A DNA stretch of 63,321 nt from a virus. The DNA is taken from IMG/VR virus record IMGVR_UViG_3300030117_005840, positions 1-63,321 of that record. One strand, written 5' to 3'. Below are positions 1 through 63,321 of the stretch, piece by piece. How positions within the stretch are numbered: the first letter of the stretch is position 1; the number at the start of each line of letters is the position of its first letter. Position numbers and translations under genes: made by a program. The notes beneath the pieces were generated by a model that had not been told where the DNA came from, made no database searches, and worked only from the letters and a program-made list of their open reading frames with translations.

Positions 1-100
1 TTACATTGATCAATGGCATTTCCCGAAACAGATGCATCAGGTAAGTTCCTTCGCCAAAAACAAACGGCAAGACCACAATCCTCCTTTCAGGCGGCTAACG
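1..100. repeat. Left copy of 100-bp terminal direct repeat
   Basis: Bases 1-100 recur at 63222-63321 with one difference (C at 99, T at 63320). The change is synonymous (AAC/AAT, Asn) in the gene starting at 13. This means the sequence closes into a circle of about 63,221 bp. The repeat is more likely an assembly overlap of a circular or permuted genome than a packaged terminal repeat, because it lies inside a gene start and has no site-like features. The mismatch suggests population variation. Confidence 0.9.
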
Positions 101-855
101 AAAGGCGTCTAGGTGTAGATAAGCAAAACGCGGCTAGAATGGGCATTTCACTAGATGCCTACCGCCGAGGACTGCATAAGGACTTAGGAGGAGAAGATTG
201 GGTTAACCAAATACCGGAAGGAGCAAGATATGAAGATTGGGCAAGGGGTATGGCTGACCTTAACGCTCAAATGGATGCAGAGAGAGCAGAGGAATCTAGA
301 CCACTCACCCAACAGGAGAAGGATGTAAAGGAATATAAGGATGCGATTGTGGAGTTTGAGAAAAGAAGGCTCCAAAAAGAATATAACGAACAGCAACGTG
401 CTTTAGGTCTAGGTGGTAGGAACGCTATGATGTCCAAACCTCCCGGTGGAGGCGGTTTCACAGTGGAAGATGTTGCGGACAGTGCGTTGACTGTGGCTGA
501 ATATGCCCCCACAACTGCAATTCCTGCTGGAATGATAAGAGGAGTAGTTGACCGTGACCCGCTCACAACCGGCTTTTTCGCGGCTGCTGCGGGAGGCGCA
601 TTAGCTGGTAAGACTAAGAAGGGTAAGCGATTCTTTAAGGCGGCAAAGGATTTAGCAGGTAGGGCTACACCATACTTGCCATTTCTCGGAATGCGCGGTC
701 AGCAGCTTAGGGAAATTTCGGACTTAGCGACAAAGGGAACTAGACCTGAGCCAAAGCCAAAGCCAAAGCCAACGCCAAAGCCAACGCCATACAAAGGACA
801 AGGCGTTCCTACAGGACATCTCCGTAAATATATTTATCGCGGGTTAGGTGGTTAA
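13..855 (+). CDS. Probable virion-associated protein with Pro/Lys-rich tail
   Basis: A 280-residue protein of unrecognised family. Residues 1-60 are polar, the middle (about 85-140) is charged and probably helical, and a hydrophobic Ala/Gly-rich stretch near 190-200 (GFFAAAAGGALAG) is followed by a basic patch. A KPKPKPTPKPTP tract lies near the C-terminus. After closure it follows the scaffold gene (62010-63200) by about 33 bp and starts the run of small genes before the capsid gene, so a head or ejection role is an inference from position. The ATG at 13 is the only start near the expected place. Confidence 0.75.
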   Translation: MAFPETDASGKFLRQKQTARPQSSFQAANERRLGVDKQNAARMGISLDAYRRGLHKDLGGEDWVNQIPEGARYEDWARGMADLNAQMDAERAEESRPLTQQEKDVKEYKDAIVEFEKRRLQKEYNEQQRALGLGGRNAMMSKPPGGGGFTVEDVADSALTVAEYAPTTAIPAGMIRGVVDRDPLTTGFFAAAAGGALAGKTKKGKRFFKAAKDLAGRATPYLPFLGMRGQQLREISDLATKGTRPEPKPKPKPTPKPTPYKGQGVPTGHLRKYIYRGLGG

Positions 856-871
856 ATAGGTAAAGTAACCC

Positions 872-1159
872 ATGGCTTCATTTAAGAGATTACCTAGCGG
901 ACGTATTAAATTTAGGGGTGAGACATTTGCTGGATTTAATAAGCCTAAACGCGCACCTAAAGGAAGTAAGAAGAAATTCTTTGTCTTAGCGAAGCAAGGT
1001 GATAAAGTCCGCAAGATTGGTTTCGGTCATCGTGATTATAAAGACTTTACGCAACACAAAGACCCAAAGCGCAGGAAAAATTTCAGGGCGCGTCATAACT
1101 GCAAAACGGCCAAAGATAAACTAAGTGCCCGATATTGGGCATGCAAAGAATTATGGTAA
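872..1159 (+). CDS. Conserved basic phage protein, RGETF...ARYWACK type
   Basis: A very basic 95-residue protein. It has an N-terminal LPSGRIKFRGETFAGFNKPKR segment and a C-terminal FRARHNC...SARYWACKELW segment. I recall this pattern from small proteins in the structural regions of environmental phages, but I cannot name a function. Lys/Arg make up about a third of the residues, which would fit nucleic acid or scaffold contact inside the head. It starts 16 bp after the previous stop, in the same transcription unit. Confidence 0.8.
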   Translation: MASFKRLPSGRIKFRGETFAGFNKPKRAPKGSKKKFFVLAKQGDKVRKIGFGHRDYKDFTQHKDPKRRKNFRARHNCKTAKDKLSARYWACKELW

Positions 1160-1224
1160 CTACAGAACAATATAATAAAGCGAAGAAGCCAAAGCCAAAG
1201 CCAAAGCCAAAGCCTTCTTATTAG
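1153..1224 (+). CDS. Tiny 23-residue Lys-Pro repeat peptide (tentative)
   Basis: An ATG inside the last codons of the upstream gene opens a 23-codon frame whose second half is KKPKPKPKPKPS. It stops one base before the ATG at 1226. The tight fit between neighbours supports translation, and the GCCAAA hexamer repeat matches the repeat coding the KPKPKP tail of the gene at 13-855. It could instead be a slippage-prone decaying copy of that tail. Confidence 0.35.
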   Translation: MVTTEQYNKAKKPKPKPKPKPSY

Positions 1225-1225
1225 T

Positions 1226-1435
1226 ATGAAAAAGAAAGAAGAACCTTTCAAGCCCCATGATATGTATAAAGATGGGGTTGCTGTAAAAGCTAATACTGTT
1301 GAGGAACACCTCGCATTGAAAAGTGCAGGGTATGGACATGACAAGCCGAAGAAGATAATAGCCACTATGTCTTTTAAAGAAGCCGTTAATGTGGCTAAAT
1401 CTTTTCTTGATGCAGTCGAATCACAGATGAAGTAG
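1226..1435 (+). CDS. Small conserved phage protein (AGYGHDKPKK motif)
   Basis: A 69-residue charged protein. The DMYKDG...EEHLALKSAGYGHDKPKK segment resembles short proteins often found beside phage head genes; this is recalled, not searched. A helical C-terminus follows (SFKEAVNVAKSFLDAVESQ). The start lies one base after the stop of the Lys-Pro peptide and the stop one base before the next ATG, so translational coupling is likely. Function unknown. Confidence 0.7.
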   Translation: MKKKEEPFKPHDMYKDGVAVKANTVEEHLALKSAGYGHDKPKKIIATMSFKEAVNVAKSFLDAVESQMK

Positions 1436-1436
1436 T

Positions 1437-1709
1437 ATGCCTTCTGACCACATATCAAATACAGATTATCATAACCACCTTAAATCCAGCCCACACATTA
1501 ATGGATACGGGATTAGGGAGGATTATGACGCCCTGAAAGAGCAGAAGATAGAATTACAGCATCGTTGCGCCTTATACAAAACAGGGCTACATAATGCTCT
1601 TGAGTGGTTGCAGCAACACACTGACTTGCCTGAAGGGGCAAAGGATAGCCACTTAGCTGAGAAGATGGTGTGGGATCGACTGAAAATTAATGAATCTGGA
1701 TTGGAATAA
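1437..1709 (+). CDS. Hypothetical protein, 90 aa
   Basis: An unrecognised 90-residue polar protein. The middle (EDYDALKEQKIELQHRCALYKTG) looks like an amphipathic helix or short coiled coil. It starts one base after the preceding stop and overlaps the next gene by 20 bp, which is typical of this packed small-gene run. No membrane segment or catalytic motif is visible. Confidence 0.65.
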   Translation: MPSDHISNTDYHNHLKSSPHINGYGIREDYDALKEQKIELQHRCALYKTGLHNALEWLQQHTDLPEGAKDSHLAEKMVWDRLKINESGLE

Positions 1710-1998
1710 AATCGTATGCAATGCCATTACTGTTCTCGTTGCTTCTGTATTTGTCGGCGCAGCCGCCCAATTATGGAGTGGTGTTCAGACTATAGATTCT
1801 AGGATAGAATCCAACCTAGTGGAGATAAAAGCCACTCAGGATGTCCTGTCTGCTCAGATAGACCGAGCTAACGGTAAACTATCTGAGATATTGCCCCTCA
1901 TCCTGATCGATGATACCTTTGAGGAACCCCAAAAAGGGGCAAAGAATCTGATCGATGAGCGAGTGCAAGACCAAATCCAGAAACAGTATCGACCCTAA
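1690..1998 (+). CDS. Small membrane-anchored coiled-coil protein
   Basis: A 102-residue protein with one N-terminal membrane segment (about residues 8-28, ITVLVASVFVGAAAQLWSGV), then a helical region (SNLVEIKATQDVLSAQIDRANGKLSEIL) and a polar tail. The layout resembles holin-accessory or inner-membrane spanin-like proteins, but it lies upstream of the capsid gene and not in the lysis cassette. It overlaps its neighbours by 20 bp (5') and 44 bp (3'). Confidence 0.6.
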   Translation: MNLDWNKIVCNAITVLVASVFVGAAAQLWSGVQTIDSRIESNLVEIKATQDVLSAQIDRANGKLSEILPLILIDDTFEEPQKGAKNLIDERVQDQIQKQYRP

Positions 1999-2284
1999 GT
2001 TCCTTATTTCTTTAGGGGTTGGGTTGGCACTACAAGCCGCCGGAATCATTTGGTGGGCGAGCAACCTGCAAAGCTCCGTCCAGCACAACGACTTTCAAAT
2101 CCAAATGATGGCGAAGGATGTGGAGAAGCATACTATCTTTGTAAGAGATTGGCCTGCTGGTAAATGGGGAAGTGGAAGCCTGCCAGATGACGTTAGGCAA
2201 AACCTGAAAATATCCATGCTGGAGTTGGATGTAGAGAAGTTAGCTGAGAAGATATCCAATGGCCATATACCTCCTAAAGACTAA
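1955..2284 (+). CDS. Small membrane protein, 109 aa
   Basis: One membrane segment near residues 15-35 (FLISLGVGLALQAAGIIWWAS) is followed by a soluble charged domain containing RDWPAGKWGSGSLPDDVRQ. It ends in HIPPKD. The next reading frame ends in the near-identical HTPPKD, which points to a local duplication of the gene end. The start overlaps the preceding gene by 44 bp. Its position between scaffold and capsid genes does not define a role. Confidence 0.6.
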   Translation: MSECKTKSRNSIDPKFLISLGVGLALQAAGIIWWASNLQSSVQHNDFQIQMMAKDVEKHTIFVRDWPAGKWGSGSLPDDVRQNLKISMLELDVEKLAEKISNGHIPPKD

Positions 2285-2406
2285 TGAACGAATCCAACAA
2301 ATCCGACCTCAATAGTATACAATGCCCTAAATGTTTCGGTAGTATTTGTATCTGCGGTGAATTACCGACAAGAAAGGCTAATGCTCATACACCCCCTAAA
2401 GACTAA
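2284..2406 (+). CDS. 40-residue CxxC protein (zinc-ribbon-like)
   Basis: An ATG sharing the A of the preceding TAA opens a 40-codon frame with CPKC followed by CICG, four cysteines able to bind one zinc ion. The C-terminus (HTPPKD) copies the end of the upstream protein. Short length makes it tentative, but the stop/start overlap and the paired cysteines favour a real gene. Confidence 0.5.
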   Translation: MNESNKSDLNSIQCPKCFGSICICGELPTRKANAHTPPKD

Positions 2407-2515
2407 ATACCGTCCGGTAGCTGCCTTAACACTAACCACCAGTTTTGTGTTTAGTAGCATGATTCTTTATTTGATAGCATCCGTATTACTTATCATAAGC
2501 TCTTACCCTGATTAA
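2381..2515 (+). CDS. 44-residue hydrophobic membrane peptide (tentative)
   Basis: This frame begins inside the preceding CxxC gene and ends with a TAA that overlaps the ATG of the next gene by one base. The product has a basic start (MLIHPLKTKYRP) and two adjacent hydrophobic stretches (VAALTLTTSFVFSS and MILYLIASVLLIISS). A shorter 18-residue version could start at the internal ATG. It could be a small membrane protein such as a holin modulator. Confidence 0.4.
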   Translation: MLIHPLKTKYRPVAALTLTTSFVFSSMILYLIASVLLIISSYPD

Positions 2516-2811
2516 TGTCCCATTTAAATCAAATATGGCAGCAGCTTAAAAAGAGCAGAGAAGAACGCCCCATGCGGGCGTCCGATATATTACGTAACAG
2601 ACGTAATTATTTAAAATACCAGAAACACCGCTCCCCGTATCGTGCAGAACTGAACCGTGTAGCCCGAAAGATGGGTCATTACGGGAATACCCCACCTAAC
2701 AGGGATTTGGTGCACCGTAACGGAAAGATTGTGGGTTTAGGTAACAGGCACCTGAATCGTGAGGATGGTGCCCGTAAAGCATCCCGCCAACGTCGTTGGG
2801 GAAGGTATTAA
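2515..2811 (+). CDS. Basic hypothetical protein, 98 aa
   Basis: A strongly Arg-rich protein (RNRRNYLKYQKHRSPYRAELNRVARK, ending ASRQRRWGRY) with no recognised domain. It is probably nucleic-acid binding or packed in the virion, judging only by composition and by its place just ahead of the capsid gene leader. The start is coupled to the preceding stop by one base. Confidence 0.65.
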   Translation: MSHLNQIWQQLKKSREERPMRASDILRNRRNYLKYQKHRSPYRAELNRVARKMGHYGNTPPNRDLVHRNGKIVGLGNRHLNREDGARKASRQRRWGRY

Positions 2812-3095
2812 ATAGTGGCTTGACCTATATCAAAAGTCACTATATCTTATAACACGTTACAGGAATTAGGTTGCTCTAGCCGTTCAATTTAGTTCAGATT
2901 CCTGAAACAACATATCCAAGAAGTCTGTGTGGTTGCTCTAGCCCGACCTAAATAGTTCTAAGTAAACAGGCTTCACACTGAACTAGGCTATTTCCCGCCG
3001 AAGGGAGATGGTTTGCACCTTAATATAATTATTACACAGGCTGCTACGCATACGCGTAAGTAGTCTATCTTCAACAATCAACCATATTTAATATC
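2812..3095 (+). promoter_or_regulatory. 284-bp structured leader ahead of the capsid gene
   Basis: No gene is seen here. A 10-bp stem with one G-U pair (2812-2821 with 2834-2843) follows the upstream stop. The 13-mer GGTTGCTCTAGCC occurs twice (2869-2881 and 2931-2943), 62 bp apart. The first copy lies inside a loop closed by CAGGAAT/ATTCCTG (2860-2866 with 2898-2904), the second between GTGTG and CACAC. Both are followed by a TAGTTC. The arrangement looks like two tandem folded RNA units in the capsid mRNA leader. An 8-bp palindrome TACGCGTA lies near 3050. Confidence 0.5.
2820..2848 (+). promoter_or_regulatory. Candidate sigma70-type promoter for capsid gene
   Basis: TTGACC at 2820-2825 and TATCTT at 2843-2848 are spaced by 17 bp and resemble -35 and -10 boxes (5/6 and 4/6 matches). 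The site overlaps the hairpin at 2812-2843, so an operator-like function is possible. A weak inference from consensus only. Confidence 0.3.
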
Positions 3096-4421
3096 ATGGC
3101 AGACGACTTTGAATTACCGCATAATTTTGCAACTAACGCAGCCGCCGCTGTGGATACGATCCTCGCACAAGAGGCTGGACGTATTGGCCAAGACATCCAC
3201 AAGGCAACCCTCCACACCTCACCGTGGATGGACCTTATCAAGCAGTCCACCTTCCCTGAAGGAATGGGGTATCAACTGAATACACTCATTTATGACCGTG
3301 CACTTCCTATTTCTCCGATCAATAAAGACCTTGCTGATGCTGGAATCACTGGAGTCGGTGCATCATGGTCTGCAATGGGAACTACTCACGCAACTGCACT
3401 TAACGGTTACTCTGCTGGCCAGCAAGACCAGACTCTTGCAATGGGTTCTGAAAAGGCAGCCGTCAACACTCTCGACTTCACTAAAGTCCAGAAGAACTAC
3501 AGCTTGAGCCGTTCAATTATTGAATCTCCACGCATCAACGTCGAGGAACTTCGTTATACTGCTCATCGCACTGAGCAACTCCGTGCTATCATGGATATTC
3601 TTAAAGAAGTTACCCGTAATACATGGGAAAGCCGCTACCGCGATGAGTATGGTAGGCTTTGCGACAACGTGGTGCAGTGTAAGACTGCTTCTTCCAGCAC
3701 TACCACCGGACAGGAAGCCACAGCCCTAACGGCTCTTGATGTTGACGCTTCTCCTGACGGATGCGACATCAATGCCAACATCTCTAATAAGGTGCTCGAT
3801 GATGCTTACTACAAGCTCGTTCGCGCTGGCGCAGGTGCTAATGCCTATGGCCGTGAGAATGGCCGTCCGGTATTCTCCATTGTCCTTTCGTCTGAGGCTT
3901 CTTACCAGCTTCAAACTGAGGCCGGTTTCCGCGACGATGTGCGTTATAACAATGCAAGGGTATCAGACCTTATTGCACCTCTTGGAATTGAGAAGTCCTT
4001 CAGGGGTTTCTACCATCTGATCGACGACCTTGCTCCGAGATACTCCTTCAATGGTTCCACCGACTTTCTGGAAGAAATCCAGCCTTATACGGTGGTTACT
4101 ACAGGCGGTGGTGATGTAGATAACAAGGTTATCGTTAACACGGCTTATGAATCCGCTCAGTATGAAGCTGCTTTCATTCTTGTTGATAACGTAATGGAAT
4201 CCCTCATTCCCGCTCCTGTGAGTGGCGTGAGTGGGCTGAAGTTTGATCCTGTTAACTACAAAGGTGAGTTCAAGTGGACCAACATCCCCGATGTTACACT
4301 TAACCCTGATGGAACTATTGGCTTCTTCAGAGGCATCCTTGCTTCTGCTTCCAAGCCGATCAAGACCAACTTTGGTTACGCGATCCTCTTTGACCGCACC
4401 AGCACTACTCCTGCTGCTTAA
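3096..4421 (+). CDS. Major capsid protein (inferred)
   Basis: A 441-residue protein with the size, composition and place expected of a major head protein: downstream of portal and scaffold, first gene after a long leader, and followed by its own hairpin terminator, which favours high separate expression. The N-terminus (about 1-60) is Ala-rich and helical with WMDLIKQSTFPEGMGYQ, similar to HK97-fold capsid proteins of podoviruses. The centre has segments such as KNYSLSRSIIESPRINVEELR. No catalytic motif. The identity rests on context and not on a specific residue signature. Confidence 0.75.
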   Translation: MADDFELPHNFATNAAAAVDTILAQEAGRIGQDIHKATLHTSPWMDLIKQSTFPEGMGYQLNTLIYDRALPISPINKDLADAGITGVGASWSAMGTTHATALNGYSAGQQDQTLAMGSEKAAVNTLDFTKVQKNYSLSRSIIESPRINVEELRYTAHRTEQLRAIMDILKEVTRNTWESRYRDEYGRLCDNVVQCKTASSSTTTGQEATALTALDVDASPDGCDINANISNKVLDDAYYKLVRAGAGANAYGRENGRPVFSIVLSSEASYQLQTEAGFRDDVRYNNARVSDLIAPLGIEKSFRGFYHLIDDLAPRYSFNGSTDFLEEIQPYTVVTTGGGDVDNKVIVNTAYESAQYEAAFILVDNVMESLIPAPVSGVSGLKFDPVNYKGEFKWTNIPDVTLNPDGTIGFFRGILASASKPIKTNFGYAILFDRTSTTPAA

Positions 4422-4427
4422 TCTAAA

Positions 4428-4456
4428 GCGGGGTTCCTCGTAAAGGGGAACCCCGC
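4428..4456 (+). terminator. Hairpin terminator after capsid gene
   Basis: A perfect 10-bp GC-rich stem (GCGGGGTTCC with GGAACCCCGC) with a 9-nt loop lies 6 bp after the capsid stop, followed by AT-rich ATAATTTAATT and not a strict T run. It probably gives partial termination, so that capsid mRNA is more abundant than tail mRNA. Confidence 0.65.
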
Positions 4457-4483
4457 ATAATTTAATTCAACAAGTAAAAAATT

Positions 4484-5071
4484 ATGCCAACTTTAGATGA
4501 TATAACAACGCTCCAGACCAACGCTGGAGTTGCTCCCAATGACGCATTCGCAGTCGTTGACAGAAGTTCAAGCGGGTCAAGTCGGGTCGAGCAGGTTCCA
4601 GCCGCGCTCCTTACCCAAGGGTATAGCCATGCGTGGGTAGTAAACTACGACCACCCAAACCTTACGGGGGCTGGCTCTTCCGCTACTACTGCCTTTGTTA
4701 ACTTAAAAGACTTCACTACTACTGACCACATAAGGAAAGTTAAGGTGATTGTTACTGAGGCATTTGCAGGTAGTGGAGGGACATTTACGCAGCTTGAAAT
4801 TGATGTGGGAGAGTCGGGCGACAGCGGTAAAGATAATTACGTTACCAATGCTGCTGGCAAAAGTTTATACACAATCGCAGAGAATACTGGTGGTTCACTA
4901 GCTGCACCTCCTAATGCGGTCTACGTTGAGACAGACGATGGCGGTAGCTTGCATCTTACATTGACCGCTACAGGTGGGCATAAGATTGATGTTTTGGCTG
5001 CTGGACAAGTTGTAGTCCTCGCTGACATTTTTGACCCAGCAGACTTTAAAGATATTGTTCCTCAAGTCTAA
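4484..5071 (+). CDS. Probable head decoration or structural protein
   Basis: A 195-residue protein between two terminators directly after the capsid gene. It is Thr/Ser/Gly/Ala-rich with beta-type sequence (LHLTLTATGGHKIDVLAAGQVVVLADIFD) and has no enzyme motif. The N-terminal LDDITTLQT...DAFAVVDRS stretch resembles the start of phage surface proteins. Its own terminator suggests expression as a high-copy pair with the capsid protein. A head fibre or decoration role is an inference. Confidence 0.65.
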   Translation: MPTLDDITTLQTNAGVAPNDAFAVVDRSSSGSSRVEQVPAALLTQGYSHAWVVNYDHPNLTGAGSSATTAFVNLKDFTTTDHIRKVKVIVTEAFAGSGGTFTQLEIDVGESGDSGKDNYVTNAAGKSLYTIAENTGGSLAAPPNAVYVETDDGGSLHLTLTATGGHKIDVLAAGQVVVLADIFDPADFKDIVPQV

Positions 5072-5099
5072 TCAGTAACAATCCATAATTCACAAGAAT

Positions 5100-5140
5100 C
5101 CCCGATCCTCTAACACTAGAGAGGGGATCGGGGTTCTTTA
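5100..5140 (+). terminator. Rho-independent terminator
   Basis: CCCCGATCC (5100-5108) pairs with GGATCGGGG (5125-5133). A short inner TCT/AGA pairing extends the stem beyond a GG bulge, and TTCTTTATTT follows. It ends the capsid/decoration unit. Confidence 0.75.
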
Positions 5141-5159
5141 TTTATAACCATTTGATACA

Positions 5160-5636
5160 ATGCCAAGAGTAGGAGACAAAGAATTTCCATACACCGAAGA
5201 GGGAATGGCCGCTGCTGAAGCAGAAGCCGCCACGATGGAGCAACCCGCAATGGACGAAGCCGCCATGCTTGAACAGTTGCTGAACGAATTACCAACCGAA
5301 GTGCCTGATGAAGAGGGCGCATTGGAAGAGGCAATGGCCGAAGCTGAGCCGGAGGCTGAGATGGAGCTGCCTGAAGACATGCCCGAAGAGGAAACCGTTA
5401 TGCAGATATTTGAAGAAGTATTTGGTAATGCGTTTGATGATAGCTCTCCCGAAGATATCCAAAAACTGGAGTTTATTCTTATGGAGCTGGCATCTGACCC
5501 TGAACTGGTCGCTGGCCTTTCTTCCGGCGAAATCAGTATCTCAGAGTTTGCAATTCAGTTATATCGTAAAATGTCAGGAGAAGGCGAAGCCGAACCTGCA
5601 CAAGCTACTGCTGAGGAACCGATGCCCATGGGCTAA
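5160..5636 (+). CDS. Acidic virion protein with VGDKEFPYTEEG start
   Basis: A 158-residue, extremely acidic protein (about a quarter Glu/Asp in residues 15-90, with EEAMAEAEPEAEMELPEDMPEEE). The start MPRVGDKEFPYTEEGM resembles a short motif repeatedly seen in phage structural proteins of this size (recalled). The C-terminal half is more ordered and helical (PEDIQKLEFILMELASDPELVAGLSS). It is the first gene after the terminator. Function unknown; possibly internal head or connector-associated. Confidence 0.65.
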   Translation: MPRVGDKEFPYTEEGMAAAEAEAATMEQPAMDEAAMLEQLLNELPTEVPDEEGALEEAMAEAEPEAEMELPEDMPEEETVMQIFEEVFGNAFDDSSPEDIQKLEFILMELASDPELVAGLSSGEISISEFAIQLYRKMSGEGEAEPAQATAEEPMPMG

Positions 5637-5644
5637 TAAAGCAT

Positions 5645-6127
5645 ATGGGATACACAATAAGTGGGGAAGGACACACCACCCGATTTAGTGACGCAGCCCG
5701 TAAAAAGGCTGCCGAAACCGCTGAGTTCTTCGCTAAAGCGCGAGATAAACGACGCGCCGATGAATTGGCAGGGACAGCAATGACTCCCGCTCCTATCGGG
5801 AATGCAGCAGCCTCCATTGCAGAACAGAATAAGAAGATGGGTATACAAGACCCTGCACAAGCTGGAGGCGCAGCTCAGGCTGTTCCGCAAAACCAGCCCC
5901 CGATACAGGGCGCAGGACAGCCTCCTGTTGGAGCACCGCGTGGACGAGGAGCTACAGATGCTCCCTTTTCTAAAGCATACGTAGAAGGACAGGCAGCAAC
6001 CCAAAAGTTTTTTAATAACGCTAATACCAACCGGCAAAACCGGATGGCTAAAGAAGCAGAACAAAAACAAAAAAGTTCGGTAAGATTAGCAGACATGATG
6101 AGAAGAATCTCTCAGATAAATAGGTAA
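5645..6127 (+). CDS. Hypothetical structural protein, 160 aa
   Basis: An unrecognised protein. The first 55 residues are basic and helical (DAARKKAAETAEFFAKARDKRRADELAG), the centre is Gly/Pro/Gln/Ala-rich and probably disordered (residues 65-100), and the end is Lys/Gln-rich and helical. It follows the acidic protein by 8 bp and may bind it by charge. This is an inference only. Confidence 0.6.
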   Translation: MGYTISGEGHTTRFSDAARKKAAETAEFFAKARDKRRADELAGTAMTPAPIGNAAASIAEQNKKMGIQDPAQAGGAAQAVPQNQPPIQGAGQPPVGAPRGRGATDAPFSKAYVEGQAATQKFFNNANTNRQNRMAKEAEQKQKSSVRLADMMRRISQINR

Positions 6128-6174
6128 GCCTTACTGGACATTCCCTCTACCGCACTTAAATTTAAAAACACGTT

Positions 6175-6762
6175 ATGAACCTTAGTTCAATCAGACTAAA
6201 GCAGACTTTATCAGCCCGTGTATCTTCAACGGGATTGCAAAGCTCCTTCCCCATAGGAGGAACCCTTAATCCCACGCTGACGACCACGAATGCTGATATA
6301 GCCTACGGGTTTTCTATGAAGAGTGGGCATGCAAATAATTCAGTCAAATGGACGTTGGATTCACATAAGTTAGAGTTTTCATCTGGTGGTGCTGATGTTA
6401 ATACCGGACTTACCTGCACCGAGACTGTAGGAGCTTACAATGCTAGTGTGGGAGAGGACGGAACAGCAATAGTAGATGTAAATGGTGATGCCATCCCTTC
6501 AGCAGAATGCGGTTTAGCTATTTATTACGAAATACCATCCGATACAGCTAATGGAGCTTGGGTCAAGGCAGCAGCTAGTTCAGAGGAATTCAGCACAGTT
6601 AAATTAGTAGGGACAGCCTCAGTTGAGGAAGAACAGATAGGCGTTAGGTCTGCTTTACTAGTCCCTCGTCAGAATTGCGTTTCTGACTACATCACATTTA
6701 CCTTTAGTGCCAGCGGCGTAAGAATCAACGTCGTATACCTAGCTAAAACCATCTTCACCTAA
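6175..6762 (+). CDS. Tail or head structural protein, beta-rich
   Basis: A 195-residue Ser/Thr/Ala/Gly-rich protein with alternating beta-type pattern and few charges (for example VKLVGTASVEEEQIG and DYITFTFSASGVRINVVYLAK). It sits at the head of the tail gene run, 8 bp before the next start. No family recognised. The composition matches small tail or decoration proteins. Confidence 0.6.
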   Translation: MNLSSIRLKQTLSARVSSTGLQSSFPIGGTLNPTLTTTNADIAYGFSMKSGHANNSVKWTLDSHKLEFSSGGADVNTGLTCTETVGAYNASVGEDGTAIVDVNGDAIPSAECGLAIYYEIPSDTANGAWVKAAASSEEFSTVKLVGTASVEEEQIGVRSALLVPRQNCVSDYITFTFSASGVRINVVYLAKTIFT

Positions 6763-6769
6763 TAACTTC

Positions 6770-8239
6770 ATGCCTGTTTCGTCTAATAGAAGGCAACGGG
6801 TTATTAATTTTGCAACGCCCAAGGTTGCAGACTTGGTTATCATAGAGGTTGTCGATGCCAGTAAGAATGTAAGTTCTGCTGACGCAGCCGATAACACGGC
6901 CTACGGAACCGCGCATCCTGACACAACCAAGTTTCCCGACTTCAAGTTGGCGCATATAAAAAATGCCGATGACGATCAAGGCCAGTTTCAGTATTGGTAT
7001 TACGTAAAAGACCGAGCCAAGCAGGACGAGTATAATTGGGAGTATCAGGCGGCAGGAGCCAACAACCCCCACTATGATACGGTTATCCGAACATACATAA
7101 CTCCACGTCCTCTTGATGGTGTAGCTGGCGCGTTTGATGACGTAGATGATCCTGAGATCACGTCTGAGATGCCAGTAACGACAAGTGACCCTTTCGAGGA
7201 GGACGACGATTACATTCTTTTTGAGAAAAAGCAGACCCGATCTGGGGATGAGTTCTTGGATTCCTTGTATGTGGTCGAGCAGCATGTTTATGTCAAGCGC
7301 GTCCCTATGTGGCGCGTAGATGCTGACCCCCAATTCGCGGATTATGATGCGTTGATTTCCAAGGAGACTCTTTGGTATGTGGGCGAAACTCCAAAGGCTA
7401 CACGTAAATTTGAAGAAGACCCTGATGGAGATACAGGTCTAGAAACATCCGCACTTTTCGCGGACGGAGATGCGATTATAGATGTCCATTCTGATTTCGT
7501 GTCGGATGATGAGTCGAGTGGTGCAGAAACTTCTACGACTACGAATTTTTGGGGCGTAGACCAGCACGGTATACTGCGCGAGGGTAAGCAATTAACAGAT
7601 AACTGGTATGCTATAATAGAGAAGCAAGTTATAGGCAAGGTAGGTAAGATATCTGAAGTATTTACGTATCAGTCATATTCTTGGCCCGCCGTCCTTGACG
7701 GAAGCCCCTCCGGCTCAACGGATGCCGAGAAAACTCTTGAGGAAGGTTCCGAGGAAGGGGAAAATTCAGGAGGCATCTTTATGTATACTTGGACACGCAA
7801 GGAAGGAGGAGGTGATTCAGTAGCGGTTCCTATATTTAAACGGAATGCGTGGAGCGGTCCTACCAAAGTAAAGATAGAGCGTTTCTGGAGGAACACTAAG
7901 TGGACTATAGCAACTGGCGATAAGGATGGCACTGACCATCAATTAGCCGATATAATCCCTATGCTCCCTGAACCTATAAATTTTGTCACGCCATTAACTA
8001 CAATGAGGGTAAGTCCCTCACTACACAACAGAGTCCATCTATACGCTACTACGGGAACGGATCATCCTAAATGGGAGCTTGCAGGCGCATCATTCACATA
8101 TGACCGGACAAATTACACTGATTGGCCTGACGATATTGTTATATCAGACACTCAGACGGCTCATCGCGGGGGTTATTTAAGAGAACGCATCACGGCGTTT
8201 AAGCCCCGTGCAGACGTTAATGTCCTACCCCCCTCATAA
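6770..8239 (+). CDS. Large tail structural protein, 489 aa
   Basis: A 489-residue acidic protein. It contains an aromatic tandem-like section (FQYWYYVKDRAKQDEYNWEYQ), several ATGxxDGTDH or DPDGDTGLET loops that could bind calcium, and a C-terminal beta-rich region ending in RERITAFKPRADVNVLPPS. No enzymatic motif is visible. Its position before the His-rich fibre-like protein and the adaptor suggests a tail tube, nozzle or spike component. I cannot assign a named family. Confidence 0.6.
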   Translation: MPVSSNRRQRVINFATPKVADLVIIEVVDASKNVSSADAADNTAYGTAHPDTTKFPDFKLAHIKNADDDQGQFQYWYYVKDRAKQDEYNWEYQAAGANNPHYDTVIRTYITPRPLDGVAGAFDDVDDPEITSEMPVTTSDPFEEDDDYILFEKKQTRSGDEFLDSLYVVEQHVYVKRVPMWRVDADPQFADYDALISKETLWYVGETPKATRKFEEDPDGDTGLETSALFADGDAIIDVHSDFVSDDESSGAETSTTTNFWGVDQHGILREGKQLTDNWYAIIEKQVIGKVGKISEVFTYQSYSWPAVLDGSPSGSTDAEKTLEEGSEEGENSGGIFMYTWTRKEGGGDSVAVPIFKRNAWSGPTKVKIERFWRNTKWTIATGDKDGTDHQLADIIPMLPEPINFVTPLTTMRVSPSLHNRVHLYATTGTDHPKWELAGASFTYDRTNYTDWPDDIVISDTQTAHRGGYLRERITAFKPRADVNVLPPS

Positions 8240-8276
8240 CACCCCTTGATCTGTAACCTTCAACAGTATTACTTAG

Positions 8277-9611
8277 ATGGCAGGTAGCCCACCAGTAGAC
8301 CCTCCAGACACAGGCGCGAGCGGTTTAGGAGGAGGAAATGTAGACCCCGAACACGCGTTAATTTATACGGGTAAGTGGCCTTTTGGCGACCCCAATAACC
8401 CACGCCCTGACGCGGACTCTCCCGGCGTTACCGAGCTAGGTGTAAACTCCTCCGAAGTAGGTGAAGGAAGCATATATGACGATATGTTTCCGTTCAAGCT
8501 CCAGTGGTTCATTGACGATGACCCTGAGTCGGAAACCTATAGGCAACGTAGGCTACGCATCTATACAGGTATGCTTACCGCAATGATAAACACGTTCACT
8601 TATCATAAGAGTAAGGATACGGATACTACCTATTCAGGCAGCGTCAACGTCACTATTCAAAGCTGCACCGGCCCCATGGCCGATTCGAACTGCAATGCGA
8701 TTACACCGTATACCGGGGAAAAGGGAGCCGAAACCCTCAGCACTTTCGCAGATACTGGTGAGAAAAATGCCAGATGGATTGATGCTGACGACGATGGGTC
8801 AATGGATGACCCTCAAGAAAACCCACACATCGCGGCAGCCGCTGGTGCGCGTAACGCAGCTACAGTGACTACAACAACAGGAACCGATACGGGTAGTCCC
8901 GGCACTAACAGTCTTTCACATACCCATCAGGTCACTATACCCGCAGAGGCTGATCATTCCCACACCATAGCCGATCATTTTCACAAGGTAACGGTCCCTG
9001 CCCATTCGCATTCAATGGCCGACCACAAACACTTTACTAAGGATTTTACTGATGGATCTGCCCCTGATCTGGTAGATGTAGACCTTAGTGTAACAGCCAC
9101 CCGTTGTGATATAGAGAAGTTCCTCACAGTCGATGGACAACCTTCGATAAAGGGACCACTACAGATAGAGCCTGATGGTTTCGTAGATATTACCAGAATA
9201 AATGTGGATGGCGTAGAAGTGCCAACCGGATTTAGGGCGCAGACACTTGGACATGCGTATGGTGATGTTTATTTAACGTGGGATTTAAACACAGATAAAG
9301 ATAAACTTGATGGGGCTGCTGACGGAGTAGTAACAAACGTAAATATAGCTATGATTAACCCTAACACGACTGACGCAGGCCAGTTAACGAGGACTGATTG
9401 GGCGGCATCACGTGACCCAGATATTGGGTCTTATAAACTTCTTATAGGCACTGCATTTGACCCTGATAGTGAAGACGAGCAAGAAGCCAGTAAGGGAATT
9501 GTGCAGGTAATTTATGAAAACGTCTACTATTCACCATTAATCCTCCCTGAAATTGAGGATACATCAGGCTCTCCGTCCTGTGACTCACCCGTAACTACAA
9601 CATGGGATTAG
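8277..9611 (+). CDS. Tail fibre-like protein with HxH repeats
   Basis: A 444-residue protein. Residues about 214-258 hold a run of HxH units (SHTHQ, HSHTI, HFHKV, HSHSM, HKHF). In T4 gp12 and other fibres, HxH motifs coordinate iron along the trimer axis, so a trimeric metal-stabilised fibre is likely. The N-terminal 60 residues are Gly/Pro/Asp-rich and may be the virion attachment. The C-terminal part is beta-rich. It is directly followed, without any gap, by the glycosyltransferase gene. Confidence 0.7.
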   Translation: MAGSPPVDPPDTGASGLGGGNVDPEHALIYTGKWPFGDPNNPRPDADSPGVTELGVNSSEVGEGSIYDDMFPFKLQWFIDDDPESETYRQRRLRIYTGMLTAMINTFTYHKSKDTDTTYSGSVNVTIQSCTGPMADSNCNAITPYTGEKGAETLSTFADTGEKNARWIDADDDGSMDDPQENPHIAAAAGARNAATVTTTTGTDTGSPGTNSLSHTHQVTIPAEADHSHTIADHFHKVTVPAHSHSMADHKHFTKDFTDGSAPDLVDVDLSVTATRCDIEKFLTVDGQPSIKGPLQIEPDGFVDITRINVDGVEVPTGFRAQTLGHAYGDVYLTWDLNTDKDKLDGAADGVVTNVNIAMINPNTTDAGQLTRTDWAASRDPDIGSYKLLIGTAFDPDSEDEQEASKGIVQVIYENVYYSPLILPEIEDTSGSPSCDSPVTTTWD

Positions 9612-10391
9612 ATGCAGCCCTTAACCGAACTATTTGATAGGGTTTACGTTATAAGCTGTTCTTACCGAAAGGATCGTTTAGATGCGTTGGAGGCTAATTT
9701 TAAGCGCATGGGAGTTGCTGACTTTTCACAAGTCAGGATTTTTAAGGGAATCGACGGGAATAAGGTAGGCTCACCACCTTATTGGAAATGGGGTAGGGGT
9801 GCTTGGGGCTGTTATCAGTCCCATTGCGGAGTTATAACTGATATACTTAACTCAGAAGAGAGATGCCGAAGCGCGCTAATTTTAGAAGATGACGTGTGTT
9901 TTAACACTTCCTCCCTTGTAGAAGCCAATTACCTAATGAACCACATACCTCCTGATTGGGATCAAGTTTATTTAGGAGGACAGCATTGCAAAACGCCGGA
10001 ATTTACAGACGACCCATTGATACTGAAAGGCACTTCCATTCACAGGACTCACGCGTATGGGCTAAACGAAAAAGTATTCAAGAAGTTTTATGCTCATTTA
10101 AGTAACGCTCCTGAGTTTATACAAGAGAAGGAAACCCACGTTGACCGTCACCTAGAAGCTGCACACCAAGAAAAGAAATGGAATGTATATTGTCCTCTTA
10201 AATGGGTAGCAGGGCAGGCATCAGGTGAAAGCGATATTGCCCATATCACTACGTCTGACGGGGTCTGTAGTAAGAAGATAGATTCTATTAGAAAATATTG
10301 GTTTTTATCCGACTCAAAGGCAGGGTTAGAAGCGCATAAGGCTGATTCTTACTTTATGGGAGACAAAGCTCCTATAGTTACCCCCTTGTAA
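9612..10391 (+). CDS. Family 25 glycosyltransferase (LPS type)
   Basis: A 259-residue protein with GT25 hallmarks: an N-terminal VYVISCSYRKDRLDALEANF strand-helix (residues 11-30), GCYQSHCGVI at 66-75 and the metal-binding LEDD at 91-94. Family members transfer sugars from nucleotide donors onto lipopolysaccharide or hydroxylysine. The start codon follows the fibre gene's stop immediately, and the adaptor gene follows, so it belongs to the tail transcription unit. It may glycosylate a virion protein or change the host surface. The acceptor cannot be read from the sequence. Confidence 0.85.
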   Translation: MQPLTELFDRVYVISCSYRKDRLDALEANFKRMGVADFSQVRIFKGIDGNKVGSPPYWKWGRGAWGCYQSHCGVITDILNSEERCRSALILEDDVCFNTSSLVEANYLMNHIPPDWDQVYLGGQHCKTPEFTDDPLILKGTSIHRTHAYGLNEKVFKKFYAHLSNAPEFIQEKETHVDRHLEAAHQEKKWNVYCPLKWVAGQASGESDIAHITTSDGVCSKKIDSIRKYWFLSDSKAGLEAHKADSYFMGDKAPIVTPL

Positions 10392-10421
10392 AAACGCCCA
10401 AAACCCCTATATTAACGAGTC

Positions 10422-11159
10422 ATGCCGAAAGGACAAGTAGGAACTATTAAGAGTAAATTCAGCCAGTATCTGGATGCGGGAGCCGCTACCGATGCTGATT
10501 GGTATATTGCTCTTAATGAGGTCATGCCCCGTATATACCATATGGGCTTTTGGCGGGATATGATGACCACGCTTGAGGAACAGGATGTCAGTAAGGGCTT
10601 ATATATACTACCTGAAGACAACGCCACAACAGGGGTAGGTTATGACAGTATTCTACACGCTATCTTAGATGATAGCCCAACGGATTTATTTTCCATTTGG
10701 CATGATTACCGGATTTTTGGTGAGCCTCACACAACTGCTGCGGCTGACGTTACTTCACTATCAGTAGGCGTGTATGATGATGGTTATACCTCCTTTGATG
10801 CTTACACAAGCCCTGAGTCTAATGGAGGCAAGGGAGCCGCCATTGATCCCGCACGAAGGAGGTATAGGATAGCCCCCGTCGATTCTACCACAAAAGCCAC
10901 GTTTCTAATGAAGAGGAAATGGGTAGATGTCTCTAGTAATAGCCACTACGTATTCCTTCCTAATGACCCCTCAGTCATTAAACACGCCCTTTTAGGCAAG
11001 CTCGCTGAAGACAACGCCGATGTCCAAAGGGCTGAATACCACTGGCAGACTTGCCAGAAACTTTTAGACGCTGACCTTGATTCTTACAGGGGTGGCGCAA
11101 GACCAAGACCTAATATCGCCCCGAGCGGACCGGGAGGCACAATATTAGGTATGTATTAA
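10422..11159 (+). CDS. Head-tail adaptor (tail tubular protein A-like)
   Basis: A 245-residue protein with the feel of podovirus gp11-type adaptors. It has an N-terminal helical region (IKSKFSQYLDAGAATDADWYIALNEVMPRIYHMGFW), a central beta domain and a C-terminal helix (HALLGKLAEDNADVQRAEYHWQ) ending RGGARPRPN. That helix pattern, acidic residues then RA...LL, recurs in adaptors that line the portal ring. The neighbours are tail genes. Moderately sure of the role, less of the exact family. Confidence 0.65.
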   Translation: MPKGQVGTIKSKFSQYLDAGAATDADWYIALNEVMPRIYHMGFWRDMMTTLEEQDVSKGLYILPEDNATTGVGYDSILHAILDDSPTDLFSIWHDYRIFGEPHTTAAADVTSLSVGVYDDGYTSFDAYTSPESNGGKGAAIDPARRRYRIAPVDSTTKATFLMKRKWVDVSSNSHYVFLPNDPSVIKHALLGKLAEDNADVQRAEYHWQTCQKLLDADLDSYRGGARPRPNIAPSGPGGTILGMY

Positions 11160-11186
11160 TTTCAAACAAACAAACAATAATTAGCT

Positions 11187-11504
11187 ATGGCTACAAACAA
11201 TATTGAAAAACAATCCTTCGGTCAGGCCGGAGCAACTGCCCTTTCGGGGACTGAAACTGTCGCCGCACGATGGGCCGCACTACATAGTGGAGAGACTGTC
11301 CCAGATATATGCGCCATTGTAGCTCTTGAGGATTCGGTGCTACACGCTACGAATACGGTATGGCCAGAGCTAACAGATTCAGCAACAAAGAATCTTATAG
11401 GTGATACTAGCCCTATTACCATACCAAAAGGAGTCACAATCTACGGACAGTTCACTGCTGTTGGGCTAGATAGCGGTTCAGTCCTCTGCTACCACGCCGC
11501 CTAA
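11187..11504 (+). CDS. Small tail-associated protein, 105 aa
   Basis: A 105-residue beta-rich protein with Ala/Thr/Val bias, ending KGVTIYGQFTAVGLDSGSVLCYHAA, which looks like a small jelly-roll or capping domain. It sits between adaptor and adhesin, 6 bp before the next start. No catalytic residues seen. Probably a virion subunit. Confidence 0.6.
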   Translation: MATNNIEKQSFGQAGATALSGTETVAARWAALHSGETVPDICAIVALEDSVLHATNTVWPELTDSATKNLIGDTSPITIPKGVTIYGQFTAVGLDSGSVLCYHAA

Positions 11505-11510
11505 AGAACA

Positions 11511-12476
11511 ATGGCTCCCCGACTTGGATTAGGTGGCGGCATAACCGCTGACCCGTCAAGCACACTGTTTGGCGAACCCAACTTGTTGCTGGACGATTAT
11601 CCCGGCGCAGATATAGCTTATTCGATACGAAAGCTATCGAAGAACTATGCAGGGTATGCTATGAATGTCAGGGTTGATATAAACGATGATGGGGACACCA
11701 CACCTGACAAAACCGCCGATGTAGCTTTTGACGATGACGGCTTCGTATCTGCCAGTTCAAAGATATACAATCCGTCCTCTGGTGGTTCTGATGGGGATAC
11801 TCTTGCGACCTTTGTAGGATCAGAAAATGAAGTTTATGTGGCCACATGGTATGATCAGTCAGGAAATAGTAAAAATGCTACGGACACATCAGGTTCGCCT
11901 ACTCTCGCGAATCAACCCAAGCTGTATACTAGTAACAGTCTTATAACGGATGTCACATCAGGCACAGCGCGAGCCGCCTTGCTTTGGGATGCCGCCGATT
12001 TAATGCACTTTAGCAACTCAGGGTTTGCCCTTGGGGGCAACACCACGTTTTTTGTTTCGCGCTCCACACGGGCGGACGATTCCATTCCGTGGACATTAAG
12101 TTTTGATAACATTACCCCAGCGCATTACTTACACTTTCAACAAAACATTGAAGCCCATTTTTATTACCAGAATGGTCTTGCTGGTGCCGCTTCAGTAGCT
12201 ATGAATAACGTAGGTAACCTTGATGAAAAACGAAGGCTTTTTTCCTATTTGGCTACCACATCAGCACAAACGATTACTGCTAATGGCGTGAGCAATTCCT
12301 CTGGCTTTCCTGACGCTGGAACGTCTTCTATGTCGGGAAGTTCTGGTCTTGGAAATTCAATTGGTTACTTTGGTTACCAAGGAAAGATGCAAGAGTTCAT
12401 CCATTACGATACCGATCAAACGTCCAATAGTTCTAATATTGCATCAGACATAAACACAGCTTTGGAGGTCTACTAA
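11511..12476 (+). CDS. Tail adhesin with arabinofuranosidase-B-like fold
   Basis: A 321-residue protein. Residues about 33-55 read AYSIRKLSKNYAGYAMNVRV, followed by VATWYDQSGNSKNATD near 115-130. This is the recurrent AYSLRKL...VTTWYDQSGN signature of the alpha-L-arabinofuranosidase B catalytic-type (concanavalin-like) domain that phages reuse in tail proteins. The remainder is beta-rich with Asn/Ser/Gly turns. It probably binds or trims a surface polysaccharide. Whether it is catalytic is unclear. The last base of its stop is the first base of the next ATG. Confidence 0.7.
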   Translation: MAPRLGLGGGITADPSSTLFGEPNLLLDDYPGADIAYSIRKLSKNYAGYAMNVRVDINDDGDTTPDKTADVAFDDDGFVSASSKIYNPSSGGSDGDTLATFVGSENEVYVATWYDQSGNSKNATDTSGSPTLANQPKLYTSNSLITDVTSGTARAALLWDAADLMHFSNSGFALGGNTTFFVSRSTRADDSIPWTLSFDNITPAHYLHFQQNIEAHFYYQNGLAGAASVAMNNVGNLDEKRRLFSYLATTSAQTITANGVSNSSGFPDAGTSSMSGSSGLGNSIGYFGYQGKMQEFIHYDTDQTSNSSNIASDINTALEVY

Positions 12477-12715
12477 TGAACTTTTTAGTTTTTGATACTG
12501 AGCAAGAGGCCACTACCCGTTCTGAACAAGCGGCCACTGAAAAAGGCAACCCTGATTACTCTAGAGTATGGAGCGCAACGGTTGAGCATAATGACGGGAG
12601 AGCCGCCTTACAGGTCTACGGGGACTACCTCTACCTGCTGACAGATGATGAAAAGGATGCTTTAGTCGATGAGCTACCCGCCGATTGGAACCACCCACCC
12701 AACCCGTTTGAGTAA
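12476..12715 (+). CDS. Small post-adhesin protein (possible assembly factor)
   Basis: A 79-residue acidic protein starting MNFLVFDTEQEA and ending LVDELPADWNHPPNPFE. Similar small proteins often follow adhesin genes in environmental phages (recalled), suggesting a chaperone or cap. It is translationally coupled to the adhesin (one-base overlap) and to the holin candidate after it (TAATG). Confidence 0.6.
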   Translation: MNFLVFDTEQEATTRSEQAATEKGNPDYSRVWSATVEHNDGRAALQVYGDYLYLLTDDEKDALVDELPADWNHPPNPFE

Positions 12716-12894
12716 TGAACACCGGAGAGATCATAACCAAGGGGACTACAGGGATTGCTGGCTCAGTTGTGGCGGTTCTCTCTCCGTATCAAGAGCATAT
12801 GGAGTGGGCGATTCAAGTATTAGGTGGGCTTTTAGGAATTGCAGTGGCAGTGGTTTCGCTGTATCATCTGTTAAAGAACAAAAATAAGAAATGA
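12715..12894 (+). CDS. Holin candidate 1, 59 aa
   Basis: A 59-residue protein with two hydrophobic segments (TTGIAGSVVAVLS at about 11-23 and AIQVLGGLLGIAVAVVSLYHLL at about 32-53) and a basic tail KNKNKK. This two-helix hairpin with a charged C-terminus is typical of class II holins, which form the pores that release endolysin. It opens the lysis cassette and overlaps both neighbours (1 bp before, 4 bp after). Confidence 0.65.
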   Translation: MNTGEIITKGTTGIAGSVVAVLSPYQEHMEWAIQVLGGLLGIAVAVVSLYHLLKNKNKK

Positions 12895-13055
12895 GTAAAG
12901 AAGCTATTTTAGGAATCGTAAGACACATCCTCACCTTCGGGGGAGGCTTTATGACTCAGGCCGGAATCGCATCCGACGATCAGATCACCACTGGCGTATC
13001 AGCCATTGTGACCCTCGTCGGACTCGTCTGGTCGGTGCTGAACAAGAAGAAGTGA
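12891..13055 (+). CDS. Holin candidate 2, 54 aa
   Basis: A 54-residue protein with two hydrophobic stretches (VRHILTFGGGFMTQAGI and ITTGVSAIVTLVGLVWSVL) and a KKK end. The pattern VRHxLTxxGG...G...TLVGxxWSV is common among small phage holins as I recall them. The ATGA overlap with candidate 1 suggests the two are made together, as a holin/antiholin or two-component pore. Confidence 0.65.
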   Translation: MSKEAILGIVRHILTFGGGFMTQAGIASDDQITTGVSAIVTLVGLVWSVLNKKK

Positions 13056-13237
13056 CTTTCTTCCGGCTTTTAACCGCCGCTTTAGAGGCTTACATCGCTT
13101 ACGCGAAGTGGCGTCAAAGAACTTATGTCTATGAACTGGAAGATGAAATTGATACTCTTGCTGCCGATGGTAGCCCTGCTGCAAAGCTGCGCATCGAAAG
13201 GCTCTCGCAACGCCTTAAACGAGAGCGCACTCCATGA
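13052..13237 (+). CDS. Inner-membrane spanin (Rz-like)
   Basis: A 61-residue protein from a GTG start that overlaps the end of holin candidate 2 by 4 bp. The N-terminus is a short hydrophobic anchor (FFRLLTAALEAYIAYA), followed by a charged helical coiled-coil region (YVYELEDEIDTLAADGSPAAKLRIERLSQRL). Spanins fuse inner and outer membranes at the last step of lysis in Gram-negative hosts. The embedded lipoprotein frame starting at 13125 is the expected partner. Confidence 0.65.
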   Translation: MTFFRLLTAALEAYIAYAKWRQRTYVYELEDEIDTLAADGSPAAKLRIERLSQRLKRERTP

Positions 13238-13373
13238 CCCCCCAACCGTGACCTTGATTGAGGGACGGGAGTATCAGTTTGTAGAAGGTAAGCTAGTGGG
13301 GCGAAAGAACCACAAATGGCATTCCGACTACTCTTATAGACGCGCTATAGTTATAGGTAACGGAGATGAGTAA
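13125..13373 (+). CDS. Outer-membrane lipoprotein spanin (Rz1-like)
   Basis: An 82-residue protein that starts inside the Rz-like gene in another frame and runs past its end. It has a signal peptide (MNWKMKLILLLPMVALLQSCAS) with lipobox LQSC, so the mature protein begins at the Cys near residue 22. The mature part is short and polar. The nested architecture and lipobox match Rz/Rz1 pairs. The last base of its stop is the A of the next ATG. Confidence 0.7.
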   Translation: MSMNWKMKLILLLPMVALLQSCASKGSRNALNESALHDPPTVTLIEGREYQFVEGKLVGRKNHKWHSDYSYRRAIVIGNGDE

Positions 13374-14365
13374 TGGCCACTAAAAAAGCTCCTAGAAGTA
13401 AAAAGTGGTGGGGTGATAGGGATAGGGCGATGAGTGGCCGCGAACGCCAGCCTATTATTTCTGATAATACGGCGAGCGACTTGCCAGAAGACCCGCGTGA
13501 TTTACGTCCTTTATCCACACCCAAAGGCGATCCGTGGTTTGGAGAGGACAGGAAAAGACCTCTCGAAACAGCGGGTAATGTGTTTAATAGGAAGCCCGCA
13601 AACCCCTACTCAAGCATAGCCGCCACAGATTTCCTTGATAAATACTATGGTGATGAATTAGTTAACCAGATTAATGAAGCCCGAGTAGCTGAGAAAGAGA
13701 ATAAGGCACTCGTAGGGGAGCGTATGCAGCGCGCAACGGATATTGTTCCTGTATATAGAGATAAAGAGTTATCGGCTTCATCTAGGATAGGTGGTAGTGT
13801 GCCATTAGGACGTTACTTCTCAGGGCAGTTTAGTGACCGCAGCACCCCTACCGCTAAAAGAAAGCTACATATTGAGCTTCCGTCCCGTGTTAAAAAGGGT
13901 CAGGATGTTACTTTGGAACATGAATCAGGGCATCACCTTAATTTATTTACGCCTGAATATTACAGGAAAATATCCCCAAATCTCCCGGAAAGAGGGGAAA
14001 AAGTTGGTGGTAGAAGGATTCACGCTTTTAACCAGCCACAAGAACTAGCCGAAGCTATAGGACGTATGCAAAGGCAATGGTATGCCTATACAAAAGCTAA
14101 TCCAAAAGAATACCCGGAAGGACCGCGCCGAATGTCGGATAAGGATTTTGATAGGCTAATGAATGAGAAATACCTACCTAAAGGATTTAAGTTGCTAAAA
14201 GGCATGGATAGTAGCCATGCAGGGCATTTTATAGAGGCTCTTAGAGATTGGAAAAAAGAAAACCCCAAAAAAGGTAAGGCTCTTATAGAACAAATACGTA
14301 AGGTAAAGGACTCCTTTGTCGATACAGGGGAATCTAAGTTTTTCCCTACAGAAAACATTGCTTAA
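13373..14365 (+). CDS. HExxH metallopeptidase-like protein, 330 aa
   Basis: Residues 183-188 read HESGHH within VTLEHESGHHLNLF, a zincin active-site helix, with a later acidic helix (QELAEAIGRMQRQWYAYTK) that may hold the third zinc ligand. The first 130 residues are polar and low in order. The family is uncertain. Phage zincins can act in virion maturation, ejection or host-protein cleavage. It lies between the spanins and the amidase, so a lysis or virion-wall role is possible. It starts on the stop of the Rz1-like gene. Confidence 0.65.
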   Translation: MATKKAPRSKKWWGDRDRAMSGRERQPIISDNTASDLPEDPRDLRPLSTPKGDPWFGEDRKRPLETAGNVFNRKPANPYSSIAATDFLDKYYGDELVNQINEARVAEKENKALVGERMQRATDIVPVYRDKELSASSRIGGSVPLGRYFSGQFSDRSTPTAKRKLHIELPSRVKKGQDVTLEHESGHHLNLFTPEYYRKISPNLPERGEKVGGRRIHAFNQPQELAEAIGRMQRQWYAYTKANPKEYPEGPRRMSDKDFDRLMNEKYLPKGFKLLKGMDSSHAGHFIEALRDWKKENPKKGKALIEQIRKVKDSFVDTGESKFFPTENIA

Positions 14366-14479
14366 ATGATACTTCGTTTCATCAACACCTTAATCATCCT
14401 GCTGATAATCATCTTGGCAATAGCCTCGTTGTTCATTGTCCCATTAACCGCGATATTCTTTGGAATCGGTCCCGCGTAA
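14366..14479 (+). CDS. 37-residue hydrophobic membrane peptide
   Basis: The frame fits exactly between the stop of the HExxH gene and the ATG of the amidase, with no free bases. The product is almost wholly hydrophobic (INTLIILLIIILAIASLFIV then PLTAIFFGIG), a single membrane helix or tight hairpin. A regulator or extra holin of the lysis cassette is likely. Length limits confidence. Confidence 0.5.
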   Translation: MILRFINTLIILLIIILAIASLFIVPLTAIFFGIGPA

Positions 14480-15034
14480 ATGATAGCAATCTGCGTAGGC
14501 CATAGCCGACAAGGGGTTAGTGGAGCCTCCGCAGTCGATGGCACTACTGAATGGGATTATAATTGCGATTTAGCCGAGAGGATAGCTTCTAAGTTAAGGC
14601 AGGAAGTAAGGGTTTATAATACGTATGGGGGCAAAAGTTATGCGAACTCCATGCGCTGGCTATCCCGAAAACTGCAAACTGATAACGCACAGTTTGCAAT
14701 AGAGCTTCATTTTAACGCAGCTAAGCCGTCAGAAACAGGGCATGAATGGGGTTATTGGCATAATAGCGAAAAAGGAAGGCTTCTAGCGCGCTCTCTACGG
14801 GATTCTATGGAGGATTCTTTCCCTATGCACACAAGCAGGGGTATTAAATTACATAAAAAAGGCAGTAAAGGAGCCGCTTTTCTACGGCACACGCATTGCC
14901 CAGCCGTAATTGCCCAACCCTTTTTCGGGACATCTAACGAAGATTGGGAGTTAGCTACTAAGCATAAAGATGGGCTGGCGATGACTATAACAGGAGGTAT
15001 ATTACTCTATAACGAATTAGCCAGTAGATGGTGA
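14480..15034 (+). CDS. N-acetylmuramoyl-L-alanine amidase-like endolysin
   Basis: A 184-residue single-domain protein of the Amidase_3 type, which cuts the bond between muramic acid and the peptide stem. The zinc ligands are visible as H8 (VGHS), E24 (TTEWDYN) and H77 (IELHFNA). At the place where the family has a catalytic Glu before the PFFG segment, this protein has Gln (Q146 in AVIAQPFFG), so activity may be reduced or altered. No signal peptide or cell-wall-binding domain, as expected for holin-dependent release. It begins directly after the 37-residue membrane peptide. Confidence 0.75.
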   Translation: MIAICVGHSRQGVSGASAVDGTTEWDYNCDLAERIASKLRQEVRVYNTYGGKSYANSMRWLSRKLQTDNAQFAIELHFNAAKPSETGHEWGYWHNSEKGRLLARSLRDSMEDSFPMHTSRGIKLHKKGSKGAAFLRHTHCPAVIAQPFFGTSNEDWELATKHKDGLAMTITGGILLYNELASRW

Positions 15035-15040
15035 GTCCCT

Positions 15041-15349
15041 ATGAATTTCCCAAAAACAGTCAAAATAGCTGGACGCAGAATACGTTTAGTTATAAAACCG
15101 TTTAGGGGAGAAGATAGGGATACATTCGGGGAATACTTCCACGATGATAAAACCATACAGATTAATGCTGGTCTTTCTGATGAAGTAGCTTTAACCACGC
15201 TCAGGCACGAAATGATGGAAGCCAGCCTGTTCATATCTGGACTAGCTTGGTCAGAGAGATATGAGCAAGAACCCATCGTCCGTTGTATGGAAGAGATTTT
15301 TTTTCCGGCATGGGAGGCATTCTTAAAAAGGATACAACGTGAGTTATGA
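15041..15349 (+). CDS. Small HExxE metalloprotein-like protein
   Basis: A 102-residue protein with TTLRHEMMEASLFISG (H56, E57, E60), followed by a helix with EPIVRCMEEIFFPAWEAFL. Gram-positive and environmental phages have a similar short family with HEIIEA in place of HExxH, related to minimal ImmA/IrrE-type zincins. The H-to-E change at the second ligand leaves metal binding open. It lies between the amidase and lysozyme genes and overlaps the latter by 4 bp. Confidence 0.6.
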   Translation: MNFPKTVKIAGRRIRLVIKPFRGEDRDTFGEYFHDDKTIQINAGLSDEVALTTLRHEMMEASLFISGLAWSERYEQEPIVRCMEEIFFPAWEAFLKRIQREL

Positions 15350-16086
15350 ACAAAAATGATAAAGATAACTTGGCTCGGGTTTCACCTCCCGCGCCATCAC
15401 AGTCACAGCAATTCCAACAAAACAGATACCAAGCTAGTGATGTTCTAGAAATACTTAAAGAGGCTGAAGGCTTTTATGACTCCCCTTACCGAGACTCATA
15501 CGGTAAGTGGACGGTTGGTTACGGAACATTGATAGGCGACGGCGGCGATAAGGACTTCGCAGCGTCTCCGTATGCCGGTGGCCGTTCAGTTAGTCAGATC
15601 AGCTCATTCACTAAAAAATATACCCCTTATACTGCCGGACGATCCATAAGTCAGTTGCATAACACTAAGGATATTGATGAGTCTAAGGAAGTAGCTCTAG
15701 GAATGGCTGAGGGCGAGGCTAAAGAAAAACTTAGGCGTGTAAGAGGGGAAGGCGAATGGGCTAAGTATCCCAATTTAGGGGCAGACACATTTGACGCCTT
15801 ACCAAAAAAACTACAGAACCTTATATTGAGTAGTGCATACAGGGGTGGGATAACTGGATCGCCTAAAACAATCGAGATGATAAAGGATGGAGATTTTATA
15901 GGGGCTTCCGCAGAATTTCTTAATAATGCAGAATATAGGAAAGCACGCCAGCCGGGGTCTGATGCGCTAGGAGTGGCTATACGAATGGAGAAGTTATCAA
16001 ACGCGTTACGGGAACATGGGCAAGATATGAAAAGGAATTGGGGGGATGATACAATTAGGCGCATACTAGGTAAGCTGCCTCAATAA
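15346..16086 (+). CDS. GH24 (T4-type) lysozyme
   Basis: A 246-residue glycoside hydrolase that cleaves the glycan backbone of peptidoglycan. The T4 lysozyme triad spacing E-x8-D-x5-T is exact: E41, D50 and T56 within EAEGFYDSPYRD and WTVGYGT. The N-terminal 28 residues are polar and Gln/Ser/Pro-rich with no signal. Residues about 73-105 hold an imperfect internal duplication (PYAGGRSVSQI and PYTAGRSISQL) inserted after the active-site region. It could be soluble endolysin or virion-bound. The cassette position favours endolysin. Confidence 0.85.
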   Translation: MNKNDKDNLARVSPPAPSQSQQFQQNRYQASDVLEILKEAEGFYDSPYRDSYGKWTVGYGTLIGDGGDKDFAASPYAGGRSVSQISSFTKKYTPYTAGRSISQLHNTKDIDESKEVALGMAEGEAKEKLRRVRGEGEWAKYPNLGADTFDALPKKLQNLILSSAYRGGITGSPKTIEMIKDGDFIGASAEFLNNAEYRKARQPGSDALGVAIRMEKLSNALREHGQDMKRNWGDDTIRRILGKLPQ

Positions 16087-16095
16087 CCCAAAGAC

Positions 16096-16635
16096 ATGAG
16101 CCGCGCACGAAGAAACAAAAGGCGGTTCAAATACGAGAAAGGTATAGCCGTATACTCAACTACAAGCGATGATGTCGCTTTAGCCCATACTAGGTCATGT
16201 CAATTAGGAGTCCCAAGAGGCTCATACATGTATGGCATGGGCAGGATGACGGGTTTTTTAGGAGAAATAGCCGTCAATGCCTACTTGCCCAGAAGCCATT
16301 ATGTAGGTGATAACGAATTTACGCACGATATTGTATACAAAAAGAGACGTGTTGAGGTAAAAAGTAAGACCTGCGGGGGGTGTCCAGAACCTGAATATAG
16401 CGCGTTTGTTAATGGAAAAGAGCATATGTCTCCTGACAACGACGTTTATTTCTTCACCCGTGTTAGAAGGGACATGCAACGCGTTTATATCTGCGGTTGG
16501 CTACCTACATCAAAACTATTTAAAGAAGCCAAATTCGTCCACAAAGGACATACAGACGATAAAGGATACACGTTCAAGGCATCAGGATACCATATAGAGA
16601 TAGGTAAACTAAACGCTCCTAAAACATTTAAATAA
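16096..16635 (+). CDS. PD-(D/E)XK-type nuclease-like protein
   Basis: A 179-residue basic protein. FLGEIAVNAYL (E57), then HDIVYKKRRVEVKSK with D78 and E87-V-K89, follow the restriction-endonuclease-fold order E...D...ExK. Related phage proteins share the HD...VKTK core. It may trim host or branched DNA, or be inactive. It is the last gene of the rightward unit and ends one base from the convergent gene at 16637, with no terminator hairpin between them. Confidence 0.6.
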   Translation: MSRARRNKRRFKYEKGIAVYSTTSDDVALAHTRSCQLGVPRGSYMYGMGRMTGFLGEIAVNAYLPRSHYVGDNEFTHDIVYKKRRVEVKSKTCGGCPEPEYSAFVNGKEHMSPDNDVYFFTRVRRDMQRVYICGWLPTSKLFKEAKFVHKGHTDDKGYTFKASGYHIEIGKLNAPKTFK

Positions 16636-16636
16636 A

Positions 16637-16903
16637 TTACGTAGGAGTATTAATGAATACAGGAGCGTGCTCCCCCATATAGGAAGCCCCACGCTCTACG
16701 TTGTAATAGAAATATTCTTCAGCTTCCGCTTTAGACATGCTTTTAGCTAATTCTGATATACACAGCTCAACACTGTAAACCGCACGTGCTGGTTCAAACA
16801 TTACACCTATGAAAGCTCTATCTAAATCATCGGCTATTAATATTTCGTCTACATGCTCTGGAGCCATTAGCTCTATGAATTCATCTACTTCGTCTCTGGT
16901 CAT
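16637..16903 (-). CDS. Small acidic protein downstream of primase-helicase
   Basis: An 88-residue acidic protein (TRDEVDEFIELMAPEHVDEILIADDLDR...) with no recognised domain. Its ATG overlaps the stop of the primase-helicase by 4 bp, so it is co-translated with replication proteins and is the last gene of the leftward unit. It may be a replisome accessory factor; this is inferred from position only. Confidence 0.6.
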   Translation of the reverse strand: MTRDEVDEFIELMAPEHVDEILIADDLDRAFIGVMFEPARAVYSVELCISELAKSMSKAEAEEYFYYNVERGASYMGEHAPVFINTPT

Positions 16904-19074
16904 GGTGTGTTTATTTTAGTGGGTGTTTTTCCTTTGCTAATATCATATTTTTCGTCCAAAGCTATTTCCCAAATCTTACCGCCTCCGTGCCCTACTGATT
17001 TTATAGGGCGTAGCTTTTTGTTATTTTGCGCGGACTCTTCCATTATTTGCATGCCCCTACGCATGAATTCTAGACTACTGCTCATACCTACAGCACGCCC
17101 CCCATTAAATTCATGTATAGCCACTTGAAATTCTGTAAGAGTGCCCCACCATATTTTTTCGGTTGTATACATACGTGAGCGTTTAACAAAAAATTCAACA
17201 AGCTCTGCTATAGACGACCTACTTGAATTATCATAAGCGGCAGATGCTATAGATTGATCTATATAGCTTACCACGCCGAACCTAGATAACCCTTTTACCT
17301 TCTTAGGCACATCCCACTCAAGTAGCCACTTAGCAAAGTAAGGTAGTTCCTCCCTTATTGATGCCTCCACAACGGCGTTAGCGGGAAATTTATTAGTGGC
17401 TTTATCGCAAATACGTAAAGCCATTAACTTGTCTCTATTAGAACTATCCAGAGCCGGTATAACACTCAGGCTGTTTGCGTCCATATTCACGCTGAAGATC
17501 ACCCGACCAGCCCATGGTATGGCTATGGCATCTACGTATTTAGCATGATAATCAATACGTGGATTTGCCACGGTTCTCTTAATGAGTTCTGTAGCTTTCC
17601 TTTGGTCTTGGAAGGAAGCGGCACTGGTTGTATCATCAATTACCCATGCCGCTTTACCAGCTAAGTCTTTGTTAAAATTACTTTGACCACTCAGGTAGTC
17701 AGAAGCATCTGCAAATCCTCCTACCATTCCAGATATTATGCGATTAGAGAGTAATGACTTCCCCTTACCCACGCCTCCTACCAATAGCAGAGCCTGTCCC
17801 TGCATGGGTTCTTTGTTGAGCACGGATATCAGGAAACGCTTCATCCACGCGAAGAAGTATTCAATTGTATCAGGCTTACCCGTAGCGTTAGAGAATAACT
17901 GATGTAAGAACTTATGGATAAAAGGCCAGTTAGCAGGATCACCATTATCTGCCGGTTCCACTGGTTTTATATTGCCGTTATTAAGTATGCGCTGGCTATT
18001 ATATTCAACTACACGGTCATCGCTAAAAATAACAGGAGCTATCTCATCTATCCTGTTTTCGTTACTTATAGCTAATATTGCGTTTTCAACTTCAGATAGG
18101 TTCTGCCCCTTCTTAGCTCGGGGGGAAAAACCCGCTTTACGTAGCTCCAGTATAACTTGATCCTTCGGCGTAGCATGGGCTTTCCCATAGATCAGTTTGT
18201 AAAACATTTTCCCATTGAACCAATACTCATCCAGAATTCCTCCCATTTTTTGGGCTTCGTATTGTTTCACAAAGGCAGAGCCCAAAATCTCACGCCATGT
18301 CATAAAACCTTTCCCCGCACGGTCGCTATAACAAACTATGCCGTCCTCAACAATCTGACATCCATCCCTATCAATTCCGTCGTTAATCCAGAACAACGGG
18401 CCTCTCGCACCAACTTCAAATGTATTAGTCCATCTATTAGGAAATTTCCTTTCTACTTCTTCCGCGACAACGTCTATAGGAATCGAAACCTCTGAAGTTT
18501 GCGGGGGCTTATCCATAGACGCCTTTAACAAAGCCGTCTGGTAAAAAGACTTTGGTAGTGGGTCACCTATCTTCACCCAATTAGTCCCTAGCTCGAAATA
18601 CTGAGTGGCTTTTAATGAAGAAGAATCAAAACCCGGTAATATACGTTCTAGGCTAAGCTGCACAGACATCTGCTTCATAAAAGCAGGGAACATCTCAGGA
18701 CTTATAGGCATCTTAGACTCGAAAGGAAAAACTAGCCTGACGTATCCAGAGTAAGTCTCACTACGCCACATAGGCATGTGCTGCTTACACTGTGCCTTTA
18801 GTAGTTTATCTATAACAGCCCAATCCGTAGGCGCGTCATAATCTACAACTATACCTCCTATAGCGTTGGGAGGGTTATCTCCTGTTACACGTGCAGACGG
18901 GCTATTCCCTTCCACCATTGTATAAAAACAATGGTCAGTATTAGGGTCTGCACACCAATCCCTGAATTGCGATTTAGATTTAAATTGAGGTCTTGTCTTA
19001 TTAAGTTTTGATAAGTCGGAGGTCTTGTAGAGTTTGACTTGTTCACGTAGGTTTTTTAAGTATCTATATTGCAT
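16900..19074 (-). CDS. Primase-helicase (prim-pol-like N-terminus plus SF3/D5-type helicase)
   Basis: A 724-residue two-part replication protein. The N-terminal about 200 residues resemble small primase-polymerase domains (GGIVVDYDAPTDWAVIDKLLKAQ, then WRSETYSGYVRLVFPF). The C-terminal half has Walker A GGVGKGKS near residue 433, Walker B AAWVIDDTT near 475 and a GRVIFSVNMDAN sensor strand, matching the virus-type superfamily 3 / D5 helicases. It would unwind DNA and make primers for the adjacent DNA polymerase, whose stop overlaps this start (TAATG). Confidence 0.8.
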   Translation of the reverse strand: MQYRYLKNLREQVKLYKTSDLSKLNKTRPQFKSKSQFRDWCADPNTDHCFYTMVEGNSPSARVTGDNPPNAIGGIVVDYDAPTDWAVIDKLLKAQCKQHMPMWRSETYSGYVRLVFPFESKMPISPEMFPAFMKQMSVQLSLERILPGFDSSSLKATQYFELGTNWVKIGDPLPKSFYQTALLKASMDKPPQTSEVSIPIDVVAEEVERKFPNRWTNTFEVGARGPLFWINDGIDRDGCQIVEDGIVCYSDRAGKGFMTWREILGSAFVKQYEAQKMGGILDEYWFNGKMFYKLIYGKAHATPKDQVILELRKAGFSPRAKKGQNLSEVENAILAISNENRIDEIAPVIFSDDRVVEYNSQRILNNGNIKPVEPADNGDPANWPFIHKFLHQLFSNATGKPDTIEYFFAWMKRFLISVLNKEPMQGQALLLVGGVGKGKSLLSNRIISGMVGGFADASDYLSGQSNFNKDLAGKAAWVIDDTTSAASFQDQRKATELIKRTVANPRIDYHAKYVDAIAIPWAGRVIFSVNMDANSLSVIPALDSSNRDKLMALRICDKATNKFPANAVVEASIREELPYFAKWLLEWDVPKKVKGLSRFGVVSYIDQSIASAAYDNSSRSSIAELVEFFVKRSRMYTTEKIWWGTLTEFQVAIHEFNGGRAVGMSSSLEFMRRGMQIMEESAQNNKKLRPIKSVGHGGGKIWEIALDEKYDISKGKTPTKINTP

Positions 19075-20837
19075 TATTTTTCATACCTTTCTAAAATTTT
19101 ACCCTCAGCATCAAGCGGGATGTCGGGTATCCAAGCAGGGGGAGTCCGCATGGTGTCGATTACTTTGGCGAGGATTTCTTCCGCGTCTTCTTTTTTTGCT
19201 TCTATGACAACTTCGTCATGCACGTGCATAATGATATCCATACCAGCCGCTTCCAAACGGAGCATAATATCGACAAAAATATCTCTAGCTAACGCGGATG
19301 CAGCATTCTCAGCTAACAAACCGCCCCATAGATGCATACGCATCTTCTTAGAGCCCTTTACAACAGAGTCGGAAAAAAAGGATATTCTACCATCTCCTAT
19401 CTTAGATTTAACTGCCCCATAGTTTAATACCCTTCCTGACGGAAGATTTATTACGTAATCCTCAAAATTATCGTGGGCAGGGCGTAGACCTCTATATAAC
19501 AAGTTCCAGTATTTAACAACCAACTGCATCTGAGTTTGATATAACGTAACGGCGTCTTTGGCTTCTTGAAAATCCATGCCCGACATAGATGCAAAGCGCG
19601 TAGGGGATGCCCCATACCCACACCCTAGAACCATGGTCTTTACCTTATGGCGCAATGCAGAATCCTCGTCCTTCAATACGCCTTTAGAAGAATCCCAAAG
19701 ACCAAACCTAACTGCGAACGCTTCGTAGATATCATCACTTCTCCTAATTTCATCAAGTGTTACCTCATCTTGTGATAACCAACATAATGTCCTCACCTCT
19801 ATCTGCGAAAGATCAACCACTATGAGTCGTTTATCAGGTTTGGGAGCTATCAGGCTACGTAAGTTTGTCCCAAACAAATCTCCTCTAGGTAAGTTTTGTA
19901 AGTTTAAGTTTCCTCCAGAACCACTAAACCTTCCTGTATGAGCACCAAAATACATTATCCCCCCGTAATACCTATCATCGGATAGCGTTGCGAAATCGAA
20001 CGACTCCAGTTTCCTTTTTAACGCATTAATACGTCTGTAATTACGGACTGAATGAACCCATTGATATTTAGTTCCATTTACCCTAATCCATTCGTTAGCA
20101 TCCTCATCAGTCATAGCTAGGCTTGCAGGAGGCTCTAAACCCATTTTCCGGCATTCATCGTTAAAGGCCGTGCGCGACAGAATGGGCGCGTCGTTTATCC
20201 AAGGTATGGTATTCTCTACCTTAAATAGCTCTTCCGTAATACTGTCCTTTTGCTTCTTTAATTCCTTAACATCTATGGGCAAACCACGTTGCACTATTTT
20301 ACGATTCATGCGGCTTACCTGCTTTTCATGCTCAGGCCATTTTGGAGCTAATTTATTCCATAAATCTAGGCAATATACGGAATCCTTTAGCGCGTATTCC
20401 ATCACTTCCTTTTGGAAGTCTTCCGTCATATTATCCCACCGCTTCCCACTCATGTTATCTCGGGTGGATTTATCCATCTGGACGCCTAGCACATCTTCTG
20501 CTGCTTTTTTGAGAGCCCTTGGATGACCGCAGTAAGCTGACAGGTCAGCAGTGCAGTGCCATTCAGCGTAATCCACATGAGCCCACCACCCCTTTTCTAC
20601 ACCAAATAAATATAAAGTTTCATCAAACGATGCGTTATGAGATAACACTCGTTGTCCTTTAAGTTTAGACCACTCAAAGTCTTTCGGATGGCCTACAAAT
20701 GAGGTTCCTTCATCGCCTACCACAGATACCATGTAGGCATCAAATTCAGGGTGGCTAAAATATCCAAGAGGACCAAGTGTCCTTATACTACATGATTTAT
20801 CGTAGTATGTCTCATAATCGAGAGCGTAAGTGTCCAT
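19074..20837 (-). CDS. Family A DNA polymerase with 3'-5' exonuclease
   Basis: A compact 587-residue replicative polymerase (T7 gp5 has 704 residues). Exonuclease motifs: D7/E9 (LDYET), N68/D72 (LSHNASFDETL) and Y148/D152 (YALKD). Polymerase motifs: TGRF near 301, motif A with D342 (VVDLSQIEVR), motif B R396-x3-K400-x7-Y408-G and motif C HDE at 540-542. All catalytic residues are present, so proofreading and synthesis should both work. The Tyr at 408 is the T7-like choice, which accepts dideoxynucleotides. No 5'-3' exonuclease domain. Confidence 0.95.
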   Translation of the reverse strand: MDTYALDYETYYDKSCSIRTLGPLGYFSHPEFDAYMVSVVGDEGTSFVGHPKDFEWSKLKGQRVLSHNASFDETLYLFGVEKGWWAHVDYAEWHCTADLSAYCGHPRALKKAAEDVLGVQMDKSTRDNMSGKRWDNMTEDFQKEVMEYALKDSVYCLDLWNKLAPKWPEHEKQVSRMNRKIVQRGLPIDVKELKKQKDSITEELFKVENTIPWINDAPILSRTAFNDECRKMGLEPPASLAMTDEDANEWIRVNGTKYQWVHSVRNYRRINALKRKLESFDFATLSDDRYYGGIMYFGAHTGRFSGSGGNLNLQNLPRGDLFGTNLRSLIAPKPDKRLIVVDLSQIEVRTLCWLSQDEVTLDEIRRSDDIYEAFAVRFGLWDSSKGVLKDEDSALRHKVKTMVLGCGYGASPTRFASMSGMDFQEAKDAVTLYQTQMQLVVKYWNLLYRGLRPAHDNFEDYVINLPSGRVLNYGAVKSKIGDGRISFFSDSVVKGSKKMRMHLWGGLLAENAASALARDIFVDIMLRLEAAGMDIIMHVHDEVVIEAKKEDAEEILAKVIDTMRTPPAWIPDIPLDAEGKILERYEK

Positions 20838-20870
20838 GCCTTTTTATGTAATATGCCTTTAGGGTAAGAA

Positions 20871-20908
20871 CCCCCGGCAGCTTGAAAGGCATTAAAAGCT
20901 GCCGGGGG
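20871..20908. terminator. Strong hairpin upstream of the polymerase gene
   Basis: A perfect 13-bp stem (CCCCCGGCAGCTT with AAGCTGCCGGGGG) with a 12-nt loop, plus a second 7-bp stem TAGCAGG/CCTGCTA (20913-20919 with 20934-20940). Read leftward, the big stem is followed by TTCTTAC, a weak T run. It could attenuate transcription into polymerase and primase-helicase or protect mRNA ends. Confidence 0.55.
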
Positions 20909-20943
20909 TATGTAGCAGGAGTCCCTACACAAGCCTGCTAAGT

Positions 20944-21135
20944 TTATGAGGTCTTATCCCCTAAATCTAACTCCAATTGCTCCTCTTCGGGAGGAAGCTC
21001 CACCTTGTTAAGTGCGTTTATCAAATGAGATAAGCGTTCTTTCTGGGCTTCTGCTAATGCAATTTGTTCAGTTAGTTCTCCCTGAAATTTACTCATTTCA
21101 GCAATCTCTTTTTTTACTGCTTCAGATAAAGTCAT
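20944..21135 (-). CDS. Coiled-coil protein with clamp-binding-like tail
   Basis: A 63-residue, almost entirely helical protein (KKEIAEMSKFQGELTEQI..., heptad-like) ending PPEEEQLELDLGDKTS. The QLELDL tail resembles the QLxLxL beta-clamp-binding hexapeptide found on bacterial clamp partners. It sits between the candidate ssDNA-binding protein and the DNA polymerase. A role in tethering the host sliding clamp to the phage replisome is a hypothesis. Confidence 0.6.
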   Translation of the reverse strand: MTLSEAVKKEIAEMSKFQGELTEQIALAEAQKERLSHLINALNKVELPPEEEQLELDLGDKTS

Positions 21136-21136
21136 A

Positions 21137-21775
21137 TCAGGAAGTTAAACGGCCAACGAATTCGATAACGTCATCGGATGGCTTCTCTTTTGTTATTGTT
21201 AACGATGGGGCATACCAACTATGTTTACCCTTGGTCAGCAGCTCAGCGGCAAATGTCCATTTGCGGTGACTGAACGGCGTTGACGGATTAAACGTGCTAA
21301 AGGTGGCAAGCCTTTTATAAGTCATACGATACGCATCCTTAGCGGCATTCAGTTTGCCAATGGCATACATAGAATCCTCAATAGGCACCGTATAAGCAGC
21401 CTCGTTATCATCGCCCTCTGGTTGAGGGATTAATAGAATGATATCAGCGAATTCAATAGTCCCCCATTCGGAGTTCTTTTCGATTGCTTCTTTCTGAGTT
21501 TCATTCTCTGCAATTCGTGGTAGCTCATCTGAGCCGTAAGGGATATTCTCCCTCCAGCGTTTTAGAGCTGTTACCACTATTACTTCTCTTGTGTCCTCTG
21601 GTTCCATAAGGATATGGGTTTTATCAAGGACGATAGAACCGACAGGCCCATCAATTGAACTGGTCTTTTGGACGATATTCAATCTAGGGATGTCGATGTC
21701 GCTGGGAGTTATTGTTAATTGCTGAGCCCCAGCCAGCTCATTTTTCTTTACTTCAACTACTTCTTGCTTCGGCAT
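21137..21775 (-). CDS. Candidate ssDNA-binding or recombination-associated protein
   Basis: A 212-residue protein with an N-terminal DIDIPRLNIVQKTSS segment and a central beta-rich domain (GSIVLDKTHILMEPEDTREVIVVTALKRWREN). Proteins with this PRLNIVQ start recur next to phage exonuclease and polymerase genes (recalled), where a ssDNA-binding role is plausible. There is no acidic C-terminal tail as in bacterial SSB. Order here: nuclease, this gene, coiled-coil protein, polymerase. Confidence 0.5.
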   Translation of the reverse strand: MPKQEVVEVKKNELAGAQQLTITPSDIDIPRLNIVQKTSSIDGPVGSIVLDKTHILMEPEDTREVIVVTALKRWRENIPYGSDELPRIAENETQKEAIEKNSEWGTIEFADIILLIPQPEGDDNEAAYTVPIEDSMYAIGKLNAAKDAYRMTYKRLATFSTFNPSTPFSHRKWTFAAELLTKGKHSWYAPSLTITKEKPSDDVIEFVGRLTS

Positions 21776-21814
21776 AATGCGTTTACTTTTTATTGTTTCC
21801 TGTTTCTTGTTTAA

Positions 21815-22948
21815 TTATGAGAGCGTATACCGCGTCTCGGAGACATCGATAATAGACGCATCTTCGACTGCGTCAAGAAAATCTTTGGTCTTTTGTAATT
21901 TCTCCCCTTCTTCCGCTGTTTGCCCCGCAAGCCCAGCTAATTTCTTGAGCGGGACACTTGCTAAATCCAACATATCTTCTTGGGTAACTCCAAACTCCTC
22001 GGCTATATCTAGCAGTTTATTATTGTCCGTGCACTTACGAGTAGCTCCCATGGAGCGTAGTCGGAGAGACGGAAACTCCATACCATCCTTAGCTTGCGCG
22101 ACAGCCTGAGCTTTCACCCTTGAAGCCCAATTCGTAACTACCTTTGCAACTAGCCAAAGCTGCTCAACCACTTCGGGGTCTTTAGGATTATTTATATCAA
22201 TGTCTTTTGGTATCGTTTCTGATACGCGAGTGGCTACTTCAATAGCTAGACCGCCCAAAGCTGGGCAATGTCCTTCGTGACGACAGAACCGACAGTTTAC
22301 CGTCGGGTTTAAGTCATCCATATCAGGCTGACCACCTTCCCACTGTGGTCTGATCACTTCACCTCTACTAATAACGTCCGATAACTCTTTAACTAGCAAC
22401 GGAACATCATCGCGTGTGAATACATCACTTAATACTTGATCCCTGACAGGGATATAGAATACGAATATAATTTCTTCAATTTCAGGGTATTTTTGAAATG
22501 CGCCTAAAGCATATGCTTTCGCCTGCCAGTTTTCTTTTGGAGTGTCGATAACCGATATGCCAGTTTTATAATCCCCCATAACAGCTCGCTTACCTGCTAT
22601 AGTAAGTCGGTCACACGTCCCCCATGTAGCGACTCCGTCTAATTCCACATCTACTTGAACTTCGTTAAGTTCTACCGCGTCTTCTAAGGCTTCCTCATCC
22701 AACACGCTTGATAGAAAGGCTTCTTCATCCTTTACAATCTGCCAGTAAATTTCAAGTTCTTCCTCGTCATGCAAGGCACTAGGGTCAAGCTCTTCCAACG
22801 CTTCATGGATACGGGTTCCTTTTTCGGCTGCTGCGCTTGTCCCGTCCCTGCCTTGGTAACCAGCACAACCGGCTACGTATTTGAGAGATGAGGGCGAAAA
22901 TTCCGCATGATCGCGGTTTGCGTGGTCTGGTTTATTATCCGTGCTCAT
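21815..22948 (-). CDS. PD-(D/E)XK exonuclease, DUF2800/Cas4-like
   Basis: I place the start at 22948 (MSTDNKP), giving 377 residues. An upstream ATG would run far into the preceding gene. The N-terminal HAEFSPSSLKYVAGCAGYQG...AAEKGTRIHEALEE matches the SPSS...EGTxxHE entry of DUF2800-type nucleases. The core GDYKTG and WQAKAYALGAFQ carry the D...K and Q residues. The C-terminal CRFCRHEGHCPAL cysteines could bind an iron-sulfur cluster or zinc. Likely a 5'-3' or end-processing exonuclease in recombination. Confidence 0.75.
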   Translation of the reverse strand: MSTDNKPDHANRDHAEFSPSSLKYVAGCAGYQGRDGTSAAAEKGTRIHEALEELDPSALHDEEELEIYWQIVKDEEAFLSSVLDEEALEDAVELNEVQVDVELDGVATWGTCDRLTIAGKRAVMGDYKTGISVIDTPKENWQAKAYALGAFQKYPEIEEIIFVFYIPVRDQVLSDVFTRDDVPLLVKELSDVISRGEVIRPQWEGGQPDMDDLNPTVNCRFCRHEGHCPALGGLAIEVATRVSETIPKDIDINNPKDPEVVEQLWLVAKVVTNWASRVKAQAVAQAKDGMEFPSLRLRSMGATRKCTDNNKLLDIAEEFGVTQEDMLDLASVPLKKLAGLAGQTAEEGEKLQKTKDFLDAVEDASIIDVSETRYTLS

Positions 22949-23405
22949 TTTTAATTCTTTCTCTTTCTGCGGCTTTATATTCATCAGAGCCCCATTCATA
23001 GAATTTAAACTTTTCCGGTTTTTCAGAGCTATGTCTTTCTTCATAGCTATGCGCGAATACTAGCTTGCCTTCATCGTCATATTTTAAATCATACTTACCA
23101 TAGTAACTTTCACTATAACAATCATCCCAAGGTTTAACTGTTTTGCCTGCGTATTCTTTAAAGAATTCTACGTCGTCGTCATCTAAGTTAAACCACTCCC
23201 CCCGTATCCTTTTTTCTTTAAAGTGATCATGCAGGTATTTTTCATCTTCACAGCAACCAACAAAACACAGTAGCAACTCTATCGTGGGCTTCTCTGCCTG
23301 TAATGTCCTTTCCCTATATCTAGGTTTTTGCGATCTACCAATCTTGTAAAAGTTATTGGTAGTATCTTGCATAAGATACACCTGTGTTTCTTTAAACTCA
23401 GCCAT
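22935..23405 (-). CDS. GIY-YIG (T5orf172/MUG113-type) nuclease-like protein
   Basis: A 156-residue protein. The first 85 residues read VYLMQDTTNNFYKIGRSQKPRYRERTLQ then CEDEKYLHDHF and GEWF, the KIG...R...E..LH..F...GEWF order of the T5orf172 branch of GIY-YIG nucleases. The C-terminal half is charged and unrelated. Such genes can be mobile or act in branched-DNA cleavage. It overlaps the helicase by 8 bp and the exonuclease by 14 bp, so it is integrated in the operon. Confidence 0.75.
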   Translation of the reverse strand: MAEFKETQVYLMQDTTNNFYKIGRSQKPRYRERTLQAEKPTIELLLCFVGCCEDEKYLHDHFKEKRIRGEWFNLDDDDVEFFKEYAGKTVKPWDDCYSESYYGKYDLKYDDEGKLVFAHSYEERHSSEKPEKFKFYEWGSDEYKAAERERIKNEHG

Positions 23406-24756
23406 GGAGCATATGTAGGTTAGCCATTTTCCGGTTAATGGCTTTTATTATGTTTTCCTCTACGCTACCGGAAGCGACTAGAATTTTTTGTAATGCATGG
23501 GATTTTGCACCATTACGATGAATCCTACCCAATGCCTGTGCGTGGTCTTTGGCTGAGAACGTAGGAGATATAAGACTAACACGCGCATGGTTACCGTTTA
23601 TGTCGTGCAGGGAGAGTCCTGTCCCTCCAGCTTTTATGTTAACCACTACGGCTCTAACCTCGTCGTTTTGAAAAGCGTCAACAACACTTTGTCTTTCGTC
23701 TATTGTCTGTGACCCGTCTATTCTAGGGCATTTTAACTTCTTACATAGCGCGTCTACCGTGTCCTTAAAGTTAACGAATATAACAACTGATTTGTTCTGC
23801 GACAAAAGGTCAGAAGCCATGTCAGCTATGTCATGGGTCTTGAATGATTCCGCTAGTTGCCGTGCTTTTAAAATATTAACTAGCACGTGCTCGCTATTTG
23901 TAACTACACCATCCTCTATATAATCCTCGACAATAGATGGTGTTATGCCTAGATCATCATAGGCTTTTAGTATCTTCGAAGATTCTTTGAATTCTATAGG
24001 CTCTATGAATACCCTGTTATTCTTAAACGAATCGGGAAATTGCTCTACAGTCAATTTCTGCGCACGCGCCCGATTAACAAACCGGCCTTTAGATGATATC
24101 TCATCTTTATATAAATGATCATGTAACTCAGTTAATCTCTTTCTACTTAAAAGCCTCCACTTACCCCACTCATCTTGTGAACAGCCAAACTGCTTCATCC
24201 ACGTAAACCAATTTACCTTATCCCTAATTATTTGGCGGTTTTGCCCATGAAGCCCCAACATATAACCCAACGCCCTCATCTCTGTTGGGTCTTCCGCAGC
24301 GGTAGCTGACATGGCGTGTATACGATAGCCTTGATAATTATGGGCGTGGTTAACTAAACTAATTAGTAATTCAGCATTTATAGTCCACGGTCCTTTACAT
24401 TTATGCACTTCGTCAACAAGGACGAGTGTCCCTTTAGGCAGCCCCCATCGGAATATTTTTTTCCCTTTTTTGGTTAAGTATGGAGTCTTGCCTGTCCTTA
24501 TTTTTTCGTAGTTCATTACGAACAATGGCTCAACGCCCATCTCGTCCAGCTCCCGTTCCCATGAGGGTATGACCGCTTTAGGGCATATTACCGCAACAGG
24601 CGATGCAAGCTGCCTCTTTAACTCCTTAGCAATATGAGCCGCTACGACGGTTTTACCGGTGCCTACATCACTTGAATCTAGCGTGTGCCGCCCGTCTAAT
24701 AAATGGTGTAGGAATCGTTTAGCCGCAGCGGCCTGAGTAGGGAACAGGGTTTTCAT
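23398..24756 (-). CDS. SF2 helicase, SNF2-like
   Basis: A 452-residue DNA-dependent ATPase. Motif I G32-TGKT36, motif II D115-EVH (DEVH), motif III SAT at 150-152, then the second RecA domain with VVIFVNFKD, INIKAGGTGLSLHD-like motif V and ALGRIHRNG motif VI. It probably remodels forks or branched DNA in phage replication or recombination, as similar small SNF2-type proteins do in other lytic phages. The next leftward gene overlaps its end by 8 bp. Confidence 0.85.
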   Translation of the reverse strand: MKTLFPTQAAAAKRFLHHLLDGRHTLDSSDVGTGKTVVAAHIAKELKRQLASPVAVICPKAVIPSWERELDEMGVEPLFVMNYEKIRTGKTPYLTKKGKKIFRWGLPKGTLVLVDEVHKCKGPWTINAELLISLVNHAHNYQGYRIHAMSATAAEDPTEMRALGYMLGLHGQNRQIIRDKVNWFTWMKQFGCSQDEWGKWRLLSRKRLTELHDHLYKDEISSKGRFVNRARAQKLTVEQFPDSFKNNRVFIEPIEFKESSKILKAYDDLGITPSIVEDYIEDGVVTNSEHVLVNILKARQLAESFKTHDIADMASDLLSQNKSVVIFVNFKDTVDALCKKLKCPRIDGSQTIDERQSVVDAFQNDEVRAVVVNIKAGGTGLSLHDINGNHARVSLISPTFSAKDHAQALGRIHRNGAKSHALQKILVASGSVEENIIKAINRKMANLHMLHG

Positions 24757-24806
24757 GCAGCAAAGGCTTACATGGAAAATAACTGAATGTCCAGAAAAAT
24801 ATTGAA

Positions 24807-25286
24807 CTACAACCTTTTACGCAAGTAGTGGGCGATCAAATACGCATCAATCATCCCATCGTGGGGCTTAGAAGCCCGCTTACTTTTTTGCCAACACTCG
24901 TCAGGAGCTAAGGTGTTGGCTACGGCAAGAGCTACCTCTTTTGTCTTTCCTTTTGGAATCATACCCAGCATCTCTTTTTGCCATTTATGCACGCTTACGC
25001 AGTTTATTTCCCATTGACGGCATTCGGCCATGCCTAGAATTTTTCCAAATGATATAGCCATTGATCGTATGGCTTGCGATGATCGCGCATGGCGTAAAGG
25101 TTCTTCAATAGCTACGGTGAATGGGGTGTTAAGCCCCATTATCCAATCGTAAATTTTACGGGAATCGACTTCTCGCTTACCTAGCCTATGAAAAGTAGGC
25201 ATTACTGTTTTATCAATAACTGAACCAGTGTGTTTAGATATAGCCACAAGACCGCCATCAAGACCGTTATCGATACCAACTATCAT
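24807..25286 (-). CDS. RuvC-like Holliday junction resolvase
   Basis: A 159-residue RNase H-fold nuclease. D6 (VGIDNGLDGG), E61/E62 (VAIEEPL) and D143/D147 (HDGMIDAYLIAHYL) fit the four-acid RuvC pattern. The PKGKTKEVAL helix is typical of phage resolvases. It would cut branched DNA before packaging. A 50-bp gap separates it from the helicase. Its ATG overlaps the stop of the gene before it by one base. Confidence 0.85.
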   Translation of the reverse strand: MIVGIDNGLDGGLVAISKHTGSVIDKTVMPTFHRLGKREVDSRKIYDWIMGLNTPFTVAIEEPLRHARSSQAIRSMAISFGKILGMAECRQWEINCVSVHKWQKEMLGMIPKGKTKEVALAVANTLAPDECWQKSKRASKPHDGMIDAYLIAHYLRKRL

Positions 25287-25555
25287 TAGTCGCTTAATAC
25301 AGGAGTGTATAGATAGTCTATGGCCTTTCTTTTAATCAACAACCCCTCACCCGTATAAGGGAGAAATATATCAATATTCTTACCCAGCATTTGTAAAAAG
25401 AATACTTCCTTAGCTCGTTGTGGCTTTACAAGGTAAAACTCTCCTTTACAGCGCATGCTTACGAACCGGAAATCCCTTGGTGGCAAATCCTCCCTTATTA
25501 ACACTAACGGGTCTATTACCAACAGCCTGTCAGGAAATAGATGGGATTTCTTCAT
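25286..25555 (-). CDS. Hypothetical protein, 89 aa
   Basis: I choose the ATG at 25555 (MKKSHLFPDRLLVIDPL). The farther ATG at 25612 would overlap the upstream gene by more than 80 bp. It is a compact alpha/beta-looking protein with basic and hydrophobic alternation (GEFYLVKPQRAKEVFFLQMLGKNIDIFLPY). No family recognised. Coupled by one base to the resolvase gene. Confidence 0.6.
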   Translation of the reverse strand: MKKSHLFPDRLLVIDPLVLIREDLPPRDFRFVSMRCKGEFYLVKPQRAKEVFFLQMLGKNIDIFLPYTGEGLLIKRKAIDYLYTPVLSD

Positions 25556-25799
25556 CGTCAAGAAATGAGGGTGTTGCATCCCCATAGTCATTTTGAAGAT
25601 ATTCATATTCATAACGCTCGCGTGCTTCTCTAGGAGTTAGCTTATATTCTGTCTCCAAAATTTTAAGCGTTATTTTTTTAGAGTAACACGCAACGGGTGC
25701 TTTACCAAACGTCTCTACGTTCCCTATGTATGCGTCATTAAGGCCCGAATAGAGTAGGATACAATGTTCAGCATTTTCGGTAGTCTCAGGAGTGCTCAT
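25530..25799 (-). CDS. Hypothetical acidic protein, 89 aa
   Basis: Unrecognised. It contains CILLYSGLNDAYIGNVETFGKAPVACYS, a strand-rich start, then a charged helix with LTPREARERYEYEYLQNDYG and an acidic end. It overlaps TerS by one base and the next gene by 26 bp, so it is expressed with replication genes. Confidence 0.6.
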   Translation of the reverse strand: MSTPETTENAEHCILLYSGLNDAYIGNVETFGKAPVACYSKKITLKILETEYKLTPREARERYEYEYLQNDYGDATPSFLDDEEIPSIS

Positions 25800-26407
25800 T
25801 ATTCAGAGTCTAGTTCCTCAACGTCGATAACTTTATCAGGGTTTACTTTTATAGAGCCTTTACCCCTATCAGCTTTCGCGTTATTGAGTATTGATATGTC
25901 TATCTGAACCTTCCCAGTCCCGCCACCGGTCTTAGCATTTAGACCGAGGTTTCGTCGTATTAGTTGATCCAGTTCAGATAGTTCACGGACGGTTTTAGGT
26001 CCGCGAAGATTTTTCATAGCATCGCGTAGCAGCTTTATTCCCGCCGCTGCGATATAACTTTGGTATTTCTCTGCCGGTGAGGATTGGGACTCCGCTATCT
26101 CCATCATGGATTTATCCTCCGCTAAGCGTGCATCGTGTTTAGCCAGCTTGACAGCATCATCAGTTGTCTCTTTCAGATTTTTGTCAACAGCCGTCCCCAA
26201 CGGATCAGGGTCTTTTGGTTTAGGATTAGATTCTGCGTGAGAGTTTGTCTTTGGAGCTACTCCCATTTCCCTTAGCCATCTACGTAACGTAGCGGGGTGA
26301 ATATCCAACTCCTTGCAGATATTCACCAACTTGTAATCCTTATTATACATGTCGAGAGCCCGTTTAATGAGTTCCGACTTTTTGGCTTTTTTGGCTTTTT
26401 TACTCAA
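25799..26407 (-). CDS. Terminase small subunit (TerS), probable
   Basis: A 202-residue protein starting with TTG at 26407 (no in-frame ATG nearby). A Lys/Ala-rich start (KKAKKAKK) precedes a clear helix-turn-helix (NICKELDIHPATLRRWLREMGV, residues about 29-50) that would recognise the packaging site. The middle is charged and helical, suited to ring assembly (SSPAEKYQSYIAAAGIKLLRDAMKNL). It is divergent from, and only 43 bp from, the large terminase gene, which supports the call. It could alternatively be a transcription regulator of the divergent promoter. Confidence 0.65.
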   Translation of the reverse strand: MSKKAKKAKKSELIKRALDMYNKDYKLVNICKELDIHPATLRRWLREMGVAPKTNSHAESNPKPKDPDPLGTAVDKNLKETTDDAVKLAKHDARLAEDKSMMEIAESQSSPAEKYQSYIAAAGIKLLRDAMKNLRGPKTVRELSELDQLIRRNLGLNAKTGGGTGKVQIDISILNNAKADRGKGSIKVNPDKVIDVEELDSE

Positions 26408-26450
26408 AGCATTTAATATATACTATTTAAATTGCTATAGTTCAAGTTGG
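26408..26450. promoter_or_regulatory. 43-bp AT-rich divergent promoter region
   Basis: The only gap between leftward TerS and rightward TerL. It is highly AT-rich (TTTAATATATACTATTTAAA within it) and must hold or follow the start signals of at least one of the two units. No clear -35 box can be assigned. The HTH of TerS makes autoregulation possible. Confidence 0.4.
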
Positions 26451-28214
26451 ATGGGATCAAAATTACACGTTTACGAACCGCGCATAGACCCCACAACAAA
26501 GAAGATGGATGTAGGTGGTTTATTTATACCGCCCACTAATACCTTAACGGCTCTGTTGTATGGCTTCGCTAATCACGAACTGCCTAAAGCCAGAGAGTAT
26601 TATTTCTGGAGGTTGTGTGATGAGTTATGGAATCATCCTGACTTACCTGAACCTTTAATGGTTAAACACCCTTGGGCAGTCGATATGATACGGGCTGTGA
26701 TAAGGAATAAATACGTAGCTATCGGAGGCGCAGCCAACAGTGGTAAGTCTCATACTATGGCCGCATGGGGAATCCTGAACTGGTTAGCCCAGCCCCGCGA
26801 TACCCTGATCCTTCTAACCTCAACCACGTTACGTGAAGCACGAAAAAGGATTTGGGGTTCAGTGATCAGCTTGCTGATGGTGATTGAGGGAGCACCGATC
26901 AGGATTCGGGATTCGATTGGTAATGCTGCTTATATAACAGAAGGAGGAAACCTAGTAGAGCGGGCAGGTCTATCCCTTATTGCGGCAGAAAAGTCTAAAA
27001 CAAGGGAGGCTGTCGGCAAATTCATCGGTATCAAACAAAAAAAAGTGGTCGTCATCGCGGACGAATTGTCCGAACTCAGCGAGGCAATCCTACAAGCTGG
27101 TCTGTCGAACTTATCCAAAAACCCATCATTTCAAATGATTGGTATGTCGAACCCCTCTAGTCGGTTTGACGCCTTCGGGGTTTGGAGCGAGCCAAAAAAC
27201 GGGTGGGATTCCGTAGATACTAATGTTGATGAAAAGTGGACAACTAAGTGGAATGGTAAATATATCCGGTTTGATGGGGAGCGTAGTCCTAATATAACAG
27301 CAGGCGAGGTTATATATCCTTGGTTACCTACGATAGAAAAGATCAATGAAGATAAAGCCTTATTAGGACAAGAGTCGCGGGGCTATATGAGAATGGTCCG
27401 CGCCGTGTTCTTCGACTCGGACGAAACAGAGGGTATATACTCAGAAGCAGAATTATCCCGATCAGGATCATTAGGTAAAATAGAATGGAGCGGAAAACCC
27501 ACAGCTATAGCCGGACTCGACCCCGCATTCACGAATGGAGGGGATAGAACTATACTGTATACAGGTTTTGTCGGATATGATTCAAATGGGCAGTATTGCG
27601 TTATGCTGGATGAAGCGTTGCAGCTCAACGACGATGCCACCAACCACGCGGTGCCTCGCACTTATCAGATCGTCCGGCAGGTGAAAGAGGCGTGTCAGAA
27701 GAGGAAGATACTTCCGCAGGATGTTGCGGTGGATGCCACAGGAGCCGGTGCGCCTTTCTGCGATGTATTGGCGGGGGAGTGGTCTGACGAGATACTTCGC
27801 GTTTCATTCGGTGGAAAAGCGTCTGATAAACGGGTTTCGGCAAATTCTAAATTAATAGGCACAGAATTATACGTCAATAGAGTTAGCGAGTTATGGTTTG
27901 TAGGGAAAGAACTGGTAAGAACCAAGCAATTGTTTGGAATAGATAATGCGCTCGCTCAGGAAATAACAGGACGTAACTACGAAATGATCAAAGGGTCTAC
28001 TCTTCGCATGAAGATCGAGTCTAAGCCTGATTATAAGGCGCGGTTTGGACGCAGTCCTGACTTAGCGGACGCTGCCTTTCTGTGCTTAGACTTAGCTAGG
28101 CAAAGACATGGGCTTGTAGCTGTTGAGCCAGTGGAAGATAGCTCGATTAATAAGGCACGTCCACGGCGGGATATAAAAGGACTTTCTAAGATTTTAGCGG
28201 TAGATCAAATCTAA
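26451..28214 (+). CDS. terL: Terminase large subunit (TerL)
   Basis: I choose ATG 26451 (MGSKLHVYEPRIDP), giving 587 residues. The earlier ATG would read through TerS. ATPase domain: Walker A-like GGAANSGKS near residue 91, Walker B VVVIADELSE near 196. The nuclease domain has GLDPAFTNGGD, VAVDATGAGAP and SPDLADAAFLCLDLA as the three acidic motifs of the RNase H-like fold. It pumps DNA through the portal and cuts it. Motif spacing suggests full activity. Confidence 0.9.
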   Translation: MGSKLHVYEPRIDPTTKKMDVGGLFIPPTNTLTALLYGFANHELPKAREYYFWRLCDELWNHPDLPEPLMVKHPWAVDMIRAVIRNKYVAIGGAANSGKSHTMAAWGILNWLAQPRDTLILLTSTTLREARKRIWGSVISLLMVIEGAPIRIRDSIGNAAYITEGGNLVERAGLSLIAAEKSKTREAVGKFIGIKQKKVVVIADELSELSEAILQAGLSNLSKNPSFQMIGMSNPSSRFDAFGVWSEPKNGWDSVDTNVDEKWTTKWNGKYIRFDGERSPNITAGEVIYPWLPTIEKINEDKALLGQESRGYMRMVRAVFFDSDETEGIYSEAELSRSGSLGKIEWSGKPTAIAGLDPAFTNGGDRTILYTGFVGYDSNGQYCVMLDEALQLNDDATNHAVPRTYQIVRQVKEACQKRKILPQDVAVDATGAGAPFCDVLAGEWSDEILRVSFGGKASDKRVSANSKLIGTELYVNRVSELWFVGKELVRTKQLFGIDNALAQEITGRNYEMIKGSTLRMKIESKPDYKARFGRSPDLADAAFLCLDLARQRHGLVAVEPVEDSSINKARPRRDIKGLSKILAVDQI

Positions 28215-28221
28215 CGTAAAT

Positions 28222-28312
28222 TTGACTTAAAAAGTTTCTCATGTGCATGTTTCCAGTTGTTTCTGTAATAGAAACAACTGGAAATGTTTAATAGAAGAAA
28301 TTTTATATGGGC
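28222..28312 (+). promoter_or_regulatory. Nested-hairpin element, copy 1
   Basis: A perfect 15-bp stem (TTTCCAGTTGTTTCT, 28250-28264, with 28270-28284; loop GTAAT), preceded by AAAGTTTCTC (28231-28240) and followed by TTAATAGAAGAAATTTTATATGGG. The same element is at 58835-58925. It lies between TerL and the next late operon and so can end TerL transcription and/or start the next unit. The TTAATA and TTTTATAT stretches could serve as -10-like sequences. Confidence 0.7.
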
Positions 28313-28358
28313 ACTCCAGTGTGTTGACTTACTGGATAAATCCCTTAAATTTTAAGTT

Positions 28359-28721
28359 ATGGCAGGTTCAAAGATAGCATCTTCATTTCTAAAAAAGTTA
28401 AAGGTAAAACCGACACCAGTAGTCCCACCCGAAGTATTGGATAAGGTTAGTAGGAAATCCCTCGGGGCTGCTAAAACTACGGCCAAAGCTAAGCCATCTT
28501 TGCGGGAATCAATGGCTATGGCTAAACCCGATAAAAAGGCTCTAGCCGCCGCTAGGAAAGCAAACCAACCGGCAGGCAGGACACAGAAGGATCGTCTGAG
28601 AGAGTATATGGAAGCAGGCGGCGTTAACGTCCCCGCTGGAGGGTTTCCCGACGATAACACACTCCGTATGGCTATGGAAAAATTAAAAACGCCAAAAGGT
28701 AAAAACCCCCCTAAGAAGTAA
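28359..28721 (+). CDS. Basic small virion-type protein, 120 aa
   Basis: A Lys/Ala-rich, probably largely disordered protein (AAKTTAKAKPSLRESMAMAKPDKKALAAARKANQ), ending KTPKGKNPPKK, with one ordered helix (RTQKDRLREYMEAGG). It starts the second late operon, 75 bp after the hairpin element, and overlaps the next gene by one base. It may be an ejected or DNA-binding internal protein, by composition only. Confidence 0.6.
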   Translation: MAGSKIASSFLKKLKVKPTPVVPPEVLDKVSRKSLGAAKTTAKAKPSLRESMAMAKPDKKALAAARKANQPAGRTQKDRLREYMEAGGVNVPAGGFPDDNTLRMAMEKLKTPKGKNPPKK

Positions 28722-29929
28722 TGGCAGCTCCTGAGTTTAAAGCTAAACCTAAAGGTATTAAAGGTAATATAGTTAGGGCGGTTTTTAATAAATTTAGATC
28801 GAAACCCACTGCACGCGATAAGGCATTAAGTAAATACCCTAAAGACTCCCCCGCTTTCGATACACAACGAAAGCTAGAGGATAGGATAGATGCCCAGAAG
28901 ACTTCCCTATCCGCCGCTGAACGCGCAAAGGTATTAAACAATCAGCTAAAAATGGAGGCTGCGCGAAAGCAGGGAGCCCCGCCTTTACAACGTAGGCAAG
29001 CACCCGCCACTACACCCACCCCTACACCTACACCTACACCTGCACCCGTTACACGCCCACGCACAGAACCTATTAGTATTGATAGGTTTGATAAAATGTT
29101 ACCACCCAAAGAGTTTGTAGCACGGCAACGCGCAGCATACGGTAACAAAGTGCCTAGTTGGCAAGTTTTAAAGAAAGAAGCTGAGGGATATGGATTCGTC
29201 GTCCCTGACAGCCCTAAAGACGTTGTAGAACACAACCGTTTAATGAACCGCAACCTTCAGTATCGAAAATACAAAAGGCAAGAGATTCAAAAGATATTAT
29301 CAGGCGACCCTGAAAGAGCCAAGGCCGAGATATTAGATATGAAACGGAAGGGGGTTGATGTGGATATCGAAAGCCCAATGCCTAAGCATTTAGCTGCGTC
29401 TACAAAAACGGATGAGTTAGGACGAATGGTCCCCGACAGACCACCTATCCAACACAGTGCTGAAAAAAATGCCAGACTTTTATTTGAAGCCCGCAGAAAA
29501 GCAGCAGCCGAAGCAGCAGAAAAACGATTAGCAGGACAACCTGATAACCTGATTCAAGACCTAGCTGAAACTGTTGCATCACAACAACCGCCCAAACCGG
29601 CTTCTTTAAGGATGGGGGGTGATCCCTTCGCAGAAGCCGAAGCTCAAATAAAATTCGGACGTAATATACCTCAAGTTAAGCGGCAAGGCACAGGAGGGGC
29701 GAGCAGTAAAACAACGCCGACTATTGATCGTCCTGTAGGACAGCCTAAGAAGATGTCTAAAAAGAAAAAGGCAGCTTTAGGAGCACTTATTGGAAGCCCA
29801 GCTCTCATCCCCGCTGCCGCTTACTGGGGTAGTGAAGATGAAGAAGAAGAAGAGCCACCGCAAAGGTCTTGGAAAGAAGGAGAGAGGGATAAATATCTAA
29901 AGTCACTAGGGATAAGCATAAAAAATTAA
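28721..29929 (+). CDS. Probable internal virion protein with Thr-Pro repeat
   Basis: A 402-residue highly basic protein. Residues about 93-112 are TPTPTPTPTPAP (from an ACACCT repeat). Much of the rest is charged helix (EIQKILSGDPERAKAEILDMKRKG and EARRKAAAEAAEKRLAG). Near the C-terminus a hydrophobic patch (AALGALIGSPALIPAAAYWG) is followed by an acidic EDEEEEE. Absence of enzyme motifs and its place ahead of the giant gene suit an ejection protein. Coupled to its upstream neighbour. Confidence 0.6.
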   Translation: MAAPEFKAKPKGIKGNIVRAVFNKFRSKPTARDKALSKYPKDSPAFDTQRKLEDRIDAQKTSLSAAERAKVLNNQLKMEAARKQGAPPLQRRQAPATTPTPTPTPTPAPVTRPRTEPISIDRFDKMLPPKEFVARQRAAYGNKVPSWQVLKKEAEGYGFVVPDSPKDVVEHNRLMNRNLQYRKYKRQEIQKILSGDPERAKAEILDMKRKGVDVDIESPMPKHLAASTKTDELGRMVPDRPPIQHSAEKNARLLFEARRKAAAEAAEKRLAGQPDNLIQDLAETVASQQPPKPASLRMGGDPFAEAEAQIKFGRNIPQVKRQGTGGASSKTTPTIDRPVGQPKKMSKKKKAALGALIGSPALIPAAAYWGSEDEEEEEPPQRSWKEGERDKYLKSLGISIKN

Positions 29930-29933
29930 GTAA

Positions 29934-30860
29934 ATGGCTGTTAATTATAACTCCCCATATTTTGTAGACGAGGAAAATAAAGTAGTCGGTCCCGAAGTCT
30001 TTATAACTCCTGAGATGGCCGACGCCGGATGGAAGGGCGGTAAAACCGTAAAACTAACGAATAGTAATGCGAAGAAATTTTTAGCTCCTATCAAACGCAT
30101 TCAGCAAAGACTTTCATACCCATTAATAACCGCTAAAACTAAAGACCCCAAAACGGGCGAGGAAATAGACGAACCCGATTACGCCAAGACCCACAATTGG
30201 GATGCTGAAAAGAAGAAGTGGGTTCCTAAAGAAGTCAAAGAACCTGATTACGGTTACGATATCGAAGCTGAAAAAGCCAGCCGCGCTGAGCGTGGGCTTC
30301 CTGAACGGATATCTATTAGAGAGCAACCCCTTCCTGCATGGACTGACCCAACATATACAGGCCCAGCAGTAGCTCCTGACTTACCGTTTCCTATCGAAAG
30401 GAAGCCAAAACCAGTAACTCCCTTGACGGGACGCCGCCGCGCACTACACCGTCAACGATATGGCAAAGAGTTAAGTGGTAGGTTATCGGAAGGATTAAAG
30501 ACGGGAAAATTTAATACGGTAAATGAGGAAGATGAGGCAAGGCGCAAAAAACTAGCACTCACGGATGATCAATCCACCCTATTCTTGAAGAAGGAACTAG
30601 CTAGGACGATAGAAGACAACATCGCCGCCGATAAAGATTACTATAAGAAAGCAGATAATCTGGACGAACTAGAGAATATTTTTGCTATTGGCGAACAGAT
30701 TGACCCGTGGTCTGGTAACATGACTCAGGCCAATATTGAGAGGTTTATAAATAAGATCGAAACTCGCAAACCATCGAAGCAGGAAATTTATGAGCAGGGT
30801 AAAGCACGCTTAGCACGCCAGCACGCTTCTCGTTTTGGACCTGCACCATGGGATAAATAA
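29934..30860 (+). CDS. Probable internal virion protein, 308 aa
   Basis: A charged protein rich in Lys, Glu and Pro without recognised domain. The start (YNSPYFVDEENKVVGPEVFITPEMADAGW) looks ordered; the middle is Pro/Lys linker, and the end is helical. It starts 4 bp after the previous stop and ends 5 bp before the next gene, clearly one operon with the coiled-coil and giant proteins. Confidence 0.6.
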   Translation: MAVNYNSPYFVDEENKVVGPEVFITPEMADAGWKGGKTVKLTNSNAKKFLAPIKRIQQRLSYPLITAKTKDPKTGEEIDEPDYAKTHNWDAEKKKWVPKEVKEPDYGYDIEAEKASRAERGLPERISIREQPLPAWTDPTYTGPAVAPDLPFPIERKPKPVTPLTGRRRALHRQRYGKELSGRLSEGLKTGKFNTVNEEDEARRKKLALTDDQSTLFLKKELARTIEDNIAADKDYYKKADNLDELENIFAIGEQIDPWSGNMTQANIERFINKIETRKPSKQEIYEQGKARLARQHASRFGPAPWDK

Positions 30861-30865
30861 GCAAA

Positions 30866-32194
30866 ATGGCTGAAGGAGATATAGCATACGACCCGAATTA
30901 TATGTCGGGTATGGCAGCGGCAGTCCCGACTGGACGGCAATCCTCTCGTCTACGAAGAGCCGCAGAAAGATTACGCAGACAAGGTTATAGGTCTGAAGCA
31001 GGCAAAATGATGCTTGAGGCAGAAAATATGCGTCTCAATGAGCCGTCCATAATGACGCCTGCATTCCGCTCTGCCGTAGAACAAGGAAGAGAAACTGTAG
31101 CCGCCGCCCGTCGATCCCATTTCGACGATACGATAGATTTTGAAAGGGACATAGTTCCCATGAGGCAGCAGTTCTTTCAGGATATAGCTCGTCCCGGCAT
31201 ACCAATAGGCCAACAGGAAATGTTAGCTAACAGATTTATGCCGTTATTAGATAACGAAGTGTTTGAAAGGCAACAGCGAGCGCAAAAACTACGAAGAGAT
31301 GAGGTTGCGTTTGAGCAAGCCCAATTGAATTTGCAAACTGCCAGAGACGCTACTAAACGACAACGCGAAGTGGAAGGCATATTACCTAATGTGGTAGATC
31401 AGATTAACCCCATAATTAGTGCCGACGCTACCAGTTCAGATAAGATTTCAGCTTTATCAGCTCTTAAACTTAAACACCCCACAGCGATTACTGACCCCCG
31501 TTTATCGGCTGTATTCAATACCGCGTATACGCAGGTAGCTGGGCAGAGAGAGGATGAGAAAACATCTGCTAGGCAGAAGTTTGATACCGCACTTGCCGCT
31601 GCTAGAACGGGATCAACGGAGGTCGTAAACGAATTTTACGCGCCAGATGATTCAATAGGAAGAGATTTAAGTGCCCTAGCCCGAGCCGTTAATAGTGGGG
31701 CTGTATCTAAAGCAGAACTGAAGAGAGCAGAGGACGCCTTGGTGCAAAAGCAATCTGGTTTGGAATATTACCTAACCCGTTTATCAGAGGCAGATAAGGA
31801 AGTTAACAGCTCCATGACTGCATTCGCTAAAGGCAGGGATGAGTTAGCTATGCCCTCACAAACAGGAGAAGCTGCGGGAGCCCCTCTATCTGTAGAAGAC
31901 TTCCGTAAGATGCAATTTGTCCGTGTATCCCGAGTTCTTAGGGATGTCATAGGACAAGAACGATTCGATAAAACGGATTTCGCAGACGTTGATTTAGAAA
32001 AAATCAGCTCTGACGAGTTAGTAAAACAATTTGCAGCGTTATTACGTCAGACGCGTGACGCCATTTCCTCTAAACGAGATGAGTTAAGTGGCCGCCGTTA
32101 CTCTTCGCTACCATCTTCAGGGGATCAGCCATCCACGGCTAGTGGGAGGCAAAGTCTCTTTGAACGCAAATTTGGGATTTCCCCAATCAGATAA
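30866..32194 (+). CDS. Coiled-coil internal virion protein, 442 aa
   Basis: A largely helical protein with long charged stretches (SSRLRRAAERLRRQGYRSEAGKMMLEAENMRL; ERQQRAQKLRRDEVAFEQAQLNLQTARDATKRQREVEG), Ala/Gln/Arg-rich, ending with a Ser-rich linker. The pattern resembles middle ejection proteins of podoviruses (T7 gp15 position), which form a channel with the large protein that follows. No sequence match is claimed. Confidence 0.6.
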   Translation: MAEGDIAYDPNYMSGMAAAVPTGRQSSRLRRAAERLRRQGYRSEAGKMMLEAENMRLNEPSIMTPAFRSAVEQGRETVAAARRSHFDDTIDFERDIVPMRQQFFQDIARPGIPIGQQEMLANRFMPLLDNEVFERQQRAQKLRRDEVAFEQAQLNLQTARDATKRQREVEGILPNVVDQINPIISADATSSDKISALSALKLKHPTAITDPRLSAVFNTAYTQVAGQREDEKTSARQKFDTALAAARTGSTEVVNEFYAPDDSIGRDLSALARAVNSGAVSKAELKRAEDALVQKQSGLEYYLTRLSEADKEVNSSMTAFAKGRDELAMPSQTGEAAGAPLSVEDFRKMQFVRVSRVLRDVIGQERFDKTDFADVDLEKISSDELVKQFAALLRQTRDAISSKRDELSGRRYSSLPSSGDQPSTASGRQSLFERKFGISPIR

Positions 32195-32234
32195 TGAGGT
32201 AATATACCTTTTAACTTTAACAACCTAATCTGCT

Positions 32235-35200
32235 GTGCCAGACGCTCCTATTCCACCACTTGGTGGGGTCAATGACCCCGTATTATCTCCTATTAAACAG
32301 GAGGACACGTTCAATGATTATGAATCATGGTCAAATGCCCGAGGGATGACCACTGAGGAGCCGGTTGAAAGCATAAGAAACTACGCAGATTATGTAAGGG
32401 AGTGGCACCTCAATACAGGCGAGCTGACTGACGAGATCGACGCGTCGATAAATACCGCCTTACTGCAAAAAGCACAGCAAATAGGAGCTATAGGGACTCC
32501 TGACGTAGACCCTGATTTTGAGGCTAACGCGGTAAACTTAGTAGGTGCACGTGATATTTCCTCTGACAGAAAGATTTCTCTTGTGCGTCAAGCGTTAGGG
32601 GATTTAGAGGCAGATAACTTTTCACAGAAGTTAGAAGCAGACCCTACAGACCCCTACGTCAATAACCGCTTAAATGAATCTAAAGCATTATTAGTTCGCA
32701 CAGGCGAAATCCCATTTGCTACCATTTCAAGTATTGATGGAAACGAGCGGAGTATAATAGGCGGGCCTGCTAGTAGAGGTGCTCATTTAGGGGATGCCTT
32801 TAAACGGTCAGCCATGGCAGGGACTGTCAGTTACGCAGACGCAGCACAAGCACTTAGATTTTCCCAGACCAAGAATAGTGACGGGCTTAATGTTTTTGAA
32901 CAGCAGGAACTGTCCGAATTAATGGTCGAGATGGCCGCAGCTAAGGCCGATAAATCCAATTACGATGTAATGGGAGGGGCTTTAAAAGATGTAAAAGAAG
33001 CCATTAGTAAAGCCGATAAGATAAACAAAGAGTTCATCGACACGCCTTACAAATCTATAGAGGACGCCAGGGAAGCACTACAACGTCATTATAGCAAGAC
33101 ACGAAATTCTTACGGAGCTAAGGCTCACGGTAGGTTTTCAGATAGGGACATAGGGAGAGCACTTCAGGTATTTGCAGCGCAGGACTTAAACCATTCGGGA
33201 GCATTTGAGTTTTACGATGACCCAGAAGAAGATAACCGGAACATCCGCATGTTTGGTGGTGTGCCTATGGCTCACCCCACGCTCATGCTAAGGCGTGACC
33301 GCTTTGAAAGCGCGGTAGATAAAGACACACGTCTTACGGACGAACAACGTATCTCCTTAAAACAACGCAGACAGGCTTATGTAGCAGGTGCGTTTGACCA
33401 CTATAAAGATATTTTAGATGAAACCAGTGCCACAGGTTCTAAATGGCGGGCTGCTTTGCAGGCAGGACGAGTTAAGGGAACTCCTGATGTAGACATATTA
33501 GATAATTTCTTAGCAGACCCTGAGAATTACAGCCATTTCAAAAACCAATTAACTCAATTCGGATCGTCTATAGAAGCATCGATAGCACAACTTTGGTCAT
33601 TCCCTGCTCAAATATTTGGCAGCTCTTCTGCACGTGAGTATAATGAAAAGGAAGCCAAGGAAGACGCAAGACGCAGAGAAGTTGCAGCCTTGTTCGGGGA
33701 AGAATTCAGTTGGGTGCTAGACGCCGCAGGAACAGCTTCTGCTGTTGTCGTAGATGCTTTGGTATCGTTAGGATTAGCAGCATTTACGGGAGGTGTTGTG
33801 GGTCTGGGTTACCTATCCACACAGGCTGGATCACGTGTGACTGCTAAGGGTTTAGCAAAGAAGTCTATGGGACTTACTTTATTGAAACCCAAATTTTACC
33901 AATCCCCTAAGCAACTTGCTGATGACCTGATAGCCAACAACCTGATTAAGACTTCAGGAACCGACGCTGCCAAAGTCGGAGTGGAGAAGGCTATCGAAGC
34001 ATATACCCGCGCCATGTCTAATCGCTTTATGCGTCAGACTACCATGGCAATTCCATGGGGAACACGTTCAGGTGGTGGGATGTTTGTGTCCGTATATGGC
34101 AGCCTGCCTGATACAATGTCACATGAGGAAAAACATGCCATTGCATTAGGTGCTGGACTAAAGGCAGCGGCATCGACCATCCTTATAACATCAGCATTTA
34201 GCAAGATGGGGTTGGGTGGTTTCGAAGATTCTTTATTGAATCGTGGGCTTTCCTATAAGGAGATGAAACAAGTCCTTACCAAACTATCAGGTCAAAAGGT
34301 AGGAAACAAGGAAGCTGAGGCTTTAATTAAGAGCCGCATGGCAGAGGCTATACACGAATTGGACCGACCCTTTAATAAAGGTGTAGGTAAATTCCTTAAA
34401 GCTAGGGCTAAGGACGCGTTGCCTGAAGGCATGGAGGAGGGTCTGGACGAATTTGTGCAGAGCTTTATTGAAGCCGCTGCGTTGGACGAAGAACGCCCAC
34501 TAATTGAACACATAAATAGAGCGTTAGTAGGAGCGAGAGCGGGAGCCTTGATTGGCGGCACACTCACGCCTGCCATGCGCGCCGTTAACCGGTTCGCTAC
34601 AGGAGCAGGAATAAAAGATGCTGAGTCATACGAGCGCGATCAAATTCAGAATATAATTTCGACACTGGAAGAAAACGACAGCCCATTAGCTGCTGCCGAG
34701 CTACGTAACTGGACACGCACCGCGTTGGCAAGAGGACCACGGGAAGCCCTGCCACCAAGACCTGAAGGCGCGCCCTCACTTGAAGAAGACGTAGAAGCAG
34801 AAGCCACAGAAATCACACCACCCGTAGAAGAAGATGCAGAACTTATTCCAGCATCTCCTGCTAAACAAAAACACCACAGGCAGGTTAACAAAACATTTGC
34901 AAATTACTACGCGACAGATGGAGCGACCATATTACCATCTGTCCTACCGCGCATAACTGATGAGGCTGAACTTCAGGCAGCGCGCAACGACGCCGACTAT
35001 AATATAGATTCGGATGGAGTCATTTATGGAGTCCGCATTGGCGGGACTTGGGTGGGTTTCCCTACGCGGAAAGCTACACGGAAAGATTCGCCCGAAACAT
35101 TAGGGCAGGACGAAATGCCATTCATTGATGAGGTCATGGCACAAGGCGGCCCTTCACCTAGACCGGGATTCCGTAGAGTAAAACGTAAGACAATTATTGA

Positions 35201-38200
35201 ATCGCTTGAAAAGGATGGCGTTGATGAAGACGGTAAAGATAAATACAAAACCGTCGAAAGAGAAGTCGAGGATTTTGAATGGGTTCCTATGTTTGAGCAG
35301 GAAGCCCCTGCAATACCTAAAGCATACACCACTGAAAGTGGCGAAGTGCAATATGAATTCCCTTTCTCAGCAGCGTTGGATAGGCCGGTAGAACAAAAAA
35401 TACAGCAGCTTTTACTGCCTTTAAGTGAGCAGACAAGTTTACCATTAGGTGAAGGTGAGGCTGTAACTGAACCCGACCCATCTGCAATACCGGAATTTGC
35501 TAAGTTAGCCGAAGGCGACGAGCGTGAGCTATTTGAACGTGCGTTGGAAATACTATCCAACTCAATTAAGAATGAAGGGCGTATCCAATCTAAGCCTGTA
35601 ATTGATTGGTTAGATAATCAGTTTGAACGCAACGGCACAATATCTCCTCAATTACTGGATTACATAACTCAGACCATTGAGGTAGCGGTTCAGGAATCAG
35701 GGACGGTGGACTCTGAAATGGCTGATTTCAGGGAAGCCATTTTCACTTCATTCAACACAAGTATGTCTCTCATGCTGGAAGATCGGCTACGTAAAAAGGA
35801 CGTAGCTAAAAACCAGTCTGACCAGTTTACTGACTGGCAGAAAAAGAAAGAGGAAGATGAAAAAGTATACGAACAACTGGAATTCAACTTGAGTGATAAG
35901 GGGCAAGAGGATTTTAATAATGAGGTAACTAGCGCAAGACAGAAGATAAAGGAGCTGTGGGACGTAGACCCCAATACCTTCCCCGAATACGTAAAATTTG
36001 AGGATGAGTGGCCTGACGTAGCCGCAGATATATCTCCTGAACTATTGGAAAAGTGGAAAAACCGTATAACGGAATTCTATACTAGATACCTGAACCCTAA
36101 TTTGTTTGCGGGTGAACCTATTTCCAAAGCAGAGGACAAACGCTACTTAGATCATAAGAACATATTAAACGACTATAAAAATAGGGAGGGTGCTTTTTCA
36201 GATGGAGCAGTAGAAAATCTGTATGACGAAATACTTGATGCAGAGCGGTTCATTCTACAAGCATACGACCTTTATATCCAGAACCCCGAAGGGCAGAGCA
36301 TTATAGCACTACCTAAAGAACAAGCTGGCAACCAAATCCTAATCGTAGAAGATACATCCAAGATTAATTTTGAAGAGGGTGTAATAGGTGATTCGCAATT
36401 CGCATTTAACATAGGGCCAATAAAGAGGCTTGAGGCGGCACCCGCCGAAGATGAAGCCGTCATAGATGATATGACAGAGGTTGAGATAGGCGTAAACCTA
36501 GAAGACGCTGATTCATCTACCGAATATGCTGAATACTTATATTTCGCGTTAGAGGAGGTGCGCAATAAGGAAGACTATGATGACGAGGGAGCGGATAAGT
36601 CAGTAATAGAAACCGCCGGTTTCCGAGAACTAGCTAGTTTTTTAAGAGATAAACGTGCAACAGATTCACCTATATTAGCGAATGATAAATTACCCCGTGC
36701 TTCAGTAAAAATACTTGGTGACGAGCTAAAGCGGTTAGCAAATATAGCATCAACGGCAGATGGGTATGCGTCGGTAGTTGATCCGCTCAACAACAAAGCG
36801 GATGAGATTCTAGCGAACTTAAAAGCTACTAAGCCCACCACCCCCACCGCTTCGACGGTGATTGAAAGTAAGATCAGTCGGACTGAAGATGGTGGAAGAG
36901 AAGATGAACTTTCATTAGATGTCGCAACTCTAGGATTAAACATCTTTGGAGGGCATACATTGGAGGGATCAGATAAAGCTGACTCATCAGCCAATTTACG
37001 CTTCGATAATGCACTGAATGCTGAGATGCAGCTTTGGAAGTCAGAGGCGGTTAGTCGTTGGGAGAGAGCTTTCGAGTTAGGCGATAAGGAAGCCATGAGG
37101 GTTGAGAATACATATTTAGCTGCGCTAAACTCTGGTTCTCTATCGGGGCGGTTCGGCGGCAGCTTCGTCGGTATGTCTTTTATAGGTAATTTAAGCGCAT
37201 CGGATGGCATTCCTATAGCCCTTTTAGAGAGGTTATATTCTGATATAAAAGAGTCATATGAATATTGGAGGGGTGCTAAAAAATATGATTGGTTCCTCCC
37301 AGATGTAGTGCGGAGGGACAAGCATCCCGAAGACGTAGACTTATTAAGGGATAAGCTAAAGTTACTCAGCGATCATTTATCAGAAGTAAGGAATGATCCC
37401 AGCCAGCTATCGCCTAATTCACAAGAAGAATTACCTATATTCGTCGGAAACACAGACACAGAGGATTACCATTATAACGCATCATGGAAGAAAGCCGGAG
37501 GTAATGACTTATATATAGAAATAGATACAGGGTTTATCGCAGACCCATTGGAAAAAGCAGCCGCTGATAAGTTCGTTGGTGCCTTCAGCAGACTTAAAGT
37601 TGAGAAGGTGGGCGAAGGCACCGGAAGGCATATAAGATGGCGCGCTACCTTGGATGGCGAGACTTTAACTAAGAATGATGGGAGTGAGGCTATCTTCAAG
37701 AAACTGAAAGAGGCCAAAGAATTTGTATTCAACGACGATAATACTCAGCCCCCAGACGAATTAACTGTCCTTTTAAATAACGTCGTATACGAACCAACTT
37801 CAGCTCTCCCAGACCCTAAGTTTATAGTTGCCTCTGGGCTAAGGACGCGTTTCCTGACGGAAGAGGACAAAGCGGAGATACTAGCAAGACCGGATGCAGC
37901 CGCTGCGGAACCAGTTACTGATGGCATCACCGTCTTTAATAGTAAGTGGTCAACAGAGCGGTTAGAAACTGAACACGGCACCGAAAGATTCCCCAAAGAA
38001 ACGCAGCAAGGACGCTTGGATAACGCCAGAGACTATTTCGGTTCCGGCTATGAGCTAGGTTTGTCGGGAGCGCAGTATGAAGCCCCCAGATGGAAATGGA
38101 TTTATGAACTGACTGCCTTCAAAGAAGGGTATGCAAGTGGTCGTGAACAATCTGACGCGGACGAAACTCTCGAAACATCAATAGGTTCATACGAACCATC

Positions 38201-41200
38201 TCCTAATTCAGTTTACTCAACCCATCTTAGTGGGGATGACGGCGGTGACCACATCCAACCCTTGCTGAGCGGAGCCAATTCAACAGAGGAGAGGCAAGCC
38301 ATTCTGTCTGAATGGACGAAAAGAAACCCATTAGCATCTGCCCAGCTAAGTTCATTTATGACCAAGTGGGCTAGGATAATGGCTTATAGACCAATCTTCG
38401 TAACAAAGAAAGAGGATGGCACATCTGTTTATACCTACCATGAGGATTGGGAGGCAATGGTTGCAGAGGAGTCGGAGAGACTCCGCAAAGAAAACCCCGA
38501 TATAACTGAAGTCGAGGCGTATGATAACGCAGCTAAGTCCCTTATAGGTGACGATTACAGAGAGCGCATGCGCTACGCATCATTACTGAACAGCGCAGTT
38601 CTTGGAGGTTTTGAAGAAACCCGCATGCCTAGTGGTTATAAGGAGGATGAAATACCTATTTTGGATGAGCCGGATATGTATTTCGGTATTAACTCAAGCG
38701 TCCTTGAGGAGTATAAGCAAGAAGCTGAAACAAATATTAGAGAGGAATACAACCTATCACTTAATTCAACATTGGTTGGGTATGAAGAGTATATAAGGCT
38801 AGAGCAGCAAAGACTGGCTGAGGTAGCTTGGTCGGAAAAGATGACTCAAAACCCAACGGGAGTTATGGCTGAGGCCGACGCTCCCTTGTTGGTTAAAGCT
38901 ATTTCTTCTGTTTTAGCTATAGCAGAATCCCCCGGCTCACCTTTGAATGGAAGAGGGTTAAACACAGATATATCAACTGATAGCTTTAAGAAGGTTCTTG
39001 AGATGGCAGATGAAGCCGCGCCTTTCTCAGAGTTTGTCGAGTTCCTTGAGTCGGATGAAATGTTCGGTGAATCTGAGGCAACCCAAGAAGCTATTAACGG
39101 TATACTCAACTACTTGGGTTACGACTCTGTTATTGATCTTCGGGCAGTTGATCCGATGCAGCCAAGTGGAATGCGGAGAGACACGCCAGCCACACTTGTG
39201 GTATTTGATTCACGCCGCGTGAAGTCCGGCAACCCAATCACATTTGACGATGATGGGCAGATCATACTACCCGAAGACCGAATTGATTTAAGGGATTACG
39301 ATGAGCGCAGGACACAAGTAGCTGCTTTTGAGTCAACCACCCCGCCGCCAATGATTTCAGGAACCCATAATGGGATGGAGGCTATCGCGGCAGATGATTC
39401 AGAAAACACAGCAACTGATATAAAGCGCAGGGTTAACGACAACGTAGGACTAGCATTAGACGTAGCTTCATCGAATGGAGTAAACACAACGGTTGTCCGC
39501 AGCTTAGATTACGCGCCCGGAGGCTCTAAACAGAATGCACCCCCTATGTGGGCGAAGGGTAATATGGTCTACATCAACCCTTACGGAGTAGCCCGAGCCA
39601 TAAGTGGATTGCAGGATAAAGATGCCCTGCACTTATCCGTTACGATGGTCAGTGAGGAGATGGCGCACGTAGCCAGTTGGAACGTCCTTACAAGGGCTGA
39701 AGTTCAGGAAGTAATCGATAGCTTAGGTGACGGTGACTTTACAGATATAGCAGATGAATATTACCAAGACCAATCCTCTAAAGAGGCTTCGTTTGCGAGA
39801 CTCAACTCACCTGACCCTACCGTATCCGGTAAGGAAAAGTATAGGCTAATTGAGGAGAAGATGCGTATGCACGCACAACGAGTGGTGCGTGGCTTTACTA
39901 CTGAAGAAGATAACAAGTTTTTTAGGAGTAACCCCAATCTGCTCCAGCGTGCAATCCGTTACATGAAAGGATTCCTACGCCGGTTACTTGAGCTTCGTAA
40001 AGTCCAACGCCAGAACCCTCATCTCGCCAGAGCGACTGACCGCATTGTTACCCAATTAAGGATGATGAGAGGTAACTTCAAAGCTCCAGATATAGAGCCG
40101 TTTGATGTTAACAATCCTGAATCCGGTATGGTGGCTCTTGCAACTCAGATCGATAGCACGGCAGAGCTAAATGATACGTCGATGATTCCGGTAAAGTATG
40201 ACGAGGATGATAATATTATCCAACAGCCATATGACTTGTTAGGTTCTCCATTGCTCACTGGTAAAGGGTTCAGGAATAAGGGTGCAAGGGATTTCACAAA
40301 GCCCGACTACGTGGAACTACCCTATGCCGTAATTAAACCTGACAGGGCTAAAGTAGAAGCTGCTATCGACAGTGGAGCCATAGACCGAGCCGCCGCATTG
40401 CTTGCCAAACAAGCTGAGGAATCACTTAGTGACCCCGAACTGCCTGAAGATATCGGGCAGGCACGCTTCGGTGTATGGGGAGCGCGCTCACTCCGTAGAC
40501 TTTTATATAAAGCACCCGTTAAAGCATCCCAATCCCGTTGGCGTATCCAACCACCAGCCGAGCAGGGTATATCCGGTGGGGACTTACTAGCAGCAGAACT
40601 GATCTTTAACAGGGCAGCTAAACAATTGGATATGGATACTGCGGAACTACACGCGGTTATGCAGTTTGCTGAGAAAAAGATATGGGCAGGTAATGGATGG
40701 GTTGACGATGTAGGTGTAAAGGAACCCGAGGACACCGCCCTACATACTTCGATCTCATTGGTGGGTGTGCCGGATGATGCGAGCGAAGCCATAGAGAACA
40801 TAAGGTCTTTAGGAACCACTGCGGTGGCCTTTGCAGGTCTTTCAAATGAACCGGTAACAGCAGTGCGCCCTTCCAGTTTAGGGTTCCCTAAAGAATGGGA
40901 TGCTGCATACGACAGTTTTAAAGAGGTAGCAGAGAGGGGAGGACTCCCTATCGGTGTAGAGAACATCTACTTTAAAGTGAAGCCGGGGGTGAACTATAAA
41001 AATGAAGTAGAATTGTCTCTTCTTTGGGTTCCGCATACAATGCAGAGAAAGGGCGTGGCTAAGGCTTTATTAAAAGCCTTATTCAAAAAGGCCGATAAAA
41101 CAGGTGCCATGGTTTCTGCTTTAGCGAAGGCGTATACCACAGACGGCCCCCAAGGAAAGGAACTGGTTTCTTTCTACCAGAGAGCAGGAATGACGGGCGT

Positions 41201-44200
41201 GGGTAGAATGGAACCGCAAGCAATTACCGACCCCGAAGGATTCATTGCCGACACAATAGACTCTTGGCAGGATATAAGAGATAATGAATATGAGGACGAA
41301 CTGGATTGGAGGAAAGCGGATGACAGTCCGTTGACTTCGGAGGAGCAGCGGATATTGACAACCAGCCCTAATGAGTATTATAGCTCAACAGGGTCGAGGG
41401 ATAGATTGACGTTCCCTCTGATAGACCCCGTTCCGTCCGATGAAGCATTGGAAATAGCGGTTAGAAGGAAACAGAAAGATGAGGCTGCGAGACACTACAT
41501 GGATGAGGGTCTTCAAATATACCGCCCATATAGGGGTAAAGAAGATGCCGCTCCAGAAAGTTATTTCCCAGACCTTTACACTTCAATAGGCGACCCACCG
41601 ATACCACCAGCCACGAAACGGTTCGTGGAAGGCGAGATGGGTTCATTCTCTACAGACAAACTTCTGTATACGATTATGAATAACGGTGACCCTTTCACTA
41701 GGGAATCCGCAGAAGCCCTTAATTACACCCTCAACGTCCTGCCGGACATGGATGATGCGGATCGCTTGCGACAGCAGAACCCTGATCTGTCTGAGGAAGA
41801 GATTGAGATGCTGGCAGAATGGCCTTGGGAATCACAACCTACGCCGATTAAGGGATTGAACGCTACCATGGATGATAGGGGTAACCTTTATATAGGTGCG
41901 TTTGAAGACCCAATGACAGGTGAAGTTGAGGGTGAGGGAGGTATGTATGGTTACTTACCCAAGTCGCGTGTAGATGAAGTGTTCGACACCTTCCGCTCAG
42001 GAGCTGCCGTAAACCTGCATCATTTAAAGAAAGCTATAATGGGCACGATGTCAATCGGTGCGCAGGCTCAATCTATACATAAACGAAACTACGAGAAACA
42101 ACCTAAGACGGATGGGGTTCATGCACCGGGAGAAGGGTTCAGGGCACGTCACGGGCGATTATTGCAATATTGGTTTAGAGGAGGCAGAGTATTTCTGGAT
42201 AGCGGAGCCTTTGCGGCATTCTCTGCTAAGAACAATATTCTGGATGCGGGTAGTGTGGATGCGGCTATTAAAGCGGGCTATCCGAAAACTATTGTTGAAC
42301 AGGTATATAACAACCCGAAAAGCTCTCTGCTTAATTGGGAGGAGATAGTATCTTTTTACGAGGAATGGGCTGCGTTATCAATAAACCCAACAGATGCATT
42401 AAACCTTACTGTGGTTGCTCCTGATATAATAGGCGACCCGATAGGCACTAAAGAATTACTAGAGCAGTATAAAGATAGACTGCTAGGTTTAATGGACAAA
42501 GGAGTAACCGTAGTTGTTCCGGCGCAACGACCCAACGCGCCTAGAGACGAGGCATCGTTTGCTGATGCGGTAGGTGATATAACATCTATATTCGGGGAAG
42601 ATTCCCGCAGATGGAACTTCGTTGTAGGCGCACCTTCCGCTAAAGCTGTTTGGTCTAAGAAAGAATTAGAAACTTACGTCGATCAGGTAAGTCGGAATGA
42701 TATACCGGAAAACCAACAAGCATACAGGATTCATATGCTGGGGGCTAATGACGAGCGTGTAAGAGGATTATCTAAAAAATCAACACACGTATTAATTACC
42801 GGAGACACCACAGCCGATTTTGTCAAAGAAGATCAGTTCGATAGAACAGGACGGCCTTTAAGAAAGCTAGAAACAGAAGCCCAATGGAATAAGTATGAGA
42901 AGGTGGCACGCGACTTCGCTAAGATGGGTCAGGCTATCGCAAAATACAGCACAGCCAGACCTTTAACTAGGGGAGCCGGACAACCACTAACGGGTGTGGC
43001 TACCACCCCGACTTCATCGGACGAGCAGCTTGAGCTTTGGTCATCATTAGGAGGTATGGATTTATGGGATAGCCAAGACCCCAACGCTACCAAATTCCCT
43101 GATTGGAACCTTGATATAGCTAAGTTGGATGACCCGAGGATGCGGGGCATAACCATGAGGCATACAGGGGTTTCTGAAGCTACAGCACCAGCGGGGGAGC
43201 GTTTACATATACAACGATATCCTAGCTTCCTTATGTGGGATACGTTCTCCTTTGATAAGGACGAGGATGGCAGGCCGCAGCCTTCAATAAGTGATCCGGT
43301 ATCCGTTAAGGACATGCGGTTATTGAACAATGCTCCTGATACAAATGCTCCTACAATAGTTCGGGAAGCCCATAAGCAGAAAAAGCTAAATGGATTAAGA
43401 TATAGAGGTGCTTTGCTTGATGATATGGGGTTTGATGCAAACACCTTACAGCCCGAGGATATACGAGTTTTAGGGCAATCAGGCCGAAGGACAATTGTCG
43501 AAGTCTCATTGCCAGAAGGCATGAAACAGGTATTCTACTTGTCATCCGGTAGGGGGCGTAAGGCAGGCATCGGTGGGACAACTGCCGGACAGTGGCAACC
43601 GTTCGGTGGGTTCATGGATAATATCAGCCCACGTTCGGGTAATGTTATTCCGAGGTGGTTTATCAAAGATGCAGATTACCTGACATTACCTGATGGCTCT
43701 AATTTAGTTGAAAAATCAGCAGACTGGCTTGAAAGAAACCAAGAAATTGTTTCACAAGCTAGGTTATATGGTAGCGCGTCATTCACTGAAATATCAGAAC
43801 GTCTCGATGAGTTAGTAGAAAAAGTCGCTCCAGATAAACCTATGTGGATTAGTGGCGGCATCAACGCAGCTATTGGAGGAGGCGCATCGCAAGAGGCAAC
43901 TAACATACTACTCAACCGGCATGGAGTTACTAATGTAGTTTATGACCCAGCTAATCGTAGTCCAGAGCATAACGAAGAGGCGGCCAAACTAATTAGAGGC
44001 GGGCAGGCAGATACCGCTACAGTAGCTTCCGTAATGAATAGTGGTGTATCAGACGATGTCAGAGCGCATGCGATTGAATTGGCCGCAGATGCCATCAAGC
44101 CTAATGGCTCTGCTTATTTCTGGGTTACTGAACACGCAGCTAATCGCTACGCCGAATCTTATAGAGGATTTGTAAATCAAGTTAAGAAGAATTTCGGTGA

Positions 44201-47200
44201 AGTAATCACTAACGAATCCACAGCTTATAAAGATGGTGAGCGGATAGGTTCCTATGACCGCCTTATTGTAGCACGTAAACCTATCAAAGAATTAGACGGT
44301 GAAGAACCTGTAGAGTTAGCTTCCAGCATAGGATCACGCCCGCCTACAGATGAGGAGATTCTGAACGCCACTGAATTTCGGCATGTGCTGGACTTGTTCG
44401 ACCTGCCTGTCCTGAAGGCCGGAGGCTATAAGAAGCCTTTCAAATACAAGTTTATGCGGTGGTTAGCGGGATCGTTAGACCCACGTGTCCGCTCGCTTGA
44501 TGACCAGCGTAAGTTTATGATGAACCAATCGTTGCGCACGGTTACCAAGTTCCATGAAAATCTTAAAGCGCAGACTATTGAAGCCTACGGCTCTTTAGGT
44601 AAAGCACCTATAAAGGTTATAGCAGCGGCAATCGGAAACACCAGAGGTGCCCGACCATCTAGCGCAGATGCTAAACGTATAGAGGATTACGTTATGCAAG
44701 GAGTGGCCGCAATAGATGCTAAACTCAAGGAGCAAGAACGTATAGCTAAGAAGGGTGACATAACATACAAGGAAGTTAGGGAAGCCCGCAAGCAGGCGAA
44801 GCAACAGAAAGCCCTACTAGAAGAAGAGGCTAACGCTGAGTATGCAGTTCTAACTGAGCAAGATAGACAACGGATTATCAGGGATCGTGCAGATGCTCTT
44901 GACCTACTCCGAAATGGGAATGACACCATACCCGCCGCGCCTGAACTGGTGGATACCTTGGACAGAATGCGTAAGTATATTGATGCCTTATCAGTTAAGG
45001 TTAAGCAATTATATGGAGTCAGCCCAGAGCTTGAGGCGCGTATCGATGACCAATTGGGAATATACCTTACCCGTAGCTACAGGATATTTAATGAATCAGG
45101 TTGGGCAGATAAAGTTCTCACCGATCCGAGCGAGGAGTTCCAGCGAATAAGGGAGAAAGGTGAAGGTTACTTTAGAGAGCAGTTCATCAATGCGCAGACG
45201 GCTATGCTTTTAGATAAATCTAGAAGGGATAAGTCGAAAGCCTTGAAAGCGAAGGATGAAGTTGCTTTCGCAGATGCGGAAATGTCTGCATCCGAAGCGG
45301 CTGCCATGGCTGAATCTCAATACAATGCATTATCTGAAGGTAATAGGACGTATGGACAACAACAGGTAGAAGCCTTTATTGAAGCCTATAGGAATAAAGG
45401 TTACATGCCCGCAGGTTTAGCGGGCAAGAGTGAAGGGTATAAACCTCTCACCGACAACCTGAAAAGGAAAAAGGATTTAGACCCAAGACTACAGGAACTG
45501 CTGGGCGTTTATGGAGAAGAGAGCTTCTTCGATAACATGTTTAGGACGTTTATGACGTTGTCCACCATGGCTGCCAATCAGAACTTCTTGGTTCGCGTTG
45601 CGGAAATGGGTAGAGAACAAGGGTGGTTGTTAACTCAGGAAGAACTGAATAAGAAAGCAGCGGAAGACCCTGATACATATGGGGGTGGAAACTATGTTGC
45701 CGTAAGACCTAATGTTAGTAGCAACGATAGGAAACCAAATACCTTATATGATCCGTTCGTTAACTACATAGACAGGAAGACAGGAGAAGAATTGGATTAT
45801 GGCAAAGCTAATGTAAGCGTAGCCAGCCCGCTATTCGCGCCCAAGGAGTTCAAGGAAGCAATGGAGAAAACCTTCGAACCTTCCTTAGTAAGCCAAATGC
45901 AGGATGAAGCATCTGAAGTAGCGCAGACCATGCACAAGATAGCGAGCCGCGCCACTGGACTTTCTATGGCAACTAAGACATTAGGTTCCGTAGGTTTCTA
46001 TATCCGCAACATTGCAAGTAACATGTTGTTTTTTGCGCCCGCTCAAGGGTTCTTCAGCTACCGGCACATGACCAAGCACCTTATCAAAGAAGGGCGCAGA
46101 ACCTTGCGGTGGAGTTCGCCTGAAAAGATAGATTCGTATTACGCGGAGCTAGATGCGTTAGGTATCATAGGGGATGAGCTTAGACCATCCGTCCTTAAAG
46201 AGTTAGTTATGGGTGAGACTACGCCTGAAACTATGATGAAGGACTTGGATACCATGTTAGCGGATGCCGAAGGGAATAAAGCATTAAAGCAAAGCAAAAA
46301 GTTCGTCGAGAAACTTCAGGAGCTTTCCCGATCTGTGGATGCTTTCTATAAGATTGCTTACTTCGAACATGAGTTAGATGTCTTACGCAAAGCCCAACGA
46401 AAATCCAGGGACGCGGGTATCAGTGATTCTATATCTGAGTTGTCAGAGTCTGAGTTAAAGCGGGAAGCCGCTCGCAAGGTTTTGATGACGGCACAGAGTT
46501 ACAGCCAAGCTCCTCCATTTGTTAAGGGCGCGCTTAAATCATGGTATGGGGTTGTGTTTGCGCCGTTCCTTCGATTCAAGATTGAAGTCCCCCGTATTAT
46601 GATAAACACGGGTAGGCTTATCTGGGAAGAGATAAAAAGTGATAACAGCGTTATCAGAAATAGGGGCTACAGAAGATTGAGTGGGTTCACATTCGCCGTC
46701 GGTGGATTAGGAACCGGCATGTCTTATCTGATCTCCCATATGTTCGGAGGATTGACGGATGAGGAGGAAGAAGCTAACCGAGCTTCGATGCCACATTATT
46801 TAAGATCACATACGTTCATTACGTATAAGCGTGATGGTGAACTTAGATCACTTGACCTGACTTATATTAATCCGTTCGCTACGATGCTCGACCCAATGAT
46901 GCGTGCGTTCCCTGAGATCATGCGCGGGGATGTGCCTGAAGCTACGCGTGAGTTTATGACTGCGTTATTCGCTAACCAGTTCTTAGATGAGCAGATCATG
47001 TTCGGAACCATACAGTCTATGATTAAGAACAAGAACCCAGATACTGACCAGCCTATTGTGGAAGCTACGGATTCCGCAGAAGATGCGTTATATAAATGGG
47101 GGCGTTTCTTATTTAGTGAAGCTATTGTCCCTCCATCAGTGGAACGTATCGGCAAGGGGAGTGACATAATGCAACTGTTGATGGGCGACAACGCCGCTGG

Positions 47201-47672
47201 CAATTTCGACCCAATCTTCGCATTAGGTAGGGAGTTCTATCCCGCCAGAGAGTATACAATCAAACCGGTTGATCAGCTTGAGCGTTACCTAAGAACCCGA
47301 AGTGAGGAAATGAAAAGGGCTAAGATGCTTACACGCCGTTTAAGATGGGAAAATATCTCAGATGAAGATGTCCGTAAGATAGCACAGAGGGATGTAGAAA
47401 AACGTAAGCGCATCAATAAAGATATGCAGCGCATGTTTAAAGGGTTTGAGAGCATGGGAATTTCCGAAGGTAAGATTTACGATATCGCTAAGTCCAAGAA
47501 CTTTGGTAAGCGTAGGCTCGCGCTCCTGCACAGGGGTTACATGGAACGGCCAGTCTTATCTAAAGAGTTTCAAAGAGAGTTAGTCGGCAAGGGTGAGGAG
47601 TATGCCCGACGACTTCAAATCTTCACAGATGAAGTCAATAAGATGCCGCGCTTCATTCCATTAGATGACTAA
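32235..47672 (+). CDS. Giant polyvalent protein (5145 aa), probably ejected with DNA
   Basis: A 15.4-kb gene starting with GTG 40 bp after its neighbour. Segments recognised, in order: Ala/Gly-rich hydrophobic stretches near 492-532, 636-665 and 763-792; acidic linkers near 840-880 and 1000-1400; a helix with SEEMAHVA near 2472, like a zincin whose first His is Glu; a GNAT acetyltransferase core near 2926-2991 (RKGVAKALL); a TGT/DpdA-like transglycosylase domain near 3305-3535 (FLDSGAF); a methyltransferase-like domain near 3870-3990 (VYDPANRSPEHN); coiled coil near 4146-4226; hydrophobic or amphipathic segments near 4586-4616, 4770-4805 and 4815-4842; and a basic C-terminus. This is the architecture of large polyvalent proteins of phages and conjugative elements. 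By place it corresponds to the largest ejection protein. No RNA polymerase motif was found. Confidence 0.85.
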   Translation: MPDAPIPPLGGVNDPVLSPIKQEDTFNDYESWSNARGMTTEEPVESIRNYADYVREWHLNTGELTDEIDASINTALLQKAQQIGAIGTPDVDPDFEANAVNLVGARDISSDRKISLVRQALGDLEADNFSQKLEADPTDPYVNNRLNESKALLVRTGEIPFATISSIDGNERSIIGGPASRGAHLGDAFKRSAMAGTVSYADAAQALRFSQTKNSDGLNVFEQQELSELMVEMAAAKADKSNYDVMGGALKDVKEAISKADKINKEFIDTPYKSIEDAREALQRHYSKTRNSYGAKAHGRFSDRDIGRALQVFAAQDLNHSGAFEFYDDPEEDNRNIRMFGGVPMAHPTLMLRRDRFESAVDKDTRLTDEQRISLKQRRQAYVAGAFDHYKDILDETSATGSKWRAALQAGRVKGTPDVDILDNFLADPENYSHFKNQLTQFGSSIEASIAQLWSFPAQIFGSSSAREYNEKEAKEDARRREVAALFGEEFSWVLDAAGTASAVVVDALVSLGLAAFTGGVVGLGYLSTQAGSRVTAKGLAKKSMGLTLLKPKFYQSPKQLADDLIANNLIKTSGTDAAKVGVEKAIEAYTRAMSNRFMRQTTMAIPWGTRSGGGMFVSVYGSLPDTMSHEEKHAIALGAGLKAAASTILITSAFSKMGLGGFEDSLLNRGLSYKEMKQVLTKLSGQKVGNKEAEALIKSRMAEAIHELDRPFNKGVGKFLKARAKDALPEGMEEGLDEFVQSFIEAAALDEERPLIEHINRALVGARAGALIGGTLTPAMRAVNRFATGAGIKDAESYERDQIQNIISTLEENDSPLAAAELRNWTRTALARGPREALPPRPEGAPSLEEDVEAEATEITPPVEEDAELIPASPAKQKHHRQVNKTFANYYATDGATILPSVLPRITDEAELQAARNDADYNIDSDGVIYGVRIGGTWVGFPTRKATRKDSPETLGQDEMPFIDEVMAQGGPSPRPGFRRVKRKTIIESLEKDGVDEDGKDKYKTVEREVEDFEWVPMFEQEAPAIPKAYTTESGEVQYEFPFSAALDRPVEQKIQQLLLPLSEQTSLPLGEGEAVTEPDPSAIPEFAKLAEGDERELFERALEILSNSIKNEGRIQSKPVIDWLDNQFERNGTISPQLLDYITQTIEVAVQESGTVDSEMADFREAIFTSFNTSMSLMLEDRLRKKDVAKNQSDQFTDWQKKKEEDEKVYEQLEFNLSDKGQEDFNNEVTSARQKIKELWDVDPNTFPEYVKFEDEWPDVAADISPELLEKWKNRITEFYTRYLNPNLFAGEPISKAEDKRYLDHKNILNDYKNREGAFSDGAVENLYDEILDAERFILQAYDLYIQNPEGQSIIALPKEQAGNQILIVEDTSKINFEEGVIGDSQFAFNIGPIKRLEAAPAEDEAVIDDMTEVEIGVNLEDADSSTEYAEYLYFALEEVRNKEDYDDEGADKSVIETAGFRELASFLRDKRATDSPILANDKLPRASVKILGDELKRLANIASTADGYASVVDPLNNKADEILANLKATKPTTPTASTVIESKISRTEDGGREDELSLDVATLGLNIFGGHTLEGSDKADSSANLRFDNALNAEMQLWKSEAVSRWERAFELGDKEAMRVENTYLAALNSGSLSGRFGGSFVGMSFIGNLSASDGIPIALLERLYSDIKESYEYWRGAKKYDWFLPDVVRRDKHPEDVDLLRDKLKLLSDHLSEVRNDPSQLSPNSQEELPIFVGNTDTEDYHYNASWKKAGGNDLYIEIDTGFIADPLEKAAADKFVGAFSRLKVEKVGEGTGRHIRWRATLDGETLTKNDGSEAIFKKLKEAKEFVFNDDNTQPPDELTVLLNNVVYEPTSALPDPKFIVASGLRTRFLTEEDKAEILARPDAAAAEPVTDGITVFNSKWSTERLETEHGTERFPKETQQGRLDNARDYFGSGYELGLSGAQYEAPRWKWIYELTAFKEGYASGREQSDADETLETSIGSYEPSPNSVYSTHLSGDDGGDHIQPLLSGANSTEERQAILSEWTKRNPLASAQLSSFMTKWARIMAYRPIFVTKKEDGTSVYTYHEDWEAMVAEESERLRKENPDITEVEAYDNAAKSLIGDDYRERMRYASLLNSAVLGGFEETRMPSGYKEDEIPILDEPDMYFGINSSVLEEYKQEAETNIREEYNLSLNSTLVGYEEYIRLEQQRLAEVAWSEKMTQNPTGVMAEADAPLLVKAISSVLAIAESPGSPLNGRGLNTDISTDSFKKVLEMADEAAPFSEFVEFLESDEMFGESEATQEAINGILNYLGYDSVIDLRAVDPMQPSGMRRDTPATLVVFDSRRVKSGNPITFDDDGQIILPEDRIDLRDYDERRTQVAAFESTTPPPMISGTHNGMEAIAADDSENTATDIKRRVNDNVGLALDVASSNGVNTTVVRSLDYAPGGSKQNAPPMWAKGNMVYINPYGVARAISGLQDKDALHLSVTMVSEEMAHVASWNVLTRAEVQEVIDSLGDGDFTDIADEYYQDQSSKEASFARLNSPDPTVSGKEKYRLIEEKMRMHAQRVVRGFTTEEDNKFFRSNPNLLQRAIRYMKGFLRRLLELRKVQRQNPHLARATDRIVTQLRMMRGNFKAPDIEPFDVNNPESGMVALATQIDSTAELNDTSMIPVKYDEDDNIIQQPYDLLGSPLLTGKGFRNKGARDFTKPDYVELPYAVIKPDRAKVEAAIDSGAIDRAAALLAKQAEESLSDPELPEDIGQARFGVWGARSLRRLLYKAPVKASQSRWRIQPPAEQGISGGDLLAAELIFNRAAKQLDMDTAELHAVMQFAEKKIWAGNGWVDDVGVKEPEDTALHTSISLVGVPDDASEAIENIRSLGTTAVAFAGLSNEPVTAVRPSSLGFPKEWDAAYDSFKEVAERGGLPIGVENIYFKVKPGVNYKNEVELSLLWVPHTMQRKGVAKALLKALFKKADKTGAMVSALAKAYTTDGPQGKELVSFYQRAGMTGVGRMEPQAITDPEGFIADTIDSWQDIRDNEYEDELDWRKADDSPLTSEEQRILTTSPNEYYSSTGSRDRLTFPLIDPVPSDEALEIAVRRKQKDEAARHYMDEGLQIYRPYRGKEDAAPESYFPDLYTSIGDPPIPPATKRFVEGEMGSFSTDKLLYTIMNNGDPFTRESAEALNYTLNVLPDMDDADRLRQQNPDLSEEEIEMLAEWPWESQPTPIKGLNATMDDRGNLYIGAFEDPMTGEVEGEGGMYGYLPKSRVDEVFDTFRSGAAVNLHHLKKAIMGTMSIGAQAQSIHKRNYEKQPKTDGVHAPGEGFRARHGRLLQYWFRGGRVFLDSGAFAAFSAKNNILDAGSVDAAIKAGYPKTIVEQVYNNPKSSLLNWEEIVSFYEEWAALSINPTDALNLTVVAPDIIGDPIGTKELLEQYKDRLLGLMDKGVTVVVPAQRPNAPRDEASFADAVGDITSIFGEDSRRWNFVVGAPSAKAVWSKKELETYVDQVSRNDIPENQQAYRIHMLGANDERVRGLSKKSTHVLITGDTTADFVKEDQFDRTGRPLRKLETEAQWNKYEKVARDFAKMGQAIAKYSTARPLTRGAGQPLTGVATTPTSSDEQLELWSSLGGMDLWDSQDPNATKFPDWNLDIAKLDDPRMRGITMRHTGVSEATAPAGERLHIQRYPSFLMWDTFSFDKDEDGRPQPSISDPVSVKDMRLLNNAPDTNAPTIVREAHKQKKLNGLRYRGALLDDMGFDANTLQPEDIRVLGQSGRRTIVEVSLPEGMKQVFYLSSGRGRKAGIGGTTAGQWQPFGGFMDNISPRSGNVIPRWFIKDADYLTLPDGSNLVEKSADWLERNQEIVSQARLYGSASFTEISERLDELVEKVAPDKPMWISGGINAAIGGGASQEATNILLNRHGVTNVVYDPANRSPEHNEEAAKLIRGGQADTATVASVMNSGVSDDVRAHAIELAADAIKPNGSAYFWVTEHAANRYAESYRGFVNQVKKNFGEVITNESTAYKDGERIGSYDRLIVARKPIKELDGEEPVELASSIGSRPPTDEEILNATEFRHVLDLFDLPVLKAGGYKKPFKYKFMRWLAGSLDPRVRSLDDQRKFMMNQSLRTVTKFHENLKAQTIEAYGSLGKAPIKVIAAAIGNTRGARPSSADAKRIEDYVMQGVAAIDAKLKEQERIAKKGDITYKEVREARKQAKQQKALLEEEANAEYAVLTEQDRQRIIRDRADALDLLRNGNDTIPAAPELVDTLDRMRKYIDALSVKVKQLYGVSPELEARIDDQLGIYLTRSYRIFNESGWADKVLTDPSEEFQRIREKGEGYFREQFINAQTAMLLDKSRRDKSKALKAKDEVAFADAEMSASEAAAMAESQYNALSEGNRTYGQQQVEAFIEAYRNKGYMPAGLAGKSEGYKPLTDNLKRKKDLDPRLQELLGVYGEESFFDNMFRTFMTLSTMAANQNFLVRVAEMGREQGWLLTQEELNKKAAEDPDTYGGGNYVAVRPNVSSNDRKPNTLYDPFVNYIDRKTGEELDYGKANVSVASPLFAPKEFKEAMEKTFEPSLVSQMQDEASEVAQTMHKIASRATGLSMATKTLGSVGFYIRNIASNMLFFAPAQGFFSYRHMTKHLIKEGRRTLRWSSPEKIDSYYAELDALGIIGDELRPSVLKELVMGETTPETMMKDLDTMLADAEGNKALKQSKKFVEKLQELSRSVDAFYKIAYFEHELDVLRKAQRKSRDAGISDSISELSESELKREAARKVLMTAQSYSQAPPFVKGALKSWYGVVFAPFLRFKIEVPRIMINTGRLIWEEIKSDNSVIRNRGYRRLSGFTFAVGGLGTGMSYLISHMFGGLTDEEEEANRASMPHYLRSHTFITYKRDGELRSLDLTYINPFATMLDPMMRAFPEIMRGDVPEATREFMTALFANQFLDEQIMFGTIQSMIKNKNPDTDQPIVEATDSAEDALYKWGRFLFSEAIVPPSVERIGKGSDIMQLLMGDNAAGNFDPIFALGREFYPAREYTIKPVDQLERYLRTRSEEMKRAKMLTRRLRWENISDEDVRKIAQRDVEKRKRINKDMQRMFKGFESMGISEGKIYDIAKSKNFGKRRLALLHRGYMERPVLSKEFQRELVGKGEEYARRLQIFTDEVNKMPRFIPLDD

Positions 47673-47678
47673 ACAAAA

Positions 47679-47716
47679 ACTCCTTGCCCATACAAATAGT
47701 AAAATGGGCAAGGAGT
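47679..47716. terminator. Bidirectional terminator between convergent operons
   Basis: A perfect 13-bp stem (ACTCCTTGCCCAT with ATGGGCAAGGAGT) with a 12-nt loop. Read leftward it is followed by TTTTTGTTT, a proper T run, so it is best for the leftward early operon. It also closes the giant gene, 6 bp after its stop. Confidence 0.8.
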
Positions 47717-47867
47717 CTGTGTTGCTGTTACAAAAAAGGATGTTTAATGGACAGTAAACCAAAACTGAAATCTGCCGTCCAGAACTCTCTTCTGGCACTA
47801 TTTCCTTTTAAGTAATCAGCGCGACTGATCTACGTCAGTATAGATATAATTCACCTATACAGACATG
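47717..47867. other. Intergenic stretch with weak hairpins
   Basis: No gene is seen in these 151 bp. CCAGAA/TTCTGG (about 47781-47797) and GTATAG/CTATAC (about 47837-47859) can form short stems, and the T-rich TTTTTTT lies just after the stop of the leftward gene. They may assist in terminating the leftward operon. Confidence 0.4.
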
Positions 47868-48104
47868 TCAATTTTTTTCCTGTGAAGGAATATTAGCACC
47901 TGCGCCCAAGGTAAAAACGGCGAACCCTACTTTGTTTCCTTGCACGTCAACTAGCTTATTCTTAATACTTACATCTGAAGGCGCATCATCTTCCATGTTC
48001 CAAACAGCGGATTCAGTTACCTGCTCAAATATGTGTCTGAGTGATTCAGCGGGGCGTGGATAGAACGCACCTTCCGTAAGGTCAATTTTTACGTCAATAA
48101 TCAT
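47868..48104 (-). CDS. Small early-type protein, 78 aa
   Basis: A 78-residue protein with a strand-helix-strand look (MIIDVKIDLTEGAFYPRPAESLRHIFEQV ... KVGFAVFTLGAGANIPS). No family recognised. It is the last gene of the leftward early operon and overlaps the DnaA-like gene by 4 bp, so the two are coupled. Confidence 0.65.
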   Translation of the reverse strand: MIIDVKIDLTEGAFYPRPAESLRHIFEQVTESAVWNMEDDAPSDVSIKNKLVDVQGNKVGFAVFTLGAGANIPSQEKN

Positions 48105-48418
48105 GCTTCATTCCTCCGTCCTAGCACTTCTTCCCTGACATCGTTCACTGCTTTAAGCACAGTCTCGTCTCCTGCTTTAATCCGGTTCTTTATCTTACGC
48201 ACGGCAACGTGACATGTTGCGGGGGCTCTGTTAAATACGGTCGCGGCATCATCTAGATTAGCTCCCATCTCCCTTGCGACATACATTCCAATAGCCGCCC
48301 AATTAGCGAACATATGCTTGTTATTAAATACTATGTCATGCGATTTAAATCCACTTACAGCCGCAGTTGCCTTGGCTAGATTATTTATATCTTTTTGTCT
48401 TATCAATTTCAGGTTCAT
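48101..48418 (-). CDS. DnaA domain IV-like (Bac_DnaA_C-type) protein
   Basis: The start at 48418 (MNLKLIRQKD) is chosen because the upstream gene ends two bases before it; 105 residues. The region KHMFANWAAIGMYVAREMGANLDDAATVFNRAPATCHVAVRKIKNRI follows the DnaA C-terminal pattern R...R..AMYL.R......IG..FG.RDHTTV..A..KI, with ATCHVAVRKI in place of the DnaA signature. Free-standing copies could bind DnaA boxes and redirect or block host initiation, or help phage initiation. No ATPase domain is present. Confidence 0.6.
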   Translation of the reverse strand: MNLKLIRQKDINNLAKATAAVSGFKSHDIVFNNKHMFANWAAIGMYVAREMGANLDDAATVFNRAPATCHVAVRKIKNRIKAGDETVLKAVNDVREEVLGRRNEA

Positions 48419-48419
48419 T

Positions 48420-48644
48420 TTATATGTTAAGGTTAGGTAAGTTAAACATTTCGGGGTGATCTTGTATACTGTCTTGAGTCTCCTCAATTATCTCGTCATC
48501 AAATGGATGTGAAGGCAATGCTGTCATTATTGTTTTGCCCATTACTGGATGCACCTTCATCTCGGTAACGCAACCCTCATCATCTATTGTAAAGTCCGCT
48601 ATGACAGGCAGGCCAGCAGGGGATATGTGTCTTATGATATTCAT
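48420..48644 (-). CDS. Small acidic protein, 74 aa
   Basis: The start at 48644 shares one base with the upstream stop (TAATG). It has a strand-rich N-terminus (IIRHISPAGLPVIADFTIDDEGCVTEMKVHP) and an acidic end (DDEIIEETQDSIQDHPEM). No known family. The acidity is shared by most proteins of this operon, as is common for early phage inhibitors. Confidence 0.6.
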   Translation of the reverse strand: MNIIRHISPAGLPVIADFTIDDEGCVTEMKVHPVMGKTIMTALPSHPFDDEIIEETQDSIQDHPEMFNLPNLNI

Positions 48645-48895
48645 TAAAGCGTTACCTCCTCTGTCCATTTAGGTAATGGTTGGTTGGTCGCGGCGCGGAT
48701 GGTTTCAAGAACCTCCATACACGCCCATTCAAGATTGACGTTCGGAGGATTGTCGTCCGATGCCCTATGTAATATCTCAGCAACCCACATAAGCCGTTTC
48801 AGCATTTCGGGAGCATTCCGGTATATCCGTTCTGTCTCCTCATCAGGCAATCGCCAAAGAGGAATCTTTGTTTTCTGTTCTTCGCTATGTTTCAT
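48644..48895 (-). CDS. Small helical protein, 83 aa
   Basis: An 83-residue protein, mainly helical (PDEETERIYRNAPEMLKRLMWVAEILHRASDD ... EWACMEVLETIRAAT). No recognised domain. It is coupled to the next gene by one base. Ten bases before its start an AGGGTTC repeat tract begins, which also codes the end of the upstream protein. Confidence 0.6.
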   Translation of the reverse strand: MKHSEEQKTKIPLWRLPDEETERIYRNAPEMLKRLMWVAEILHRASDDNPPNVNLEWACMEVLETIRAATNQPLPKWTEEVTL

Positions 48896-48904
48896 GTTAA
48901 ATGA

Positions 48905-48926
48905 ATCAGGGTTCAGGGTTCAGGTT
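48905..48926. repeat. AGGGTTC heptamer tract 1
   Basis: ATCAGGGTTCAGGGTTCAGG: two to three copies of an AGGGTTC heptamer at the 3' end of a leftward gene. The same unit is at 49284-49309 and 52398-52445. Confidence 0.7.
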
Positions 48927-49265
48927 ACCAATATAAGTATTCGCCACTTCGTCGATGATATCGTCAAAATTCAGTTGAGTGAAGTCCAAGTCCAGCGTGC
49001 CGTCTACAGCCTCGCGGATCAGTTTTTGTTTGATCTTCTTCGCCGTTTCAACGGCAACCTCTCTCGCGCCTTGTTCCTCGACGGGGGTGAGCATATCAGC
49101 CAACTGCTCCTCGCCGTAGTCGTTGAATGATTCTGCGACCCATGAATAATCGCAGTCTATCGCCTCGTAGACGATTACATTTCCTTGCTCATCCACCTCT
49201 GGGTTACCGTTATCATCCACTCTCTCGAAAGAGATATCGTGCAGGATTATTGTGAAGTTTTTCAT
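48906..49265 (-). CDS. Acidic early-type protein, 119 aa
   Basis: A 119-residue acidic protein (FERVDDNGNPEVDEQGNVIVYEAIDCDYSW then a helical middle). Its last residues NLNPEP are coded by the AGGGTTC heptamer tract (48905-48926). No family recognised. The upstream gap (49266-49303) contains another heptamer tract. Confidence 0.6.
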   Translation of the reverse strand: MKNFTIILHDISFERVDDNGNPEVDEQGNVIVYEAIDCDYSWVAESFNDYGEEQLADMLTPVEEQGAREVAVETAKKIKQKLIREAVDGTLDLDFTQLNFDDIIDEVANTYIGNLNPEP

Positions 49266-49283
49266 AATATTTTTGTATGTGTT

Positions 49284-49309
49284 TAGGGTTCAGGGTTCAG
49301 GGTTCAGCA
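49284..49309. repeat. AGGGTTC heptamer tract 2
   Basis: Three tandem copies of AGGGTTC in the gap between two leftward genes. The tract supplies the TGA stop of the upstream gene (49304-49636). Possible slippage site or protein-binding array. Confidence 0.75.
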
Positions 49310-49636
49310 GTCTATGTTCAAGTTCATCTTCACCTCATTCAATGTATTCAATAGCTCATCCGCGTATTCTTTAACCTCGTCCGTGTAATTGACGGTGATA
49401 GCATAGTAATTACCATCCTCACAGGGATCACAGGGACTAGGTGTTGTTTCATAATGCTTGTCCAGTTCATAGTATTTCACTAATGCCTCTTTGTAGGTAT
49501 CGAAGATGTGGCCTTCGACATAAGTAGAGTCGAAGATGCCTCTATTGGCATCCACTTTATCCTCACGGACATCGACATAGAAGTCATCATCATCTCCAAA
49601 TCTAAGGAATATTTCGTATTCTATTTTAAACTTCAT
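49304..49636 (-). CDS. Acidic early-type protein, 110 aa
   Basis: A 110-residue protein starting FKIEYEIFLRFGDDDDFYVDVRED with strongly acidic composition and aromatic residues, perhaps a DNA-mimic-like or host-binding protein by composition alone. Its ATG is preceded by a variant of the shared leader (GAAAGGCAATAGAAT). Confidence 0.6.
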   Translation of the reverse strand: MKFKIEYEIFLRFGDDDDFYVDVREDKVDANRGIFDSTYVEGHIFDTYKEALVKYYELDKHYETTPSPCDPCEDGNYYAITVNYTDEVKEYADELLNTLNEVKMNLNIDC

Positions 49637-49639
49637 ATT

Positions 49640-49765
49640 CTATTGCCTTTCTTGTCTTGTGTATTTGTTATCCAATTGGCGTTGTTTCTTCTTACGCCTT
49701 CTTTTAAGAGCCTTTTCATCTGTTCGGGACAGACTGTTAACCGTTTCACGTATCTCCTTTTTCAT
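49640..49765 (-). CDS. 41-residue basic peptide
   Basis: A 41-codon frame in an otherwise empty gap, three bases from the next start. The product is very basic (EKALKRRRKKKQRQLDNKYTRQERQ) and helical, unlike its acidic neighbours. An AGGGAG purine run at -8 to -13 of the ATG is a good ribosome-binding site. It may bind nucleic acid. Confidence 0.5.
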   Translation of the reverse strand: MKKEIRETVNSLSRTDEKALKRRRKKKQRQLDNKYTRQERQ

Positions 49766-49783
49766 TTTACTCCCTCTCCGTTG

Positions 49784-50002
49784 TTAATTGACTTCAGGTG
49801 GGTCGGTAGGATCGTGGTCATTGAATTCCTCCAGATGAAAGTCAATGTCATCTTCTTTTATCCTCTCTATGAATTTGCGAAGTGCGACTTCTCTGATCTT
49901 TTCGTAAACATCAGCATCCCTTAAATCCCAATGAGCGGGATATGAGACGTTTACAAACGAGTCCATAAGGACATCGACTCCAGCAGTTTTTTCTTTACTC
50001 AT
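49784..50002 (-). CDS. Acidic early-type protein, 72 aa
   Basis: A 72-residue acidic protein (YEKIREVALRKFIERIKEDDIDFHLEEFNDHDPTDPPEVN). No family recognised. The whole 24-bp gap to the upstream methyltransferase is filled by the conserved leader that gives its ribosome-binding site. Confidence 0.6.
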   Translation of the reverse strand: MSKEKTAGVDVLMDSFVNVSYPAHWDLRDADVYEKIREVALRKFIERIKEDDIDFHLEEFNDHDPTDPPEVN

Positions 50003-50026
50003 TTTGTTGCCTTTCTGTTTTGGTTA
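50003..50026 (-). promoter_or_regulatory. Conserved ribosome-binding leader, copy 1
   Basis: Read leftward: AACCAAAACAGAAAGGCAAC followed by AAA then ATG. Near-identical leaders precede the genes starting at 50929, 51339 and 51672, and a variant precedes 49636. AGAAAGG serves as the Shine-Dalgarno region. Confidence 0.75.
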
Positions 50027-50929
50027 TTAACTCTTTAACTTTATCTTAACGTGGTCAATTTCTTTTCGATCTTCGGGTATCTCAAAATAAGAAGATAGGA
50101 TGTCCCAATCTGCATTTCGTATAGTCCGAACTTCGCCCAAATGGAAGCTCACCCACGAATCTCCTATTTTTGAGTCGGACTTAACTCTCTCTAATTTCGT
50201 CTCACAGATTTGTTTATACTCTTCGTTCAAATCAAAACCGATATAGCGTCTGCCTAATCGCTTCGCCGCTATTGCTGTTGTGCCAGTTCCCATGAAAGGA
50301 TCAAGGACAATGTCATCTTCATCGGTCGTCATTAAGATTAGCCGTTCCAACAAAGGAATAGGTAATTGACATGGGTGTTCGTCTCTATACTTGTTGTGTT
50401 TTATTCGATGGATGTCAGTCCATACATCAGATATTAAGCAACCAAAGGGATGCATACTTGCTTTTTTCCCACCATAATCCTTTTTTAAATGGGTAGATTT
50501 TCTGTCTCTCTCATGGGGCATTCGCATCTCATAAATCTTCGCTTGTTTAGTCTCTTTTACATAAAAAAGAATTCCGTAGTGCGCGGGTTGCAAGCTCTTA
50601 CCCATAGGTGAAGTAGGGGCGTTCCAAGATATCCAATGTTTGAATTCCGCGTATTCGTTTAATGATGCGCTAAAGAACGATAACCATTTTGGTATGTTAT
50701 GGACTAATATAGAGCCTGTAGGTTTAGTTACCCTGACCATCTCAGATATCCATTCATCGCACCAATCCAGATACTCTTTGAACTCTAAAGAGTCGCTATA
50801 ATTGGTGTATTTCTTTTTTAAATTAAAGGGCGGATCGGCAAAGGCCATATCCACAGAGTCGTCAGGAATCCCTTTTAATAACTCCAAACAGTCGCCTGTT
50901 ATTATTTTGTTAATCATATCCGTAATCAT
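50027..50929 (-). CDS. DNA adenine/cytosine-N4 methyltransferase
   Basis: A 300-residue beta-class N6/N4 methyltransferase: catalytic D32-PPF35 (motif IV) comes first and the SAM-binding F212-MGTG motif (motif I) follows near residues 212-217, with LERLILMTTDEDDIVLDP in between. It probably protects phage DNA from restriction or marks sites for packaging or expression. No partner endonuclease is adjacent. The target sequence cannot be read off. The start at 50929 is supported by the shared leader; the ATG at residue 5 is less likely. Confidence 0.85.
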   Translation of the reverse strand: MITDMINKIITGDCLELLKGIPDDSVDMAFADPPFNLKKKYTNYSDSLEFKEYLDWCDEWISEMVRVTKPTGSILVHNIPKWLSFFSASLNEYAEFKHWISWNAPTSPMGKSLQPAHYGILFYVKETKQAKIYEMRMPHERDRKSTHLKKDYGGKKASMHPFGCLISDVWTDIHRIKHNKYRDEHPCQLPIPLLERLILMTTDEDDIVLDPFMGTGTTAIAAKRLGRRYIGFDLNEEYKQICETKLERVKSDSKIGDSWVSFHLGEVRTIRNADWDILSSYFEIPEDRKEIDHVKIKLKS

Positions 50930-50946
50930 TTTGTTGCCTTTCTTTT
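50930..50946 (-). promoter_or_regulatory. Conserved ribosome-binding leader, copy 2
   Basis: AGAAAGGCAACAAAATG core upstream of the methyltransferase ATG. Here the upstream part is A-rich and not AACCAAAAC. Confidence 0.7.
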
Positions 50947-51339
50947 TTACACTTGCGGGAGTTGCTCGGGATCGACGGCCTGAGTGTTCCCGTAGATAGG
51001 CAATCCCAAGTTGGTTAGGGGGGCGAGCTTATACTCACCGGACTTCACTTTGGCGCGGAGTTCCGTCACCCTCGGGTCACCCACAGCATGTCCATGGTGC
51101 CTCTCCAGCCACCCTAACCATCTACACAGCCATTGGGTGTCTGCCGTAGTGCGTTCCTCATCCTCCCACCAACCTTGGTCTATTATTATCCCGAAATCGC
51201 CCTTAAACGCGACGGTGGTTCCTTTAGATTGGAACCAATTCCCTAGGGGAGTGGTTATATTGGATTGGGTTTTGTAGGCATCGATGCCGTCTCTAATGTC
51301 CATTACGTATGGAGCTATTAGTTTTTCTTCAGTTTGCAT
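50947..51339 (-). CDS. Early-type protein, 130 aa
   Basis: Unrecognised. It is rich in Trp and Asp/Glu in the middle (IIIDQGWWEDEERTTADTQWLCRWLGWLERHHG) and ends in a Pro-rich tail. The aromatic-acidic mixture suggests a protein-binding surface. It lies between two copies of the conserved leader. Confidence 0.6.
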   Translation of the reverse strand: MQTEEKLIAPYVMDIRDGIDAYKTQSNITTPLGNWFQSKGTTVAFKGDFGIIIDQGWWEDEERTTADTQWLCRWLGWLERHHGHAVGDPRVTELRAKVKSGEYKLAPLTNLGLPIYGNTQAVDPEQLPQV

Positions 51340-51363
51340 AGGTATGTTGCCTTTCTGTTTTGG
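51340..51363 (-). promoter_or_regulatory. Conserved ribosome-binding leader, copy 3
   Basis: AACCAAAACAGAAAGGCAAC followed by ATACCT and the ATG at 51339. It fills the entire gap between two genes. Confidence 0.7.
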
Positions 51364-51672
51364 TTAGCGAATTGCGGATGTATCCACACCCTCCCAATAG
51401 TTCAGTCTACTTGATGCGATATGCTGTTTTGTATAGTTGTCCAACAAGGCCGCATATTCTTGATGTGATATTTCAACTACTGATTCCCTGTGTAAGAAAT
51501 AGGCTGGAAGCACTCCCGCCGCTTCCGGTATGAACTCAGCTATGGTTACCCAATTACCTGTGAAGGAAGGCCACACACCTTCTGTATTTTTAAAGTAAAA
51601 ACTTATCTCTGCTGTTTTACTCCACGCACCTTTGAGTTGTGCGGTTTGTTTTGCTTGTTTTACTGTAATCAT
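51364..51672 (-). CDS. Early-type protein, 102 aa
   Basis: A 102-residue protein with no recognised domain (ITVKQAKQTAQLKGAWSKTAEISFYFKNTEGVW then a helical C-terminus). It has no strong charge bias, unlike its neighbours. Conserved leaders lie on both sides. Confidence 0.6.
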   Translation of the reverse strand: MITVKQAKQTAQLKGAWSKTAEISFYFKNTEGVWPSFTGNWVTIAEFIPEAAGVLPAYFLHRESVVEISHQEYAALLDNYTKQHIASSRLNYWEGVDTSAIR

Positions 51673-51700
51673 TTTGTTGCCTTTCTGTTTTGGTCTTGGT
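51673..51700 (-). promoter_or_regulatory. Conserved ribosome-binding leader, copy 4
   Basis: GACCAAAACAGAAAGGCAAC followed by AAA then the ATG at 51672. Same core as the other copies. Confidence 0.7.
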
Positions 51701-52159
51701 TCATTTTTGCGGGGTATCTGAGAATGTTGGTCGGGGTCGTTGCTTCGACGCGCCCTGCTCGTCGTTGGACACCATTCGGCCTTGGCTGAAACCGGTGGGG
51801 ATTTGCCTGCCCTTATCTTTAAGCACCCACAAGTGGTATTGATTAGCAGTATCCACCAAACGGGACTCAGCGGGATAGAGTTCTAGGCCTTCGTGTTCTG
51901 CTCCAACGAGATCATTTTTGATCTGCTGGAAGTCACGCCAATCACGGGACGGACGACGGTCATGGGTCTTGATTGATAGATGATACATTTCTGTATAAGG
52001 GGATATGAAAACCTGATAGTATCCGTTGCGAAACCATCGCTCACCCTCATGTGGTTCGTATCCAGAAGACGTATCGACGGGGCATTCAAACCATGCCCAT
52101 TTAGGATTGGTAGCGGGATTGTATTTATCCCACATCTTATCTTTTTTACGTTTAGCCAT
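51701..52159 (-). CDS. Early-type protein, 152 aa
   Basis: Unrecognised. A basic start (AKRKKDKMWDKYNPATNPKWAWFECP), then an aromatic-rich region that could be a small beta domain (HEGERWFRNGYYQVFISPYTEMYHLSIKTHDR), and a polar tail. It is the second gene of the leftward operon, 4 bp after the stop of the small membrane peptide gene. Confidence 0.65.
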   Translation of the reverse strand: MAKRKKDKMWDKYNPATNPKWAWFECPVDTSSGYEPHEGERWFRNGYYQVFISPYTEMYHLSIKTHDRRPSRDWRDFQQIKNDLVGAEHEGLELYPAESRLVDTANQYHLWVLKDKGRQIPTGFSQGRMVSNDEQGASKQRPRPTFSDTPQK

Positions 52160-52163
52160 CGGT

Positions 52164-52280
52164 TTATTTTTTCTTTTCTAGGACTGCTAAAACAATTACT
52201 AAGATGACAATTATTACCGGAAAGCTAAGTAGCGATAAGAAGTGTTCAATGTTTCCATTATGAATATATAGTTTTCCCAT
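52164..52280 (-). CDS. 38-residue membrane peptide
   Basis: The first frame of the leftward operon: a polar start (MGKLYIHNGNIEHFLSLLS), a single membrane helix (FPVIIVILVIVLAVL) and a EKKK tail, so the N-terminus is probably outside. A GGTAATC purine-rich sequence precedes the ATG. Early phages often use such peptides to disturb the host membrane or block superinfection. Function here is unknown. Confidence 0.55.
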   Translation of the reverse strand: MGKLYIHNGNIEHFLSLLSFPVIIVILVIVLAVLEKKK

Positions 52281-52339
52281 GATTACCTTTTAATATATCA
52301 GCTTCTAATGGTCAAATATATTATTCAATTATTTTCTAG

Positions 52340-52381
52340 GTGACAGTATGCGCTTACTCCCTATCGACGTGACAGTATGCG
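52340..52381. repeat. Two direct repeats GTGACAGTATGCG
   Basis: Identical 13-mers at 52340-52352 and 52369-52381 (29-bp period). The shared GTGACAG core recurs as GTGACAGAAC at 56482-56521 and 58081-58090, so they may bind one protein. Confidence 0.75.
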
Positions 52382-52397
52382 ATGACAGGGGTTAATC

Positions 52398-52445
52398 TAC
52401 GGGGTTCAGGGTTCAGGAAACGGGGTTCGGGAAACAGGGTGCGGG
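52398..52445. repeat. G-rich AGGGTTC-type tract
   Basis: GGGGTTCAGGGTTCAGG followed by imperfect GGGGTTCGGG and GGGTGCGGG units. Related to the heptamer tracts at 48905 and 49284, and to degenerate copies near 56560, 58118-58160 and 63206. Confidence 0.65.
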
Positions 52446-52495
52446 TTTCGAATTACTCCAGGCATTTGATAAAACACAGGCAGGCCGCTCAACCG

Positions 52496-52528
52496 TTAGT
52501 AAAAGATTAATTAGAATTAATTTACTAA
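52496..52528. promoter_or_regulatory. AT-rich palindrome, candidate operator
   Basis: TTAGTAAA-AGA-TTAATT faces AATTAATTTACTAA, a 14-bp stem with a three-base bulge and a two-base centre. It lies 38 bp before the ATPase gene of the accessory island. The size and position suit a dimeric repressor site or an origin-melting element. Confidence 0.55.
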
Positions 52529-52566
52529 ATACTTGTAAAATAACCTTATTAGATGATAGTCCGCGC

Positions 52567-53667
52567 ATGAAATTACCTTTATGTAAAATCAAACAACTGG
52601 GGCGCATTGCAAAAGCTGCATATGATGCCGGTCGTCAATTCTCAATATATGGACAAGGCGGGACGGGTAAAACAACCGTTCTAAGGGAAGTGGTAGCACC
52701 TGCCTTAAACATTGCGCCAGAGAACGTCTGGCTTGTTAACCTGTCCGGCAGCGCGCCGCAGGAATGCCTAGGCTATGGCATCCCCGATAGCGCAACGCGT
52801 GATATGTGGTTTAGCAGGCCGGAGATATGGCCAACTCCGGACAGGGTGCCGGACGGCACGCGCACAATGCTGATCCTTGATGAGCAAAGTGATTATGATC
52901 CGGCCGTCAATAGCTTATTGCGCGGCCTATTCAACCCGACAGGCGGCCGCAGTAAAGTTGGTTCGCATGAGTTAACGAGTGACTTGTTTGTTTGCTCAAC
53001 CGGTAACCGGCGCACCGATGGATCAAATCGCTCTGGCATTCCATCTGCGCCGCAGGTTGAGCGTGCGGTATCGGTTGAATTACAGCCGGACTTAAACGGT
53101 TGGCTTGAGTGGGCAAGCAACGTGGATGGAATTAAAAATTCACCCTTGCTGGCCTTTCTATCATACTCAAATGGGCTTGAGGGAATCGATCATTTCTGCC
53201 CACCGGTAGAGCAACCGTGGGAAGGTTCGCCGCACCCATGCCCTAGAACGTGGGAAGCGGCCGCGAATATGGAGCGCACGCTTACCGCAGATAATGCAGA
53301 CATCTCGCTTATTAGCCTCGCCATACGTGGCGCAGTTGGCGAGCAAGCAGGTAATGCAGCTTTTGCATTCACTGAAACGGTGCATAAAGATTTACCGTTA
53401 TTGGCGAAAATACGCGCAGGGCAGGCTAACTTACCTGATGATGATCCTAGCCGACAATACGGCCTACTTTATACCGGTATAAGACAATGCTCTAAAGAGA
53501 GCAACGCCGACCCGGAAGCGGCGGTCGCATCCGGCGCAGTTGATTGGCTTGCCGATATGATATGCTCAGCGGCCGGAGATATCCGCGTCTGGGCTTTTGA
53601 ATCTGCAATGCGCGCAGGCTTGCCACTTGATCAGCATCCGCGAAGGGAAGATATGCAAGGCGTTTAA
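52567..53667 (+). CDS. MoxR/CobS-like AAA+ ATPase
   Basis: A 366-residue ATPase. Walker A GQGGTGKTT (residues 29-37), Walker B MLILDEQ (D105, E106), a loop GGRSKVGSHELTSD and sensor-1 Asn in FVCSTGNRR match the MoxR/AAA_5 group. MoxR ATPases work with a VWA protein to insert cofactors or remodel complexes. The partner here is 54768-56330. A strong hairpin terminator with T run follows at 53710-53741. Composition (CCGG and GCGC-rich) differs from the leftward operon beside it. Confidence 0.8.
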   Translation: MKLPLCKIKQLGRIAKAAYDAGRQFSIYGQGGTGKTTVLREVVAPALNIAPENVWLVNLSGSAPQECLGYGIPDSATRDMWFSRPEIWPTPDRVPDGTRTMLILDEQSDYDPAVNSLLRGLFNPTGGRSKVGSHELTSDLFVCSTGNRRTDGSNRSGIPSAPQVERAVSVELQPDLNGWLEWASNVDGIKNSPLLAFLSYSNGLEGIDHFCPPVEQPWEGSPHPCPRTWEAAANMERTLTADNADISLISLAIRGAVGEQAGNAAFAFTETVHKDLPLLAKIRAGQANLPDDDPSRQYGLLYTGIRQCSKESNADPEAAVASGAVDWLADMICSAAGDIRVWAFESAMRAGLPLDQHPRREDMQGV

Positions 53668-53709
53668 TTGTGACAGAATTAATTCTCATTATATACCTTT
53701 TATTCATAT

Positions 53710-53741
53710 ACTTGCGCGCGTTTTACATAGCGCGCGCAAGT
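53710..53741 (+). terminator. Rho-independent terminator
   Basis: An 11-bp stem (ACTTGCGCGCG with CGCGCGCAAGT), 10-nt loop, followed by TTGATTTTT. Strong and canonical, so the ATPase may be expressed separately from the next two genes. Confidence 0.85.
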
Positions 53742-53761
53742 TTGATTTTTCAATAAACTCC

Positions 53762-53789
53762 AGGCATTCGAAAAAACCGGCGAATGCCT
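53762..53789 (+). terminator. Short hairpin AGGCATTCG/CGAATGCCT
   Basis: A 9-bp stem with a 10-nt A-rich loop (AAAAAACCGG), followed by CTT. It may be a second terminator, or a leader structure of the next gene, whose start lies 34 bp downstream. Confidence 0.45.
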
Positions 53790-53822
53790 CTTAATAAACT
53801 AACCGGACACAAAACTATAAAA

Positions 53823-54713
53823 ATGAAAACCGTAAACCAACCCGCACCAGCACAAGCACCGGTGCCATTAAAAACAATAAATAGCCTTGTGCTTTTTTCT
53901 TTTAGGACAAAGCAACCGGCCACTACAAAACTAAATCGCCGCGCAGGAGTTCAAGCCGCAATCAATAACGGTGCAAGCCGCAATGCCGCGCGCCTTTATA
54001 ACCGCTTTCTGGAATCCAGAGGCACTGTTATTGGCAAGATCAGCACGTTGTTTAATCAAACGAGTAAGAAAATGAGGGAGCGCGCTTTGCCGAATGCCTC
54101 CGGAGGCTATTACCTGCGCGCCAAAGATGTTGATCATGTGCAAGGTGTATTTGATGAGGCTTTAAATGATCTTGATCATTTAAAGCAGATATTACTTAAT
54201 GACTGGGATCAACTGCCTAGGCCGGAACTTGGCCAGTTTGCGCAGGATATTAAAATGCCGAGTAAATATGAGTTCGCAGACGCTTACCATATGGAACTGG
54301 ACTGGATGCGCCAACCGGCCGCGATTGAGGGAACCGTTCTGGAAGGCGTAAGCACAGAGACGGCCGCACGCGTCCGCGCCGAATCGCAGAAAAGCACAGA
54401 ACGCAGTTTGATTGCCGCGCATGCCGAACCTGTCCGCGAAACGCTCAAGATGTTAACCGGTGCAATCGATCATTTAGCTACCGGTAAACGGTTACGTTCC
54501 GAACGGTTCAAAGCATTGCAGGATCAGATCGGCAGACTAGATGACATGAACTGGCTAGACTTGCCGGAGTTAAAGCAATTAACTAATACCTTACGCCCCT
54601 GTGTCATAGATACAGATCAGCTTGATGATTCAACCGATAAGCACAAGGCAGTAAGCACGCTATCAGAGGCGCAACGAATTGCAGAGCAAACCCTTAAAGA
54701 CTTAGGTATTTAA
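53823..54713 (+). CDS. DUF3150-like coiled-coil protein of the MoxR-VWA module
   Basis: The start at 53823 (MKTVNQPAPAQAP) is preferred over 53784, which lies inside a hairpin; 296 residues. Region GYYLRAKDVDHVQGVFDEALNDLDHLKQI and the C-terminal ALQDQIGRLDDMNWLDLPELKQLTNTLRP have the shape of DUF3150 proteins, which I recall next to CobS/MoxR ATPases and CobT-like VWA proteins on plasmids and phages. It may be the adaptor or substrate subunit of the ATPase/VWA machine. Followed by a 13-bp hairpin. Confidence 0.6.
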   Translation: MKTVNQPAPAQAPVPLKTINSLVLFSFRTKQPATTKLNRRAGVQAAINNGASRNAARLYNRFLESRGTVIGKISTLFNQTSKKMRERALPNASGGYYLRAKDVDHVQGVFDEALNDLDHLKQILLNDWDQLPRPELGQFAQDIKMPSKYEFADAYHMELDWMRQPAAIEGTVLEGVSTETAARVRAESQKSTERSLIAAHAEPVRETLKMLTGAIDHLATGKRLRSERFKALQDQIGRLDDMNWLDLPELKQLTNTLRPCVIDTDQLDDSTDKHKAVSTLSEAQRIAEQTLKDLGI

Positions 54714-54719
54714 TCAAAC

Positions 54720-54752
54720 GCGCAGGCCGGTGATAATCGCACCGGCCTGCGC
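54720..54752 (+). terminator. Perfect 13-bp hairpin
   Basis: GCGCAGGCCGGTG pairs with CACCGGCCTGCGC around a 7-nt loop. No T run follows, so it may be an mRNA stability or attenuation element between the second and third genes of the module. Confidence 0.6.
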
Positions 54753-54767
54753 TAACCCTTTGAAATT

Positions 54768-56330
54768 ATGACATTAAAACCAGAAGTAGATCATTCAATT
54801 GATCAATCAGTTAAGCCGGAATCGCTTGAAAAGGTGATTTTCGCACAAAGCAGCCTAGCCGCACGCGCACTGCGCCGGTTACGGAAACACGCGCCGCGCC
54901 AATATATCAAAGCAATTGCGCTTGATTGGCGTTATTGCGACTTTACACCGTTCGCGGCCACAGATGGCCGTTACTTCTTTGTAAACCGGAAAGGACTGGA
55001 GTATTTAGCAGAGCAAGACGACCCTGTCGGCCTTATTGCATTCTTATTCCTGCATGAAACCTTTCACGCCGAACGCTTGCACCCTTTACGCTTGAGCCCT
55101 GCAAAATATAAGGATAGGCAGCGCGCCAACTTTGCCGCCGATTACGTTACAAACGCGGATATTCACCGGCTTAACGTGGCGGCCGGTATGGTCTGCGCAG
55201 GCCGTTACCCGTTCCCATTAATTGAGGGATGCCTGCATGATCCACAAATTAGCAAAGATTACTCTGTGGAAGAACTTTATAGACGACTTAAGCAACCGGA
55301 ACTCCCAAAGGGAAAAAAGCAGGCGGCAGGCGGGGATCAGGACGGGGATCAGGAAAATGAAACTAATCCCACAGATGCAGGTAATACGGATCAGGACACA
55401 GGCGGCAATGGATCAGATGCCGGTAATGGTGAGATCAAAAGCGAAAATGATGCAGACGGCAAGGAAACTGGAGGTGCGGCCGGAGACTCCGGCGCAGGCG
55501 CGCAGGACGGGGATCAGGCTGCCGACACTAATCCGGAGGCCGGAGGCGCAGATGGCGGCGCGGATCAGGCGGGAACCGGTGCCGGAGGCGGCGCAGGCGT
55601 AAATGATCCATCGCTGTCCAATTTACCCGGAACGGGCGCGCCCGATCTGCGGCAACCAACCGTAAAGCCTAATGAATCATTAGCCGATATTGAGCAAGGA
55701 TTGAAAAAAGAGAATGAGCGGATCAGGCTACAGGAATCATTGCGCAGTATCGGGGACGGTGAGGGCGGTTTTGATAGAGAAGTATTTGATAGGCCGCCTG
55801 TGCGTCTTGATTGGCGGGAATATCTAGCACATTGGCTGCTTGCACGCGCCTGCACAGCTTGGGATAAGCCTATAAACGTGCCAATCTATTCAGCAACCGG
55901 TCTTGTGAGCGCAGGCAGAGATCAGGCAACGCTTGATACGCTTGTGATAGGTATCGACACGTCCGGCAGTGTAAATGATGATGAACAAGGCGAAATGCTT
56001 GCAAGTATCCGGCATGCAGTGGAAACCATTAAATTTGAGACTCTGCACTTACTCGCATGTGATAGCGGTATAAGGCAGCACAATGAAATTCAGGCTTGTG
56101 ATTTGTCGGCAATGCCTAATTACGTGCGGGGCGGCGGCGGCACGCGGTTTAGGCCTGTATTTGATTGGCAGGCAGAGAACGCACCGGATGCGCCTATTAT
56201 ATACCTTACAGACGGGCATTCTTATGACCTGAAAAGCATAAGGGAACCGGACGTTCCGGTTCTGTGGCTATCGTGGGATGCTCCAGTTAATCATTACCCA
56301 TTTGGCGAGGCTGTGCGCATATGGCTATAA
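54768..56330 (+). CDS. Metallopeptidase-VWA protein (DUF2201-like)
   Basis: A 520-residue three-part protein. (1) Residues about 20-180: putative zincin domain with H96-ETF-H100 and an NFAADYVTNADIHRL helix that supplies a further ligand, as in DUF2201_N. (2) Residues about 185-290: Gly/Asp/Ala/Gln-rich low-complexity linker. (3) Residues about 340-520: VWA-like domain with MIDAS D397-x-S-x-S401 (IDTSGS), GGGGTRF near 455 and a YLTDGHS loop. This is the partner type of MoxR ATPases. It could recruit or cleave a target under ATPase control. All key residues are present. Confidence 0.8.
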   Translation: MTLKPEVDHSIDQSVKPESLEKVIFAQSSLAARALRRLRKHAPRQYIKAIALDWRYCDFTPFAATDGRYFFVNRKGLEYLAEQDDPVGLIAFLFLHETFHAERLHPLRLSPAKYKDRQRANFAADYVTNADIHRLNVAAGMVCAGRYPFPLIEGCLHDPQISKDYSVEELYRRLKQPELPKGKKQAAGGDQDGDQENETNPTDAGNTDQDTGGNGSDAGNGEIKSENDADGKETGGAAGDSGAGAQDGDQAADTNPEAGGADGGADQAGTGAGGGAGVNDPSLSNLPGTGAPDLRQPTVKPNESLADIEQGLKKENERIRLQESLRSIGDGEGGFDREVFDRPPVRLDWREYLAHWLLARACTAWDKPINVPIYSATGLVSAGRDQATLDTLVIGIDTSGSVNDDEQGEMLASIRHAVETIKFETLHLLACDSGIRQHNEIQACDLSAMPNYVRGGGGTRFRPVFDWQAENAPDAPIIYLTDGHSYDLKSIREPDVPVLWLSWDAPVNHYPFGEAVRIWL

Positions 56331-56485
56331 ATGCATTAATGCAGGTTAGAATACCTGCGCGCCTGTGGCGGGAAAATGGCCAGTGGTGCATTGCGCCAAA
56401 TGCGCGCCCGACTAGCGTTATGCGCTTTGATAGTGTTAAGGATGCGCGCAGGATGGCACGCGCCTTGCATTGGCGCATAATGTGA
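56321..56485 (+). CDS. Small basic protein at module end, 54 aa
   Basis: A 54-residue frame overlapping the end of the VWA gene by 10 bp. The product (MQVRIPARLWRENGQWCIAPNARPTSVMRFDS...ARRMARALHWRIM) is basic with alternating strands and a C-terminal helix. Its TGA lies in the first GTGACAGAAC repeat. Overlap and composition suggest co-expression with the module. Confidence 0.55.
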   Translation: MAINALMQVRIPARLWRENGQWCIAPNARPTSVMRFDSVKDARRMARALHWRIM

Positions 56486-56521
56486 CAGAACGTGACAGAA
56501 CGTGACAGAACGTGACAGAAC
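56482..56521. repeat. Four tandem GTGACAGAAC iterons
   Basis: Exact 10-bp direct repeats with no spacer at 56482, 56492, 56502 and 56512. The 10-bp period places the sites on one face of the helix. Another copy plus a variant lies at 58081-58100, and the core GTGACAG is doubled at 52340-52381. Confidence 0.85.
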
Positions 56522-56548
56522 CGGCACACGGGCAACTGTGTGCCGGTT
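56519..56548 (+). terminator. Terminator after the MoxR-VWA module
   Basis: AACCGGCACAC pairs with GTGTGCCGGTT (11 bp, 8-nt loop) and TCATTATA follows. It overlaps the last iteron by three bases. Confidence 0.7.
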
Positions 56549-56770
56549 TCATTATACAGGGATCAGGATAAAGGGTGCGTTTTGGGTTATTCCTGGCTAA
56601 TCAGAAAATCGCAGGCAGCCTGCGCCGATCCTGTCCGGCCTTAACCGGTGACGATCCTGTCCGGCCTTAACCGGTGACGATCCTGTCCGGCCTTAACCGG
56701 TGCCGATCCTGCACTGGCCGCAGGCGAGTTGCGCCTTGTGCGCATCTGTAATCTATGCTTTTATAGGGGC
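56549..56770. other. Gap with degenerate G-rich element and 26-bp repeats
   Basis: No gene is seen here. After a degenerate GGGATCAGG...GGGTGCG segment resembling that at 52398-52445 and a GCAGGCAGCCTGCG stretch, the 26-bp repeats at 56626-56711 follow. The final 60 bp before the next gene are plain. Confidence 0.6.
56626..56711. repeat. 26-bp tandem repeat, three copies plus part
   Basis: Unit CGATCCTGTCCGGCCTTAAC plus CGGTGA at 56626, 56652 and 56678 (the last with one change), then a partial CGATCCTG. Each unit holds a GATC and a CCGG site and the core GATCCTGTCCGG, which is also the core of the array at 57745-57896. Confidence 0.85.
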
Positions 56771-57166
56771 ATGGATAACCAAAACAAGCCGGACGCGCTA
56801 ACCGGCCTTAACAAACAAGCGCAGAAACGCGGGGTGATTGATACCCGCTCATTAAACAAACGGCCTTTTAAGAGCAGTCCGGCCGGACAAGACCCTAAAA
56901 AGCCGTTTGAGTGTTGTATATGCGGCGCAGGCGTGATTGATGGAACTTGGCCGCATAACCCAGACCCGTTTGAGGGTGAGGCATGCTGCACAGATTGCAA
57001 TGATACGCAGGTAATACCTGCGCGCCTGCTGATCCATTCAACCGGCCTGCGGCCGCCTGCCTCCGGCATTGTCGTTGGCGGACGTGAGCATACGCTTATT
57101 AACCTGCTATCGAACGCGATCTATTCAGGTGCGGCCGATCCAGTGCTAGATGGAGGTGATGAATAA
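56771..57166 (+). CDS. Two-CxxC zinc-binding small protein
   Basis: The start at 56771 (MDNQNKP) is preferred to one 42 bp upstream; 131 residues. The core CCICGAGVIDGTW...CCTDC (about residues 46-76) has paired cysteines spaced as in a treble-clef or zinc-ribbon fold. N- and C-terminal parts are polar. The gene lies between the two GATCCTGTCCGG arrays and starts a three-gene cassette with overlaps. Function not recognised. Confidence 0.6.
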   Translation: MDNQNKPDALTGLNKQAQKRGVIDTRSLNKRPFKSSPAGQDPKKPFECCICGAGVIDGTWPHNPDPFEGEACCTDCNDTQVIPARLLIHSTGLRPPASGIVVGGREHTLINLLSNAIYSGAADPVLDGGDE

Positions 57167-57342
57167 TGAATGCAGACACAGATGGCCGCTACTTCTTTAT
57201 TGAAGCGGATAATGAGCAAGAAGCCTTATTCCGTAAATGGGCGCGTGAGGAATACGAACCATTTACAGAAATCAAACCCGTATGGCATCCTGTCGTGAGA
57301 GACGAGTGTCACAAAATAAACACTGAACAAGCAAGTAAATGA
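57166..57342 (+). CDS. 58-residue protein sharing DGRYFF with the VWA protein
   Basis: An ATG sharing one base with the preceding TAA. It starts MNADTDGRYFFIEADNEQEALF. The nucleotides for TDGRYFF are nearly identical to those coding ATDGRYFF in the metallopeptidase-VWA gene (near 54959-54980), an apparent local gene-segment copy. The rest is charged. It overlaps the next gene by 4 bp (ATGA). Confidence 0.55.
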   Translation: MNADTDGRYFFIEADNEQEALFRKWAREEYEPFTEIKPVWHPVVRDECHKINTEQASK

Positions 57343-57548
57343 GCTATAATATCATTAAATTCTATAGAGAGGGTAAGCCCTCGGAAATCGTTAAACGCGG
57401 CCTGTCATTGGATGAGGCAAAAGAATATTGCAATAGGCCGGACACAGCCGGTGACGGTTGGTTCTGCGGCTTCCAGTGGTATCATCCCGATAATCCGCAT
57501 GATGACGAACCAGTAGACCTTTACCCGTTAGAGGGGGACGAACGATAA
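57339..57548 (+). CDS. Small conserved phage-type protein, 69 aa
   Basis: MSYNIIKFYREGKPSEIVKRGLSLDEAKEYCNRPDT: the pattern KIIRFY...G...GLTLEEAQ..C..PET is common in small phage proteins of unknown function (recalled). It ends with an acidic HPDNPHDDEPVDLYPLEGDER tail. A strong terminator begins 23 bp after the stop. Confidence 0.7.
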   Translation: MSYNIIKFYREGKPSEIVKRGLSLDEAKEYCNRPDTAGDGWFCGFQWYHPDNPHDDEPVDLYPLEGDER

Positions 57549-57570
57549 ACACTAAACATTAAACCCGATT

Positions 57571-57608
57571 AAAGAGGCCGGTTGCGTTAACGCGTAACCG
57601 GCCTCTTT
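57571..57608 (+). terminator. Strong Rho-independent terminator
   Basis: A 13-bp stem AAAGAGGCCGGTT/AACCGGCCTCTTT, then T and GTG. The loop contains the palindrome GCGTTAACGC. It ends the cassette 56771-57548. Confidence 0.85.
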
Positions 57609-57635
57609 TGTGGCCGTAAAGGTGAAATAACGCGG

Positions 57636-57682
57636 TTTAAAGGCGCGTATACTTCCATATTCGGCACCGGCCAAGGCCATTG
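57636..57682. repeat. 47-bp direct repeat, copy 1
   Basis: Identical at 45 of 47 positions to 57960-58006 (TTTAAAGGCGCGTATACTTC and so on, ending AAGGCCATTG). The two copies bracket the 16-bp tandem array. Confidence 0.85.
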
Positions 57683-57744
57683 CCTGCACTGTGGCAATTT
57701 GGATTTGCTCCAGGTATCTCATATTACACTAAGCAGCCTGCGCC

Positions 57745-57896
57745 GATCCTGTCCGGTGCTGATCCTGTCCGGTGCTGATCCTGTCCGGCCTTGCCGGTGC
57801 TGATCCTGTCCGGTGCTGATCCTGTCCGGTGCTGATCCTGTCCGGTGCGGATCCTGTCCGGTGCTTATCCTGTCCGGTGCTGATCCTGTCCGCCTG
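57745..57896. repeat. 16-bp tandem array GATCCTGTCCGGTGCT
   Basis: About nine units, most exact, at 57745, 57761, 57777 (longer, with CCTTGCC inserted), 57802, 57818, 57834, 57850, 57866 (TATCC variant) and 57882 (partial). No spacers, so not CRISPR. Every full unit except the variant has a GATC (Dam-type) site. Confidence 0.9.
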
Positions 57897-57959
57897 TGCC
57901 GCGTTTTTTTGCAGGCAGCGTCTCAACCGGTGCTGATCTCAATCTAGCAAAATGTGCGT

Positions 57960-58006
57960 TTTAAAGGCGCGTATACTTCCATATTCGGCACCGGTTAAGG
58001 CCATTG
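57960..58006. repeat. 47-bp direct repeat, copy 2
   Basis: Second copy of the element at 57636-57682. The only differences are CC to TT in the middle of ACCGGCCAAGG. Confidence 0.85.
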
Positions 58007-58080
58007 TCCGCGTTAAGGCCGGTTATGAGATCGTCAAACCATGCAATGCGCTTACATGCTGCCTGCAATATTTTGCGATT

Positions 58081-58100
58081 GTGACAGAACGTGACACAGC
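58081..58100. repeat. GTGACAGAAC iteron plus variant
   Basis: GTGACAGAAC followed directly by GTGACACAGC, matching the four-copy array at 56482-56521. Confidence 0.7.
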
Positions 58101-58458
58101 CGTTACCGGTTAAAGGTATCAGGAATAAGGGTGCAGGAATCAGGGTGCGGGGTGCAGGATCGATCTATACCTGGTTATCGATAAGGCCGGGAGGCTGCCT
58201 AGCGAATCAGCACCGGTTAAGCTTTCGACATCGTGCCAACGGCAGGCCGTTCTCCTGATCCGGGCGCGCACCGGCCAACTTGAACACCGGACAATGCACC
58301 ATGTTTCCGGCTTCATTATTGAGTGATAATGACCAATGATGCAGGAAGCAGGAAACACGCCACGGGTGGGGTGTCACTTTTTTTGAGCGCGTCATGCGTA
58401 GTATATACACGCGTAGGAAAAAATTTGACTGTAATCCCGTAATGAATTTCAATTACTC

Positions 58459-58713
58459 ATGGCAGATGAGGCTAAACAGAAATATTACCAAGATAACAAA
58501 GAGGCGCGTCTAGCCTATCAGCGTGCTTATTACAGGAAAAACAAGGCTTTGATTAAACGTAGAGCAGAGCTGAAAAAGGAAAATGATCCGTCATGGGAGG
58601 ATGCGCGGAAGGAATATAACCGGCTCTATTACCGAAAAAACCGCGCAAAAATCCGTGAAAACCGCGCGCGTTTACGCAAAAACCGCGCAGAAAGTGAGTC
58701 CGAAAAGGCGTGA
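58459..58713 (+). CDS. Basic helical protein with YYRKN repeats, 84 aa
   Basis: An 84-residue, very basic protein with two related halves: AYYRKNKALIKRRAELKKEND and LYYRKNRAKIRENRARLRKNR, both preceded by an acidic helix. Likely a nucleic-acid-binding coiled coil. The CGCGCAAAAACCGCG-like third segment of the gene is repeated in the following gap. The last gene of the accessory island. Confidence 0.65.
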   Translation: MADEAKQKYYQDNKEARLAYQRAYYRKNKALIKRRAELKKENDPSWEDARKEYNRLYYRKNRAKIRENRARLRKNRAESESEKA

Positions 58714-58834
58714 AACGTGCTCCATATGAGCGGTTTCTGCCATAAATGAGCGGTTTTGTATGCGCGACCAAAAACCGCGCAAAAACGCTATTCTTGTATT
58801 TTAATCGAAGGAAAAACTAATTGTTGGAATCTGA
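58714..58834. other. Gap with ATGAGCGGTTT repeats
   Basis: No gene is seen here. ATGAGCGGTTT occurs twice (about 58727 and 58746), and GCGGTTTT can pair with AAAACCGC downstream to form a weak terminator-like stem. Confidence 0.5.
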
Positions 58835-58925
58835 ACAAGTTGAAAAGTTTCTCAGAGCCAATTTCCAGTTGTTTCTGTAATAGAAACAACTGGAAATGTA
58901 TAATAGAGAAACTTTATATATAGGG
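58835..58925 (+). promoter_or_regulatory. Nested-hairpin element, copy 2
   Basis: A 16-bp perfect stem (58861-58876 with 58882-58897; loop GTAAT) enclosed by a second inverted repeat AAAGTTTCTC (58844-58853) / GAGAAACTTT (58906-58915). TATAAT lies at 58899-58904, then ATATATAGGGGG. It is the twin of 28222-28312 and stands 46 bp before the first gene of the portal/capsid operon. Confidence 0.75.
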
Positions 58926-58970
58926 GGTGGACTCAATTCTTTTCTATGCTATTGTGTTCAATAATTTGAT

Positions 58971-59447
58971 ATGACTCAATTCCCTACCACCGCGCAATTA
59001 GATAACCCCCGCAGAACACGTCTACCCAGAGCGTCTCAATATGAGATAGATGAGTTTGGTTTCGTTTACCGGCTCAACCGAAAGCTGCGGCTGCAAAACC
59101 GTAGCGGGAAGTGGTTTGCCCAAGTCTACAGGGACGATGGCACTCGCTGGTCTTTCGATACCGATAAGATGGTCAAAGAGCTGTTGGGGGAGCCGGACGA
59201 AGAACTCACCCGCGCTGATGTAGAGGAGGTAATCGGAGCACGTCGGATACCGGACTATCCTCGTTACGCCGTAACATCTTATGGAGCTGTCTACTGCATA
59301 GAACCTCCTTCAAGGGGACCAAATGCCGGTAAGGTATATCTCTTACAAGAGATATTGCGAAACGGCGCATCTTACGTTACCCTTACTAGCTCAGATAAAA
59401 CCAGAGCCCCTGTTCGTGTTTCCGATATTGTAGAATCCGTTTGGTAG
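58971..59447 (+). CDS. Tandem NUMOD4-like DNA-binding protein without nuclease
   Basis: A 158-residue protein. The C-terminal half (IPDYPRYAVTSYGAVYCIEPP...YVTLTSSDKTRAPVRVSDIVESVW) follows the NUMOD4 pattern I..Y..Y.VS..G.V......Y..V.L......V..LV, and the N-terminal half (ASQYEIDEFGFVYRLNRKLRLQNRSGKWFAQVYRDD) is a weaker second copy. NUMOD modules normally come with HNH homing endonucleases, which is absent here. It is the first gene after the nested-hairpin element, so a transcription regulator recognising it is possible. Confidence 0.6.
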   Translation: MTQFPTTAQLDNPRRTRLPRASQYEIDEFGFVYRLNRKLRLQNRSGKWFAQVYRDDGTRWSFDTDKMVKELLGEPDEELTRADVEEVIGARRIPDYPRYAVTSYGAVYCIEPPSRGPNAGKVYLLQEILRNGASYVTLTSSDKTRAPVRVSDIVESVW

Positions 59448-59493
59448 GATTAAACCTTGAAGCTGACGAAAAAAGCCTTAAATTTTCGCTTAC

Positions 59494-61728
59494 ATGGAAG
59501 AGTTGGATGCAAAACTGGATGCCTTAGATTCACTAGGCTCTTTAGATAAAAAAGGCAAGCCCGTAAAAACACGCCTAAAGGACGTTAAAAGTGCCTTATC
59601 ACTTTTCCATACTCTAAGGAAGGCTGACGAAAAGTCATCCTACAATCGTGCTCGGGTAGATGCTATGTTCGACGGAGCATCGCCATATGATAGCGGAAGT
59701 CTCGCGGCCAGCGGGCAAGGGTTGAAGACTAACCTGAATTTCGGGGAAGCTCAGCGTTTGCTTGACGTGTCACTTTCCGCTTATGTTGACCTGTATTCAT
59801 CTCTAGAGCGTCTCGTTGAGGTTAAGGGGACTGAGGGTGAGGCTTCAGAGATAAAACCACAGGAAGACATAGTCGCGGAGGAGATTACGCATCTACTCCG
59901 AAGCTGGCCGGAATTTCACAGCAGCTATTTGCGGCTGTGCACCACTTTCATCAAACATGGCGTAGGTATTTCATATTTTGATACACCAGAGGATTGGCGA
60001 TTTAGAGTTGGTTCTTTTGCAGACATGCTGATCCCCCGCCAAACACCATCGTCAGAAGGGCTAATTGACGTAGCCATAGGACGACGCGAATACCATCTAC
60101 ACGAACTGTATGCCTTTATCCGCAACGAAGAGGCAGCAGAACGTGTTGGATGGAACGTGGCTGAGGTTAAACGCGCCATTTTAAAGGGCTCAGGGACGTA
60201 TGGGCGTAACGGGCGAGTTGGCACGTCTCTGACTGATTGGGAGCAATTACAGCAGGAACTGAAGAACAATGACGTTTACCAAGGGTATCAGAACCCCACC
60301 GTCAGCGTATTGCATTTCTGGATCAGGGAAATGGACGGTTCTGTATCGCACTACATTGCGTGTGAGAAGGACGGTAAAAAAGATCAGGAGTTCCTTTATA
60401 AGAAGATATCCCGATATGAATCCCCCGAACGTGCATTTGTTATGTTCACATACGGAGTGGGTTCTAACGGCACATACCACTCTATCCGTGGTTTAGGTCA
60501 CCGTATCTTTAACCATATACAAACAAGTAACAGGCTACGCTGCCAGATGGTTGACGGAGCTATGCTAGGATCAGCCGTTATGATCCAGCCGGAGTCTCAA
60601 CGTGCGTTGGATGAGTTAGGGTTTACTTACTACGGCGCATATGCAGTCCTTAGCCCGAACGTCAACATAATCGAAAAGGCAGTCCCGAATCTAGGAACGG
60701 CTGTGCAACCCGCTCTTGAGGACATCTCTAACCAGCTTGCTATGAACACGGATACCGTGAGCACGTATGGGCAGCAGGGATCACCTTACAGGAATCAGAT
60801 GCAGGTTGTGGCTGATATGGATGTTAGCACACGCCTATCCGGTGCCAGCCTTAACTTATTTTACGCGAGTTGGAATAGATTGATGCGGGAGGTTGTCAGA
60901 CGCATATCCACTAGCACAAAGAATGACCCCGCCTTAGCTACATTCATAAGCCGCTGTGAAGCCAGAGGCGTCCCCGAATCCTTTATCCGCACCCTTGACG
61001 TGGAACGGACAAGGGCTGTTAGGTCAATTGGATCGGGATCATACGCTAATCGATTAGTGGCTCTTAGAGAACTTCAGGCTATCTCAGGTTCGTTTGACGA
61101 GGTAGGCCGCAGAAACCTTACACGCGACATCGTATCTACGCGTGTAGGACACGATCTTGCAGACCGATACACTCCTCAGCTTGAGGGAGCGCGTCCTACG
61201 GTTGATAACAAGATTGCTTACTTTGAAAATCAGGAGTTGACGGCAGGTAGCCCTGTTCCTGTAATTACAAATGAACTACATGGTTCGCATTTACAGATTC
61301 ATTTACCAGCTCTAGGCGAGTTGCTTGAGCAACTTAACGCAGGGGCTGCTGATCCTATGCAAGCCCTACCTGCCTTGCAGGCTTTCTACCAGCACATTGC
61401 TGAGACAGTAGAGTTACTGGCAGGTGATCCATCCCAACAGGTGCTTATAGGAGAAGCGAAACAAGCTCTCCAATACGCTGAGGAGATGATAAATAATACC
61501 AGCAAGAAAGTTCAAAAGATGCAACGGGACGCGGCTCAGGAAGGAGCACCCGAAGGTCAACAGCCAGACCCAGCTATACAAGCTAAAATGGCTGAGCATG
61601 ACATGAAGATGCAGATGGCTCAGCAGAAAGCCCAAATGGATTTGCAAATAAAGCAAGCCAAGTTTGAGCAGGAGCAAGCTATGCGTGACGCAAAGAATGC
61701 AATGGAGCTACGTCAGCTCCAGCAGTAA
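59494..61728 (+). CDS. Portal (head-tail connector) protein
   Basis: A 744-residue portal. The N-terminal clip and stem regions contain SSLERLVEVKG...EDIVAEEITHLLRSWPEFHSSYLRLCTTFIKHGVGISYFDTPEDWRF, typical of podovirus portals where an early domain is followed by a channel helix. The C-terminal about 70 residues are a Gln/Ala/Lys-rich coiled coil (QMAQQKAQMDLQIKQAKFEQEQAMRDAKNAM) as in many podovirus portals. Twelve copies would form the DNA gate at one capsid vertex. Followed at 3 bp by the next head gene. Confidence 0.8.
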   Translation: MEELDAKLDALDSLGSLDKKGKPVKTRLKDVKSALSLFHTLRKADEKSSYNRARVDAMFDGASPYDSGSLAASGQGLKTNLNFGEAQRLLDVSLSAYVDLYSSLERLVEVKGTEGEASEIKPQEDIVAEEITHLLRSWPEFHSSYLRLCTTFIKHGVGISYFDTPEDWRFRVGSFADMLIPRQTPSSEGLIDVAIGRREYHLHELYAFIRNEEAAERVGWNVAEVKRAILKGSGTYGRNGRVGTSLTDWEQLQQELKNNDVYQGYQNPTVSVLHFWIREMDGSVSHYIACEKDGKKDQEFLYKKISRYESPERAFVMFTYGVGSNGTYHSIRGLGHRIFNHIQTSNRLRCQMVDGAMLGSAVMIQPESQRALDELGFTYYGAYAVLSPNVNIIEKAVPNLGTAVQPALEDISNQLAMNTDTVSTYGQQGSPYRNQMQVVADMDVSTRLSGASLNLFYASWNRLMREVVRRISTSTKNDPALATFISRCEARGVPESFIRTLDVERTRAVRSIGSGSYANRLVALRELQAISGSFDEVGRRNLTRDIVSTRVGHDLADRYTPQLEGARPTVDNKIAYFENQELTAGSPVPVITNELHGSHLQIHLPALGELLEQLNAGAADPMQALPALQAFYQHIAETVELLAGDPSQQVLIGEAKQALQYAEEMINNTSKKVQKMQRDAAQEGAPEGQQPDPAIQAKMAEHDMKMQMAQQKAQMDLQIKQAKFEQEQAMRDAKNAMELRQLQQ

Positions 61729-61731
61729 TTT

Positions 61732-62037
61732 ATGGCAAAAAATACACCCCTGCCGATCCCATTGGATCGGTGGTTTAAAGATGTCAAACGAATTGAGGAA
61801 TTGCGAGCTATCTTGGATTCTCCGACTTTCCAAGAGGCAGCACTCACGCTTAAAGAAGTCGCAGGCCCGTCCTTCAGCAGCCTCGACCCCGAAACCTCTA
61901 CCAATAGCCAAAGGCTTGCTTGGTATGCAGGATACCGTGATGCTTTTGCTGATCTTCACAAACTCACCAAAGTAAGGGCAGACAAACAAACACAACCCAT
62001 AAATACTGAATGGACTCACATACAGACACAGCAGTAG
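61732..62037 (+). CDS. Small head-associated protein, 101 aa
   Basis: A 101-residue protein of mixed charge (LPIPLDRWFKDVKRIEELRAILDSPTFQEAALTLKEV, ending TEWTHIQTQQ). No family recognised. It sits between portal and scaffold and overlaps the scaffold start by 28 bp, so it is probably a head assembly factor. Confidence 0.65.
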   Translation: MAKNTPLPIPLDRWFKDVKRIEELRAILDSPTFQEAALTLKEVAGPSFSSLDPETSTNSQRLAWYAGYRDAFADLHKLTKVRADKQTQPINTEWTHIQTQQ

Positions 62038-63200
62038 CTGAAACACCCGCAGACCCCGTAGCCGCTATTCCTGATAGCAACGAACCCACCGATTTCGCAT
62101 CAGCCATTGAAGGCGCATTGGCTTCATTGGAAGCAACCCCTGAGCCGACGCCTGAGCCGACTCCAGAACCCGTAGCGGAAGCAACGCCTGAGCCCGTAGC
62201 GGAAGCAACGCCTGAGCCCGTAGCGGAAGCAGAACCCGCAGCAGAAGCTTTAGAGGAGGATAATGCAGCCGACCCTGACTTGCTAGAGAACCTATCTGAA
62301 GAAACCGGTGACTGGACGCCAAAAGCGGCAAACAGGTTTAAACAGCTAAAAACTGAGCTTAAAGCAAGTCGTTCCGATATGGATCAATTGCGCCAGACTA
62401 TAGCTGAGCAGGAATCTAAAATTCAGGAGATGTCTGGTTTGGTTGAAAACCGCGACATTGACCAGCTACAGGAACGTGTATCTGCTTACGAACATGAGCA
62501 AACCTTTTCAAATCTGGAAAACACAACTGCCTATAAACAGGCCGTAACTGAACCACTACAAAATATTCTGGATAAAGCATCCAGCATCGCTGAGAAATAC
62601 GAAATAGATTCCGATAATCTCATAGATGCTTTAGCTATTGAAGACCCCGCTCAACAGGATGATGCCCTAGAAGGTATTCTAGCAGGAGCATCAGACAGAG
62701 ATAAAGCCACCATTTACAGAGCTATTGAGGATATAGCTCCTATCCTCGACCGCAGGGAGACTTTAATTGAAAACGCTGAGGCTGCTTTAAGCGAAGCTCT
62801 TATGCTAGAGGAGCAACGCCGCAACACAGAAGCAGCGGAGCAGGCGCAGTTACGTTCCAATATTACCCGAAATGTTGTCAAACGAATTGGGGAAAAGCTA
62901 CCATTCCTTAGTGGTGTGGAGAATCTCGACATGAATGCCATTGGGGAAAAGGCTGCTTCTTTAGACCCTACCGTAGTGCACCCTGTAGACTTTGCCTATA
63001 ACGCGGTAGCGGCACAACTTGTCCCCACCCTTGTCCGTGAATACTTGACCTCTACTAAAGAGGTTGAAGCCTTAATGGATAAGCTGGCGGCCTATGAAGG
63101 AGCTGAGCCTACCATGTCCGGCGCACCAGCCGCTGACGGAACCCGCTCTCCAGCAGATGTTAGTTTCGCAGAAGCCATTGAAGCGGCTCTAGGAGGCTAG
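62010..63200 (+). CDS. Scaffold protein (inferred)
   Basis: A 396-residue acidic, helical protein. Residues about 44-75 hold tandem TPEPVAEATPEPVAE repeats. Then a long charged coiled-coil region (RFKQLKTELKASRSDMDQLRQTIAEQESKIQEMSG and DKASSIAEKYEIDSDNL) and an ordered C-terminal part. Such acidic coiled-coil proteins between portal and capsid genes are the typical scaffold of tailed phages. The family itself cannot be proved from the sequence. Confidence 0.7.
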   Translation: MDSHTDTAVAETPADPVAAIPDSNEPTDFASAIEGALASLEATPEPTPEPTPEPVAEATPEPVAEATPEPVAEAEPAAEALEEDNAADPDLLENLSEETGDWTPKAANRFKQLKTELKASRSDMDQLRQTIAEQESKIQEMSGLVENRDIDQLQERVSAYEHEQTFSNLENTTAYKQAVTEPLQNILDKASSIAEKYEIDSDNLIDALAIEDPAQQDDALEGILAGASDRDKATIYRAIEDIAPILDRRETLIENAEAALSEALMLEEQRRNTEAAEQAQLRSNITRNVVKRIGEKLPFLSGVENLDMNAIGEKAASLDPTVVHPVDFAYNAVAAQLVPTLVREYLTSTKEVEALMDKLAAYEGAEPTMSGAPAADGTRSPADVSFAEAIEAALGG

Positions 63201-63221
63201 TTGCAGGATTCAGGGATCAGG
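63201..63221. other. Short gap before closure, GGGATCAGG motif
   Basis: TTGCAGGATTCAGGGATCAGG: a degenerate member of the G-rich family seen at 52398 and 58118, between the scaffold gene and the gene at 13. Confidence 0.4.
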
Positions 63222-63321
63222 TTACATTGATCAATGGCATTTCCCGAAACAGATGCATCAGGTAAGTTCCTTCGCCAAAAACAAACGGCAAGACCACAAT
63301 CCTCCTTTCAGGCGGCTAATG
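63222..63321. repeat. Right copy of 100-bp terminal direct repeat
   Basis: Repeats 1-100 with a single C-to-T change at 63320. See the left copy. Confidence 0.9.

Follow-up and report, generated by a model that had tools for sequence, protein, structure and literature searches.

A three-gene cassette encoding a MoxR-type ATPase, a DUF3150-family protein and a zincin-VWA protein in a 63-kb virus record: a candidate unfoldase-protease

Many phages carry a MoxR-VWA gene pair. What such genes act on is the question raised by the present locus, and no experimental test of the role of a MoxR-VWA pair in tailed phages was found in the literature searched. The passage on group 2.2 jumbo phages in one survey describes a MoxR gene paired with a gene for an N-terminal metallopeptidase-vWA protein, and proposes a role in virion assembly and the processing of structural proteins (PMC7824862).

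The locus lies in an IMG/VR virus record of 63,321 bases (called the window where its whole length is meant), which encodes a family A DNA polymerase, a primase, a helicase, an exonuclease and a terminase. Three ORFs, M, D and V (366, 309 and 520 aa), occupy nt 52567–56330 on a common strand, within a segment, the island, noted at nt 52281–58458 (Table 1). The order, strand and motifs that the earlier note gave for these genes were confirmed from the ORFs and the sequence. The gene at nt 51701–52159 directly adjoins M, and a portal-like gene (nt 59494–61728) lies about 3 kb downstream of the trio; its product is without a family match, and the label "portal" was derived from size and position. 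The product of a giant ORF of 5145 aa gave no match in a PDB search.

Table 1. Coordinates of the genes, motifs, hairpins and repeats in and beside the segment.
Feature	Position (nt)	Strand	Evidence
Neighbour gene, phrog_7839	51701–52159	-	In two relatives, the homologue immediately follows V
Left border repeat, period about 14 nt	52398–52445		Repeat family D3
M: MoxR-type AAA+ ATPase (predicted), 366 aa	52567–53667	+	phrog_1297, midasin AAA match
Walker A GQGGTGKTT, M residues 29–37	52651–52677	+	Sequence
Walker B MLILDE, M residues 101–106	52867–52884	+	Sequence
M/D intergenic hairpin, perfect 11-bp stem	53710–53741		
D: DUF3150-family protein (predicted), 309 aa	53784–54713	+	Profile, AF2, BFVD fold match
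D/V intergenic hairpin, perfect 13-bp stem	54720–54752		
V: zincin (DUF2201_N) - disordered linker - VWA (DUF2201), 520 aa	54768–56330	+	Pfam, AF2
HETFHxxxxH zincin motif, V residues 96–105	55053–55082	+	HExxH conservation
MIDAS DTSGS, V residues 397–401	55956–55970	+	DxSxS + T459 + D482 conservation
GTGACAGAAC x4	56482–56521		TRF
26-nt tandem repeat x3.3	56626–56711		TRF
16-nt tandem repeat GATCCTGTCCGGTGCT x9.7	57745–57892		TRF
Right border repeat, family D3 as at left border, direct orientation	58104–58165		

Products of the three genes

Among PHROG families, M matches the ATPase phrog_1297 (E 3.8e-35), and a profile of the clade M proteins finds the midasin AAA domain as its top PDB match (5.5e-23). 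The window M shares 43–50% identity with the M of the closest related phages. Among 12 clade sequences, G29, G32 and K35 of the Walker A motif are invariant and G34 and T36 nearly so; E106 of Walker B is invariant and D105 nearly so. N147, an asparagine of the sensor-1 type, is also invariant among the clade sequences, completing the motifs of a MoxR AAA+ protein. M is thus a predicted MoxR-type AAA+ ATPase.

D matched no Pfam family at E values up to 1, PF11348 (DUF3150) included, and tblastn of D against phages and plasmids gave no matches. However, a profile built from 60 middle-gene proteins, drawn from plasmids, viral contigs and genomes, covers D over its full length (E 1.5e-12), and 10 of 25 members of this middle-gene family match PF11348. 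The AlphaFold2 (AF2) model of D has a pLDDT of 90, with an alpha-beta fold and long helices. A search of the PDB with this predicted fold gave no match (lowest E 0.13); a search of BFVD matched viral proteins, one of which is annotated as DUF3150 (TM 0.71/0.75). The family profile and the shared predicted fold bear out the earlier description of D as DUF3150-like and place it in the DUF3150 family, as a member too divergent for the Pfam model alone.

V matches DUF2201_N (PF13203; 2.3e-11, 44.3 bits against a gathering threshold of 23.2), the VWA-like DUF2201 (PF09967; 6.1e-20, 72 bits against 26.4) and phrog_1314 (E 3.6e-44). The label that PHROGs gives to the protease family is "HNH endonuclease". 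The HETFH sequence at residues 96–100 is followed by a linker rich in Ala, Gly and Asp and then by the VWA domain with DTSGS at 397–401. In the AF2 model both domains lie mostly above a pLDDT of 90, and the linker, about residues 189–279, lies below 50. Pfam and AF2 thus agree with the earlier assignment of a zincin, a low-complexity linker and a VWA domain to the third gene, and in the window protein both HETFH and the MIDAS set (DTSGS, T459 and D482) are intact. A Vibrio phage PJN101 protein considered as a VWA homologue was rejected and excluded from the comparison.

HExxH is intact in 183 of 201 V homologues. All 109 viral copies retain it, as had been expected of homologues, with 80/80 in IMG/VR, 22/22 in the clade (window included) and 7/7 in isolated phages; it is also intact in 64/80 genome and 10/12 plasmid copies. 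The clade sequences were obtained through the portal gene, and HExxH was part of no search pattern. Its conservation supports catalysis by the viral V proteins, as far as residue conservation can. Most of the copies that have lost the motif (16 of the 80 cellular ones and 2 of the 12 on plasmids) have both histidines without the catalytic glutamate, so some lineages evidently dispense with proteolysis. The MIDAS set is intact in 201/201, but the search partly selected for it, and the viral part of the count is biased because that scan relied on a MIDAS pattern.

Exchange among relatives and gene order elsewhere

The portal-like protein had no match among isolated phages; in IMG/VR it has 54 relatives at 61–99% identity. 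A search of 49 related records over their whole length found M, D and V in the same 21 and none of the three in the other 28; some of the records are fragments, so that any single absence is uncertain. In the M tree the window protein nests within those of the relatives with a branch support of 98. In the relatives with readable orientation the trio stands opposite to the portal strand, whereas in the window it is on the portal strand. Two of them, L188 and L207, have a minus-strand homologue of the nt 51701–52159 gene immediately past V. Since this gene neighbours V in the relatives and M in the window, the window cassette appears, on gene order, to occupy the address used by the relatives but in inverted orientation. 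Insertion of foreign DNA at a random site was rejected, because the trio of the relatives lies beside the corresponding neighbour gene on the opposite strand. The one-off foreign island of the earlier note thus gives way to a patchy, recurrent module of the clade (21 of the 49 records) with an apparently common address.

The identities of the trios are discordant with those of the portals. G029 and G035 have portals that are 90% identical, yet their M proteins share 26% and their V proteins 30%; G007 and G025 have portals that are 77% identical, yet their trios share 94–96%. On the portal tree the presence and absence of the trio needs about 9–10 changes, at least 6 of which are forced by well-supported branches. 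The mobility that the earlier note suggested is upheld in the form of an exchangeable cassette: its three genes are adjacent and co-transmitted, and, judged from these comparisons, it is a unit that has been repeatedly gained, lost or replaced.

The three-gene order proposed to be conserved elsewhere does recur in phages, in Burkholderiales megaplasmids and in some bacterial genomes. Among loci found through V, the order M-D-V was seen in 39 of 80 from IMG/VR, 17 of 80 from genomes and 8 megaplasmids, while 28 more of the 80 viral loci and 48 more of the 80 from genomes have M and V without a detected D. Seeding with V biases these counts, and the D profile alone was therefore run on 289 genomes of one bacterial class. 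Four were positive; M lay near D at 7 of 7 loci and V was also present at 5, one of which belongs to the seed genome originally found via V. At the two loci without V, the D genes appear partial. With a single protein as the query, either V or M, IMG/VR gave no hits, the two being too divergent for such scans; alignments succeeded. Among the neighbours of the IMG/VR trios, DNA polymerases account for 19/135, beside exonuclease, primase, helicase and N4-like RNA polymerase (RNAP) genes; terminase genes are also found among the neighbours.

The Burkholderiales megaplasmids (Cupriavidus, Paraburkholderia and Variovorax) carry the M, D and V families in the same order and at similar sizes, annotated as ATP-binding protein, hypothetical protein and VWA-like protein. 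They differ from the window trio by a low identity of 17–28%, by having no virion genes in the stretches examined and, in some cases, by lying beside T4SS genes. N4-like (Schitoviridae) phages also have phrog_1297 and phrog_1314 genes close together, at about 20–29% identity, but no DUF3150 gene was detected between them. The group 2.2 jumbo phages resemble the window in placing an AAA+ ATPase beside a protein with an N-terminal metallopeptidase and a C-terminal vWA domain; in the survey's passage on them a DUF3150 third gene is unmentioned, whereas the present trio has one and belongs to a phage of about 60 kb (PMC7824862).

Composition and repeats of the segment

The distinct CCGG- and GCGC-rich composition described earlier was reproduced. 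CCGG occurs 13.6 times per kb in the segment against 1.9 elsewhere, GCGC 13.4 against 2.9, GGCC 8.4 against 1.5 and GATC 8.1 against 2.4. Other stretches of 6.2 kb have a symmetrised tetramer distance of 0.156 +/- 0.015; that of the segment is 0.392 (z 15.6). The codon usage of the trio goes no further than the outer margin of that of the other genes. The shift spans about 52.5 to 58.8 kb, slightly past the end first noted, and reaches into the clade-conserved gene at nt 58459–58713, which makes a local mutational cause conceivable. The trios of relatives are usually richer in GC than their flanks, and most are without a comparable CCGG excess. GTAC is missing from the island (10.3 expected) as from the whole 63 kb, so the island DNA shares the avoidance of this tetramer with the rest of the genome. 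We take the composition to mean that the segment was acquired recently from a related phage whose restriction history was different.

The hairpins reported between the genes were found as perfect stems at both junctions (Table 1). The whole window has 11 perfect stems of at least 10 bp (loop 3–12), and five of them fall in the segment, which makes up 10% of its length (binomial p 0.0025). Several repeat families had been described as restricted to the segment or its vicinity; this is true of GTGACAG, confined to the segment or its edge, but not of GTTCAGG, a repeat of related type that also occurs outside at nt 49281–49307. The island DNA had no match among plasmids and just a 145-nt match among phages, in the repeat region. 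A 28-nt piece of the 56-nt repeat in the island had no exact counterpart in IMG/VR.

Proposed function and rival explanations

The trio would be a machine of a known kind, here built from three genes with DUF3150 among them. No description of this form was found in the open literature searched, from which subscription journals were mostly absent, and no paper with the word DUF3150 was found there. In CbbQO and midasin/Rea1, an AAA+ ring works with a VWA domain whose MIDAS holds an acidic residue on the target, and the M profile matches midasin; they differ from the trio in that their targets are known. Neither is known to have a zincin domain or a DUF3150 partner. For CbbQO, whose VWA MIDAS grips an acidic residue on the surface of rubisco, the authors of the study favour a Rea1/midasin-like mechanism in which the AAA+ ring exerts force on the MIDAS-bound target (PMC4660213).

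By analogy, the trio probably encodes an ATP-driven machine that grips and cuts a protein. M would assemble into an AAA+ ring on which V docks, and the metal of the VWA MIDAS would bind an acidic residue of the chosen target. Hydrolysis of ATP by M would pull or remodel this target, D may be an adaptor or spacer, and the zincin domain on its flexible linker would cut. In this clade the cassette is most likely made with the early or replication genes; the timing may differ in the window from that in relatives, since the block lies there on the late-gene strand. The swapping of the unit between related phages and its copies on plasmids make a host protein or non-virion complex a likelier target than the particle. 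We therefore favour, with confidence about evenly balanced, an exchangeable MIDAS-directed unfoldase-protease cassette acting on such a target.

MoxR-vWA ternary conflict systems resemble the trio in joining MoxR, vWA and a third protein, but where the trio has DUF3150 they have VMAP, iSTAND or another third component, and their effectors are fused C-terminally to the vWA domain, where V has none (PMC7159879). Apart from weak similarity to P-loop proteins, PADLOC matched the trio to no defence system. With these differences, membership in the ternary systems was rejected.

The nearest rival to the favoured cassette, which we consider unlikely, is that the trio remodels replication or transcription complexes belonging to the phage or plasmid that carries it. 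In many phages it adjoins genes for DNA polymerase, helicase, primase and RNA polymerase, plasmids carry it too, and the AAA+ ring is related to remodellers such as midasin; the patchiness and wholesale swapping of the trio, however, seem to suit a partner of conserved replication proteins poorly. Less probable again is a part in virion assembly or maturation, with the ATPase-VWA pair as a chaperone and the peptidase trimming structural proteins. The survey's passage on the group 2.2 pair proposes this role by reference to tail assembly in Acidianus two-tailed virus (PMC7824862), and the window trio does stand upstream of the portal gene on its strand. The role mismatches the pattern here: the trio was not found in 28 of the 49 records with homologous portals (some of them fragments), versions only 26–30% identical are swapped between phages with portals 90% identical, and the trio of the relatives lies opposite to the portal strand. 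DNA polymerase and other replication genes dominate the neighbourhoods of the IMG/VR trios, and the plasmid copies occur without virions. Of the takeover, conflict and assembly roles offered in the earlier note, assembly is the one that these observations speak against.

That the island is a passenger or degenerate, or a mis-assembled inversion of metagenomic contigs, is very improbable. Its odd composition, the repeats at both ends and its inversion relative to the relatives would fit. In addition, a near-identical record (G001, 99% in the portal) ends at window nt 45815 and about 58356, the latter inside the island, and no independent contig spanning 52.3–58.3 kb was found. Against this, all motifs and the three long ORFs are intact, GTAC is avoided as in the genome, and the relatives have the trio at the corresponding address. 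The CobS/CobT-like relationship suggested in the earlier note fares worst: a metal-chelatase-like module (CobS/CobT, BchI/BchD) has the AAA+ plus VWA architecture in common with the trio, but the families matched are DUF2201_N/DUF2201 and DUF3150; none is a chelatase family, nor was a third chelatase subunit seen, and we give this reading hardly any weight.

A wider form of the favoured unfoldase-protease proposal, which we advance tentatively and regard as doubtful, is that MoxR-DUF3150-zincin/VWA is a distinct phage and plasmid unfoldase-protease directed against variable host proteins, whose swaps track target variation and for which DUF3150 is the dedicated adaptor. The finding bears on two matters in the meantime. 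DUF3150 gains a confident predicted fold, one with no counterpart among solved structures, together with a genetic context. A co-transmitted three-gene cassette shared with plasmids also lowers the likelihood that the virion-assembly proposal holds here.

Family label and catalytic motif of the zincin-VWA protein

The phrog_1314 profile matches residues 49–518 of V, the zincin-VWA protein. PHROG labels this family "HNH endonuclease", and the label has been propagated to phage annotations, though the profile matches a zincin-VWA protein. In some cellular and plasmid copies of V (L104, L117, L126, L144, L174 and others) HxxxH is kept and the catalytic Glu is lost, giving variants such as HTVMH and HLVMH. 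Among the homologues compared, no viral copy retains HxxxH with loss of this Glu. In the related phage L188, the coding sequence of the ATPase (L188:2798–3945) is divided between two ORFs.

Other features of the window

Features of the window
Feature	Position	Remark
Palindromic hairpin, copy 1	28250–28284	
Giant ORF	32235–47672	5145 aa
GTTCAGG tandem repeat	49281–49307	Between early genes
V	54768–56330	
131-aa ORF	56771–57166	CxxC pairs, zinc-ribbon-like; between V and longest tandem repeat
Palindromic hairpin, copy 2	58861–58897	

The first 4999 residues of the giant ORF found no match among PDB sequences, nor did the 131-aa ORF in PHROG. The GTTCAGG repeat resembles the border repeats of the island. 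GTAC is absent from the window (0 against about 156 expected); some relatives lack it as well, others carry about 70 per 20 kb.

The paired hairpin

The window carries two copies of one perfect palindromic hairpin of 15–16 bp with the tip TCT-GTAAT-AGA, each followed downstream by a plus-strand gene block. The related phages L185, L211 and L184 have a hairpin with different arms near the equivalent position, and that of L185 shares the tip. The hairpin is a candidate promoter or operator.
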